In this document: piece after piece, positions 1-64,000 of the stretch
How positions within the stretch are numbered: the first letter of the stretch is position 1
Layout of the letters: each line of letters starts with the position of its first letter
From: Darksidea phi
Taxonomy: Eukaryota; Ascomycota; Dothideomycetes; Pleosporales; Lentitheciaceae
NCBI GenBank assembly: GCA_030770425.1
Contig: JASJFT010000147.1
Coordinates: 1 to 64,000 of the forward strand
DNA length: 64,000 nt
Direction of reading: 5' to 3'
Program-made: the position numbers and the translations under genes
Notes under the pieces: generated by a model
Seen by the model: only the letters and a program-made list of their open reading frames with translations
What the model was told of the DNA's origin: nothing
Database searches by the model: none

Positions 1-3000
1 TAGGTTCTACTATAAATAGGAAGAAAGCTAAGCTTAATAAGCGCCCCCCGCTTATATAAGCTTCCCCTTTCTTTATACTTACTACTATCCCGTAGTATAT
101 ATTTAGTTTATAATATCTAGTATACTACTATATCTAGAAGAGCTATATATTATTATAATAATAACGTAGAATTCTTAGGATATAATAAGAATAATAGATT
201 CTTAGATATTTTAAACTATCTTTATAAATAGCTATAATCTTATTCTTAACTAGCTATAGCTATATAAGGTAAACCCTTAAATAGATTACTAAAAGAAATC
301 TTTTAAGTAGTAGAATAGGAGTATAGTAGCCGAGTATATTAAAGTTAAGATAATATTTAACGACTTAATATAATAGCTATAATCTAGAGAAAAAGTATAT
401 ATATTATACTTAAGAAGTTTTTATACTTAATTACTTATAAGTAAAAAAGAGTATTAACTTTAACTTCTTAATATAGTAGAAGCTATAGAATATTTATAGA
501 TATTTATTAGTAAGATATAAACCCTAAAGGGTAATAAATCTTAGAATACTTAATACTAGAATAAATAGAGTCTACTTTAGTTAAAAAACTAAATTCTATA
601 ACTTTATAATTACCTCGTCTATTATATAAAGTAATATCCTAAACTAGTATAGCTATCTAAGACTACGGTCTTCTAGATTATAATATTAATAATAAATATC
701 CCTTTATAAAGAGTTATAACTCTCTATTAAAAGGGGTAATAGAAGTTTAAAAACTATCTAAATATTTTCTATAATAATTCTAATAAGAAAATTAACTCTA
801 AGAAAGTTATAAAAATACTAAAATATCTTTATAATTAACTTTAGTACTTTAGTTCTAAGCTTACTAGTAGAATTACTCCTAACTTAGAGTATAACTATAC
901 TATTAATCTTAAAAAGGAAAAAATATTATTAAATCTATTTATTTATAATCTCTTTAGAAGAGAACTTAAGATTTTAAGGAAATACCTTAATAACTCTCTA
1001 AAGAAGGGGTAGATTTAATCTAGTAAGTCTTTAATAGAGGCCCTAATACTTTTTATACCTAAAGTTAATAGTATACTTTAATTATATATTAATTATAAGG
1101 ATTTAAATAAAGTAATAATTAAAAATTATTACCTTATATCTCTTATAAGTAAAATACTAGACTAATTATCTAGAACTAAGATCTTTATAAAACTTAATCT
1201 CTATAAGGTATATTATTAATTATATATTAAGAAGAGTAATAAGTAAAAGATAGTATTTAAAATATACTATAGCTATTTTAAATATCTAGTAATACTATTT
1301 AGTCTTATAAATATATTTACTATATTTTAGTTATATATCTATAGAGTCTTAAATAGTCTATTAGATAAAATATATATTATCTATTTAAATAATATCCTTA
1401 TATACTCTAAAGAGAAGAAGGACTATAAATAATATATTTATAAAGTTCTTAAGAGATTATATAATTAAAGACTCTATTATAAAGTCTTAAAGTATACCTT
1501 CTCTATAAAGTTAGTAGAGTTTCTTAGCTTTATAATAACCCTCTATAAGGTAATTATAAATCTAATATAAGTCTAAATAATTAAAGAGTAATTAGAGTCT
1601 AAAGATTATTAGAATATTTAAGTATTTCTTAAATTTATAAACTTTTATTAATAGTTTATATATAACTACTTAGATATTATTTATTTACTTCTAGAATATA
1701 TAACCTCTATATAAAATCTAATATTAGACTAATAAGATTCTAGTAAGAATATATTAGTAGAAAAGTTAAAGAAGATTAAAAAGAATTTTATAAAATAGTA
1801 TACCTCTTAGTTTTAGTTAGAAGATATATATAATATATTTTTTATACTTTATAAGCTCTTTATAAGAGCTTTTATTCTTTAGTACTTTAACTTAATAAAA
1901 TTTATAATAATTATTACTAATACCTCTAAGTTTACTATAATAGCTATTCTATTATAGCTATAAATAATAGTACTCTTAATAAAAAAATATTAAAAACTAG
2001 TTATATTCTTTAGTCGTAAGTTTACTAGGCTATAGATTTAGTAGAATACTTATAATAAAGAGTTATTTACTATTATAAAAATCTTTAAATAGTAATAATA
2101 CTATTTTAAGTATACTTTAAATATTATTTATATACTATACGATTATAATAATCTAAGATATTTTATAACTATAAAGATACTCTTACTTAAGTAAGTATAC
2201 TAGACTAAAGAGTTAGCTTATTTTAATTTTAAGATTAAATATAAGTCTAGTATAGAGAATCTAACTAATATATTATTATAATAATTTAATTATATTAAAG
2301 GCTTTTAACTTAAAGAAAGAAGAGTACTAAGAAATATTATACTTTCTATATTCTAAAATAAACTCTAGATATAGGTACTTCGGAAGCCTATAGCTTTATA
2401 TACTAAAGATTAGATAGTATATAAATTTAATTTTACTAATAAGAATCTATAAGTAATCTATTAGAAACCCGAAGATAGTATAAACTATTCTACTATAAAA
2501 TCCTCTAGTATAATACTAGTTTTTAATAATATATTATCTATTAACCTTAATCTATTTATAAACGGGGATAATAAATCTAAAGAATAATTAGAAGGCTTAA
2601 ATCTAATTTTAATATTCCTTTAATATTATAAAGTATTTTCTACCTTTATATTATATAAGTCTTTACTAAAAGTTATAAATAATAACTTATTCTTTAGCTA
2701 GGAAACTTCTAAACTACTATTAGACTATATCCGGAAAGTATAGGAATATAATATAGTCTATTATAAGAATATATAGTATATATAAAAGTCTAAGAGTAAA
2801 GAAGAATAAAAGGGTATACCTTTATAGATTATAAATCTAAAGGATATTCTTTAGAAAGTAAAAAAAGTATAAATTCCTAATAATAAAGTTCTTTATTAAG
2901 CTATCCTTATAAAGAATTATAATAACTCTTTAGAGAATTATTATAGAGTAGATAAGACTATTAAACTCCTATAAAGAAAGTACTATTAGTTAAAGTTTTA

Positions 3001-5852
3001 AATAAAGGTTAATATATATATACGAGACTACGTAGTATATTAAATAAATAAAATATAAAGGTATAAGCTATAAAGGTTACTAGAACTAATTCCTCTATTA
3101 TAGAAGCTATAGTATAATTACTTCTTAGACTTTATTACTAACCTATTAGAATCTAAGAATTTTAAGGGTAATATTTATAATATAATACTAGTACTCGTTA
3201 ACTACTTTTTAAAGCTAGTCTAGTACTTATCTATAATAAAGAATATTACTATAAATATATTAGTTAATCTATTATTTATAGAAGTATTTATAAAGATTAG
3301 ACTCTTATTATTACTAATCTTAAATTAGAGCTTTATCTTTACTAGTAAATTCTAATTAGATATATATTTTTATTTTAATATTAAATAATAAATAAGTATA
3401 GCCTTTTATCTATAGATAGATAGCTAAACTAAATATTAGAATTAAAAGCTTAAAGTATACCTATAGATATACCTAAACTATTAGTAAAATAACTAGTATT
3501 AACTACTCCTAATAATAGAATATATATATAACTCTAAGATTTATTTAAGTTATAGTATATACTTTATTAAGATTATAATAGATATTAAATCTAAGGATTT
3601 TAATAATATAGAAGATAAGTATTAGCTCTATTAACTATCTAGTAACTAGAATATAAATAAAAAGACTTTAAGTATATATTAAAAAGTTATTAACTTTCTA
3701 ACTAGTTAGATATAATAGTTTTTTAATATTTAGAATATATTAACTTATATTTAAGAAAGCTAGTAATACTAGTATAACTTAAAGAGAATAAGTAAGTACT
3801 TTACTATTAATAAAAAGATAATCTTAAAGATTACTAATATTAAGATTAAGTATTCTTTAAAGAAGTTAAATATAAAGTACTTAAGACCCTTTACTATTTA
3901 AACTAAGTATAGAAAGCTAAGCTACTAACTTAAGCTATCTCTATTAATATTCTAATTATATCTTATCTTCTATATATCTCTCTTAGAGAAATAAATAAAG
4001 TTAAGAAAAGATTTAAACTTTAAACTTAGACTTATATAGTATTTAGAGCTTAATAATAGTAATTAATATAAAGTTAAAGCTATTCTCGCGTATAAGATAG
4101 TATATAATAAGAAGCTCTTTCTTATAAAGTAGCTAGATTAGCTATATAAGAATAGTATATAAAAGTTCGAGGTCTTTCTTAATAATTATAATAAGATTTT
4201 TATAGAATATTAGATAAATCTAAATAATTAAATATTAGATTATCTAAAGTAAAAAGCTATTAGAAAAGTATTATAAACTTTATAAAGGAACGATAATACG
4301 CGTAAGAAGTTCCGAAGAGATAGATTATATAAGTAATATTAATATAAAGAAAGAGCTAAAAGATCTAATTAAAAGATACCCTTAAGACTCTACTTAAAGG
4401 ATACTATATAAGTAAAATAATTAGTTAAAGAAAGAATATTATCTATATTAGTAATAAGCTATAACTTAAAAGATTTAATAAGACTAGTCTTTATATATTA
4501 TAGTAATAGATAAGCTAACTAGTAATAGTAGTATTAAAATTAATAAGCTAGATTTTTAATATAGGTATTTATTCTATTTATATACCTTAATAACTAAAAA
4601 TCTTAGTTAAGTACTATATTATCTATAGACAACCTAAGTAAGCTATATATATTAGATAAGAAGTTTCTAAAGAAGCTTTATAATATCTTCTTTTAAGAAG
4701 TAATAAATATTATACCTCTACTAATAATACTTATAATTAGTAGTCCTAAGGGATATACTAGTTAAGAAGTTATACTTAATAAAGTAAATCTTATAGATAG
4801 TAGAGATTATAAAGTTAATAGATACTAGATAACTAATACTACCTAGTTTATACTAGAGGAATTAGTATAGAAAGTTATTAAAAAGATAATAAAATATATT
4901 TAATAATATTAGAAGTTAAACTTATATATCGTAGTTATAGCCTAGTATAATTCTATCTTACTACTAGTATCCTTAATTAGATACTTCTACTTAGCCTTAT
5001 ATTAGTTCTAACTAGTATTAATATTAAAAGTATAGAATTATATATTCTACTAAACCTTCTTAAGTATATTAAAATCTATATTCTTATTATTATAAGTAGC
5101 TTAGGTATTATAATACTAAATATACTTAATAGTAAAGATAAAGAGGTTAAAGTAGTAGTAGAAAATAGACTTAATCTATACGAATTATTAGTAGAACTAC
5201 GTTAGTAGGAAGAGGGGAAGACTAATATATACTATTAAGTAGATCTAATAGTAAGCTTTATACCTACTATAGATAGTATAGATATTAGTCTTTTAATACT
5301 AATTACTCGAAGTAATTTAACGAAACTTAGCTATATTAAACTCCTATATAAACTAAAAAAGGTAGTTTATATACTAATAATATATAAGAAGAGATTAAGA
5401 CTTTAGATAAATAGAAAAAGTATAAATATACTTAAGAAGGGTAGTATTACTATACTAGTTAGTAAAGATAATTATAATAAAAGATAGAATCTTAAAAGTA
5501 TTAAAAAATAAAGTAAAGAAATTTAGAAGTAAATATACCTTCTTATACTTATATTAAAAAAGATCGTTTTATATCTAAGCTAATAATACTCTAGATATTT
5601 ATTAGTAAAAGTTTAAAATATAAAAATAAAAGTATCTAAAGAGATATAATATATAATAATTTATTATCTCTTAAGTAAATACTTATAAAAATATAAATAG
5701 AATTTCTCTTACTAGAAGAGTTATAAGTAAATAAGTAATTTAATATAATTATAAAATATAATAGATAGTAGTTAGTAATTACTAAGTACTACTAGGTTAT
5801 ACTATTATAATAGGTAGTAAGATTAAATTAAATAGAGTTTAAATTAGTCCTA
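1..5852 (+). mobile_element. Gypsy chromovirus, element A copy 1, left part (RIP-mutated)
   Basis: This is the internal part of a Ty3/Gypsy retrotransposon whose left end lies outside the window. Read on the + strand through its stop codons it shows reverse-transcriptase remains (Y-I-N-Y-K-D-L-N near 1,090; Y-L-N-N-I-L-I-Y-S near 1,385, where the catalytic DD is now NN), an integrase region near 2,850-3,600, and a chromodomain near 4,065-4,215 (K-A-I-L-A-Y-K-I-V, then W codons read as TAG). A chromodomain places it among chromoviruses. It aligns along its length with 41,880-47,680 (copy 2). CpA and TpG are almost absent, so no reading frame survives. It is interrupted at 5,852 by element B1; the duplicated target is TCCTA at 5,848-5,852 and TTCTA at 20,235-20,239. 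It cannot be mobile. Confidence 0.9.
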
Positions 5853-6290
5853 TATTATAACCCTACGTAGTCTATAGGATACGAGGTATCCCGAGGAAGC
5901 TATAAGCTAAGGGGATAGCTTAGTTAGTAATCTAATATTATATAATAATAATCTATTTAATCTATATCTTAGTATAATAAAGTAGATAGAGTATAGCTAA
6001 TAATAATCTATTTAATCTATATCTTAGTATAATAGAGTAGATAGAGTATAGGATAAAAAGATAGATATAAGAGGGCGAGGGATCTCTTATTATTTTCTAT
6101 CTTAATTCTTTATAATTAATCTTTAGTTCTTTACCTAATACTTATAAATAAGATTAAATCTTTTTCTAAGTAGTTATTCTAGTAATAGAATTCGTTAACT
6201 TAATTTTAATCTATTAGAAACTAATAATATAATAAACGTTCTATTAGCCCTAATCCGAACTTTATATAAAAGTATATATAATATATAATA
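5853..6290 (+). repeat. 5' LTR of element B1
   Basis: 438 bp, repeated at 12,792-13,161 plus 20,167-20,234. It begins TATTATAAC and ends AATATAATA, the expected TG...CA ends after CA/TG-to-TA mutation. It contains an internal direct duplication: about 60 bp starting TAATAATCTATTTAATCTAT occurs twice in tandem near 5,942-6,053, and the same doublet is present in the 3' LTR, so it predates insertion. Confidence 0.9.
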
Positions 6291-9200
6291 TATTAACTAC
6301 TCTAAACTAAGGTTATATTAATATAATAACTCTATCTAGCTTATATAATATCTCTAGAGAGAGCGTAACTAGGGCTCTAGTAATAAACCTAGTAGCCCTA
6401 ATCTAGTAATAAGTAGCTTAGATAGTCGAGTTATAATAGGCTATAATATTACTATAAGAATCGCTATAATAGATATAAGTAGGACTTAGGATAAAGTTAA
6501 AGATCCTAATACTAGAGAAGTATAATAATAGAAAGAAAGACTTAAGGTTATTCCTTATATAATTAAATCTATACTATCGGTTTAACTCTACTACGTTTAC
6601 TAGTAACTAGGATAAGATTCTTACTATAGATATATATATAATAGGGAAAGTAGCTATATAGATATAGCCCCTAATTAACGACTATATAGCTAACGAGGAT
6701 TCCTTATTAAAGTAATATAACGAAATAAAGATAATATTTAAAGATTAAAATTTATTTAAGAAATAAATATATATAGTCTTCGAAGATATTAATAAGGTCT
6801 AGTAGACCGAATACTAGATTTAAAGGCTAAGGTAGACTAAATTAGTAAGTATATATACTACTAAATTTAAATAGCTATAATATAAGATTAACTAGAACGA
6901 TATATCTCTTATAGTTATATACTATAATAGACTTAAGGAACTAATTAAGAACGAATTAGTCTAACTTAAAAAATTAGATAATCTAGTAGAACTAATTAAG
7001 ATAGTAATCTATATTAATAATCGACTATATAAATAAGTACTTAAGAAGTAAAATACTATAGAACTAGTAAGAGTCTATAAAAAAGAGTAGATAGCTTAAA
7101 AGTACGGATTCTATAAGAATTATAACGAAATAGACATTAGTATAGTCTAGAAAAAGAAATATCTAAAGAATAAGAAACGTAAATAAGGTAAGAGGCTATA
7201 GAAAGTTCTAGTAAACGAAATAAGATAATACTAAGATAAAAAAGTATATCTATACTATAATATATAGGAATACTTTATTAAGAAGTATAGTAAGAAAAAG
7301 AAAAATATAAAAAGCTAAGACGACGCTAGATATATAAATATAATTAGGTATAATAAAAAAAAAGAAACTAAGCTTAACTTAATACTTGAGATATAGTACG
7401 ACGCTAGTAGGTAGAACGAGGTCGAAGAAATTTCTTAATAATAAGAAGACCTAGAGCTTAAAATAGGAGAATTAATACTCTTAAAGCTAAGAGAAGTAGC
7501 TATAAAAGATATCTTCTAATAACTAGTATATAATAAATATTAGATATATAGAACTAGCTAATATATTATAAAATACTATACTAGAGAAGTAGAGCTAGTA
7601 TATATTACCGACGAATAAGGCTAGTAAGTAATAGACTAGATCTTAAGACTCTAAAGACTAAAAGGCTATAGAATAATATAGGACTAAGATAGTTTAGGTT
7701 ATAAGAACCTACTGTTTATATAGTATATAGGGGAATATAAGTATTATATATAATAAAAGAAGAAAGTTATAATACTTTTTAGAAATTACCTATATATATA
7801 CCTTTAAAATAAGAAATATCTAATAGTAGGATATTATCTCTATAATTATAATAGCTAGGTTAAAGAATATAAAGACTAAGAATAGCTAGAATAGAATAAC
7901 TACTATAACGACGAATATAAAAAGTACTTTCTAATAAAATATACTATAGGGTAATAGTTATATAGACTAACTAGAGTAGATACTAAGGACTATAAATAAG
8001 ATATTAACTATAGGATTATATACGAGGAACCTAACTACGAAGTCTTATATTAAATATATTATAAAAGAGTATATATCCTATACCTAGTATAAAGAGAGCT
8101 TATAGCTAGAAGAAAAGAGAATATCTTCTATTAGAGCTTTAAAAGGAAGAAATATCTCGTAGAATAGTATAAGTAATATAGCTACCTAATATAGAATAGG
8201 GATAGTTCTAAGAACCTTAAAGTTAGTAGATAGCTAAGGGCCCTAGATATATAATAGGGATACTATAATATCTAAAATAATAAGGTAAACGTAAAGCTTA
8301 TTAATTAGAATATACTATCTCTAGACGAGGATCTAAAAACGGAACTATAATAGGTACTAAACTAGGAAATACCTTATAGGATTAGAAGGGAAGAAAATCT
8401 AAAGTTAGAATAGCTAGGCGAGTCGCCCCTTTAATAAAAAACCTAAGGACTAGAGAATAACCCTAAGGATTAGGATCTCTATAATAATAAACTAAAAAAC
8501 TAGATTATTATTAATTAAGTAAGAGTCGTACTAATAAAAGTATCTAAAAGATAACTCTATAAATCGTATAATAGAGTATCTAATAATCGGCTAGACTAGA
8601 GATAGATATATAAATTTACGAATAAAAGGTCTAAGCTATTATAGATAGTAGAGTAGAGTTTATACTTCTATTATTAAAAGTAGTAAAGGAATATAAGATT
8701 CTTTACTAAACTAAAGCGAAATCTATACGAGTAGAATTTAGAGATAGATTATCTATAGAATATAGAGGAGATATAATTCGTCTTAAAATATAAAAAGTAA
8801 TCCTAGAGATAGAGAATATTAAAGACTATCGTAGATTTAATATTATAGAAATTAGGGATATCGATATAATTATTAGTTATAATTAGCTAGTAAAATATAA
8901 TCTACGAATAGATTAGAAGCTATATAAAGTACTAGGCTATAAGTAGGTAGCTCGAGTCGTAGGAATTAGAAGACTAGGTAGATCTAGCTACGAAATCTAG
9001 TATATACCTTAGAAAGGGAGAATAGACTTAATTTTATATTATAAGATTATAAGGATTTATAAGAAGAATCTATAAAGAGTTAGTATTATTATAGTATAAA
9101 GAGTTATAACTACGTAGAAAGAACTATAGCTAATAATACCTTAAGACTATAAGGAGTTCTAAGAATTATTTAAAGAATATCCGAATACTAATTTACTAGA

Positions 9201-12200
9201 GTATTAGGAGTAGAATTATAAGATTTATCTAGAGGAAAGTATAAAGCTTAAGCCTAGACCTATATACTCGTTAATAGTAGATTAATAAGAAGAATTAAAA
9301 AAGTACTTAACGAAGAACCTAGAAAGAGGATATATTAAAGAAAGTTAAAGTTCTATAGCGTTACTAGTTCTATTTATTCTAAAGAAGAATAGAAAGTTAT
9401 AACTTTATATAGACTATAAACGTTTAAATAATATTATAAGAAAAAATAGATATTTACTACTACTAATTAGAAAACTTATAAATTAGCTCTAAGAAGTTAA
9501 GTAGATTACGAAGTTCGATATCTAAGAAGAATTCTATTAGATTCGAATAGTAGAAGGGTACGAGAAGTATATAGTATTTAAGACCTAATATAAACTATAT
9601 AAATATAAAGTTATACTATTTAGATTAATAAATATACTAGTAATATTTTAGTTAATTATTAATAGAATATTAAATAAATACTTAGACGTATTCTATATAA
9701 TATATCTAGATAATATTCTAATATATAGTAAAGGAATACTAGAAGAATATAAAGAGTATATAAAGAAAGTATTACGAAAATTATAGTAAAATAAGTTACT
9801 ACTTTACCTAAATAAATATAAATTCTATAGGATAGAAACCGAATATCTAGATTTTATTATTTTATAAGAAGAAGTATCTATAGACCTAAAGAAAGTATAG
9901 ACTATAAGGGAATAGCTAACTCTAATATTAATTAAGAACGTATAATTCTTTTTAAGATTTATTAACTTCTATAGAAAGTTTATTTAGGATTACTTAAAGA
10001 CCGTAGCTCTACTTATAGAAGTAACTAAGAAAGAGAAGAAATTCTAATAAAACTAAGAATAATAGAAAGCTTTTAATAAGCTTAAAAATCTATTTATATT
10101 AGTATCTATATTATAAATATATAATCTAATAAAATCTCTTAGAGTAGAGATAGACGTATTAGACTACGTACTAGAGATAATACTTACCTAATAAGAGGAG
10201 AATAAAAAATAGAGATTAGTATTCTACTATTTATATAAGTTTAATAAAGAGGAAGTAAACTATAACGTTTATAATAAGAAACTTAGTACTATTATATTTA
10301 TATTTAAATAATAGAGACTATAGCTTATAGAAGCTAAGTATAGGATTAAGATTATTATAGACTACTAAAATCTTATAAGTTTTATAATTACTAAGAAACT
10401 TAATCGATAATAATTCCGATAGTTAGAATTACTAACGAACTACGACTTTAAGATAAGTTATTAGCTAGAAATACTAAATAGAGTAGTAGATACTCTTAGT
10501 AGAAGATTAGACCTCTAAGGTACTAATAAACCTATTATATATAAACTAGTTTTATAAAGAAAACTAAATAGAACTCTTATATATAACTATATAAGGCTAG
10601 TTAAGATTATAGTAGTAGTAGATATTAAGAAGAAATAACGAAGTAGGGTCTAAGAATATATTAAAGAAGCTAATAGAATACTAGAAGAAGACGATATATA
10701 CTTTAATAAGGAAGAATACTCTACTCTAATAAATAATTTAGAAATAAGATCTTATATACTATTAAGTCTTAGAAGAAACCTAATATAGGAAATCTATAAG
10801 AGTAAGATACTAGAATATTTAGAAATTAACGAAATAGTTAGATATATAGATAGAGAATACCTATTTACTAATATAAAAGAGGAAGTTTAGAAAGTAATAG
10901 ACAACTATTTAGAATATTCTAAGAATAAATCTAAGAGATATAAGTCCTATAGATTACTTTAACTATTAGTACTACCTATATAACTATAGACTTATATTAT
11001 AATAGACTTTATAGTAAAGTTACTACTATTATTAGAACTAGGATTAGGAAGACTATATAATACTATTATAATAATTATAGACTAATTAACTAAAGTAGTA
11101 TACTTTATCCTAATAAACGAAGTAATTACTATAGAAAATATAGTTTACGAGGTTAAGAGGATACTTATTATTAATTATAGATTACTAGAATAGATTCTTA
11201 TAAATAGAAATAAACTATTTACTTTAAAGTTTTAGAGTATACTACTTATAAAACTAAATATTAAAAGAAAGCTATTAACTAGCTTCTATCTATAGATAGA
11301 TAGTTAGATAGAATAAATAAACTAAACTCTAGAAGAATACCTTAGATTCTACGTTAATAAGTTATAGAATAATTAGATTAAATTACTACTAATAGTATAA
11401 TTAGTATATAATAGTAAAAAGTCTATAATAACTAGATACTTACTATATTATATAAACTATAGATATAAGCTAATAACTTATAAAGATCTAAAGGATATTA
11501 AGAGTATATCTATAAGAATAGAAGAGAAGGTCTATTTAATATAAGAACTATATAAAGAACTTAATATACGGATAGTACGTAGAAACCTTATAATAACTAA
11601 AATAGTAAATAAAAAAAGACTTAAGGGACCGACCCTTAAAAGAGAGGATAAAGTTTTCCTTTTATAATAAAATCTAAAAACTAAACGACTATATAATAAA
11701 CTAAATAATCTATAAATCGGACTATTTAAAATTAAAGAGAAAATAGGACTAGTTAACTATAGGCTAAAGCTAGCTAAAGATATAAGAATATACCCGATAT
11801 TCTATATATCGTTACTAGAACTAGTACTAAAAGATACTAAAGTAGCTACTAATATTAAACTCGAAGATAAGAAGTATAAGGTTAAGGAAATTTAAGGACT
11901 ATAAAAGTTTAGATATTAGTAGAAATATTTAATTAAGTAAATAGAATAGTCTACTAGTTAAAATATATAGGAACTAATTAAGAATCTATAGAACTACTAA
12001 AGACTAGTTAAGTAGTATTACTAAAGATATCTAAAGGTAGAGGCTTCTAACTATCTAGAAAAGAGAAATTAGTAGACTCGTATAGTAAGGGTTACTATAG
12101 TAACTCGAGTAGGTTAGTAAAAGCGGACTATTTAGCCTCCTCTTACTTTAGCTATTCTAACTCTTTAATTAAGGAAAGTTCTCGATAAACTATTTCCTCT

Positions 12201-12791
12201 TAATAAATTACTAGAAATTTTAACTACTTCTTAAGGTACTCCTTACGAGCTAGAAGAGAGTGGTAGGCTTTATTATAAGTATTACGAGTATTATAAAGTT
12301 ATTAGTAAAGATTAGCTTTAAGAGTATCTACCTTTTTAAGCTCTTTCTATAAAATAATAAGGTTATACTTTAAGTTAGATAATAGATACTTAGAATAATA
12401 ACTAAAGACTAAGTCGACTAGATAGTAGTAATAAGAGTTCTAGTAGTAAGAGTAGAGTATTAGTATCTCTTAGCTACGGGAACGAATATACTTAGTAAGC
12501 TTATAATAATAAATATAGAACTTCTTCTAAGGAACTTTAGATATTATTAGAATCTAGAAAGAAAATAAAGAATAGGGCTTAGATATCTATAGAGTAGAAT
12601 ATTACCTACTCTTATACCTAGATAAAGGGTAGAATAACTAAGGTACTAGACTAAGAAAAGAAATATTAATATACGTATATAGGTTATAGTATAGTATAAA
12701 AAGAATTACTAAAGTAGTTAAACTACTACTAAATAGAGTTATAGGGAAGTAGATATAACTTTAAGAATAAAGCTTTAAAGAGGAGAATAAG

Positions 12792-13161
12792 TATTATAAC
12801 TTTATATAATCTATAAAATATAGAATATCCTAAGGAAGCTATAAGCTAAGGGAACGACTTAGTTAGTAATCTAATATTATATAATAATAATCTATTTAAT
12901 CTATATCTTAGTATAATAGAGTAGATAGAGTATAGCTAATAATAATCTATTTAATTTATATCTTAGTATAATAGAGTAGATAGAGTATAGGATAAAAAGA
13001 TAGATATAAGAGAGTAAGGGGTCTCTTATTATTTTCTATCTTAATTCTTTATAGTTAATCTTTAGTTCTTTACCTAATACTTATAAATAAGATTAAATCT
13101 TTTTCTAAGTAGTTATTCTAGTAATAGAATTCGTTAACTTAATCTTAATCTATTAGAAATC
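12792..13161 (+). repeat. 3' LTR of element B1, left piece
   Basis: First 370 bp of the 3' LTR, preceded by the polypurine tract AAAGAGGAGAATAAG. It stops at the B2 insertion. Its last five bases (AAATC, 13,157-13,161) form the B2 target duplication with AAACC at 20,162-20,166. The LTR continues at 20,167-20,234. Confidence 0.9.
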
Positions 13162-13603
13162 TATTAAACGGGGTCCGGGCCCGATAGGTTATTTAGCCTC
13201 GTTTAGGGTTTATACTTAAGATAGGAAAGAAGGAGTTAGAATAAAGAGGTAATAGTTTAATTATATTAATAGGTAAGAATTAATCTAGATTCGAATTAAC
13301 TATATACTAGAAAACTATTTAAGAGATTTATAATTATTATATATTAATTTAGTTTCCTAGAATCTATAGCTCTATACCTATAGATCTACTAAGCTATAGC
13401 TCTATAGCTCTATCTTAATAGATTTACTAAGCTATTATATAACCTCTTTAGATTTATTCCTACTAAGATATAGATCTATTACGTAACTTCTTTATTTTCT
13501 AGTTATAAGATCCGCGTCGTATTCTTTATTAAAATTAGTAATTAGCTTAATCTCTAGTAGTTTTATTTACTAGTAGTTTATAGTATATATTTAATTCGTA
13601 ATA
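13162..13603 (-). repeat. 3' LTR of element B2
   Basis: 442 bp. On the + strand it starts TATTAAACGGGGTCCGGG and is repeated at 19,720-20,161. The GC-rich run GGGGTCCGGGCCCG at its outer end survived because it has no CpA. Confidence 0.9.
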
Positions 13604-16600
13604 CTATCTTCTCTCTTTAAACCTTTAGCTTAGAGGTTATTTTAAATCTAGTATTTAGCTATATTAGTATTAGGGCCCTACTTTAGGAGGTTATTATTAT
13701 TTATTATAGTATCGCGTAAAACTTAGGAACGTATTATTCTTATTAATAAGATTCTTTATTATAGTTCTAAAATATTTCCCTATAGTTACTATTTATAATT
13801 AGAAATACTATATATTACTTTATTTAAAGATAGTAGGTACTATAAGATATATATTTATATTAATATATAAGATTCTTATTATATATCTAGTATCTTATTA
13901 TTAAAAGGTTTATCTATACTAAGTAATAAAACTCGTATATTAGGGCTTATTACTATTAATAAAATCTATCGATCGTACGGAAGAGAAACTTTAATAATAA
14001 CTAAAGAAGATTTAAAAAGCTTAGAACGAGCTTCTTAATAAGCTAGTAGAAGCTTAGATACGAGTATATTATTTAGAGAAGTAGAGAATAATCCTTTATA
14101 AAAAGTTAGTAGTATAATCCTAGATATTAGAAGCTAAGCTAGATAAAGAGGAGGTAGAGCTTTAGTAGTTAAAGTAGTAGAAGGATCTAGAGACCTCTCT
14201 AACTATTCTAAATATTACTTATAATATTATAGATAGTATTACTCCTCTTAATTTATTAAATACCTCTTACTATATTATAGGTAAGATTAGTCTTCTTAAC
14301 TTATTATAAGATAAGTTTATCTTATTTCTAAGTTTTCTTTAGAATTATAGTTTTAATACTTTATAAACTTCTTAAAATAATTAAGATTATCTTTAGATTT
14401 CTAGATTTATTCTTATAGTTTCCTATTCTCGTCTATCCCTTACTATTATATTAGATAGTAATTTTTTCTATTTTTAACGTTATTATCTAGAATTTCTTTT
14501 ACTTTTTATTCTTTATTATCTTCTCTATATATATCTACTTTATATACTACTAATCTAGTATCTTATAGTACTTTTTCTAGTAAGCTAATATAGAATATAG
14601 GATAGATTTTTATTTATAAGAGTAGTCTTAATCGATAGTTTATAGGTAAGATTTATTTTTTAATCTTATAGGGTCTAATCTTAGTATAGTCTAGTTTACT
14701 ATTAGGTCGCTTATTTTTAATATTTTTTCTTAGTAATTATACCTTTTCTTCCTCTTTAAAAGTAGGTACTTTCTTCTATTTCTTATTATAATACTTACTT
14801 ATTCTATTTTAAAGAAATTCTATATCTTTCTTAAGCTATTAGTATATTTATAGAATAATTTTTATTATTTTTTCTTTATTTTAGCTATAAGACTAAAGTT
14901 ATCTAGGTTCTTTATATATTTCTAGTTTAATTCTATAGTTTATAAAGAAGGGTATTATCTTTATTATATTATATTATAAACTATTATATATAAATTATAC
15001 TATAGGTAGAAGTATAACCTAATTATTTTAGTAATAGTTTAGATAATATCTAAGATATTATTCTACTATTTAATTTATTCTTTCTATTAGTCCGTCTATC
15101 TATAGATAGTATGTAGTTAATATACTATATTTTATTCCTAGTTTAGTTATAAGAGTCTACTAAAATTTTACTATAAATTTAATATTTCTATCTAAGATTA
15201 TCTTATCTAGTATTTTATATTTACTAAATATATATCTTAGTAAGGTATAAGTAAGTTATTCTACTATATTTTCTTTATTTATATATAGGATAAAGTAGAT
15301 ATACTTTATAAACTTATCTACTACTACTAGTATAGTATTATAGAATATTCCTATTATTAGTTTCTTAGACTATAATAATTATATAATAAAGTCTATAGTT
15401 ATAGTCTTCTATAATTCTTCTATATTCTCTATTAGTTATAGTATTCTATAAGGTATATATCTTATATATTTATTATAGTAATAGTCTATATATTTTATAA
15501 GTACTTAAGTAACTAGTTATCTTATATATAGAAAGTAATATATTCTTATTAGTTATTTAAGGGTTTTTTCTACTCCTTAGTATCTATATACTAGTACTTT
15601 ATAGTATTATCTAATAAATTCTTTTTATATTACTTTAAGTACGTAGACTTTTTAGAATATATAAATAATTCCGTTCTTTTTTTAAATTACTCTTTAGATT
15701 TTATTTTATTTATCTATTACCTCTATAGTAGCTATACAGATCTATTAAGTCTATTTATTTCCTTTTTATTTAAGTATTATTTCTTATATTTCTATTAACT
15801 TTAGGTAGTTATAAGTAATTATTCTATCTAATTATAGCTTAAGAATAGCTATACTAGACTTTTCTATTCCTTAGTAATTAGGTCTCCTACTAAGCGTATT
15901 TACTTATTTATTTTCTAATCCTTTAATATATATAATCTTAATATTATAAGTTATAAGAGTTTATATCTATTATATCTATCTTCTAATTAAAGGTTTATTT
16001 ATTAAGAATTCTATTAGATTCTTATAATTCGTATAGATTATAATAGAATATTTAGATTCTTATAAATTAGATCTCTATTCCTTTAGTACTTTAATAATTA
16101 TTAGTAATTCTTTATTATAGATATTATAGTTAAGTTTAACTAGTAATATCTTTTATAAAAAGTAGTATACTAGTCTTAGATTATTTTTATTATCTTTCTA
16201 TAGTAGTACTACTCCTATTATATAATCTAATATATCTATTTTAATAATTAATAGTTCTTTAAGATTATATATCTTAATTATAGGTTTCTTAGTAAATTAT
16301 TCTTTAATCTTCTTAAAGACTTATTAGTATTCTTTTTTCTATTTAAAAGGCTAGTCTTTTCTAGTAAGCTATATAAGAGGTATCGTTATTATACTCTATT
16401 ATAGTATTAACTTTTAATAGAAGTTATAGAATCCTAGAAATAACTATAGTTCCTTAAGGTTTTATAGTATAGACTATTTCTTAATTTTCTTAATCTATTT
16501 TAGGTCTACTTTAATTTCTCCTAGTCTAATAATAAATTCTAAAAACTTTATTTCTTATATATAGAATTTATATTTTCGTAGATAAAGGTATAGTTATACT

Positions 16601-19600
16601 TCTTTAAGTATCTATAGAACCTTTTTTATATATTCTTTATATTCCTTCTCTATTTTAGAGTAGATTAGGATATTATTAAGGTATACTATTATAAACTAAT
16701 TAAAATAGTTTTATAAAATATTATTAATTTATTTCTAGAATATCGCGGGTACGTTAGTAAGTCTAAAAGGTATTACTTAGTACTTATATAGTTCTTTCTT
16801 AGTTTTAAAAGCTATTTTTTATTTTTTATCTTCCTTAATTTATATCTAGTAGTACGCGTTTCGGATATCTAGTTATATAAACTATTTAGCTTTTCTTAGT
16901 TAATTTTATATTTCCGATATTAAAGGTAAAGGATATTAGTTCTTAATTATAATATTATTAAGTATTTAGTAATCGATATATAGTCGTAGTTTTATAGTAT
17001 CCTTCTTAGGTATAAAGAGAATTAGGTATTTTATAAATAAATTTAAATATTAAATATATTTTTTTATAAGGTTTTCCTCGAGGTATTTTACTATAATATC
17101 TTTCTTATTTTCTATTAACTTATAGATTAGTCTAAATCCTAGAGTCTTTCCTTCTTATAGTAGGATTATATAGTCCTAGGACTAGTACTAGAATAGGCTT
17201 TCTTTAGATTCTTAAAATAATTCTTCTTATTCTTTATATTATTTTAGAATATAGTAATCTTCTTTAGTTATATTAGTCTTTTCCTATAGGAATATTACTT
17301 ATTAATTTAACTACTAGATATATAGATTAGCTTCTTATAGCTATAGTATTTCTAAGATTATATCTTAGTCTTCTAATATTTTTATAATATTAAATATCTT
17401 ATTTTTCTTTTTCTAATTATATAGAATAAGCTTATCTTTAGTTTTATACGTTATAGGTTTATTAAAGGGTTCTCCTTCGATAGTATATATAATACTAGGG
17501 TATTATTTCTTCTATTAAGGAATCTTCCTTTATTAAATAAAGTCCTTACTAATAAAGTTTTTTATAGCTCTACTATTAATTAGGGTAATAATTATTCTTT
17601 TCTAGTAGATTTCTTAGAGGTAGATATAGTCCTATCCTCTAGTTCCTTAAATTCTTATTTTCTTAGACTAGTATTTTATATTAATCTTAGTCTAGATATA
17701 CTTTAGATATTTATTCTCTAGATATTTATATTATAGTCTTTTTAGGATATAGTTTAATAATAGAAGTAGTCCTAGTATAATTCTAATATATCTCTTTTAT
17801 CATTAATCCTTAGATTATTATTATCTATATACTACTTCTAGTATAACTACTTAAGTAATTCTCTTATTATAATTCTTTACTAGGTAATAATTATTTTTTT
17901 ATTTTACTTTCTTATAGAGTTAGTATTCTTTCTATATATATAAGATCTATATAATCTTAAAATATACTAAATATCTTATTTTATATTATAGGTCGTTCTC
18001 TAGATTAACCTTATATCTTTAATTATTATATTTTATAGAGATTATTCTTATAAGAATCTATTATTTAATTATTATATACTATAGTTATTTCTTATTAACT
18101 ATCTTTATAATATACTATATTTCTTTTTAAATCTCTTAGTTAGGTATAAGGTCTATAATAATAAAGTTCTATTCGACCTATTATTTAAAGTCTTTAAATA
18201 GTTAGTATATTAGATAAGACCTAGACTATTCTTTATAGATTTCTTATATTATTAGAGATATTATAGTTTTTTTTATAAACTATAAGGTTTAAGTATAGGT
18301 TATATTAAGTTCTAGTACTAGTCCTATTTCTTTCTTTAATAGTTAAGTTATTTATAGATATCTAGTATTTTTATATATTATAACTAGGTTTTCTTCTTCT
18401 AATTCTAAGGACTTATTACTATTATTAATTATTTATAATAATATATCTAGAATATTATTAAAGTCTTTCTACTTCGTAGATAAGTCTTTCTTAAGTACTT
18501 CTTCTTATACTTCTAATAAGAATAAAACTCTCCTTTAAGACTTTTAAGTCGTAGCTATTTACTATTTTTATAGCTAATAACTAGTATTTAATTTAACTTT
18601 ATAGTACGTCTTATACTAGTCGTATATATAAGTTATCTAATATATAGTATTATATTCTTATATTATAGCTACTCTATTCCTTTTACCCTACTAAACGTAT
18701 TAGATTTTCTCTTTTTTTAGATCTAATTTATAATCTTTTACTAGGTATCCTTACTTCTTATACTTAAAGTATACTCGTCTTTTATAGAGTTCTTATTTTT
18801 TAAAGTTCTATTTTTTTCTCTTAGACTCTAAACTAGCCCCTAGGACTATTAGCTCTAGTCTATAGTACTTTTCTTCTTTTTTTTTTTTATAAAATCTAAT
18901 CTTTTCTTTCTTCTCTTAGTTCTAAAGGTATAGGTTATCGTTAATTTTAATAGCTTATTTAATTATTTTCTATATAGTTTATAGTCTATCTATTTAGATT
19001 ATTTTATATTAAATATTATCTTTTAGTCCTTCGTAGTAGTATAATATAAGGGCTACTTCTTTCTACTAGATCTTAGTAGTAAATTATTTAAATTTAGACG
19101 TATATATAGTAGTAGATTTAGTCTACTTAAGTTATATAATCTTTTACTCTACTAGTCTTTCTAAGTTAATATTTTTAAAGGTAATATATAACTTATTCTT
19201 AAAGTACTTATAACTTAAGAAAATAGCCCTAGTTTTATTACTCTAATAGGTCTTATTAAGTCGTAGTCTTTCGTTTAAATAGGTTTTAAATTAAACGATA
19301 GCTCTTCCTATAAACTATACTACTATAAATAATACTTTTAAGATTTTATTAGATAGTCGCGTCTTATTAAGGTTAAGATAGATTACTATATTAGCTAGGA
19401 ATCCCTTAAGTTTAGATCGTATTCTATTAAACTTTTCTAGTTCTTCTAACTTTAATAGCTTCCTTATATATCTCTTTAGTTCTTTAGTTAATATTATAAT
19501 TTATACTTCTAATACGTCTTCCCTTTTTTTAAATATATATTAATTCTTAATAATTCTTTTAAAATTTTCTATAGTTATACTATCTTTTAGAAAACTAAAT

Positions 19601-19719
19601 TCCCGATAACTTTCTATCTTAGAGGGTTCGGCCTAAGTTAGTAGCTATACTACTCTACTTTATTAAGTTCCTTCTTCTACTATCGTAGTTAGCTATTTCT
19701 ACCTATTAGATAGTTAAGG

Positions 19720-20161
19720 TATTAAACGGGGTCTAGGCCTAATAGGTTATTTAGTCTCGTTTAGGGTTTATACTTAAAATAGAAAAGAAGAAGTTAGAAT
19801 AAAAAGGTAATAGTTTAATTACGTTAATAGGTAAGAATTAATCTAGATTCGAATTAACTATATATTAGAAAACTATCTAGGAGATTCGTAATTATTATAT
19901 ATTAATTTAGTTTCCTAGGATCTATAGCTCTATATCTATAGATCTACTAAGCTATAGCTTCGTAGCTTTATCTTAATAGATCTACTAAGCTATTATATAA
20001 CCTCTTTAGATTTATTTCTACTAAGGTATAGATTTATTATATAACTCCTTTATTCTCTAGTTATAAGGTCCGCGTCGTATTCTTTATTAGAATTAGTAAT
20101 TAGCTTAATCTTTAGTAGTTCTATTTACTAGTAGTCTATAGTATATATTTAATTTATAATA
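19720..20161 (-). repeat. 5' LTR of element B2
   Basis: 442 bp copy of 13,162-13,603. The right neighbour AAACC (20,162-20,166) is the target duplication, after which the interrupted B1 LTR continues with sequence matching 6,219-6,290. Confidence 0.9.
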
Positions 20162-20234
20162 AAACCAATGGTATAATAAATATTCTATCGATTCTAATCT
20201 AAACTCTATATAAAAGTATATATAATATATAATA

Positions 20235-20769
20235 TTCTAAAGCCTTTATAAAGGTATTATAAGTAAGTAAAATAATTATAAAAGTTATACTTAGTAAATA
20301 GCTCTTATATAAAGATAGTAAGTATCTATTAAATAGAAGTTACTAAAGATTATCTATAAGAGGAGTAGTAATACTATTACTACTAGTATAAGAATCTATA
20401 AGAATATATATAGACTATAAGTTATAATAGTAATAAGTAAAAGTTATAAATATATACTAATAATAAACTAATACTTAAGTTATATATACTCTTTAATTAA
20501 ATTAATTATATATTATAAGATTAGGATTAAGGGCTATAAGTTTAAAAAGACTACGAAAACCCCCTATTAAGATAGTAGAGTATAATATAAATACTAAATA
20601 CTTAAAAGGTCTTCTCTATAAAATTATTTTTTCCTTAAAAATAGGGTTTTTTTAGGAGTATAGATACTTAGGTAAACTTTTCTAAAGAAAATAAGGGGAC
20701 TAATAGAATACGTCGTAGTAAATAACTCTCTATAAGGGCTGGAACGGCCCTTAGGAAAGGGGGAGGCCA
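20235..20769 (+). mobile_element. Element A copy 1, right part: tail and polypurine tract
   Basis: Element A resumes here after the B1 insertion. The join TTCTAAAGCCTTTATAAAG matches the uninterrupted copy at 47,680. CpA/TpG remain absent up to about 20,740, then normal dinucleotides return abruptly. The tract GGAAAGGGGGAGGCCA at about 20,754-20,769 is a polypurine tract directly before the LTR start, which fixes the element boundary. No open gene; the 67-codon minus ORF here is incidental. Confidence 0.88.
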
Positions 20770-20955
20770 TGTTACGCCTACTTCTACCGGAGGACTCCCG
20801 GATCATCATCGGCCCGGCTACGGTCACGTGCCGGACCTTATATAGTCCTACGTCCTACTATCACGTCTCCTTAAGGATTCGTCTCATCTCCATCCGAATA
20901 TAACCCTTTTGCTGCCTCAGCGTTTGTGTACCTGCCTGCCTACACGTGCCTCACA
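20770..20955 (+). repeat. 3' LTR of element A copy 1, not RIP-mutated
   Basis: 186-bp LTR beginning TGTTACGCC and ending CCTCACA, so the canonical TG...CA ends are intact. The same sequence, heavily C-to-T mutated, forms the LTRs of copy 2 (39,801-39,986, and 48,211-48,286 plus 55,287-55,396), both also 186 bp. It is the best available template for the ancestral LTR. A diverged inverted fragment lies at 30,215-30,281 and 30,927-30,998. Confidence 0.9.
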
Positions 20956-21551
20956 TATTACTAGAGGTAGGAAGGCGTAGATACACACTTCAGCCTTATA
21001 TTCCACCTAGTATTATAGACTACTTATTACTTATTCCGCTAATATTAACAAAAGCTTTTATAGTAAACTAGGCGATATACTATCTTAAGATACGTTTACC
21101 GCAAAGCTAACTTGTGCCCCGCTATGAAGTTGGGCTCTGGTCCGTCGTAATTTGTGCCCCGCACCACCCCACCCACACTTGCGATTGATGACCAAACTTT
21201 CCAAGAATCCCAACTATTAGTACATCACTTGCGTCGTCTGTACAGTGGAATTCGGATCGACGGCTATTCATCACTTCCCGTCATCCTCGGCCAGGAGCGT
21301 CTGTATAAATACCGTCACTGTTAGCCATCCGCGCGTGCCCAAGGAACTGTAGCTTACACTGTACAGCATCTACAAAAATACCGCATAACGTTCAGTACTT
21401 TCCACATTGGAACTTTTTGGTAAACAACAACCTTCGTAGCATCAACAGCTCGACGCTAACATGCAGACAGACATTTAACGCACATTTTGCAGTGTTTTAG
21501 GTGAATAATTCCCAGGCCGTACTATTGCAGAGCCACTGATACTCAGCAGCT
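20956..21551. other. Intergenic: transition from RIP island to gene DNA
   Basis: Composition rises to normal over the first 150 bp. A TATA box (TATAAAT, 21,304-21,310) lies about 240 bp before the small + strand ORF at 21,552. A possible 5'-UTR intron (donor GTAAAC near 21,420, branch-like GCTAAC and acceptor CAG at about 21,466) lies between them. No other gene seen. Confidence 0.4.
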
Positions 21552-21758
21552 ATGGGAAAAGAAGTCCGGAAAGAGAGGGACTGGACCGCCTCAACAAAAT
21601 GTACCGTGATTCTCCGAGAAGGTGTCGCATATGTAAGATACAATAATGGTCGGGAAAGTGCTCTCCAAACAGAGCAAATGGTGACTCTCGAGGAAGGCGA
21701 TCGAATTGTGTCTTTGCAAGAATTTACTATCGAAGTGGGAGATATTGAAAAGGGATAG
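21552..21758 (+). CDS. Small hypothetical protein, 68 aa
   Basis: Not recognised. The 68-residue product is highly charged at its N terminus (M-G-K-E-V-R-K-E-R) and then alternates hydrophobic and polar residues (T-V-I-L-R-E-G-V-A-Y-V-R-Y), as in a small beta-strand protein. It has no signal peptide, membrane segment or cysteine motif. Support for a real gene is an upstream TATA box at 21,304 and a plausible 5'-UTR intron near 21,420-21,466. It runs towards the orphan gene on the opposite strand, with about 70 bp between the two stop codons. It could also be the last exon of a longer spliced gene. Sequence alone does not give a function. Confidence 0.35.
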   Translation: MGKEVRKERDWTASTKCTVILREGVAYVRYNNGRESALQTEQMVTLEEGDRIVSLQEFTIEVGDIEKG

Positions 21759-21829
21759 GAAGATAGGGGTACAGACCTGGGCATCAATTGTTGAGAAATC
21801 GCCGATTAGATATCATCGTGCAACAACTT

Positions 21830-22927
21830 TCATCCCAGTTTAGGAGCGTCGGCTGCAGAAACAATGCAAGCAAAGTTACAATAAGGCCCGTAGCATTCGA
21901 GTTGATCACGCGGAAACGCGAGACGTAAACACGCTGTATCAGTGAGGCCTTGTTCACCCTCTTGTCTCCAATGTTCAGATCGTTGTATCCTCCTTGACAG
22001 CGCGGCGAATGGCAGCTTTTGGACTTTCGAACGATCCACGCTATAGTAAAGCCATAGTACATCGGACGATTTCGGAAGTGCCTCCCTCTCTAACATAATC
22101 TCCATCGCTGAAATTGCGCTCCACCGGTATTGTATCCATCGATCTGTTGATCCCATGATGCTGGATTGCCCATCGTATATCGGTAGAAAAGGTTTCCCGA
22201 TCCCAGTCCAGGCAGGTCGTATAACAGGGTGATCGAGACCGGTGCCATCTGTCAATTCGTTCATGTCCAGGATAGATCCAACTCCAGTGATAACGGTAGA
22301 CTGTCGCCCTTGACAGACTTGCTTTGCTATATTTCTCTCCGTATGTCCCTCTGAACCATTCGCTGAATCATTCGCTGAACGTTTGGTACCTAGAGAAGTA
22401 GTGTCTCGATTGGATCGGCCGTTTTCGGGGTCGAGATAGTATAGTATGAGTTCTTTACGAGGTCTTGGCCAAGCGTACCATGTTGGGACATCCGTTAGAT
22501 TCGCGAGAAGCACAGCGTCCTCAATGCCAAACGCCGCTTCAAATCTTGCCACGTCTTCGATGCGGCTCTTCTCTTGAACCCTGAATCCCTTCTTATTGCC
22601 TTTCTTAGCACTTCTGCGTTCTTCCTCTGCTTCAGCCAAGATAAGATCCCGCTTGTTTAGCCACTCACTCCACTTTACTCTGGCGTTGTTGGGATTCACA
22701 CTAGACCGGATGAGATTATAGGTGCTGTCGACGCCTTTCCTCAATTGAGAGCTTCCGCGAGGCGTACTGGATCGCTCGGCGGCCCACGTAAGCTGCCAAA
22801 CGGAGACAAGGATGTCAATCCTTGAGCGCAATGCCTGATTTGACTCTGCTTTACGTACTAAATTGACGATATCCCTTCTCTTCATGAAGTCAACTAGGAA
22901 GCTGGATGGAATTACTTCGGAAGTCAT
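21830..22927 (-). CDS. Orphan hypothetical protein, 365 aa
   Basis: A single long open frame with normal codon use and no stop. The start is the first ATG, 8 bp after the promoter repeat array. The product looks soluble, with no signal peptide or membrane helix. Residues 1-80 are helical and mixed; about residues 97-117 are strongly charged (E-A-E-E-E-R-R-S-A-K-K-G-N-K-K) and could be a coiled coil or nuclear-localisation segment. A polar linker near 170-190 (S-A-N-D-S-A-N-G-S) separates this from a tryptophan/tyrosine-rich C-terminal half (W-I-Q-Y-R-W, V-L-W-L-Y-Y). No catalytic motif is recognised. Its promoter holds eight GC-rich 18-bp repeats. It may be a lineage-specific gene; the last 30-40 residues are less certain if an unseen intron exists. 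Confidence 0.6.
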   Translation of the reverse strand: MTSEVIPSSFLVDFMKRRDIVNLVRKAESNQALRSRIDILVSVWQLTWAAERSSTPRGSSQLRKGVDSTYNLIRSSVNPNNARVKWSEWLNKRDLILAEAEEERRSAKKGNKKGFRVQEKSRIEDVARFEAAFGIEDAVLLANLTDVPTWYAWPRPRKELILYYLDPENGRSNRDTTSLGTKRSANDSANGSEGHTERNIAKQVCQGRQSTVITGVGSILDMNELTDGTGLDHPVIRPAWTGIGKPFLPIYDGQSSIMGSTDRWIQYRWSAISAMEIMLEREALPKSSDVLWLYYSVDRSKVQKLPFAALSRRIQRSEHWRQEGEQGLTDTACLRLAFPRDQLECYGPYCNFACIVSAADAPKLG

Positions 22928-22934
22928 CCTGTAG

Positions 22935-23093
22935 TGGGCGCGACAGTTGACGGGGGCGCGACAATTAATAGGGGCGCGACAGTTGATGAAAGTGGACGGG
23001 GGCGCAACAGTTGATGGGGCCGCGACAGTTGACGGGGCCGCGACAGTTGACGGGGCCGCGACAGTTGACAGGGCCGCGACAGCGAGGCTCAGC
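22935..23093. repeat. 18-bp GC-rich tandem repeat in promoter
   Basis: About eight imperfect copies of GGGGCCGCGACAGTTGAC. The copies near 23,015-23,080 are almost perfect; those nearest the gene are diverged (one has a 9-bp insertion, one reads ACAATTAATA). The array ends about 8 bp before the ATG of the minus-strand gene, so it occupies the whole core promoter or 5' UTR. The core CAGTTG resembles a Myb-type binding site, but no function is shown. Confidence 0.9.
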
Positions 23094-23641
23094 CAATCGG
23101 GACGGAAACCGGTATAATGCGGGGGTACTTATGAGTAATATTCTGTAGACCCGCCAGCCATGAACGCACGGAAGAGTGAATTCGCACGAGTAAAAGACCG
23201 ATGATGTGACTGATCTCCAGCCTCCTCACTTCAAGGCATGAGCTCACGGCAATGTCAGGACGGGCATGTCTCAGAGGAGTTCTCCCACGTTTCTCTTCAG
23301 CCTACTTATTACGCATGAGCGAGAACAGCAGTTACAAGATAGGCTTGCATCTCAGCCAATCCGGTGTAATACCAACAATATGCTACAGTCTACCGATGTC
23401 AACTTTGCATGAGCCACTTTGTCTACTGACTTTTGCCAATTGGCTTGCCAAGCAAACAGGGCAGTGTGCGTATAGTCATTTGACCTAGTAGTTGAGAGGT
23501 TGCATACTACAGCTATCTCCAAGTATAAGAGGCACATGAGACGCCAGGCTTGCCATAACAACACAATCAATCAACTTGAACTTCAGCTCGGCTAAATACT
23601 CGATTCAACCGACGTCTTGAGTCTTTGAGGGGTCAATTGCA
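23094..23641. other. Intergenic, no gene supported
   Basis: Normal base composition. Two overlapping ORFs of 72 and 78 codons on opposite strands lack any recognisable motif and I regard them as chance. The right end is probably the promoter and first non-coding exon of the microprotein gene. Confidence 0.4.
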
Positions 23642-23688
23642 GTAAGTTCATTCACCTATTATTGTTCGAGCTCATTCAAATGTGTTAG
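23642..23688 (+). other. Probable 5'-UTR intron of the microprotein gene
   Basis: A 47-bp segment begins with the consensus donor GTAAGT and ends TTAG, 16 bp before the ATG at 23,705. The length is typical of fungal introns. No ATG lies in the short preceding exon. A clear branch-point CTAAC is not visible, so confidence is moderate. Confidence 0.5.
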
Positions 23689-23704
23689 GTTAAACAACAC
23701 CACG

Positions 23705-23818
23705 ATGCCGGATAACCCTCCTCCCACGAAAAGGTGCAGCGGCTGTGATGCGGTTGTCTCAAGCACTACTACGAAGTGCTTGAATTGTGGAGGATCAGAT
23801 TTCACCCCGATCTATTAG
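23705..23818 (+). CDS. Four-cysteine zinc-ribbon-like microprotein, 37 aa
   Basis: A short frame below usual gene-finder limits. The 37-residue product has two CxxC pairs: C11-S-G-C14 and C25-L-N-C28, separated by ten residues, then G-G-S-D-F-T-P-I-Y. This spacing is that of a minimal zinc-binding ribbon or finger; zinc binding is inferred from the cysteines. The N terminus is proline-rich and basic (P-P-P-T-K-R). A probable 5'-UTR intron just upstream supports transcription. The phosphotransferase-like gene ends 117 bp downstream in convergent orientation. No homologue is named here because none could be searched. Confidence 0.5.
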   Translation: MPDNPPPTKRCSGCDAVVSSTTTKCLNCGGSDFTPIY

Positions 23819-23935
23819 GCGGGCCTATTTATTGATGTGGCGGGGGTTCAATGCATCGGTCACACTCATTCAATCAAAGTTGAGAGGTCATCAATTGGAC
23901 GTATTGGAATTTGAGAAGCAGTATCATTCGTTGAA

Positions 23936-24781
23936 TTAGTCCTCTGTGCCATCCTGCCTCATTTGATCTGGCGGCGGAAGTTTCCCAAGTTTGATTAACT
24001 CGCGTAATCCCTTTTTGTCGCTCCACTTGTCGTAACATTCTGCGTACTCTGTGGCAAGGAATTGCTTTATCAGATGGGCTATACTGTCGCTACGCCTATT
24101 GTAGGCATCTGGACAAAGCGTTCCAGGCCAATTCTCCATTCCTGGTGGGTAAAATCCAGCATATTCGAAATCAATCAATGCCTTTACCTTCAGTGTTCGT
24201 GGATCCATTATGATGTTTTGAGCCGCAATATCACCATGTTGGAAGACGTACTCAGGCAGGTTTAAAGGGAGAGTCTTCCAGCATTCTTTTCCTATCCACG
24301 GAGGCTGGACGTCAGGGCTTAGCCAAGAGGGGGGCATAACAAATCCATCGATACCCCGGGATTGAGATTTCATGGTCGCGAGCTGTGGCAAAACTGTGCC
24401 AGAAATGAACTCGAGAGCATTTCTGTAAGCCTGGTCTGAACAGTCCTTGCACGGCGTATCGTCTGTATGCTTCTGTCCCTCTGGCTTTGAGCAACTTCGG
24501 CCAGGAAACGTGTCCAGACGAGGACCTCCAATGAACTTTGTTTTTAAATACCTCCGACCGTCTGGATAAGTTCCATGGTCAAGCAGTTGCGGAACAGGTA
24601 TGTCCGTCTCCCTCGAGACTAGTTCCAAGGCTTTAGCCTCGTTCGTGATGCGCTCATGGTTCCTATCTGTGGTTACTATTGCACGATCTTTTGGTGGAAA
24701 GCTAGGCCATTCACTCCCTAATCCGCCGAAATAGTATGACTGTTTCTTACCAGGATCTAAACCACACGAAACGACTGCCAT
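23936..24781 (-). CDS. Aminoglycoside phosphotransferase (APH)-family protein
   Basis: 281 residues. The catalytic loop is H182-G-D-I-A-A-Q-N-I-I-M-D (Brenner motif, with N189) and the metal-binding D204-F-E follows in I-D-F-E-Y-A-G. E48 in N-E-A-K-A-L-E-L-V fits the helix-C glutamate, and I-P-V-P-Q-L-L is typical of fungal APH proteins. These enzymes transfer phosphate from ATP to small molecules or act as kinase-like regulators; the substrate is unknown. The N terminus is doubtful: the glycine-rich loop and lysine are not obvious. An alternative begins at the ATG at 24,851 (M-T-Y-E-Y-T) and splices out a 49-bp intron with donor GTAAGA and acceptor CCTAG, joining before F-P-P-K-D-R. No resistance role should be assumed. 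Confidence 0.8.
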   Translation of the reverse strand: MAVVSCGLDPGKKQSYYFGGLGSEWPSFPPKDRAIVTTDRNHERITNEAKALELVSRETDIPVPQLLDHGTYPDGRRYLKTKFIGGPRLDTFPGRSCSKPEGQKHTDDTPCKDCSDQAYRNALEFISGTVLPQLATMKSQSRGIDGFVMPPSWLSPDVQPPWIGKECWKTLPLNLPEYVFQHGDIAAQNIIMDPRTLKVKALIDFEYAGFYPPGMENWPGTLCPDAYNRRSDSIAHLIKQFLATEYAECYDKWSDKKGLRELIKLGKLPPPDQMRQDGTED

Positions 24782-25371
24782 CAGGCCGTTGGCTATTAAC
24801 TGGAAGTCGCGAAGTCTTTGTGAAGATTTCGGATGTGTACTCGTATGTCATATCGTTTGTTTTGAAGAATCCGATATCTGCATCTAGTCAGCAGCGTTCT
24901 GAGATAATTTAGAAAAAGTACGTGCCACTCTGTGCCTCCATCCTACGAATGTAATCGTATTCTGACTCGAATGCCTTAGAACTTTTCAGACTGCTTATTG
25001 CTGGCTTCATCATTGCGACATCCGAAAGTTCTGTTGTGCTGCTCGCAAGCGAGAGGTAGAAGATGGAGAGCGCTGCGAAGCGAAGCTTTACTCCGAAGAG
25101 ACCTAAGGGCGGTGAAGGAAGGACACCAGCTTGGCGTGCCAATCTTAGTCACAGTCGCGCCAAGGCTGCCTAAGTGGGGCTGTTGCCAGGTAAGCCGCGT
25201 TGCGCGGACGTCAAATAAAGGTAATGCGGCAACCCAGCGGACTGGTGTCTTGTATATAATAGCAAATCGGGGTTGCTTCCATCTAGAACCGGTTATGCAG
25301 CCAGAAACAGTAGGCTGAAGACGCGGATGGAAGGGGAACTAGCGCCGCAGCCAATGAGCGATGGCGCTTGG
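24782..25371. other. Intergenic; one weak 77-codon ORF (24,909-25,142, minus)
   Basis: The minus ORF has a hydrophobic stretch (L-R-F-A-A-L-S-I-F-Y-L-S-L-A) that could be a signal peptide, followed by a short charged C terminus ending G-T-Y-F-F. Start context and codon use are not convincing, so it is not called as a gene. At the right end, TATAAA at about 25,378 is a candidate TATA box for the + strand cysteine-rich gene. Confidence 0.3.
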
Positions 25372-25745
25372 CGGCCTTATAAACGGACCCCGCTCTCGTC
25401 TTAGGAGACAAGCTGCACAACGTTGTGTACTCCGTAGAGGGGACAATACCATTCTCTTTTTTAAACCAAATCCCGCTACAGACGTTAAGTGTATACGCTT
25501 ACAGCTATCGCGAATCCCTATCCTCTGTTTCTCTTCCGCGCCGCTCCTCTTACAAGGGTAACTCCGTTCGTCCCTGTATATTCTTCCAGCATCTCCCTCC
25601 AGCATCCCTCCAGACCTTACCCCTATCGAATGATACCAGGACCGACAGCTGGGCACCGTTATACTTAAGGGACGTTTCGGGGGCGGGAACGGGGTATGCT
25701 ATTCGTCGAACCAACGCAAAAGGTATCGCTAACAACCGCCCTAAG

Positions 25746-25967
25746 ATGTGTCAGAACGTACGAGCCAGGTTCGCGTGCTCCACCTGGCATGCTAGCTTAG
25801 GTGATGAACCTACTCGCCTCAAACATATCGCCCAGTGCCGAGCAGCGGTTGCAAGGGGACAAAGTTGCCCAGAAGATCAAAGGACCAATGATCATGTTCT
25901 TCAGGAGGACGAACCTGATATAAACTGCCCAGAGTGTAGAGGGCAGACCCCCCCAGAGACGCCTTGA
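25746..25967 (+). CDS. Cysteine-rich small protein, 73 aa
   Basis: I prefer the internal ATG at 25,746 (M-C-Q-N-V-R-A-R-F-A-C). The frame is open back to 25,425, but the first 107 codons there are serine/leucine-rich and look like 5' UTR. The 73-residue product has cysteines at 2, 11, 31, 41, 61 and 64, the last two as C-P-E-C, plus a conserved-looking segment A-A-V-A-R-G-Q-S-C-P-E-D-Q-R-T-N. The MC start with scattered cysteines and a C-terminal CxxC resembles a class of small fungal proteins of unknown role. No signal peptide is present, so it is probably intracellular. A TATA box lies near 25,378. Function unknown. Confidence 0.5.
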   Translation: MCQNVRARFACSTWHASLGDEPTRLKHIAQCRAAVARGQSCPEDQRTNDHVLQEDEPDINCPECRGQTPPETP

Positions 25968-26123
25968 TTAAGAGTAGTACTCTGCGAACATCTCCTGCTC
26001 CACTCTACCTCCCCAAGGATATTTCTGCGTTGTCTGCTTGACTTTCTCGGCGGCTTTTGGACGGGAAATAAAGTTCCTAGTAATTAATTACCTAGTTGTG
26101 CATAAGCTTGCAACGGTTCTGCC

Positions 26124-26435
26124 TTACCAATTCCCCTGTGCCCGACTAGCGAGATAGACGAAGTGTGGAATCGATGACAGGTCGCCCTCAGGTAACGGCC
26201 CCTTGACACCTATGTCGAAGAGAAAATAGACAGAGACGCCTTTATCAGAGTCGAAGTTCGGAGGGATGTGGCAGGCATCATACCCGTCGGGGTGAATTTG
26301 GTTACGAAAGTCTCGCGAGAGTACGCTGGAACAGAACGCTTGCCCTAAAGTAACGTGTCTGCTAAGAGGATCGCCCTCGATATCAGTGACCTTAACGTAT
26401 ATAGCGACCCGACATGACGTATCGCTAATGGCCAT
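26124..26435 (-). CDS. Hypothetical protein or last exon, 103 aa
   Basis: Not recognised. The frame reads M-A-I-S-D-T-S-C-R-V-A-I-Y-V-K-V-T-D-I-E-G-D-P and ends A-S-R-A-Q-G-N-W. The same frame stays open upstream of the ATG to about 26,540 (K-F-R-K-R-R-L-F-N-P-E-S-D-P), without another ATG. This may therefore be the 3' exon of a longer gene, or the remains of one. Composition is balanced and not repeat-like. The 5' end is unresolved. Confidence 0.35.
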   Translation of the reverse strand: MAISDTSCRVAIYVKVTDIEGDPLSRHVTLGQAFCSSVLSRDFRNQIHPDGYDACHIPPNFDSDKGVSVYFLFDIGVKGPLPEGDLSSIPHFVYLASRAQGNW

Positions 26436-28715
26436 CAGATTGACGGTTCCGTTACGAGAGGATTCGAACGAGCGGGAGGACCGGTGGGATGGATCGCTCT
26501 CAGGGTTGAATAAGCGGCGCTTACGGAACTTTAGGAATTAGGATTTCCCACCCGCGTCGTTTTGTAGTAGGATGGTTTGAGATGGAATTGATTAGGTAAC
26601 GTTCTGTGTGGGGAAAATGGAGCGCTGGCGTTGGTGTTGTCGATGGAGGCATTGCGGCCATTGCAGGATATGTGGCAAAAATCCGGTGGAATTGCTTGGC
26701 GTACCGCTCGTGTTTCCCCACCCCTTCCCCCTAACGAATTTGTATAGAATCGTAAACTTGATCGGTTTCACGTCAACTAGCCTATTATCACTAATACTTA
26801 ACGTGAGGCTATATACTAACGAATTATTACTAGAGTTCTCTAATCACTGCTCTCGAGTCGGATTTATATATATTCCGAGCGTCTCCAGGAAAGGAAAGGC
26901 TTCGCACGGCCACAGATATATCAGCCACTATTAGTAAATTACACCATGATGATTATGTGCGACCCTACATAAATTTGCGCGCGACAACAGACATAAAGGC
27001 TGATGACGACTTACCAGGCTATCGTAAGCCCCTCAGGTTCGGATAAGACCCCTCTATAAGTATTGTAAGTGGTAAGAGCTTGATAGTGTTGCTGCAGCGA
27101 AGGAACATTATTTTACGCGAAAAGAAGGTTCTTTGTAACTTAAGCATAAAGACAACAATACGAACGTAATTTTTAGGTAGGAGGAGTCTTAGATATTTAA
27201 TAATAGCTATACTATCCCTCACTACGTAGCGAGAACCACACCGTAACGAGAAGAATCTAATAGTTTATCATCTTAAATCTTCTCAGCACGGCTAAATAAA
27301 GATGTCGCAAGTCCTTCTGCTTTCTATACCCTTTTCTGCACCTAATACCAGCATTTAATAGGAAAATTACCGCGGTGCTGGTGTCGCCGTCGATTGGATC
27401 GTCATGGCGCCAGAACGTGCATCTAACGTCTCCCCCCTGCTCGGCGGGGTCTGTCGACACGTATCAAGATTTCGGAACCTTGGTACTCTAGCGCTGTCTA
27501 TAAAGATTCGACTACCTAAGTTTCGAAGTCAGAAGGCCCTGTGAGAAGTCCGCCGCATCCTACCGCTCGGATGATCTTTTAGCGCTGCTGCATTTGTACT
27601 AGCGTAATTTTATCACTTGTATCGATTCTTAGCGCTGCGGAGTCATCTGTGGCTCAACAGCTGAGAGTGTTTGTTCAGTTTACATGGAGAGCCCCAGAGG
27701 CGCGGATGTTTTAGTCAGGTGTTTGTACTGTATTTCTAGCGTAATGATCATATGTTGCCCGCTCTGCTCTGCTCTTGATGGTGTCCTCGCTGCTGCTACC
27801 CGCGCGGGCAGGAGCTTCAGCGTTGCAAACATGCTTAACACCATTGAGCTTGTCCCATACGGTGCACTGCTTATTATGTCATATTATGCCTCGCAGTTGC
27901 TGTGCCTACTGTATTCATGCATCGTCGCGCCCGTTGTCATTCTGCCCAGTCTTGTTGTACGCATTCCCGCTGTGGCTCGCTGAGGACAGCAGACGCCAAA
28001 GTCAAACGTTGATCATATTAACGTATCTTGCGAAGTTTGTATCCGAGCGATATGGCTAGAATTATTAGCTAAATCCCGGGTGGAGGGTTTAGAACTTAAC
28101 TTGCCCTTGGAACAGACTTCACACGGAAGTATGCTCATGTTAAATCGTATTGACTCCAGCATTCCATGTTATCAAAGACTGAGTTACTCTTGTCAGGTCG
28201 CTTGTCAGCAGCTGCTGTCATTGTAGTGGGATCTCGGGGACTGCACTCTAGAGGAATTACGCTTGGCGCTATGGGTAGACCTGCCTCGGAGCCGTCGCTC
28301 CGCGCTCTCGCGAGGTTGCCTCCGCTTCTTGCCCCGCTATCTAAGGTCATCACATCCTCAACGAGGATCATGCGACTACCAATTTACTTATCATACTCCT
28401 TCAAGATGTAAGATGATTAGCTACATTAACATTACATTTGAAAGTCTGACAATGTCAGGTGCGAGTTTCACACGACGATCAAAGTCACGGTCGATGCCCA
28501 GGGACGCCGTCAGTCAGAGATAGTGAGAGTACAGAGAGACTGTGAACGCACGACGTGTCGTACTTCCTCCCGATACGTCCCACCACCACCAACGACAGGT
28601 TCAGGCTAGATACGAGCACATGAGCGGATTATAGCGAGTCGGTATACGTCAGATGTACTGGAAGGCCTAAGCAGACGCATTGAATTGGACCATAGATACA
28701 GCCTTCGCCTCTCTG
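26436..28715. other. Long intergenic stretch, no confident gene
   Basis: Several short ORFs occur on both strands with no motif. The best on the + strand, 27,684-27,983 (99 codons), encodes two or three hydrophobic stretches and could be a small membrane protein, but it overlaps an equally long ORF in another frame. About 27,020-27,250 is AT-richer and TE-like (many TA runs, no frame), probably an old transposon remnant. 28,500-28,700 holds nothing I can name. Confidence 0.35.
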
Positions 28716-29501
28716 TTAAAGGTGCACGTCTTGTTCCTGGGCTTTAAGCCATGCTCGGAGTTTGCCTACAGCGTAATCATCGTGGTCCTGCCTTGAATCG
28801 GCGAAGTCTTGTTCAATCCATCCTGGCGTACCAGCAGTAATGAGCTTACAGCCAAAAGGCTGACAGGAACCGAAATCGATGAGGATAGGTGTATCATACT
28901 CATCAATCATAATGTTTGAAGGTGTAAGGTCGTTATGGGCTAGCCCGAGCTTGTGAAGATGGCTGACTGCTGAAGCGACCTTCCTCATGCATTCCGCAAC
29001 GTCGAAATCTTGCACACCGTTTTCAAGCCGCTCCTTCAACGTCATAGGATATCGTTCCAGAGCAATACCGACAATGCGACCACGTTTAATTAGGCAGCCG
29101 TAATATCGAACGATGTTTGGATGTGGGTTATGCAGCAGGAGCTCGAGTATCTCAGCTTCTTGCAGAATGAGCTTCGGTAAAAGCCCTGTCCCAATGAAAT
29201 CTTTGTGTAGCTTCGGACCTTTTACAAAGATGTTGGTGTTTATGGGTAATGTAAACTTTGTGATGCTCCAGGGTGCCTTTGGGTATACATCATCGTCTGG
29301 GAGACGCTGTAGGCTTTCCCTGATGTCCTTTGAGGTCAGATCGTACTTCCTATGACCGGACTCGCCGAAATAGGCTATGTACTGATCGGTTATAAATCCG
29401 AATGACGAGTAGAGGAATATTGGATTGCCGTCTTTGTCGTCTTCGGCAGAGAAGGCTTCGTAAAGAGGAGATAGATCTCGCGCAGACTCTATCCGTAGCA
29501 C
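28716..29501 (-). CDS. Protein kinase-like protein, 261 aa
   Basis: Compact kinase fold. The N-terminal 75 residues are not kinase-like. The N-lobe lysine is probably K94 (I-F-V-K) and E115 (L-I-L-Q-E-A-E-I-L) fits helix C. The catalytic loop is H189-N-D-L-T-P-S-N-I-M-I-D, with N replacing the usual R of HRD; D191 and N196 are kept. D209-F-G-S-C is an intact metal-binding motif. The activation segment ends G-T-P-G-W-I-E, and D-D-Y-A-V-G-K-L starts helix F, after which the protein stops. The C-lobe is therefore short, as in a large class of fungal orphan kinases. Serine/threonine kinase activity is inferred. Found near three other kinase-fold genes in this window. Confidence 0.8.
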   Translation of the reverse strand: MLRIESARDLSPLYEAFSAEDDKDGNPIFLYSSFGFITDQYIAYFGESGHRKYDLTSKDIRESLQRLPDDDVYPKAPWSITKFTLPINTNIFVKGPKLHKDFIGTGLLPKLILQEAEILELLLHNPHPNIVRYYGCLIKRGRIVGIALERYPMTLKERLENGVQDFDVAECMRKVASAVSHLHKLGLAHNDLTPSNIMIDEYDTPILIDFGSCQPFGCKLITAGTPGWIEQDFADSRQDHDDYAVGKLRAWLKAQEQDVHL

Positions 29502-30214
29502 ATCACCGGCTTTATTTCGAGGTAGGAGAGCGTGGTAGTAGCGTATGAGCGGTGAAACGATATCGATCTAGATAAAAGCCAACATTAGCGACGCGTGGAA
29601 AGGTTGTGCGTGATATTCATACCAGGCTACCTGTAGATTTGAAGACCTCCCATACAGACTGTATCCATCTGCGTAGGTTCGGAGGCATGTATACCAATCG
29701 TGAAGGCTCGGTGTAGTGCTGCTCAAAGCTTGCGACAATCTTGTAAGCTGGCGAAGTCGTGGGAATGGCGTTGGTCCATGCGAATCTGGTTGCGTTTGAT
29801 CGCTTGATGGGAGAAAGACGGCGCAGCAGCCGTGCGCCGTCACGAGCCACAGCCATGGCGAGCCACACTCGACGCCGCAGACTTGGCTTACTCGCCGCTG
29901 TGGCACATAGCATACAGTAATCATTACATAAGCGGCTGAGATGGTGACAGGGTCATCTCGCTTATTTAGGAGGTACCGATCGGCGTGGCGACGTCGTATA
30001 ACGAGGATAGTCGTTTCGTCGAGAGGCAGCTATACCATCTGCGTAGGCTGGAGGAAAAGCTTGTATAGAGAAGACGGTTAAGGAAGGAGGAATCGGCCTT
30101 CTTGGTAGGCTATCGAGGGAGCCAATACCTAACGTGGAAGATAGAGCTGGTGTCCATGGTGGATACGATACGAACGATAGCGTAGGGGGTAGGAGGTTCG
30201 GCGTTATCGGCGAA
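29502..30214. other. Intergenic; degenerate coding-like traces
   Basis: A 98-codon minus frame (29,617-29,913) is arginine-rich with no motif. From about 29,970 to 30,180, one + strand frame reads like a degraded retroelement gag (R-Q-L-Y-H-L-R-R-L-E-E-K-L, then a stop, then further open sequence), adjoining the LTR fragment at 30,215. No live gene is supported. Confidence 0.35.
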
Positions 30215-30281
30215 TTATATTTAAATAGGGATAAGACGAATCCTTAAGAAGACGTAACGGTAGGACGTAGGACTATATAGG
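30215..30281 (-). repeat. LTR-A fragment, inverted, inner piece
   Basis: The complement matches the middle of the 186-bp LTR at 20,770-20,955 (TATATAGTCCTACGTCC, then TTAAGGATTCGTC). Its last five bases ATAGG (30,277-30,281) duplicate 30,927-30,931, flanking the small element between. Matching stops at about 30,215, so the LTR is truncated or belongs to a variant subfamily. Confidence 0.8.
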
Positions 30282-30926
30282 TATCACGCCGATAATGGTT
30301 GTACGCCTCGCTTAGCCTGGTCACCTAAGCGAGCCTACCCTACAATACAATTGTATCAGTATATCTATTATTCTACACTAAGTACGTGTGAAAGCGATTG
30401 GCACGGCTGGCGAGATGTCCAGGTAGGCATTTTGATAACCCTCATCAAAGTGCCTACAGGGAGATATCGCCAGTTAGTGTCAAGATCTTTTAACACCCTA
30501 GGTTCGTACCCAGCTCGCGTCAATTTTTTTTCAATTTTTTGAATTATTGCGCAGATTCGTCTGGACTCTATCCAGCTGGCTAGCACGCGTTCACGCGCCT
30601 AGCTGATCGGCCGAACGCTCGCTACGGCGGCGCGCTAGGCTAAGCAGGCCTATTACGATAGGCGCCATCCCCTGCTGTAGATGCTGGAGGACTAACAGAT
30701 ATGCGAAAGGCTCGAGACGAGCCTTGGGAAGGAGGGAGATAGTGTCACGCCGATATTGGTTGTGCGCCTCGCTTAGCCTGGTCACCTAAGCCAGCCTACT
30801 CCATAATACCTTCGTATTAGTATATCTATTATTCTACACTACCCTTAGTATCGATTCCGATACTAAGTACGTATCCTTTTGCCGGTTCGTTGGTCGGCCT
30901 AGTGGTGTAGAGCTAGCGCCCTCACA
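30282..30926 (+). mobile_element. Small non-autonomous retroelement (TRIM- or SINE-like), 645 bp
   Basis: Inserted into an LTR-A fragment with a 5-bp duplication (ATAGG at 30,277-30,281 and 30,927-30,931). Its first about 100 bp (TATCACGCCGATAATGG...) recur at 30,743-30,840 (TGTCACGCCGATATTGG...), directly after a purine tract GGGAAGGAGGGAGATAG, the arrangement of a polypurine tract and 3' LTR. The right end reads ...CCCTCACA, giving TG...CA ends. Inside is GGTTCGTACCC (about 30,503-30,513), which resembles a Pol III B box, followed by T-runs, so a tRNA-derived SINE history is also possible. There is no coding capacity. It is only lightly mutated. Confidence 0.65.
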
Positions 30927-30998
30927 ATAGGGTCCGTCACGTAACCGTAGCCGGGCCGATGATAATCCGGGAGTCCTCCGGCAGAAGTAGGCGTGACA
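30927..30998 (-). repeat. LTR-A fragment, inverted, outer piece
   Basis: The complement starts TGTCACGCCTACTTCTGCC at 30,998 and matches the first 70 bp of the LTR at 20,770. Together with 30,215-30,281 it forms one LTR split by the small retroelement. Confidence 0.85.
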
Positions 30999-31654
30999 CG
31001 AATCGTATTAGCATAAGGACACTCTCAGTAATGTTTAATACCTGAAAGACTGGCGGTTAAACATATTACTAACAATTAATGCGTCGTTAAGCTCTACTTG
31101 ACGTTTACGGCACCGATGGAGGAAATTGTACATGCGATTCATCTTTATATCAGCCCATGGCCGCTATCATACGAACGAAGATCCTGCCAGAAATCTGAGT
31201 TCTTGCGATTTGACATGAGGGTATTGGTCTTATATTACTATAGCGGTAGTTATATTGAGGACAGACGGGTCCTGCTTTAGAGACCGAGCAGTCGCACCAC
31301 AAGAAACACAGTGGCTGCGTGGAGGGCATGATATACAAATAGTAAATGTCTCCTACAGGGCCCGCGATACTTTAGTGCCCGGTCGCCTTACGGAAAAATG
31401 ACAGTCTGGCGCGGGTACAAGTTGATTGACGGCTCGAAGATACCGGCTTTGAACAGTGTTCCCAAGCTTCTATCGCTTCGGTATACAAATTTCCTCTAAA
31501 GTTGGGCACGTGAATAAAGGAAAACGCTGAATCTGTCGGCTTTTGGGCCGCCTCTGTAGATTCTGAAACGACTGCAGCGTCGTCCCAAGTCTCCCTACAC
31601 GATAGGAATAAGTATCAAGTCCCACTCAGCAGCCTGAAGAAGCACAAGGGGGAC
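30999..31654. other. Intergenic / RhoGAP 3' region
   Basis: No gene supported. Two 60-codon ORFs on opposite strands overlap and lack motifs. The right 200-300 bp are probably the RhoGAP 3' UTR. Confidence 0.4.
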
Positions 31655-33869
31655 TTAATCTTCATCAAAGATTTGAAGGACATTATCCAATATGGTAATG
31701 ATGACTCGAGCTTGTAGACCGGCGTCTGCCATATTACTACCCTTGTGCGGCCCCATCACTGATGGTCTGGTTGTGTCAGTGAGAGTTATAAATCCTGATC
31801 CGGGAGATACTTACGCCCAACAGATGCCGAGGTTGGCCGCACTCATGCGATTCACTTCAGAAGACCGCTCTACGCGACGAAGGTGTAGCATGAGGGCACG
31901 AAGCGTCGCATAATTTGGATCAGGAAGCGCGTTGATAAGAGCATGCATCGAGTCGCGTCGCATCGTGTCATCGTCAATGCGCGCAGCGTCGATAAATTTG
32001 GTGTAGAAATCTTCGGTAAGAAGTGGATCGGGCAGTTCACGGAAGAACTGCTTCAATAGACCGGCAACGCTGTGGACATCGTGTTGAAACGCTTCAGGGT
32101 TGCGAAAGTCGACCTGGGTGGCATCTGCGAGGAGTCAGCGAGGATGTAAAAGATCAACACAGCAACATACTACTGTCAAACAGACTCTTCATTGCTTGTA
32201 TGTGAGAAGTAGTGCCTGGAATGCGGTAGATGCCCTCGACTTCTAGACCATAAAGATCGACGGCTTGGATGCACTGATATACTACCAATGGCACGGGAGA
32301 GCTGTCTCTCGCAAACAGTTGATCGAGATTGACGCCGAACATAGGATTGACGGGGGGCGAAGAAGTATTGTAAAGCACACCACTCGTCTGTTGGGCTGCC
32401 GCTTGCCCCGTAGGACCTCGAGGATAGTCCGATTGAGAATAGGGGTTTGGAGCAACAGGAGAGTAGACTGGCACGCCATACTGGGACGGATACTGTTGCG
32501 GTGGCTGCTGTTGTTGAGACTGGACGGTGTTGTAGCTCTGATAGCTTGGCTGCTGCACAGGTTCAGCTTGGGCTGAGGGCTGATACTGTAAGGGCGACTG
32601 AGCTGACTCGGACTGTGGAAGTGCAAAGGATGGCGGAGGTTGGCTCTGCAGTTGCATCGACGTCCGGCGAAGGGCACCTGCGGCGGGGGGCGGAGTGGGC
32701 TGCGCTTGGTTCGGAGCTTGCGTGGGATGCTTTACATAGTGCACATCAGAGTAGCCATCGGGGATTGAAGGCACATGGGGCGCCATTCCCAAGATGAAGT
32801 CATCGAAGTCTTTCTCGTTGTTGATCTGGTAGATGAGGTGGTTGATGCTCGGTGGCGGATGGGCGGTACTCCCCTTGAGCGGCTGCGGACTGACCACCAG
32901 GCCGTTGTTGACGACTAGCTTCTCGTTGAAGGACGCATATTTCTGCATCTCCATGGTGAGGGCGGCATCGATCTCTCGGATGAGGTCGACAACGCTAGCG
33001 ATGGTTTGGGGGCGCGTCGTGGCCACCAGCTCTTTGCGGTACGCCTGCGCTGTCTGGACCTTGGTGGCGTAGTCCTGGTCGGCGGCCTGAAGCTTCTTTT
33101 GCAAGTCCTCCTCATGTTGGGCGGCCGACTTGGGGCCCTTGAGGCCGAACTTTCTGCCCGCGCCCGTGTCTCCGGTCTTGACGCGATCAAGGTCTTCGGC
33201 GAGCTGGTCGTACTTGGACTTTGCCTTTTCGGCCAGCTTCCCGGTATCCCGCACCTTCTGCTCGGCGGCGAGCCACTGCTGCTTTACCGTCTTGCGGCTC
33301 GCATCGATCTTGGTAGCCAGTTGCAGCAGGTTCTCGTGCATGGCATGGAGGGCGAGGCCGAACTGGGTGCCGTTGTCGGCGAGGCGCTCGTTGGCGTGCA
33401 TGACGTGCTCGAACTGGGTCTGGTAGCTCTCATGGCGCCCCTCGGGCTTGCGTACGCTGTCGAGCGCCATGCGACTGAGCTTCCTCAGGCTGTTCGCGTG
33501 CTCCTCTTCGGTTGCGCCGCGGCGCTTGAGGAAACTGGCAAAGTCCTGCCTGCGTCAGCGGATATCCCGCCGAGGGGAAGAATGCGGCTCCGGTACCCTA
33601 GCGCTGGTGATGCTGGCCTTGATCCGGTTCATCAGCAAGGAGTAGCCAATGTCCGAGTACAGCACGTCGTGCACTTTCTGCTGGACCTGCGCGTCTGGCG
33701 CCTCCTGCTTGAGGTCGTGCGGCTGCACAGCGGGCGCGGGCGCTTCTACTGGTGGGGCCATGGGCCCATCTGTGTGGTGGGTATCGCCGTTGGCGGCGTC
33801 GGGAAGGTTGAAGTCTGGATTGAAGCTGTCGGTGCTCTCCATCGGAGGCAGCGTGGGTGGGGCGGCCAT
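31655..33869 (-). CDS. F-BAR and RhoGAP protein (Rgd1 type), 689 aa
   Basis: Four exons, which I joined by splice sites: 33,597-33,869, 32,171-33,545, 31,815-32,124 and 31,655-31,766. Introns are 51, 46 and 48 bp; the 46-bp one begins GTATGT and the 48-bp one GTAAGT. The spliced frame is 690 codons. Residues about 70-306 form an F-BAR (FCH) domain (S-I-T-S-A-R-D-F-A-S-F-L-K-R-R) with long coiled helices; about 360-490 is a Q/P-rich linker; RhoGAP starts near 493. The arginine finger is R532 in G-I-Y-R-I-P-G; K-Q-F-F-R-E-L-P-D-P-L-L and N-L-G-I-C-W-A-P-S-V-M follow. The family stimulates GTP hydrolysis by Rho proteins at the membrane, and yeast Rgd1 is of similar length. Start chosen at M-A-A-P-P; an upstream in-frame ATG exists. 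This is a conserved housekeeping gene amid accessory DNA. Confidence 0.93.
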
Positions 33870-35490
33870 TGTCGCCGCAAGCAAAGGGGTGGTCGCGCAA
33901 GCAAGGCGAACAGCGAAAGACAGAACAGCGGATAGCGGATAGCGGTCCGGAGCGTGTTGCAACGAACGTCTGGGGGCCTGTGTGGTTGGTGATGTGTGAT
34001 GTGGTGGTCTTTGGACGGGCGCTCGGACACGCGCCGCGCCAGCTTGACATACATGAGATGAGAAGAAGGCGACTCAACACCAACTCCACGCCACACTTGT
34101 CTACGGTCAACCCCCCGTCCATCCGGGACGCTATTAACCTTATAAACTTCTTCTTTTTACTACCTATATATCTTCCCTATAGGATACCGTCTGTCCCTCT
34201 AGTAATAGCGCTGGCGGACCCCACCGCCCGCTCCGCTACGTCACTCCCCGACGAAGTCATCACTTGCCTGCAAAATGCTCGCTTCGTGAGACGCCCAGAC
34301 CCAGGACCCAGCATGCGTTCACTGCAAGACATGCCTTGCTGGACTTACTCAGCGCACGATTGATCTAGCACACGTTGCAGGTCGCCACTGCTAGCAGAAG
34401 TATCAGGATCAGGTTAGCGCCATGTTCGAGACTCTCGACTCTCGTACCAAACGTTGAAAGTGTATCGGGATTAGTTAGATTAGCGCATACTGTTGTTCAA
34501 GATAGTTACTCGATAATTCATTAGTGTGCTCTTTTCCAAAAATTACTAGAGAATCCGTGTTACGAGGTACCAAGCGTTAAAGTGCAACAGGATCAGATTG
34601 ATTAGCGCAGAAGAAGATGCGCCCGCCCGCCGCACGGCCATGGGGTTCGCGGAAAAGCCGCCAAATCAAACCAAACCAAACCAAGCCCAGAGCCCAGCTT
34701 CAGCTACATGAAAGTACGTGGACTGTCACTTCCACAAACGTCCACAAAAAGCACCTGAGGGACCGCACTACTCCCCCCGATGAGGCTTGAGTGCCCGATC
34801 GTCTTGGACAACCGATGCCACGGCCAGTCGACTCAGCTATATATCCCCATGTTCTCACTATAACCACAAACCGCGTTATCCTCGCATTCCCTAGCTTGCA
34901 TACTATCGTCCTACAAATCAGCCATACCTACACCCCACAGGCAAACCCTGCAACATTTTTTTCCCCCGCATCTACGACCTCACTAGGCACGAGGGCGCTA
35001 TCCACAATATACGCAAACGCCAGGTGCAATGTGTAAAGTGCCCCGGGCAAAACATGTTCTCGTGCAAGATGCATTGACCCGCCATATGGTGAGAGTGTAC
35101 TACTAGGATCCTTAACATAAGCGTAGCCCTGCTAACGTTGTGTAGCTGTATTTTAACATTACTAATGTCAGAGCCTCACACCACAGACTCGACTCGGCTT
35201 AAGCCGCTAGGCTGAAATCCATTTCGTGCATGACTCGCTCGAGCTGGGAGACGCGCTTCCACGCGCGCTTATTCTTGTAACGCGTGCTAGTTAAGTATAG
35301 ATAGAGGGTGCAAGATCTCATTTGCATGATATCAAGTAGAGTAGTATTTCTACATAGAAGTCTCTCATTTGGTAGAGGTTTTCGAACTTCTGATACCGAT
35401 CTTCGCTAGTCCCCGTGCTAACTTTGATGCCTTGCGTGCGTGTATACTTACGCTGCTATCCAGTCTCTTAGGAGAAAGGGCGGGACGGCC
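33870..35490. other. Intergenic between RhoGAP and NLR genes
   Basis: No gene supported. The left 300 bp are the RhoGAP promoter (CTACGTCAC near 34,237 resembles a CRE-type site). A pyrimidine- and TA-rich patch lies at about 34,140-34,200. Diverged direct repeats sit at 34,401-34,609. The 81-codon ORF at 34,791 has no motif. The NLR 3' region begins near 35,490. Confidence 0.45.
34444..34609. repeat. Diverged direct repeat, about 44 bp, two copies plus a partial
   Basis: 34,444-34,487 (GTACCAAACGTTGAAAGTG...TTAGCGCA) and 34,567-34,609 (GTACCAAGCGTTAAAGTGC...TTAGCGCA) align over their length with small gaps. A third partial copy (ATCAGGATCAGGTTAGCGC) lies at 34,401-34,420. Origin unknown. 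Confidence 0.6.
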
Positions 35491-38103
35491 CTAGTCTTCC
35501 GTTGTATGCATTTTGGCTTCAGTATAATGTTCACGACACGCGCGGGTAGTTGGATGATCCTTCCCAAGGACGGTGTGGTACCCAGCGCATGCTCTCTCGT
35601 ACAGAGCAAGTGATTCGTTGTAGCAATGTTGGTTTGCGAGGAGGTGGGCGAGGTAGTATATGCTCATCAGCGTGTCTGGATGCTCACGCCCGAGCACCTT
35701 CTCTCGCCGCGCCAGCGTCTGTCTGTTCATCAACTCCGCCTCTTCGTACTTGCCCTGGTTGTCCAGTACCAGCGCCAAGTTGCTCATGCTCCTCAGCGTC
35801 TCTGGATGCTCACGCCCGAGCACCTTCTCTCGCCGCGCCAGCGTCTGTCTGTTCATCGACTCCGCTTCTTCGTACTTGCCCTGCCTGTCCAGTACTAGCG
35901 CTAAGTTGCTTATGCTCATCAGCGTGTCTGGATGCTTACGCCCGAGCACCTTCTCTCGCCGCGCTAGTATCTGTCTGTTCATCGACTCCGCTTCTTCGTA
36001 CTTGCCCTGGCTGTCCAGCACCAGCGCCAAGTTGCTCATACTCGTCAGCGTGTCTGGATGCTCACGCCCGAGCACCTTCTCTCGCCGCGCCAGCGTCTGT
36101 CTGTTCATCGACTCCGCTTCTTCGTACTTGNNNNNNNNNNNNNNNNNNNNNNNNNNNNNNNNNNNNNNNNNNNNNNNNNNNNNNNNNNNNNNNNNNNNNN
36201 NNNNNNNNNNNNNNNNNNNNNNNNNNNGAGCACCTTCTCTCGCCGCGCCAGCGTCTGTCTGTTCATCGACTCCGCTTCTTCGTACTTGCCCTGCCTGTCC
36301 AGTACTGCTGCTAAGTTGCTCATGCTCGTCAGCGTGTCTGGATGCTTACGCCCGAGCACCTTCTCTTTCCGCGCCAGCGTCTGTCTGTTCATCGACTCCG
36401 CCTCTTTCCACCGGCCTCCAAGCTCCCTTGCTAGTCCTACTATCTCTATACTGCTCAACGTCTCCGCATTCTCTTCGCCGAACACCTCTCTCCTAACCTT
36501 TATTGATATTATTGCTATATGCTCTGCCTCGTCTGCTCTTCCTCTTTGCCAGGCGTACCATGCCGCCTTGTATAGTAATAGGGCCCACTCCTTAAGTGAC
36601 TCCTTCTCGTTAGGCCGCTGTACCAATGCCGCCCTCGCGTGTGGGAACAGCGCCTGGCATTTCTCCCAGTTCTCGTGTTGTCCCGTAGGCAGCTCTGCGC
36701 AAAGGTTAGAGATGAACTGCTCCCTCCATTTGTCGAGTTGGCCCTGGTTTTCTAGCCACGTGCGTGTAGCCAGCTGTACCAGGCTGTGCATCTCGAACGT
36801 TTTCGCGTTTCTAGTAACTGTGATGAACGAATAGTCTCGTAGTGTAAGAACATCGTCCTCAAATCCGTCGTGGACCCTAACAGCTGACATGTGTTCGTTC
36901 GCTGTGCCGCTCTGGCTGCGGAGCAGAGCTTCTTGAATTCCTTGTCGATCGAAGAAGCTCATAAGCGACAGCAGATCCGCTGCTGACTGTCTTTTGTGTC
37001 GTATGTGGTCGAACGATATCTGCCACGTTATGAGGACAGAGTTACTAGCTGCTTCGTCTCGGCGAAGATGGCCTGCCTCCTGGTTTAGCAGGCTTGTCTT
37101 TCTGCTATCGCTCTGGCGGTACTCCTCAAGGTACCGCTGTACTGAGCATCTTGGCGCTCGTTCCCGAATGTATGCTGCCGCCTGCACAAGGGCGAGCGGC
37201 ATGTAGTCGAGCGCCGTCGCTAGCTCGGTAATGCCGTCATCCCTGCCACCCTTGCCTCCCAGCTTCTTATGAAGTAGAGCGTGTGCAGCCGCATCGTGCA
37301 TTGGCTTGATCGGTATGATATCGCCCTCTTCTACAATCTGCAGCGCCGCACGCCTGGTTCGACTGGTTACAAGAACCGAGCCGTGCCTGCTTGGAGGCAG
37401 ATACCTCGACAAGTGCTGCCGGAGAGCGCCGCCATTGCCGCTTCCGCCGCCGTCGGCTTGTGTCTTCTGGCTATTGCTCGGTAGTGGAGAAAGAACAGCA
37501 GCATCGTCGGCGTTGTCGAGGACCAAGAGCCATGGCCCGTTTTTCTCGTTGCGGAGCCAGTCGTGAACCAGCTTAAACACATCCGCTTGTGCGTCCTTCC
37601 GACCTCGAACCTTGACTTGCTCTGCTATCTCCCGGTAGCTTTGCTCGAGTCGAGCTGTGTTGCTGGCGTGCGCCCAGAACACCCACGTCTCCCGCGACTG
37701 CTCAGCGGTACGATAGCAGTGCTCGATGGCCAGCTGGGACTTCCTGTGTTCGTGTCAGGTGCGCGCACTGACCCAAGGGTCTTTCTCTCTGGACTTACCC
37801 CACGCCGCCCAGGCCCACCAGCGCTACTCGCGATGCTGGTGCAGAGCATCGTTCGCGTATCTGATCGAGCAGCGTTCCCCGGTCGACAAAGTCCGCGTCG
37901 CGACGGAACGGCAGGAAGCACGAGGGCTGTGGTGGAGTCTCGGGACGTTCTGAGCGTTGTTAGCGCAGCGTTGGTCGAAGCGGAAGCGAGCACTTGCCGG
38001 CAGGGGCATGGAAGTGGCTCTCGATGTGGCCAGAGTTGTTTCCCACCTGCACTCCCTGGTTTCCCGGGCCTGCGAAGGTAGTCGTGATGCTAGGGTGAGC
38101 CAT
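35491..38103 (-). CDS. NLR: amyloid-type motif, NB-ARC, TPR repeats (gap inside)
   Basis: Three exons: 37,998-38,103, 37,799-37,949 and 35,491-37,743. Intron 1 (48 bp) uses a GC donor (GCAAGT), branch GCTAAC and CAG; intron 2 (55 bp, GTAAGT) splits the P-loop. Residues 10-31 form a motif F-A-G-P-G-N-Q-G-V-Q-V-G-N-N-S-G-H-I-...-F. NB-ARC follows: P-loop G81-L-G-G-V-G-K-S88, Walker B W-L-L-V-L-D-N-A-D-D (about 157-166), V-T-S-R-T-R (about 211-216), M-P-L-A-L (about 267) and M-H-S-L-V-Q (about 404). From about 470 come 42-residue TPRs of kinesin-light-chain type (G-K-Y-E-E-A-E-S-M-N-R-Q-T-L-A-R-R-E-K-V), nearly identical. A run of 97 N interrupts them and breaks the frame, so copy number is unknown. 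Fungal NLRs of this class sense non-self through the repeats and activate a partner with the same N-terminal motif; that partner is the next gene upstream. Confidence 0.92.
35692..36479 (-). repeat. 126-bp tandem TPR-coding repeats
   Basis: The landmark GAGCACCTTCTCT (plus strand) recurs at 35,692, 35,818, 35,944 and 36,070, exactly 126 bp apart, and again at 36,228 and 36,354 (126 bp) beyond the gap. Copies differ by only a few bases, which suggests recent duplication or concerted evolution. Across the gap the spacing is 158 bp, 32 more than one unit. Confidence 0.95.
36131..36227. other. Assembly gap, 97 N, inside the TPR array
   Basis: 97 unknown bases. With 126-bp units, an in-register gap would be 65 bp, or 65 plus a multiple of 126. 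The given length therefore shifts both repeat register and reading frame. It is an assembly artefact, not evidence of a broken gene. Confidence 0.97.
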
Positions 38104-38420
38104 TGCATTGCTGCGACAGCGACGTGGGTTGTGTGTTGTTGGTTGTCGCGGACCCTGCGCAGAGACACAGCTGAGCTGCTCTTGTGCATAAGGCTGGGCT
38201 GGGCTGGCAAGGCTGGGCTGGCGCTTCAGCTGGCTGCCAGCGTCTTCTATCTACAACGCTGCGCCCATCTCGCGCGCTGCCTAACAGTCTGCTCGCCGCC
38301 GTCGCTGCCTCCTGCAGTGAGAGTGTTTTGTGTATCTCATGGTAGATCAGAAACGCAGAAGTCATGATATTCGAGTCGATCAGACACTCTCAATTAAGTT
38401 ATAAGTAAAGTCAACCTCTA
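38104..38420. promoter_or_regulatory. NLR promoter / effector 3' region
   Basis: 317 bp between the effector stop and the NLR start, both on the minus strand. Most of it (38,108-38,315) is one arm of a large inverted repeat. It contains a run of GGCTGGGCTGG-type short repeats (38,190-38,225). The tight spacing suggests co-regulation, but an independent NLR promoter is the simplest view. Confidence 0.6.
38108..38315 (-). repeat. Inverted repeat arm 1 (NLR promoter)
   Basis: Read on the minus strand it starts GCAGGAGGCAGCGACGGCGG and ends GTCGCTGTCGCAGCAA, five bases before the NLR ATG. The outer 85 bp are almost identical to 39,411-39,495 on the plus strand. The middle contains about 45 bp extra (CCAGCCCAGCC repeats) that arm 2 lacks. 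Confidence 0.9.
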
Positions 38421-39221
38421 CTAGCTTGAACCACCTTTTCCAAATGTAAACCCCGTCATTGCGCCAGAGTTGTGTCCGACCTGAACGCCAGTATTATGAC
38501 TGCCCGAGAACACTATGTGGTGTGACCTCTCGGTACTATTTGTAGCCTTTGCAAACGCCTCCTCTAATAGTTTGTCCTGGGCAGCGGCAATCTCTCTCAA
38601 CATCGAGATGCCCTTAATTCCGCTAACAGTCGATACCTTAACGTCGTACAGCTCACGCTGAGACTGTTGGCTGGCCGGAAAAAGCTCTACTAGGCTGTCA
38701 ACCAACTCGGTGATGTCCTCGATTAGTCGTCCAAACTGTTTCTCCTGGTACAGTGCCCACTTTGCCTTTTGACGAAGGCCCGATCTATTCTGACGCTCGA
38801 TGGCCAGTTGTCGCATCTTATGGTGGAGTTCTGCTATGGCTGGATCCAGGTCCGTTTGCGGGTTGTACAGTACAAGGCTACCATCCTCAGGCTTTGTCCG
38901 ACTCTTATACTTGTCCGACACGCCTTCGGCTTCGGCAAACAACTCGAGAACCTGGCCAAGCAAGGACTTAGCATGTATGATGGTTGCTTCCGACCCGAAC
39001 GGCCCCTCAAGTGACACTGTATCTCGAAGATCATCACCCAGACCCAAAGACTTGCCCCATCGTGACAAGCGAAGTCTTGCGTTGTCCAGCTTGAGTTGGC
39101 TGGTTTGATAGTTCTTTCCAAATGCACGGCCAAGCTGAACGAATTCGAAGCATTCGACGGTATTGTTAAACAAGCCGGCAAGGGCGACAACGCTAACGAC
39201 AAGGCCCGCTACCTCTGCCAT
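38421..39221 (-). CDS. HeLo-domain cell-death effector with C-terminal amyloid-type motif
   Basis: 266 residues, one exon. Residues 1 to about 225 form a HeLo domain (prion-inhibition/propagation family, as in HET-S): a hydrophobic N-terminal helix (V-A-G-L-V-V-S-V-V-A-L-A-G-L-F) then C-F-E-F-V-Q-L-G-R-A-F-G-K-N-Y and L-R-L-S-R-W-G. In this family the domain is a helical bundle whose N-terminal helix inserts into membranes. Residues 238-260 are F-S-G-S-H-N-T-G-V-Q-V-G-H-N-S-G-A-M-...-F, which aligns without gaps to residues 10-31 of the adjacent NLR and has the V-Q-V-G core of RHIM/PP-type amyloid motifs. The C terminus is glycine-rich and flexible. Inferred role: membrane-acting executor of NLR-triggered cell death. 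No introns, no RIP damage. Confidence 0.92.
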   Translation of the reverse strand: MAEVAGLVVSVVALAGLFNNTVECFEFVQLGRAFGKNYQTSQLKLDNARLRLSRWGKSLGLGDDLRDTVSLEGPFGSEATIIHAKSLLGQVLELFAEAEGVSDKYKSRTKPEDGSLVLYNPQTDLDPAIAELHHKMRQLAIERQNRSGLRQKAKWALYQEKQFGRLIEDITELVDSLVELFPASQQSQRELYDVKVSTVSGIKGISMLREIAAAQDKLLEEAFAKATNSTERSHHIVFSGSHNTGVQVGHNSGAMTGFTFGKGGSS

Positions 39222-39332
39222 GTTGTTCCGCTGGAGTAGAGGGAGACAGGAACGTCAAGATTGGGGCGATGACAGCAGAATGAATATGCGTGGACGACCG
39301 CCGACCGACTGAGCGAAAGACCACTATTTGAC
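39222..39332. promoter_or_regulatory. Effector upstream region
   Basis: 111 bp between the effector ATG and inverted repeat arm 2. No TATA box seen. With arm 2 it probably forms the effector promoter; its leftward activity would share sequence with a promoter that, in arm 1, drives the NLR. Confidence 0.4.
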
Positions 39333-39495
39333 GCAGGAGACAGCAGCGACGGCGGCGAACAGACTGTTAGGCAGCCAGCCTTATGTACAAGAGTAGCTCA
39401 GCTGTATCTCCTTATGCATAAGAGCAGCTCAGCTATGTCTCTGCGCAGGGTCCGCGACAACCAACAACACACAACCCACGTCGCTGTCGCAGCAA
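39333..39495 (+). repeat. Inverted repeat arm 2: second NLR-type promoter, truncated
   Basis: Plus-strand copy of the NLR promoter: GCAGGAGACAGCAGCGACGG, then CAGACTGTTAGGCAGCC, then TCTCTGCGCAGGGTCCGCGACAACC and so on to GTCGCTGTCGCAGCAA. A 31-33-bp unit (CCTTATG...CTCAGCTGTATCT) is duplicated inside it. Identity stops five bases before where the NLR ATG would be, and RIP-type AT-rich DNA follows. This reads as the promoter of a lost divergent NLR copy. Confidence 0.85.
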
Positions 39496-39800
39496 CCAGG
39501 AATAATCAGGTCCTAGAATAGACGGGTCCTAGGAATAAGAAGATCCTAGGAATAAAAAGATCCTAGGAATAATTAGGTTTTAGAACTATATAAGTCGAAT
39601 GTATAAGTTCTATTAAAATAAGTAATATTATATTTATTATTTTATAAAAGACTAGAGAAAATCTAATATATATATCTTTAGTTTAACCTATAGTATAAAA
39701 CTTTATATTATAATACTATAATATTTTAATACTTTTATTTAATAATAATCTCTTTTAGAAGCTCTATTAATAATCTATTATAGTATTTATAAACCCTATT
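39496..39800. other. Edge of right RIP island; short tandem repeats
   Basis: Begins with four or five copies of an 18-20-bp unit (AGATCCTAGGAATAA) at about 39,500-39,580, then unclassified AT-rich DNA without CpA/TpG up to the 5' LTR of element A copy 2. No gene or NLR coding trace recognised. Confidence 0.6.
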
Positions 39801-39986
39801 TATTATATCTACTTCTACCGAAGGACTCCTAGATTATTATTAACCTAGCTATGGTTATATACCGGACCCTATATAATCCTATATTCTACTATTATATCTT
39901 CTTAAGGATTTATCTTATCTCTATCTAAATATAACCCTTTTACTATCTTAGTATTTCTATATCTATCTACCTATATATACCTTATA
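39801..39986 (+). repeat. 5' LTR of element A copy 2
   Basis: 186 bp, the C-to-T mutated equivalent of 20,770-20,955 (TATTATATCTACTTCTACC for TGTTACGCCTACTTCTACC). Confidence 0.9.
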
Positions 39987-42900
39987 ATTTAAATCCTTCC
40001 TACTTCTTTTTAAGAACTAGTAGTACGGCGTCGATACTAAAAGCCGATACTTTAAAAGTTCTTATTAACTATACTATACGATATCTATTTAGAGCTATTA
40101 GTATATCTTCTTATATTATATACTCGAAGAAGAGTATCTACTCTAGTATCTATTTATTTAGTAGACGAAATAATCCTAATACGTAGCTAGTCGATAAAGT
40201 ATACTAGTAGTATCTTAAGTTTAGTAAACTACGAGTTTAAGAACTAGAATTAGATAATAAGGATAATTACTAGCTAGGGAATTTATTTAACTCTAAAAAT
40301 ATTTAAAAGGGTTAATATATTTCTAAAATTCTTATAACCTATACGCGGTATAATAGTAGAAATATTTTAAAGATATCTAATAAGTTACTATCTTTTAATA
40401 GAATTCTAATAATAGTTATAACTAATAGAGACTACTAATCTATACGAAAAAATAATAGAATATCTAGCTATAAAAATACGGCTTATAAAAGTAGGTCCCT
40501 ACTATACTAATCTTTAACTTCTACTATATTACTAATATTAGAAGCTAATAATACCCTAATAGATAGTAATTACCTAGGTATATTTTATATTATATCTATT
40601 TATACTCCGGCCCTAAGAGAAGTACTTCTAGCTAAAATAATAGAAATTCTAATCGACCTTTAATATTAGGATATATTAGTTAACTAGATTAAGACTACTT
40701 AAATAAATTTTAATATAGTCTAAGTAGTCTTCGAACTAGCTACGAGTACTCTTTAGACTATAGCTAGTCTACTTTTAGTAGACGATACTTATTAAGGACT
40801 ATTTAATCTAATTAAGGTTAGGAACCCTTCTATACTAGACTTATTAAAGAAAACTCTAATAATCTAAGTCGTAGATTATTAGATTAGAGATATTAATAAT
40901 CTCTTTTAAATTAATTTTATTACTACTAATACCCTTAAGTATACTTTATAGATTATAATACTTATTAAGAATAATATATATTATAACCTCTTAGACTAAG
41001 TAATTAATAATAATAAAATTATTATATAGTTTTAGTTATAAACGAAGCTTAAAAGCCTTATAAAGAATTCTATCCTAATAAAGTTTAATAACTACTTTAA
41101 GTTTTAGAATATTAAATAGTATTAAGATAATAATTTTAACTTCTTCTTTAATTACTTTATAATATATAAAGCTATCTTAGAGGTAAAGTCTTTTAGTAAT
41201 AATATAAGTTCTAATATATTAAAAATATCTATAGTTTAGAGTAAGTATTTAAAATCTTTATATTATAAGATATAAAGGAATAGCTAGCTTAAAAATATTT
41301 AAACTTAGATATAGTTTAAATATACTTTATAGAATATAAAGATAGTAGTATACTTTATTTTTATACTAACTACTCTTCTAAAGGTTTCTAGTCTTAGTTT
41401 AACTATAAATAGAAAGTATACTATATCTTTAGTAACTTTAAGTAATTCTAACTAGAAAAAATAAAATTAGAAGTCTTCTTAATAGAGTAATACTAGATAG
41501 TCTTTATTAAGAACCCTATTACGCTCTAAGAGTATAATATTAACGTTCTAATTTAAGACTAACTAAAAGAAGAACTATTAGAAATACTACTTTAAAGGTA
41601 ATAATAGATTAAATAAAACTTAAGAAGAGAAGATTAACTTATTCTTAAAAAAAGATAAGCTCTAGTTACTAATATTACTATAATACTACTAGGGCTAAAT
41701 ACTAATAATAGATCTTTATAGATTATTAGTAATATAAAAGTATATCTCTTTATAGATATTTTAATATAAGCTTAGAGTCTTTTTAATATAGAATTAAACT
41801 TAAATATTATTAAGAAGAACCTTATACTATAGTAGAATCTTTTTAAAATATTATTATATATAAAGTCTTAAATATATTAAGTCTTTAATATATTACTATA
41901 TCTAGAAGAGCTATATATTATTATAATAATAATATAGGACTCTTAAGATATAATAAGAATAATAGATTCTTAAATATTTTAGACTATCCCTATAGATAAT
42001 TATAATCTTATTCTTAGCTAGTTATAGCTATATAAGGTAGACCCTTAAATAGATTACTAAAAGGAATCTTTTAAATAGTAGAATAGGAAAGTAGTAGTTA
42101 AGTATATTAAGATTAAGATAATACTTAATAACCTACTATAATAGCTATAATCTAGGGAAAAAGTATACGTACTATACCTAAGAAGCTTTTATACTTAATT
42201 ATTTATAAGTAAAGAAGAGTACTAACTCTAGTATTCTACTACTATAAAGATTATAGAGTATTTATAAATATCTATTAATAAGATATAACCTCTAAAAGAT
42301 AATAAACTTTAGAATACTTAATATTAGAATAAGTAGAGTCTACTTTAGTTAAAGAACTAGACCCTATAACTCTATAATTATCTTATCTATTATATAAAAT
42401 AATACCCTAAACTAGTATAGCTATCTAAGATTATAGTCTCTTAGGTTATAATATTAATAATAAATATCCTTTTATAGAGAATTATAATTCTTTATTAAAA
42501 GGGGTAATAGAAGTTTAGAAATTATTTAGATACTTTTTATAATAATTCTAATAAGAAAATTAATCTTAAGGAAACTATAAAAGTACTAGATTACTTTTAT
42601 AATTAATTAAGGTACTTTAGTTCTAAACTTACTAGTAGAATTACTCTTAACTTAGAGTATAACTATACTATTAATCTTAAAAAGAAAAAAATACTATTAA
42701 ATCTCTTTATTTATAATCTCTTTAGAAGAGAACTTAAGATTTTAAGGGAATATCTCGATAACTCTTTAGAAAAGAGATAGATTTAATCTAATAAATCTCT
42801 AGTAGAAGTCCTAATACTTTTTATATCTAAAGTTAATAATATACTTTAATTATATATTAATTATAAGGATCTAAATAAAGTAATAATTAAAAATTATTAT

Positions 42901-45900
42901 TCTATATTCCTTATAAGCGAGATACTAGACTAACTATCTAGAGTTAAGATCTTTACGAAACTTAATCTTTATAAGATATATTATTAATTATATATTAAAA
43001 AGAATAATAAGTAGAAGATAATATTTAAAATATACTATAGTTATTTTAAATATTTAGTAATACTATTTAGTCTTATAAATATATTTATTATATTTTAGTT
43101 ATATATCTATAAAGTCTTAAATAGTCTATTAGATAGAATATATATTATCTATTTAGATAATATTCTTATATACTCTAAAGAGAAGGAGGATTATAAATAA
43201 TATATTTATAAAATTCTTAAGAGATTATATAATTAGGAACTTTATTATAAAGTCTTAAAGTATACCTTCTTTATAAAGTTAATAGAGTTTCTTAGCTTTA
43301 TTATAACCCCCTATAGGGTAATTATAGACCTAGTATAAGTCTAAATAATTAAAGAGTAACTAGAACCTAAGAGCTATTAGAATATTTAAGTATTTCTTAA
43401 ATTTATAAACTTTTATTAATAGTTTATATATAACTACTTAGATATTATTTATTTACTTCTAGAATATATAATCTTTATATAGAATCTAATACTAGCTTAA
43501 TAAGATTCTAGTAAGAATATATTAGTAGAAAAGTTAAAGAAAATTAAGAAGAGTTCTATAAGGTAGTATACTTCTTAATTTTAACTAAAGAATATATATA
43601 ATATATTTCTTATACTTTATAAACTCTTTATAAAAGTTCCTATTTTTTAATACTTTAATCTAATAAAACCTATAATAGTTATTACTAATATCTTCGAATT
43701 TATTATAGTAGCTATTCTATTATAACTATAAATAATAGTACTCTTAATAGAAAAATACTAAAAACTAGTTATATTCTTTAGTTATAAGTTTATTAGACTA
43801 TAGATTTAATAGAATACTTATAATAAAGAGTTATTTACTATTATAGAAACCTTTAGATAGTAATAATATTATTTTAAATATACTCTAAATACTATTTATA
43901 TACTATATAACTATAATAATTTAAAATATTTTATAATTATAAAGGTACTCTTATCTAAGTAAGTATACTAGATTAAAGAATTAGTTTAGTTTAATTTTAA
44001 GATTAAATATAAGTCTAGTATAAAGAATCTAGCTAATATACTATTAAGATAACCTAATTATATCGAAGACTTTTAGCTTAGAAAGAGAAAGATATTAAAA
44101 AATATTATACTTCTTATACTCTAAAATAAACTCTAGGTATAAATATTCTAAAAGTCTATAGCTTTATATACTATAGATTAAATAGTATATAAATTTAATC
44201 TTACTAATAAGAATCTATAAAAGACTTATTAGATATTTAAAAATAGTATAAATTATTCTACTATAAAATCCTCTAGTATAATACTAGTTTTTAATAATAT
44301 ATTATCTATTAACTTTAATCTATCTATAGATAAGAATAATAAACCTAAAGAGTAATTAGAAAACTTAAATCTAGCTTTAATATTTCTTTAGTATTATAAA
44401 GTATTTCCTACCTTTATATTATATAAGTCTTTACTAAAAGTTATAAATAATAACTTACCCTTTAGCTAGAAAACCTCTAGGCTATTATTAAACTATATTT
44501 AAGAAGTATAAGAATATAATATAGTCTATTATAAGAATATATAGTATATATAAAAGTCTAAGAGTAGAAAAGAATAAAAGAATATACTCTTATAAATTAT
44601 AAATCTAAAGGATATTCTTTAGAGAGTAGAGAAAGTATAGATTTCTAATAATAAAGCTCTTTATTAAGCTATTCTTATAAAGAATTATAATAATCCCCTA
44701 GAAGGTTATTATAGAGTAGATAAAACTATTAAACTTCTATAAAGAAAGTATTATTAGTTAAAGCTTTAAGTAGAGATTAATATATATATATAAGACTATA
44801 TAATATATTAAATAAATAAAGTATAAAGGTATAAGCTATAGAAGTTATTAGAATTAATTTCTCTACTATAAAAGCTATAGTATAATTACTTCTTAGACTT
44901 TATTACTAATCTACTAGAATCTAAGAATTCTAAGGGTAATATCTACGATATAGTACTAGTACTCGTTAATCGCTTTTTAAAGCTAGTCTAGTATCTATCT
45001 ATAATAAAGAATATTACTATAAATATATTAACTAATTTATTATTTATAGAAGTATTTATAAAGATTAAATTCTTATTATTACTAATCTTAGATTAGAGCT
45101 CTATCTTTACTAGTAAATTCTAATTAAATATATACTTTTATTTTAATATTAAATAATAAATAAGTATAGTCTTTTACTTATAGATAGATAGCTAAACTAA
45201 ATATTAGAATTAGAAGCTTAAAGTATACCTATAGATATATCTAAACTATTAATAGAATAACTAGTATTAACTACTTTTAATAGTAAAATACGCGTATAAC
45301 TCTAAGATTTATTTAAGTTATAGTATATATTCTATTAAGATCGTAATAGGTATTAAATCTAAGGGTTTTAATAATATAAAAGATAAGTATTAGCTCTATT
45401 AACTACCTAGTAATTAAAGTATAGATAGAAAGATCCTAAGTATATATTAAAGAGTTATTAACTTTCTAACTAGCTAGATATAATAATTTTTTAATACTTA
45501 GAATATATTAATCTATACTTAAGAAAGCTAGTAATACTAGTATAACTTAAAGAGAATAAGTAAGTATTTTACTATTAGTAAAAAGGTAATTCTAAAAATT
45601 ACTAATATTAAGACTAAGCGTCCTTTAAAGAAGCTAGATATAAAGTACTTAAAACTCTTTATTATATAAACTAAATATAGAAAGCTAAGCTACTAGTTTA
45701 AGCTATTCTTATTAATATTCTAACTATATTCTATCTTCTATATATTACTTTTAGAGAAGTAGATTAAATTAAGAGAAAATTTAAACTTTAAACCTAGTCC
45801 TATATAGTATTTAGAGCTTAATAACGACGACTAATATAAAGTCGAAGTTATTCTTATCTATAAGATAATATATAATAAGAAGCTCTTTCTTATAAAGTAG

Positions 45901-48210
45901 CTAGATTAGCTATATAAGAATAGTATATAGAAGTCTAAGACCTCTTTTAATAATTATAAAGAGATTCTTATAGAATATTAGATAAATCTAAATAATTAAA
46001 TATTAAATTATTTAAAATAAAAAACTACTAAAGAAGTATTATAAACTTTATAAAGAAGTAATAATACGTATAAAAAATCCTAAAGAGATAGACTATATAA
46101 GTAGTATTAATATAAAGAAAGAATTAAAAGATCTAATTAAGAGATATTCTTAAAACTCTACTTAGAGGTTACTATATAAGTAGAATAATTAGTTAAGAAA
46201 AGAATACTATCTATATTAGTAATAAGCTATAACTTAAAAGATTTAGTAAAACTAGTCTTTATATATTATAATAATAGATAAGATATATATCTAAAAGAAT
46301 ATATACTTAAAAGTAATTAGTTAGACTAGACTTTTAATATAAATATTTATTCTATCTATATATCTAGTAATATCTATTAAAGAGAAATCTTAGCTAAGTA
46401 TTATATAGTCTAAAGACGACCTAAGTAAGCTCTACGTACTAGATAAGAAGTTTTTAAAAAAGTTATATAATATTCTCTTCTAGGGGATAATAGATATTAT
46501 ACCTCTATTAATAATATTTCTATTAGAAATATTAAGACTATAATAGTACTAATAATACTTATAATTAGTAGCTCTAAGGGGTACTTTAGTTAAGAAGTTA
46601 TACTTAATAAAGTAAGTCTTATAAGTAGTAAAGGCTATAAAGTTAGTAGATACTAGATAGCTAATACTACCTAGTCTATACTAGAGGAATTAGTATAGAA
46701 AGCTATTAGAAAGATAGTAGAATATATCTAATAGTACTAGAAGTTAAGCTTATATAATATAGCTAGAGTCTAATATAATTCTATCTTACTACTAGTATTC
46801 TTAACTAGATATTTCTACTTAGCCTTATACTAGCTTTAACTAGTATTAATATTAAAAGTATAGAATTATATATTCTACTAAACCTTTTTAAGTATCTTAG
46901 AATCTATATTCTTATTATTACGAGTAGTCTAGATATTATAATACTATATACGCTCTATAATAAAGGTAAAAAGGTTAAAGTAATAATAAAAAGTAGACTT
47001 AATCTATATAAATTATTAGTAGAACTATATTAGTAAGGTAGAGAAAAGACTAGTATATATTACTAAGTAGGTCTAATAGTAAGCTTTATACCTATTATAG
47101 GTAGTATAAATATTAGCTTTCTAGTACTAGTCGCTTAAAGTAATCTAATAGAGCTTAGTTATATTAAACTCTTATATAAACTAGAAAAGATAATTTATAT
47201 ACTAATAGTATATAAGGAGAGGCTAGAGTTTTAAATAAATAAAAAGAGTATAGATATACTTAAAGAGGATAGTATTACTATACTAGCTAGTAGAGGTAAT
47301 TATAATAAGAAATAGGATCTTAAAAGTATTAAGAAATAAAGTAGAGAAATTTAAAAGTAAATATATCTTCTTATACTTATACTAAAAGAGATCGTTTTAT
47401 ATCTAAGCTAATAGTATCTTAAATACTTACTAGTAAGAGCCTAAAATATAGAAATAAAGGTATTTAAAGAGATATAATATATAATAATTTATTACCTTTT
47501 AGATAAATATTTATAAAGATATAAATAGAATTTCTCTTATTAGAAAAGCTATAGGTAAATAAGTAATTTAATATAATTATAAGTTATAATAGATAGTAGC
47601 TAATAATTACTAAGTACTACTAGGTTATATTATTATAATAGATAATTAAGACTAAGTTAAATAAGATTTAGACTAGTTCTAAAGCCTTTATAAAGATATT
47701 ATAAGTAAATAGAATAACTATAAAGGTTATACTTAGTAAATAGCTCTTATATAAAGATATTAAGTATTTACTAAATAGAAGTTATTAAAAATTATCTATA
47801 AGAGAAGTAATAATATTATTACTACTAGTATAAAGACTTATAAGGATATATATAGACTATAAGCTATAATAATAATAAATAAAAGTTATAAATATATATT
47901 AATAAGAGATTAATACTTAAGTTATATATACTTTTTAACTAAACTAATTATAATTATAAGATTAGGTCTAAGAATTATAAGATTAAAAAGACTATAAAAA
48001 CCTCCCGTTAAAGTAGTAGGACGGAATATAGATATTAAATATCTAAAGAATCTTCTCTATAAAATTATTTTTTTCTTAGAAATAGAATTTTTTAAGAGTA
48101 TAAATACTTAGATAAACTCTTCTAAAGAAAGTAAGAGAACTAATAGAATATATTATAATAAAATAACTTTCTATAAGGACTAGAATAGTCTTTAAAAAAG
48201 AGGGAGGCTA

Positions 48211-48286
48211 TATTATATCTACTTCTATTAAAGAACTTTTAGATTATTATTAATCTAGTTATAATTATATATTAGATTCTATATAG
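48211..48286 (+). repeat. 3' LTR of element A copy 2, left piece
   Basis: First 76 bp of the LTR, including the target site TATAG (48,282-48,286). It continues at 55,287. Confidence 0.9.
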
Positions 48287-48715
48287 TATTATAAATTATA
48301 TATAAACTATAAAATAATAGCTAATAGAAATACCTAAGGTAGAACCTATTATAGATTCTAATAAGAAATACGATATAGATCTTATAATTAGAGAATAGAA
48401 AGTTACGTAATAGATCTATAGATCTATAGTCCTTAGTAGATATAGATCCTATAAATCTACGAATCTATAGATTAGTAGATCTATTAAAGGATAGAGTTAT
48501 AGAGCCTATAGATCTATAAAAACTAAAATTAATATATAATAACTACGAATCTCCTAGATAGTTTTCCTTCCTTATAGTTAATTCGAATCTAGATTAAACC
48601 TTATCTTTTAACGTAATTAAACTATTATCTATCTATTTCTTCTTCTCTATTCCTATCTTAAGTATAAACTCTAAATAAGGCTAAGTAATCTATTAAGCCC
48701 GGACCCCGTTTAATA
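48287..48715 (+). repeat. 5' LTR of element C
   Basis: 429 bp, starts TATTATAAATT, ends CCCCGTTTAATA. The end retains GGACCCCG, a GC run without CpA. Repeated at 54,853-55,281. Confidence 0.9.
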
Positions 48716-51700
48716 TCTTAACTATCTAGTAGGTAGGAATAGCTAACTACGATAGTAGAAGAAAGAACCTAATAAAGTAGAGCGGCGTAGCTACTAACTT
48801 AGGCTAAACCCTTAGAGATAGGAAGCTATAGGAAATTTAGTTCCCTAAAAGATAGTATAACTATAGAAAATTTCGAAAGAGTTATTAAGAATTAGTATAT
48901 ATTTAAAAAAAGAAAAGATATATTAGAAGTCTAACTTATAGAATTAATTATCTAACTTTAGAAATATATAAGTAAACTATTAAAGCTTAAAGAATTAAAG
49001 AAGTTTAATAGAATAAGATTAAAGCTTAGAGGATTTTTAGCTAATATAGTAATCTACCTCGATCTTAATAGAATAAAGTTACCTACTAAGAGTAATAAAG
49101 TATTATTTATAGTAGCTTAGTTTATAGAAAAGGTTATTACTTAGTTTAAGATATATTTAAACGAATAACTACGACTACCTAAAGCCTAGTAGAGTAATAA
49201 GATAAAGATTATCTTCTTAAGTTATAAGTACTTTAAGAATAAGTTATATATTACCTTTAAAGATATAGACTTAGAGAGATTAGTAGAATAAAAAATTATA
49301 TATCTTAAATAAACGAAATTTACTATAATCTATATATCTAAGTTTAAATAACTCGCTATAAAGATTTAATAGGGAGAAGTAGCCCTTATATTATAATATT
49401 ATAAAGGACTAAAAGACTATATCTATTATAAAATAATTTAAATAGAATAATTCTAGACTATAAGAGGACTAATTAAATAAGCTATTAAGATCGATAATAA
49501 TCTTTATCTCTAGAACCTAGAAAGAAAGAAAAAGATCGAATTCTACGAAAAGAAAAAGAAAGAAAAATACTATAGACTAGAGGTAATAGTCCTAGAGACT
49601 AGTTTAGAATCTAAAAAGAGAAAATAGAATTCTAAGAAATAAGAACTCTATAAAAAATAAGTATACTTTAAATATAAGAAGTAAGAATATCTAGTAAAAG
49701 ATTATAGGTCTAGTTTAAGAAGAGAGAAACCCTAATATACTTAGTAGAGTAAGAGGGATAGAGTAGCTATAATATAAGAATATAATACTATATATTAAAT
49801 AACTTATATATACGACTAGTATAAGATATACTATAAAGTTAAGTTAAATACTAGCTATTAGCTATAGAAATAATAGGTAACTACGACTTAGAAGTCTTAG
49901 AGAAGAGTTTTATTCTTACTAGAAGTATAAGAAGAAGTATCTAAGGGAGATTTATTTATAGAATAGGAAGATTTTAATAATACTATAAATATACTATTAT
50001 AAATAGTTAATAATAGCGATAAATTCTTAGAACTAGAAGATAAAAATCTAGTTACGATATATAAGAATACTAGATATCTATAGATAATTCGACTATCTAA
50101 GAAAAAAATAGGACTAGTACTAGAACTTAATATAACTTATACTTAAGTCTTATAGTTTATAGAAAAAACTATAATATCTATAATAATATAGAAGATCTAT
50201 AAGAAATAGTCTAGATCTTATCTAATATATCGACTATTTAAAGATTTTAAATAATAGATTAAATAAAACTTTATTATAATAGATCTTATACCTAACTAAG
50301 AGACTTAGAAGAAAATATAGTATATTACGAGAATAGTTAATAAGAAATAACTAAAATATATAGTAATCGAATAATAGATTTCTATATAAACGATCTTTAT
50401 AAAATATAATAATTAGAGATATAAGATTAATCTAAAAGACGACCTATAATATAAGATAAGATATCTAGTATATTTTAAGATTATATAGATTTTATATATA
50501 TAAAAAGAATATAAACTCTATAAAGAAGTAAAATAAAAAAATAACTATTATCTAATAAAAGACTATAATAAAAGGATTATCTAAGTAATTATACTAGAAG
50601 TAATATATAAATAGTAATAATCTAAGAATTAATAATAAAAAGAATATATACGAATTATACTAGGATTACTCTTACCTTTAAACTATATCCTAGGAAGACT
50701 ATAGTATAAATATTCGAAGAATAAATACCTAAAATATATCTAGACTAAGATTAATATAAAATATTAGTCTAAGAAAATAAGAATCTAAGAAACTAAAGGA
50801 TAAGACTACGTCTACCTTTAAGAAACCTACTAAGGGAAAAGAATTACTACTTTAATTAATAGTAGAGCTACTTAAAACTTTATTAGTAAGAATTTTATTA
50901 AATAAAAGAAGATTCCCTAGTAAAAGAAATAATACCCTAGTATTATATATACTATTAAAGGAGAACTATTTAATAAATCTATAATATACGAAATTAAAGA
51001 TAAACTTAACCTATAAAGATAGGAAAAGGAAAATAAAATACTTAATATAATTAAAATATTAGAAGACTAAGATATAATTCTAGGAATATTATAGCTATAA
51101 GAAGCCGACCCTTAAATTTAATAGACGAACTAATAGATATTATTTCTATAATAGAATCTAGATATAACTTAAGAGAAAAATAATAATATTCTAGAACTTT
51201 ATAAGGAATAGGAAGAATTATTTATAGAATTTAAGAAAAGCCTACTCTAGTACTAGTCCTAGGATTATACGATTCTATTATAGGAAGAAAAAACTCTAGA
51301 ATTCGGACTAATTTATAAGTTAACTAAGAAAGAAGAAAAGATTATAATAAAATATCTTAAAGATAACCTTATAAAAAAATATATTTAATATTTAAATTTA
51401 TCTATAGGATATCTAGTTCTCTTCGTATCTAAGAAGAGTACTATAGAACTATAATTATATATCGATTACCGAATACTTAATAATATTATAATTAAAAATC
51501 GATACTTCTTACCTCTAATATTAGAAATATAAGATTAACTAAGAAAAGTTAAATAGTTTATACGACTAGATATCTAAAATATATACTACTAAATCTAAAT
51601 TAATAAAGATAAAGAATAGAAGATAGTTTTTAGAACTAAGAAAGGACTATATAAGTATTAAATAATATCTTTTAAACTTACTAATATACCTACGATATTC

Positions 51701-54700
51701 TAAAAATAGATTAATAATATCTTATAAAACTATTTTAATTAGTTTATAATAGTATACCTTAACGATATTCTAATTTATTCTAAAACTAAAAAGGAATATA
51801 AAGAATATATAAAGAAGGTTCTATAGATACTTAAGAAAGTATAACTATACCTTTATCTATAAAAATATAAATTCTATATATAAGAAATAGAGTTTTTAGA
51901 ATTTATTATTAGACTAGAAGAAATTAAAGTAGACCTAAAATAAATTAAGAAAGTTAAAGAATAGTCTACGTCTAAGAATCTTAAGAAATTATAATCGTTT
52001 TTAAAATTCTATAACTTTTATTAAAAGTTAATACTATAATAAAGTACGATAATAGTACTACTTATATAACTTACGAGGAAAGATTAACCTTTTAAATAAA
52101 AGAAAGAGTACTAATAAGCTTTTAAAAAGATTAAAGAATAATTTACTAAGAAACCTATAATTAAGATATATAATTCTAAAGAATCCTTAATTATTAAGAT
52201 AAATATATTAGATTACGTAATAGAAGTAGTACTATTATAGAAAGATAAAAAAGATAACCTTTAACTAGTATACTACTTCTTATAAAAGATATTACTAGTT
52301 AAACTTAACTACGATATTTATAATAAAGAGTTATTAGTAATTATTAAAGTTTTAAAGGAATAGAGATCTAATCTATAGAAATCTAAATACTCTATTATAA
52401 TCTATATAGACTATAAGAATCTAATAGAATTCTTAATAAATAAATCTTTAATTAGAAGATAGATATAATAGATATAAATCCTTATAATCTATAATATTAA
52501 AATCGTATATATTAAAGAATTAGAAAATAAACGAGCTAATATACTTAATAAAAGATCTAATTACTAAGGAATAGAAAAGCCTAGTACGGCTATCCTTAAG
52601 CTATAACTAGACGGAATAATTACTTATAACCGTCTTAAGTTAGTAGAAATATAAGAGATAATACTTAAACTAGAAGAAAATAAATAGATCTAATAGATCT
52701 ATATAGCTACTATAGAAGTAATAGACAAATAAAATAAAATTTAAGAAGTAATCTAAGAAAAGAATAGAATTATTTATATATTCTAAAAGGTCTATATATC
52801 TAAGGTAATATAAAAAGAATTTATTTAATAATATTATAAAGTACTAGTATATAAATACTAAGAAGTAGAAAAAACTCTTAAATAGCTAATAAGAATATAC
52901 TATTTTTTATATATAAGATAATTAGTTACCTAAGTACTTTTAGAATATATAGATTATTACTATAATAAATATACTAGATATATACCCTATAGAATACTAT
53001 AATTAATAGAAAATATAGAAGGACTATAGAAGATTATTACTATAGACTTTATTACGTAATTACTACGTTCTAAAGAACTAATAATAGGAGTATTTTATAA
53101 TATTATACTAGTAGTAATAGATAAGTTTATAAAGTATACTTACTTTATTCTATATATAGATAAAGAAAATATAGTAAAATAACTTATCTATACCTTATTA
53201 AGATACGTATTTAGTAAATACGAAATACTAAATAAGATTATTTTAAATAAAAATATTAAGTTTATAGTAAAGTTTTAATAAACTCTTATAGCTAAATTAG
53301 AAACTAAGTATAGTATATTAACCGCGTACTATCCGTAAATAGATAGACTAATAGAATAAATAAACTAAATAGTAGAATAATACCTTAGATATTATCTAAA
53401 CTATTATTAGAATAATTAGGTTATACTTTTATTTATAGTATAATTTACGTATAATAGTTTATAATATAGTATAATAAAGATAATACCCTTCTTTACGAAC
53501 TATAGAATTAAATTAGAAATATATAAAGAACCTAGATAACTTTAGTCTTATAGCTAGAATAGAGAAGAAATAGTAAAAATTATTCTATAAATATACTAAT
53601 AGCTTAAGAAAGATATAGAGTTCCTTTAAAATAGAATAAGTAAATACTATAATAAAAAATAAAAAGAAGTACCTACTTTTAAAGAGGAAAAAAAGGTATA
53701 GTTATTATAAAAGAATATTAAAAGTAAGTAACCTAATAGTAAACTAGACTATACTAAGATCGGACCTTATAAAATCGAAAAATAAGTCTTATTTATAAAT
53801 TACTAACTAAGACTACTCTTATAGATAAAAATCTATTCTATATTTTATATTAGCTTACTAAAAAAAGTATTATAGAACGCTAGACTAATAGTATATAAAG
53901 TAAATATATATAAAGAAGATAATAAAAAATAAAAAGTAAAAGAGATTCTAAATAATAATATTAGAAATAGAAAAAACTACTATCTAATTAAATAGTAAGG
54001 GATAGATAGAAAAGGAAATCTATAGAAATAAATCTAAAAACTTAAAGATAATCTTAATTATTCTAAGAAGCTTACGGAGTACTAAAACTATAATCCTAAA
54101 GAAAACCTAGAGATAAGGTAAGTTCGTCTTATAGTAAGTTAAGAAGACTAGTATTATCTATAATATAGTATAAGATACTTAATAAACTAGAAGAAATAAT
54201 ATTATCTATAATATTATAAGCGACGTCTAGAGTAGTTAAAAAGGCCTCTAGATCCTTCTATTATCCTAGCTAACGGAGCTCCGTCTCCTTAATATTAAGT
54301 TTAGCTTTAAGGGTATAGGATTACCTAACTACCTTCTTATTAAGAAACTCTTTCTATTTCTTTAAATATTAAACTTTTATCTATATATTAGATAATTCTT
54401 AACTAAACTTAACTATATAACGAAGTAGTTCTTTATAATACTCTTTAGTCTTCTATAACTAAGCTTAAAGTTTCTCTTATAAATAGTTAATAAATCGCCC
54501 TAATATATATAAGTCTATATATATAAGTTATAGTTAAAAATAAATACTTAGCTATAGAAACTCTAGATAATTAATATAAATTTCGTATATTTATATAAAT
54601 ATAAGCCTTATAGTATTTACTTTTATTAGAAGAAATAATATAGGATACCTCTAATCTACTATACTAAGGATAAGAAAATATTTTAGAACTATTACGACTA

Positions 54701-54852
54701 ATATAGTTAATAAGTATAAGATATTCTTTAGTTTTACGAGAAACTATAAAGGGAGAAAGGTATAACTTAGGAAGATTCTAAGCTAATACTAATATAGCCG
54801 AATACTAGATTCGGAATAACCTCTAAGTTAAAGGTTTAAAGAGGGGAAATAG

Positions 54853-55281
54853 TATTATAAATTATATATAAACTATAGAACGATAGTTAATAGAGATACC
54901 CGAGATAGAATCTATTATAGATTCTAATAAGGAATACGATATAAACCTTATAATTAGAGAATAGAAAGTTATATAATAGATCTATAGATCTATAGTTCTT
55001 AGTAGATATAGATTCTATAAATCTATAGATCTATAGATTAGTAGATTTATTAAAGAATAAAGCTATAGAGCCTATAGATCTATAGAAACTAAAATTAATA
55101 TATAATAACTACGAATCTTCTAGATAGTTTTCCTTCCTTATAGTTAATTCGAATCTAGATTAAATCTTATCTTTTAACGTAATTAAACTATTATCTATCT
55201 ATTCTCTCTTCTTCGTTCCTATCTTAAGTATAAACCCTAAACGAGGCTAAGTAATCTATCGGGCCTAGACCTCGTTTAATA
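54853..55281 (+). repeat. 3' LTR of element C
   Basis: 429 bp copy of 48,287-48,715, followed by the TATAG target duplication and the rest of LTR-A. Confidence 0.9.
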
Positions 55282-55286
55282 TATAG

Positions 55287-55396
55287 TTCTACGTTCTACT
55301 ATTATATCTTCTTAAGAATTCGTCTTATCTTTATTCGAATATAATCCTTTTACTATCTTAGTATTTCTATATCTATCTATCTATATATATCTTATA
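55287..55396 (+). repeat. 3' LTR of element A copy 2, right piece
   Basis: Remaining 110 bp of the LTR; 76 plus 110 equals the 186 bp of the other LTRs, which confirms the nesting. Confidence 0.9.
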
Positions 55397-55499
55397 ACTA
55401 TTTTAGAATAGCTTTAATATATTAATCTTATTCTTAGTTAATTTAAAGGCTACCTTAGTTATTATAACTTCTAGTTAATTATCCCTAATTCTAGGATCT

Positions 55500-56085
55500 T
55501 ATACTAGCTATCGAGCTTAATATTAACTAGTTACTAAGCTAATTACTAAGCTAGTTACTAAGTTTAATACTAAGTCTAATATTAAGTTTAATACTAAGAC
55601 TAATACTAAGCTTAATATTAGCTAGCTATCGAGCTTAATATAGACTAGCCGCTAAGCTTAATATTAGTTAGCTACTAAGCTAGCTACTAAGCTCGATATT
55701 AGCTAGCTACTAAGCTTAATATTAGCTAGCTACTAAGCTAGCTACTAAGCTAGTTACTAAGCTAGATATTAGCTAGCTACTAAGTTCGATATTAGCTAGT
55801 TACTAAGCTTAATATTAGCTAGCTACTAAGCCTAATATCGAGTCTAATACTAAGTCTAATACTAATATTAATATAGACTAGCTACTAAGCTAGGTACTAA
55901 GCTCAATATTAGCTAGCTATCGAGCTTAATATAGGCTAGCCGCTAAGCTTAATATTAGCTAGCTACTAAGCTTAATATTAGCTAGCTACTAAGCTAGCTA
56001 CTAAGCTTAATATTAGCTAGCTACCGAGCTCGATATTAGCCAGCTACTAAGCTTGATATAGGCTAGTTGTTAAGCTCGATATTTC
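55500..56085. repeat. Minisatellite of GAGCTTAATATTAGCTAGCTACTAA-type units
   Basis: About 600 bp of interleaved 11- and 22-25-bp units. Left units read CTAAG...TAATATTAG with no CpA; the last units keep CCAGC, CTTGAT and GTTGTT. RIP damage therefore fades towards the gene side. The array marks the right border of the island. Confidence 0.9.
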
Positions 56086-56668
56086 GGTAGGGTATGGCTA
56101 GAGAAGTATATACGTTCGTGATTGGCCGTAGCTTGTGGCCGTGCTGTGGCTAGATTTGATGGGGTGTGGCTAGAAACAAATACAGCGTTCTGATTGGTCG
56201 CAGCCTGTGGTTGATATGTGGCTGTGCAAAATGATTGGCTATCATCCATTTAAATGTCACTCTGGCCGAATAGGGTAGTGCCGCTAACCTATCCTAGTAT
56301 TTAGCGCTAACCTCTTACAGAACTGACAGGGATATTCCACTTCAGCGAACCCGAATGTATATGCTACGCTCGTACCTCGCTCCGCAATCATAGAAGGGAA
56401 ATCGACAGATGGCGGTGCATCGTGCAGAAACGGGCTAAGTGGCACAGTTCGCAGGCGGGCAAAACTCGTCGCTGATTGGCTGGAAGGAGCTTGGACCGTC
56501 ACTCACGGAAAGCCTCCTTGCGCGCCCCTCTGCCCTTGTGCTCCGTATATTGACGCATACCTGTTCTTTGAACGGGCTTCCTTTTTGCCATACGTGTATG
56601 CGCAAGGCGTCACTACCTCTTAAATCATACTCCTACAGAGGCCAACTCGCCGCTCCCAGCAGACCCTC
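56086..56668. other. Intergenic and unresolved 5' part of kinase locus
   Basis: Contains several GATTGGC (reverse CCAAT) boxes near 56,129, 56,191 and 56,231, each beside GTGGCTG/TGTGGCTAG repeats, a promoter-like arrangement. Upstream kinase exon(s) may lie here: the kinase frame is open back to about 56,624, where CTACAG could be an acceptor. Confidence 0.4.
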
Positions 56669-57709
56669 ATGGCTGCAATCACGCGAACCGTAGGCGAATC
56701 GGGCCGTCGGTATCTCGTTGAACGCATTCTACAAGAGAAACCAGGACCGCTTGGACGCGTGTATCTTGCTTCGTAGGTCTTTCTCAATATCAAAGCTCTA
56801 CAATCTACTAACTTTTCGTCTGTAGAGCTGGTAACCAGCAATACGTCTTGAAGAGCGTGTCAAAGAACGACTTCAAGTATTTTCAAACCATGTTCAACGA
56901 TCTTCGAAGGTCTCCCTACATCCGCGTGGCCGATGATACAATTCCCGAGCAATCCATGTTTGCCTACACATACTTCAAGGACCATCTCCTTTCTTTTGCT
57001 CAGAAAGACGTCCCGCTTCCCTTGATAAAACGAATACTGAGGGACTCTCTTCGAGGCATTGCGACATTACACGAGAAGGGTATCGTGCATACGGATGTCA
57101 AGCCAAATAACATCATGGTGGATTGGAACGAGACAGACGGCAATACTACCGTTCGCTAGGTCTAGATTGCCGACATCGAAGATGCCGCTTATGTTCCGGA
57201 CGATTGTGCCATAATTGGAAGGCAGGTTGGGAATTGGATGTGGCGAAGTCCCGAGGCTCATGCATCTAGTCAGGTTCATAAGTCATCAGATATCTTCTCG
57301 TTTGGGGTTGTCGTAGGTTTTGTGCGAACCAAATATTTCCATTGCTGACTTGCTGGTATAGTGCATCTATGCCCTGACGAAACGGGTCATTTTCGCTGTC
57401 GCCGACGAAGAACTCCAGGAAGGTGTGGACAAGCTGGCCATCGTTCTCGAACGACAGCTCTCATATTTCTCTGACCCAGAGAGTTTGGGCGGTCTGCTTC
57501 AGCATCTAGGAGACAGCCCTTGGGCCCAAATATTCACCGTGATTGCAGAGGGCTTCAACAAAGAGCTTCCTCGGGCGCCGTTCGCGCTGTGGAAAGATAT
57601 TGACCCAGCATTCAAGGATCTAGTCGGAAAGATGACGAACATTGACCCGAAGAGGCGAATCACAGCCCATGAAGCTTTATCACATCAATGGTTTGCAGAT
57701 GTAGCGTGA
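56669..57709 (+). pseudogene. Serine/threonine kinase broken by two CAG-to-TAG changes
   Basis: Three exons recognisable: 56,669-56,772, 56,826-57,312 and 57,362-57,709, with introns of 53 bp (GTAGGT, branch CTAAC, TGTAG) and 49 bp (GTAGGT...TATAG). The spliced frame is 313 codons. Motifs: Y-V-L-K (lysine), catalytic loop H-T-D-V-K-P-N-N-I-M-V-D, I-A-D-I-E-D in place of DFG, G-N-W-M-W-R-S-P-E-A-H-A, S-D-I-F-S-F-G-V-V, and a complete C-lobe ending W-F-A-D-V-A. At 57,157-57,168 the codons are CGC TAG GTC TAG ATT; both stops lie where glutamine is expected, and no intron can remove them. Everything else is intact, so inactivation is recent. N-terminal exons are not resolved. A sequencing error at both sites is unlikely. 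Confidence 0.8.
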
Positions 57710-59142
57710 AAGGGTCTACACATGGGATTTCCTTGCTGAGCGTTTTTGCGCGGTAATTGTATTTTCTCTCCATAGATGAGATCCATCTTACATCCCCTGT
57801 ACGTGACGGAAATATCTGTCAGCTGCCGGTAGCGAAGGAGAGAATAGCGTAGTTGTTGTTCACCTCGATGATAGACGCGCAAAGGGATCGTAGGCTGAAG
57901 TGTATGGCAACAGTGCTGAGCTGAGTCGCGAGCGGTCAGCAGTGGGAAGTCCAACGAACGCTGTGAGCGAACAAATGCGCTGATGTGCTGATATGAGCGT
58001 TTTGATGTTGATGCCCAACCGGTAAGTCCATATGAAGGGGCGATGACCTCCAGGAACGCCGGGAATTCAGGATCACTGCAGCTGGATAAGCTCTTCTAGA
58101 CGCTCTCGCTGAGGTGAAAGGACAGGCGAATACCCCGCACGCTATAGCTTACACTTAGAATCAAGCGCTGATAAATATTATATTTAAGCTTAGAATCTTA
58201 GATGTTATTAATATATATAAGTAGAAGTATTATCTTAATTTTATAATTAGCTATCTTATAAATCTCGTTAATATCTAGTACTATATAGTTGATTATCTTC
58301 TAGTTTAAATTTAAAGATACTAATATCTAATATAAAGTAATTAAACTCGATTTTTACTTTATACTCTTTCAAGCTGTTTACTTGGATCGCTGGCATGGTC
58401 TATCTCCTTGTAATTTTGATGAGTATCGTGCTGCTTTCCATCTGTCTATGCAAAGCGAGCAGGCGCCGGTTCGAAAGATCCAGGGATGAAAGGGTATGAT
58501 GTCGGTTGGTTCTAGTCAAAGTTGACCTTCTATGGTTCATTGTATGAGTTGATGCCGATGACATAAGAGAACTAGAGAAAATGAACCGTGTTCGTGCGCC
58601 CAAGGCGGAAGCCTAGCGGCCTTCGTTGGCTCGGCGATGACAGCCAAGCTATTGTCCTGAGGTCGTCGCTAACTTCCTCACTCCGCCTTGCGAAGAACCA
58701 GCCTCGCCTCTCCATGCTGATCATCCGCTGACCGCTCGACCCATACCTCTTCGATGCGCCGCCTTCGAGCCTATTCTGACCGGAGGATGGCTTGCCCTCA
58801 TCTCTGCACGGGCAATTTCGCCCTTCTCCGACCGGAGAGATGGCTTGTCCGCACCTGGGCAATTTCGCCCTTCCCTCGACCTTCGAGAAGCCTGGGGCCT
58901 CGTTGCTATTCTGACGACCAGAGATGGCTTGCCCTTGGTGTTTCCGCCAGGCATCCAAGCGGCGGTGCAGTTGACATTTAACCCGCTGTTATCGCAAATG
59001 AGTTCGTAGGCATCACTTGTGATCACAAAGAGAACACGCGGTTAAAATCGATGATCAATTGAAAGGCGAGACGTAACCAGAGGGCACTATATAGATGCTG
59101 CTGCGTACTCAAAGAAACCTAACAGATTCTGGGGTCAAAATC
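57710..59142. other. Intergenic with an AT-rich relic and a minisatellite
   Basis: No gene supported. About 58,165-58,370 is AT-rich with few CpA/TpG, a small RIP-affected transposon relic with no recognisable end. 58,770-58,940 is a short minisatellite. Minus ORFs of 101 and 128 codons at 58,572-59,026 are produced by that repeat and are not called. Confidence 0.5.
58770..58940. repeat. Short minisatellite, about 65-bp units
   Basis: Two and a half diverged copies of a unit containing GAGATGGCTTGTCCGCACC and GGGCAATTTCGCCCTTC. GGGCAATTTCGCCC is itself a near-palindrome. Confidence 0.7.
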
Positions 59143-59847
59143 CTACTTCTGCTCGTCGATCGTACTTTCGCCTGCATGCACCTCGGCGCCTGGTAAATAA
59201 ACCTCCAGAGGCCCGTTCTCAGCTTCCAGTACGAGGGTATAGATCTTTTCCTGTGCATAACCTTTATAGCCGAATGTAACCAGAGTATTATTGTCCCAAG
59301 TATTTGCTTTCCCTCTCTGGTGGACGGTGATCCTCTTTCCAACCAGCGAAGCCAACTTCATGTTGTACATTGCCCCAACTGGCAGACCCCCTATTTCAGA
59401 AGCGGCCTGCGTCAACTTAGAAAGAACTTCTTGTATCATGGCCACCAGAGGCGATTTAAGGTCTCGGTTGCGGTATAGTCGAGCACTCAGCAAGGAGATG
59501 ATGACGGCGAGGTCGTATTCGCGTTCTGCATGGTAATACTCCCGAGCCGCACTGACTATTGCCTCTCCAAGCTTAACCTTCCCCCCTGGAAGTATCTCAT
59601 ATCCATACCGTTCGTTGTCTACGGCAAAAGGAGAGAAGCACATAGACGGAGGCTGGAAGATAGGCGGAGACCGCGTATATCGAATGGTTGGCGGAGGTGG
59701 TGGAAGCATACTTGGAGGAGGCGGAAAAGGTCCAGGAGGTGGCGGAGGTGGCGGAGTTGGCGGAGGTGACGGAGGTGGCGGAGGCGGAGGAGTTGACTGC
59801 ACAATAACGTAAGATTCATCTTCTAGACTGGAAGTTGGTGCCGACAT
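59143..59847 (-). CDS. Proline-rich protein of unknown function, 234 aa
   Basis: Single exon. Residues 1-18 are acidic/polar (S-S-L-E-D-E-S-Y-V-I-V-Q). Residues 19-53 are a poly-proline tract broken by S, T, G, F and M-L, of the kind that binds SH3, WW or profilin domains. Residues 54-75 are still proline-rich; from about 80 a folded domain follows, with helices (E-A-I-V-S-A-A-R-E-Y-Y-H-A-E-R-E-Y-D-L-A-V-I-I-S-L-L) and then beta-like segments (R-I-T-V-H-Q-R-G-K, K-I-Y-T-L-V-L-E-A-E). The folded part is not recognised. There is no FH2 domain, so it is not a formin. No signal peptide. Codon use and length support a real gene. Confidence 0.65.
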   Translation of the reverse strand: MSAPTSSLEDESYVIVQSTPPPPPPPSPPPTPPPPPPPGPFPPPPSMLPPPPPTIRYTRSPPIFQPPSMCFSPFAVDNERYGYEILPGGKVKLGEAIVSAAREYYHAEREYDLAVIISLLSARLYRNRDLKSPLVAMIQEVLSKLTQAASEIGGLPVGAMYNMKLASLVGKRITVHQRGKANTWDNNTLVTFGYKGYAQEKIYTLVLEAENGPLEVYLPGAEVHAGESTIDEQK

Positions 59848-61980
59848 ATTGCGTGGCAGAATTGGGACTTGTATGATGGAGATGGGGTGTTCGAAATGTT
59901 GTGCTATATGTACTGATAGGGTAGTACCTCAGAGGTCCGCAGGGACCTTTTTCCGTTGGCCTGCTGATCTAGCTATCTGTTAGAAGCGCCGACGAGGCAC
60001 CTGCTGTTTGCCACAACAGGCTTCGCCTGCTCCCAGCAACGCAAATGAATCAATAAGCAAACGGATAGCGTTCTGGCACTTGGTTCGCTTCTGTGGAGGC
60101 AATAAAAGAGTCCCCTGCAAACAGGAGTACTAGCAGAGCTAATAGCACCAGGAATTGATGAGTCTAGCCAATACAGACCCACTTCTCATGCATCTCCCCG
60201 CTTCAATCTCAGCCATCGCACGCTGCTATGGGCTTACCTGTCACACGGGCCCACATTCCTGTGTCTTTACACGTCCCGTATTGGATCGTACGGTCGGGTG
60301 GTTGATTGGGGTGGGTTACTCGAGGCGTCTGCAACCACCGATGCGCAGCTCAATCAATCAGATCGACATCCCTGCGAGCTTCTAGACTGATAAGCGCTGA
60401 CGCTGGTCGGCGATCACGAATATAGGTATATGCAGCTTGTCCGAAGCGCTTCGCCCAGCTGCATGACAGCACCATAATCCTAGCATGGCTGTCGCTGCCC
60501 TAGTAAGTATGCATGACACAGGTCAGAAAGCATTCAAACCAGCCAGCTATGGGCTAAATACCCACATCAAGGGTGTGGGGCATCGAAGTGGTCACAGCTG
60601 GGGAAGTCTCGCTATGATGTCCGGGTAACCCCGCACGCGTCACTACCAGGGCTGCTATTCTGGTTCCCCTATCCTAGAGGATGGTTACCCTATAGATGAA
60701 AGTTTTGAGACAAAAGTTCTAGATCGCTTGCGGGATTTGTGTGCGTTGGATAATGGCCTGACCTCCTGCATATGCTCACTTTCGTTAGCTAAATCATCTT
60801 GGAGACGACCCAATAATGTTCCAAGCGGAAGTGTAGAGGGGGCACGTCGCGTACCGTACGACCCGGTCAAGGAGTCTGCTTAGCGTTCAGTGGTAGATGC
60901 AGGGAACCATTCCGAATTGACGAACCTCATGTAGCGAGACCAATACGCCATCAGCTCTTCATATTGGCTAGACGGACCGCATCGTATGCAATTCCCAACT
61001 TATTTCAGGCGACAGTCGTTACATCAACCGCATAACTATAAACCAATCCCAACCACCGCTTACCTGTCTACCCCCACTAAAAGAAGGCACATGGGTTACT
61101 CTACCCGGTTATTATCACAGGTTGCTTTGTTTGTTGAGTCTGAAGCAGATAGTACTGTGCAGCGGCGTGCAACGTCAGACTCTGACAGATGAGCGACCTG
61201 ATTCGAGAGGGGCTTACATCTGTAGCTGCAAAGAACTCTGCACAATCTACTCAGGTCAGCCTATTACTTGCTTGTTCAAGGATCCGCTGTATTGAACCCC
61301 AGTTCATGTAACATCACTCGAGCAACACGGACCTCCAATTGAATGCTGACAAGTGCATTGCCGCAATCTCTGCTGGGGCAACTCGTACGTCGAAGATCAT
61401 CATATCAAAAGCGTTGAAAATATATACCTAGGTAATTCACATCGGAAGCGCTTCTTATAGCCAACAAATACTTTCAAAAACACTACTTCCCCTCTTCTGA
61501 TTACACGAGCATCGTTTCTTGTTACAATGTGTACGAGAAAAGTCTATCGAATCTCTTATTGGCAGGCTGCTATATCCAGCGTCAAAACTCAGGACGGACG
61601 TCGCCTTTCACGTTAATTACCTCGCTCGCGCGATGTAGTTAACGTGAGGCCATGCGCTTAGTGTTATATCTGGGGCGGCGCCTTCACCTTCAGCCTCCAA
61701 GACCAATTAGCTCGCTCAAATACCGTCTGGCTCGCAGGAAAAGGGCATGGCGGCGTCGATGACAATAACATCGAGAGGAATCGTGGAAGGTACTCCGCGT
61801 AGGATCCCTCTCTGGTACGTTGCGATCGGGCTAGGCGGCGTCGACAAGCTCACACATGTGCGCGCGAAGAACACTGTTCAATGTGAAATAAGCACGTGAA
61901 ACTTCCTACTGAATAGAATACCAGACGTCAAGCTGTCCAATGTGTTCAAAATGAGCTCCACCAACTCCAGCCGGCGTGAT
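59848..61980. other. Long intergenic stretch, no confident gene
   Basis: Short ORFs (61-76 codons) lie on both strands without motifs. Composition is normal, with no transposon signature except a perfect-stem hairpin at 61,603-61,651. A pyrimidine-rich stretch at 61,486-61,500 and scattered CCAAT-like motifs could be regulatory but cannot be assigned. Confidence 0.4.
61603..61651. repeat. Hairpin: inverted repeat of GCCTTTCACGTTAATTAC
   Basis: The left arm GCCTTTCACGTTAATTAC pairs with GTAGTTAACGTGAGGC across a loop of about 14 bases, with one or two mismatches. No T-run follows, so it is not a Pol III terminator; it may be a transposon-end relic. Confidence 0.55.
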
Positions 61981-62868
61981 TTAACTGCCTTCCAACTTCT
62001 TCAGATCATGCACTATCTCGGTAGCACGATGATAGCTCCCTTCCCAACACTTCCGCACAACATCACCACTTTGAAGCCGATCCAAGGGAGGGAACTCGCG
62101 TTCTTGAAATCGTCTGTTGATTTCAGCCTCATCATCCGCAGTGTCCAGCTCTGGGAAGGGCGACTGTCCCGTCATCATATAGTAGAGGGCCGTTCCGAAT
62201 GCAAATATGTCAGATTTCCGATCGCAGTGTTGTCGATCCGGCCGCGGCATTGAAGACATGACACTTTCCGCTGCTCCGCCATTGAGAAGAACTGCCCCAT
62301 CAGGGCCTAGAAGTCGTCCTTGAAAGTCGCAAAGCTTGATCGCACCATCGTTGTCAACAAGCAGATTACCTACACTGAAATCGCAATGAAGAACGTTCTT
62401 CTCATGGAGGTAAGCAAGACCTTCTGCCGCCTCTACTGCCCATCTCAGTCTCTGATTCGGTGGTGTATCAGGACCGAAAACTCGTAGATATCTTTCGACC
62501 GACCCGTTTGGCAAGTATTCGAGCAGCAAACCGTCTTCGTGTGCTCCCACAAACCGAATGATTCTTGGATGCTGGCCCAGTATTTGAAGTATCTGATATT
62601 CGACTTGAAGCCCTTTCACTGCTGATTCCCTGAATTTTCTGCGGAACTCTAGGCCTCCAGGCGGGTAGCTATCCTTCTCTATCGGAGGCACAAGCGGAAA
62701 TTTTAGGACGGTGTGCTCGTTGAACAGGCCGATGTAATTACTGGCCCCAGCCGTGATAAAGGATTGGACTCCCTTTGGACACCAGGGGCGGAACTCGTAG
62801 GGGTCCATCATAAAGAAGTGATGTCGCTGCGAGGAATCGAAGGGAAGTGGCGGAGATGTAGACATCAA
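61981..62868 (-). CDS. Protein kinase with HCD/DFQ active site, 295 aa
   Basis: Near-complete kinase domain. K56 in T-V-L-K-F-P is the ATP-binding lysine and E90 in G-L-Q-V-E-Y-Q-I-L the helix-C glutamate. The hinge is L-L-L-E-Y-L-P-N-G-S. The catalytic loop is H161-C-D-F-S-V-G-N-L-L-V-D, with C for the usual R; D163 and N168 are kept. D181-F-Q replaces DFG. K-S-D-I-F-A-F-G-T-A-L-Y-Y-M-M-T-G-Q-S-P-F (helix F) and C-W-E-G-S-Y-H-R-A-T-E-I show a complete C-lobe. This is a common fungal tyrosine-kinase-like arrangement; phosphotransfer is plausible since catalytic residues remain. Start could also be M2 or M20-M21. One exon, no damage. Confidence 0.85.
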   Translation of the reverse strand: MMSTSPPLPFDSSQRHHFFMMDPYEFRPWCPKGVQSFITAGASNYIGLFNEHTVLKFPLVPPIEKDSYPPGGLEFRRKFRESAVKGLQVEYQILQILGQHPRIIRFVGAHEDGLLLEYLPNGSVERYLRVFGPDTPPNQRLRWAVEAAEGLAYLHEKNVLHCDFSVGNLLVDNDGAIKLCDFQGRLLGPDGAVLLNGGAAESVMSSMPRPDRQHCDRKSDIFAFGTALYYMMTGQSPFPELDTADDEAEINRRFQEREFPPLDRLQSGDVVRKCWEGSYHRATEIVHDLKKLEGS

Positions 62869-64000
62869 AGGCCTTGGCTAAGGTGCGGATTCCAAAATCC
62901 TGTAACTGAAAGGGGCTAGTGCATGGCTTGGCGAGAGCGGCTATGCTGATGCTCTGGTCGCTTTTAACTCATCGCATGTGGTAACGCGGCGCGCAAGTGC
63001 GTATCGGCTCGTCCATTGACTTTGACCCTCGCGTCTCACGTTCCAAGGCCCATGCGTATGGCCGTTGAAACCGCACGGCGTCCATGTTTCTCTCCTTCCT
63101 GTCACTCAAGACGCTTCGCCTCAAATGCGTCGAAAAACCCAAGGTTTAAGCGAAAGACAATCCGCTGCGACCAATCAGATTGAGAAGCAAACTCTAGCCG
63201 CTGGGAAAGCCGGAGTGATATATGAAATTTGATTCTGAAAGACCCTTGAAGGAGTTACACGATAGTGACTTAAACATGGGCTTATCAGTAGCTTGATACA
63301 CATAACCATATTGCAAAAGTGCTAAAGACTCATTCGGATGGCTCTATCATTCTCGAGCGAGGCACAGCACTTTGGACGCGTACGAGTTACGCCGTAGATG
63401 CACGGTGCCTTCTCGCTATTGGACAAGTGAAACGGTTGGTAAGTGGGGTTTATGGAGGGATCCTGGAACGTACGATAGGCGTGCCTTGCGGCGCAGAGGG
63501 GGAAGATGACCGCGCTCCAGGGCAATCGATTGGATAGATATGGTCGGGCCTTGTAGTATTCGCGAGTTTCTAGCGAATGTTTGCGGAGTTACGCATATTT
63601 TTACGAATTTTTTCATTTTTTTGCGCAGCTCATCACTTTTTCTTTCTTATTTTTGATCTTAATTGGAAGTTGCCTATGCGAACAGCCTACCTGCATGCCT
63701 CCTCTGGCAAGCATTCCAAGCACATCGCCGGGTTTAGGCTACGTATGGGATAAAGTCCCGTCCATCTGTTAGGTTCCAGTCCATAACGAATCAGACTGGG
63801 TAAACCCCACTACGTCCAGCGGTATTGCGTAGTGTCATTGACCGAGCACTGGAACCGCACGTAGACACGGAGCGCAGTTTAGGCTGCAGTGGGGAAGGCA
63901 GCCATTGAGGGCCTGACAGAGAACGCGCGATCAGGATCTGTACCGCCAGCGGCAGGAAAGAGGAGAAACAGTCCGATTATGGTGGCTCGATTTGCGGAGA
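62869..64000. other. Intergenic to window end, no gene supported
   Basis: The first 100-200 bp are the kinase promoter. ORFs at 63,319-63,537 overlap on both strands and lack motifs. A T-rich stretch at 63,598-63,660 resembles an intron or terminator region. A gene may begin beyond the window. Confidence 0.4.

What the first reader, a model, noticed from the sequence alone, without database searches (positions are those of the whole stretch)
35491..39221. NLR receptor and HeLo executor side by side, sharing a RHIM-like amyloid-type motif
The HeLo protein ends, and the adjacent NLR begins, with the same motif: F-x-G-x-x-N-x-G-V-Q-V-G-x-N-S-G-x-[MI]-...-F. Residues 238-260 of the effector and 10-31 of the NLR align without gaps. 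Known fungal pairs (HET-S/NWD2; HELLP/PNT1 with the PP motif) work by amyloid templating: ligand binding to the repeats clusters the NLR, its motif folds into an amyloid seed, the effector's tail copies the fold, and its HeLo domain attacks the membrane. The V-Q-V-G core is that of the animal RHIM and fungal PP class, yet the executor domain here looks like HeLo of HET-S rather than the HELL domain of HELLP. That pairing may be a new domain combination.
Basis: partly seen in the sequence, partly recalled or inferred. Interest (0 to 1): 0.92.

Follow-up and report, generated by a model that had tools for sequence, protein, structure and literature searches.

The report
Fungal amyloid-wired cell-death gene pair
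Two neighbouring fungal genes, a sensor and a membrane-attacking executor, begin and end with the same short RHIM-like sticky motif; this is a clean example of a cell-death switch type already described in fungi in 2012, not a new combination.

Summary
The minus-strand gene at 39221-38424 encodes a 266-aa HeLo protein (PF14479, 1.5e-52) with a C-terminal Ses_B/PP motif (PF17046, 6.7e-9). The next gene (38103 to 35491) encodes a PP-NB-ARC-TPR NLR whose first exon carries the same motif (4.5e-9). The executor is HET-S-type HeLo: it matches PDB 2wvn at 8.2e-37 and gave no PF17111 (HELL) hit. Best reading: a two-gene amyloid signalosome in which NLR clustering seeds a PP amyloid that templates the HeLo tail and unleashes its N-terminal helix. 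Templating and killing are inferred, not shown. The proposed novelty fails: HeLo-PP beside PP-NB-ARC-TPR was described in Arthroderma in 2012 (PMC3321046 section 8). 110 of the 120 listed homologs carry both domains, and 25 contig lengths recur in the HeLo and NLR homolog lists. Predicted covariation of the two motifs was not found (13 pairs, p = 0.40). Extras: inverted copies of the NLR's 5' flank bracket the HeLo gene; the genome also holds a HET-s-type HeLo protein, an NLR paralog with a degenerate motif and a fragmentary one.

The parts
38424..39221 (-). HeLo executor gene, 266 aa (stop codon at 38421-38423); HeLo domain residues 6-207, hydrophobic N-terminal stretch (residues 4-19)
   Evidence: ORF and Pfam PF14479 1.5e-52; PDB 2wvn 8.2e-37 over 1-226; mean hydropathy 2.2 over residues 4-19
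38451..38522 (-). PP (Ses_B, RHIM-like) motif at the executor's C-terminus
   Evidence: PF17046 whole-genome hit 39.4 bits; 6.7e-9 in the protein
35491..38103 (-). NLR receptor gene PP-NB-ARC-TPR: exon 1 38103-37998, exon 2 37949-37799, exon 3 from 37743; stop at 35491
   Evidence: splice model in frame up to the N run; Pfam TPR_10 2.3e-21, DUF7779 1.6e-10, NB-ARC 8.2e-4 (sub-cut-off)
38020..38100 (-). PP (Ses_B) motif in NLR exon 1
   Evidence: PF17046 36.1 bits, 4.5e-9
37950..37997 (-). intron 1, GC-AG type with a CTAAC branch-point-like site; joins the PP exon to the NB-ARC exon in frame
   Evidence: a GT donor 4 nt further on gives a wrong frame; homologs show the same joined RPETPP frame
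37744..37798 (-). intron 2, GT-AG
36131..36227 (.). 97 N inside the TPR array (register and frame differ on its two sides)
38108..38315 (-). 5' flank of the NLR, arm 1 of an inverted repeat
39333..39495 (+). inverted copy of the NLR 5' flank, upstream of the HeLo gene, arm 2
   Evidence: 86 nt at 98%, 36 nt at 92%, 33 nt at 97%; local alignment with gaps; no copy elsewhere in the genome at E <= 0.001

Best explanation
A two-gene NLR/HeLo amyloid signalosome of the PP-motif class in a filamentous ascomycete (probably Pleosporales or near, judged from its closest named homologs). Shown: the two genes, their domains, the shared motif, and conservation of both motif-bearing proteins in many fungi. 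Inferred: an unknown ligand binds the TPR array; NB-ARC oligomerises; the clustered N-terminal PP motifs fold as a RHIM-like cross-beta seed; the seed templates the C-terminal PP tail of the HeLo protein; the HeLo domain then exposes its hydrophobic N-terminal helix and permeabilises the plasma membrane, killing the cell in non-self or parasite defence.
For: HeLo and Ses_B Pfam hits above cut-off on the executor and Ses_B on the NLR; HeLo structures of the HET-s/HET-S protein matched at 8.2e-37 to 2.8e-34; 110 of 120 listed homologs (of 334 found) carry both PF14479 and PF17046; a PP pattern that required only G3 and N/S at 6, G/A at 8, 12 and 16, N/S at 14 was found in 109 of 121 executors, with N6, G8 and G16 in all 109 and Q10 in 107; 25 contig lengths recur in both homolog lists, against 0 to 1 for lists offset by 1 to 3 bases, with consecutive locus tags in Kalmusia; position 33, where a substitution removes pore-forming activity in the HET-s/HET-S pair (PMC5485727 passages), is A here and is P in none of 113 scorable of 121 executors; PP amyloid signalling and killing were demonstrated for HELLP/PNT1 in Podospora (PMC7885112 passages).
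Against: No experiment on this pair; amyloid fold not tested; within-pair motif covariation absent (p = 0.40); 10 of 120 listed executor homologs lack PF17046; the TPR frame across the N run is unverified; an out-of-frame ATG precedes the NLR's ATG by 5 nt; the AlphaFold model is too poor to test the fold (mean pLDDT 45.6); NB-ARC is below the Pfam cut-off here.
Confidence: 0.87

Rival explanations
1. The pair is read correctly but the locus is no longer functional: the NLR is damaged in its TPR array and the pair is a relic between RIP-degraded blocks.
For: Frame and 126-bp register change across the 97 N; RIP-degraded blocks on both sides ((CA+TG)/(AC+GT) 0.01 and 0.00; GC about 0.2); in the same genome one NLR paralog has a degenerate motif (C17) and one is fragmentary with stops (C8).
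Against: The N run has no reliable length, so the frame change says little; the HeLo ORF is intact and 92% identical to its nearest homolog; splice sites and P-loop are intact; the locus itself has no RIP signature (index 1.17); other NLR paralogs in the genome have open frames without stops (e.g. C435, C5, C39).
Confidence: 0.1
2. The shared motif works as an ordinary reversible homotypic docking module rather than a self-templating amyloid.
For: No amyloid test here; the motif is only about 18 residues.
Against: PP motifs of the same class form prions and activate the executor in Podospora (PMC7885112 passages); the conserved N/G/Q pattern fits amyloid ladders (same paper's discussion).
Confidence: 0.08
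3. The motif similarity is a by-product of recent local duplication or gene conversion between neighbours, without function.
For: 27 nt of the motif DNA are 85% identical between the genes (family D7), and an inverted duplication exists in the same interval.
Against: The duplicated arms lie outside the motifs; the motif is present at both positions in homologs from many named species.
Confidence: 0.02

Closest known systems
HeLo-PP / PP-NB-ARC-TPR STAND gene pairs of Arthroderma otae and A. gypseum (Daskalov et al. 2012, PMC3321046, Fig. 6A legend and section 8)
   Same: Same executor domain, same PP motif class, same NLR architecture (NB-ARC, TPR), adjacent genes
   Different: Different lineage; I saw no experiment on the Arthroderma pairs in the passages read
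HELLP/PNT1 of Podospora anserina and CgHELLP/CgSBP/CgPNT1 of Chaetomium globosum (PMC7885112 passages)
   Same: PP motif, PP-NB-ARC-TPR receptor, receptor and executor in adjacent genes, membrane-targeting executor
   Different: Executor there is HELL (HeLo-like); here HeLo PF14479 with no PF17111 hit. No third Ses_B hit, such as a PP lipase, on this contig
HET-S/NWD2 of Podospora anserina
   Same: HeLo executor homologous to the solved HET-s/HET-S domain (8.2e-37); NLR next door
   Different: Tail is one PP motif, not the two-repeat HET-s domain (no PF11558 hit); NLR is NB-ARC-TPR, not NACHT-WD
Goodbye-HeLo-PP proteins (14, e.g. Aspergillus nidulans AN2022.2, Penicillium)
   Same: HeLo followed by Ses_B/PP, 43-47% identity over the HeLo-PP part
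   Different: Extra N-terminal Goodbye domain (PF17109)

Membership tests
PP-motif HeLo/NLR signalosome (2012 Arthroderma type) | Executor with HeLo domain PF14479 | tested here: met
   1.5e-52, residues 6-207; PDB 2wvn 8.2e-37
PP-motif HeLo/NLR signalosome (2012 Arthroderma type) | C-terminal PP motif on the executor | tested here: met
   PF17046 6.7e-9 at 235-257; fits the core NxGxQxGxN (PMC9815663); the longer consensus as printed in PMC3321046 has one more spacer and L where this has V
PP-motif HeLo/NLR signalosome (2012 Arthroderma type) | Adjacent NLR with N-terminal PP motif | tested here: met
   4.5e-9 in exon 1, 2.1e-7 in the joined protein; NLR ATG lies 317 bp after the HeLo stop codon
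PP-motif HeLo/NLR signalosome (2012 Arthroderma type) | NB-ARC nucleotide-binding domain | tested here: inconclusive
   PF00931 19.1 bits, cut-off 23.5; P-loop GLGGVGKS present and several close homologs annotated PF00931
PP-motif HeLo/NLR signalosome (2012 Arthroderma type) | TPR repeats at the C-terminus | tested here: met
   TPR_10 2.1e-63 after and 2.3e-21 before the N run
PP-motif HeLo/NLR signalosome (2012 Arthroderma type) | Amyloid templating from NLR motif to executor and resulting cell death | not testable with these tools
   needs in vivo prion and death assays
HELLP/PNT1 | HELL (HeLo-like, PF17111) executor domain | tested here: not met
   no PF17111 hit in the scan at E <= 10 (HMMER's filters drop most hits above about 0.1); HeLo scores 178.9 bits
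HET-S/NWD2 | Two-repeat HET-s prion domain (PF11558) on the executor | tested here: not met
   no PF11558 hit in the window protein, while an unlinked HeLo paralog of the same genome has it at 9.2e-23
RHIM proteins of animals | G-(I,V)-Q-(I,V)-G core (as worded in PMC7885112) | tested here: met
   GVQVG in both motifs
RHIM proteins of animals | RIP kinase or adaptor context | tested here: not met
   the motif sits on HeLo and NLR proteins

The most novel reading that the evidence does not exclude
The executor gene lies in an invertible segment: the 5' flank of the receptor is present twice, in inverted orientation, on either side of the HeLo gene, so recombination between the arms could flip the executor while leaving the same upstream sequence beside both genes. 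Alternatively arm 2 is the orphaned promoter of a second, lost receptor, which would fit the two NLR homologs that share a contig length with one HeLo homolog in each of two Alternaria species.
Probability: 0.08. Interest if true: 0.4.

Novelty: new member of a known kind. Interest (0 to 1): 0.22.

Why it matters
It adds a large set of HeLo-PP/PP-NLR pairs to a class in which the PP experiments described in the passages I read used HELL-type executors and a lipase. Such a pair would let one test directly whether a RHIM-like amyloid can fire a HET-S-type HeLo domain. The genome also holds a HET-s-type HeLo protein, so insulation between two amyloid channels on the same executor domain becomes testable. 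As a discovery it is incremental.

Tried and rejected
New domain combination: rejected (PMC3321046 section 8; 110 of 120 listed homologs). HELL executor: rejected. Motif covariation within pairs: tested, not found. Of 19 pairings drawn up, 13 were used; the 6 dropped were A. burnsii x2 and A. alternata x2, whose HeLo models lose the motif at their ends, and O. disseminans 98476 and Didymella, whose NLR models lack the N-terminus. The 9 metagenome pairs of the 25 shared contig lengths were never put into that test because their NLR models cover only 77-87% of the query. First splice model with a GT donor at 37993 gave a wrong frame and was replaced by the GC donor. A second NLR body right of the HeLo gene: no NLR match by tblastn (E <= 10), and only the arms themselves by blastn, in 39400-64000; no other place on contig C54 in the own-genome search at E <= 1e-10, in which 80 of 152 candidates were scored. 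AlphaFold model of the executor from 27 sequences: mean pLDDT 45.6, not used; no fold search was run. In the contig-length comparison I transcribed 120 HeLo rows but only 119 of 120 NLR rows; two labels printed (P0236, P0238) are therefore off by one (P0237, P0239), as the lengths show. PMC12881547, PMC7889193 and PMC12258605 (passages) added no HeLo-PP case beyond the above.
Full report
What is there. The minus strand of 35491-39221 holds two genes in the order executor, receptor. The executor is one uninterrupted ORF, 39221-38424, 266 residues. Pfam places HeLo (PF14479) on residues 6-207 at 1.5e-52 and Ses_B (PF17046) on 235-257 at 6.7e-9; no HELL model (PF17111) appears in a scan at E <= 10. 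By sequence it matches the solved HeLo domains of the HET-s/HET-S protein (2wvn 8.2e-37, 2wvo 1.4e-35, 2wvq 2.8e-34). The receptor's ATG is at 38103, 317 bp after the HeLo stop codon. With a GC-AG intron (37997-37950) and a GT-AG intron (37798-37744) it reads in frame from the PP motif through RPETPPQPSC and the P-loop GLGGVGKS into a TPR array. Homologous predicted proteins show the same joint (e.g. P0131, P0144, P0158), and 19 of 120 listed NLR homologs have motif and P-loop in one predicted protein. Many of the others cover only 76-87% of the query; I infer that exon 1 is missing there because introns were not modelled. An out-of-frame ATG 5 nt upstream of the NLR's ATG and a 97-N run in the TPR array with different frames on its sides remain as blemishes.

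Naming of the motif. That PF17046 (Ses_B) models the PP motif is my inference. The motif here fits the core NxGxQxGxN given for PP in PMC9815663 (passages), and 14 Goodbye-HeLo proteins, the kind from which PP was defined, carry PF17046. The consensus string printed in PMC3321046 has one more spacer than the sequences here.

Is the shared motif more than chance. The two motifs begin at residues 238 and 10, with 11 of 23 identical ungapped; the ungapped score is 57 against a maximum of 46 in 5000 shuffles of the two 60-residue ends. Over the whole genome the Ses_B model ranks these two places first (39.4 and 36.1 bits); of the other four hits one is over the cut-off (26.9 bits, C223) and belongs to the different motif cluster described below.

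Conservation. Of 120 listed homologs of the executor (334 found at E <= 1e-3), 110 carry both PF14479 and PF17046 and 10 lack PF17046. Named sources include Zopfia, Clathrospora, Paraphoma, Alternaria, Pyrenophora, Ophiobolus, Cenococcum, Lophium and Puttea; that most are Pleosporales is recalled, not looked up. A PP pattern (requiring G3) was found in 109 of 121 executors, query included, with N6, G8 and G16 in all 109 and Q10 in 107; 23 of 120 listed NLR homologs (2921 found) show a looser pattern in their first 70 residues. 25 contig lengths occur in both lists, seven of them under 20 kb (5733, 7996, 11897, 12450, 12595, 15966, 19857); with lists offset by -3 to +3 bases the overlap is 0, 0, 0, 0, 0 and 1 (119 of 120 NLR rows transcribed). 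Kalmusia has consecutive locus tags for the two genes. This is good evidence for linked pairs, short of seeing the DNA, which no tool offered for these fungi. The predicted covariation of the two motifs was not found: 10.62 identities over 17 positions within 13 pairs against 10.53 under shuffling, p = 0.40. The executor motif is so conserved that the test has little power.

What it most likely does. By analogy with PNT1/HELLP, where the PP region forms a prion and activates killing (PMC7885112, passages), and HET-S/NWD2 (PMC5485727, part 1 of 4 of the text and passages), the receptor's clustered PP motifs should seed an amyloid that converts the executor's tail and lets the HeLo N-terminal helix enter the membrane. 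The executor has a hydrophobic stretch at residues 4-19 (mean 2.2). At position 33, where one substitution removes pore-forming activity (PMC5485727), two solved chains read P and H (that P is the inactive HET-s form is recalled). Here it is A, and none of 113 scorable executors of 121 has P. This fits a killing-competent protein but does not prove it. An AlphaFold model was too weak to use (mean pLDDT 45.6).

What is known. Daskalov et al. 2012 (PMC3321046; passages, section 8) describe HeLo proteins in Arthroderma otae and A. gypseum with a short C-terminal extension matched by the N-terminus of an adjacent NB-ARC-TPR STAND protein, and define the PP motif from these and from Goodbye-HeLo and sesB relatives. 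That is the architecture found here. Wojciechowski et al. 2022 (PMC9815663, passages) list PP among motifs associated with both pore-forming and enzymatic effectors. In the listings of two searches (20 of 123 papers, 20 of 265) I saw no title or abstract about the homologs collected here, but I read only passages, so this is not a claim of absence from print.

Surroundings. The pair sits in GC-normal DNA between RIP-degraded blocks (about 1-20.6 kb and 39.5-55.9 kb; (CA+TG)/(AC+GT) 0.01 and 0.00 against 1.17 in the locus). The HeLo gene is bracketed by an inverted repeat: the receptor's 5' flank 38108-38315 and an inverted copy 39333-39495 (blocks of 86, 36 and 33 nt at 98, 92 and 97%), with no copy elsewhere in the 51-Mb assembly at E <= 0.001. 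Arm 2 ends at the position equivalent to 5 nt before the receptor's ATG and abuts the degraded block. An inversion with duplicated breakpoints or the promoter of a lost second receptor could explain it; no NLR remnant was found to the right.

Same genome, related systems. An unlinked NLR on C17 is 76% identical over residues 36-536, but in its exon 1 the palindromic glycines are replaced; another on C8 is fragmentary with stops. A HeLo paralog on C120 carries a HET-s-type tail (PF11558 9.2e-23), so this fungus has HeLo proteins on two amyloid motif classes. On C223 a PNP_UDP effector, a divergent NACHT NLR and a downstream NB-ARC-like NLR fragment share a third motif.

Verdict. Observation confirmed; mechanism supported by homology but untested; novelty of the combination refuted. 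A new member of a known kind, interest low to moderate.

Noticed in passing
window 38108-38315 and 39333-39495: Inverted repeat bracketing the HeLo gene; arm 1 is the receptor's 5' flank. Two NLR homologs share a contig length with one HeLo homolog in Alternaria burnsii (19857 bp) and in A. alternata (68160 bp), so arm 2 may have belonged to a lost second receptor.
   Followed up: partly
window 1-20600 and 39500-55900: AT-rich blocks with near-total loss of CpA/TpG (index 0.01 and 0.00) flanking the gene island.
   Followed up: partly
L011 / L014 (G000:C223, about 597100-601970): PNP_UDP effector ending in a GFQAGIIQG motif between a divergent NACHT NLR and a downstream NB-ARC-like NLR fragment (with stops) that both begin with GFQAGIIHG: one enzyme effector, two receptors.
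   Followed up: partly
L036 (G000:C17:71468-72976): 76% identical NLR paralog whose PP motif has its palindromic glycines replaced; no HeLo hit on that contig.
   Followed up: partly
L013 (G000:C8, about 20455-23532): Fragmentary NLR paralog with a PP motif, divergent from a patatin-like phospholipase ORF (PF01734 3e-7).
   Followed up: partly
L004 (G000:C120:69418-70149): HeLo paralog with a HET-s-type prion-forming tail (PF11558, 9.2e-23) in the same genome.
   Followed up: partly
P0170, P0068, P0245 (metagenome proteins): ORFs in which NB-ARC/TPR or TPR runs in frame into a HeLo domain at the C-terminus (HeLo 629-826 and Ses_B 860-882 in P0170): possible receptor-executor fusion in reverse order; misassembly not excluded.
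   Followed up: partly
P0250, P0248, P0255 (Arthroderma) and P0246 (metagenome): HeLo-PP-PP-NB-ARC-TPR (two Ses_B stretches in P0250), HeLo-PP-NB-ARC-TPR (PP by eye in P0248), HeLo-NB-ARC/TPR (P0255) and HeLo running into a PP-like stretch and P-loop (P0246, by eye) in single predicted proteins: merged gene models or steps between the two-gene and one-gene forms.
   Followed up: partly
P0242 (metagenome protein): HeLo followed by a PP-like tail and then WD40 repeats in one ORF.
   Followed up: no
window 32157-33554 (-): Neighbouring F-BAR (FCH) / RhoGAP protein gene; APH-like (23939-24847) and two kinase-like genes (28719-29567, 61984-62877) elsewhere in the window.
   Followed up: no
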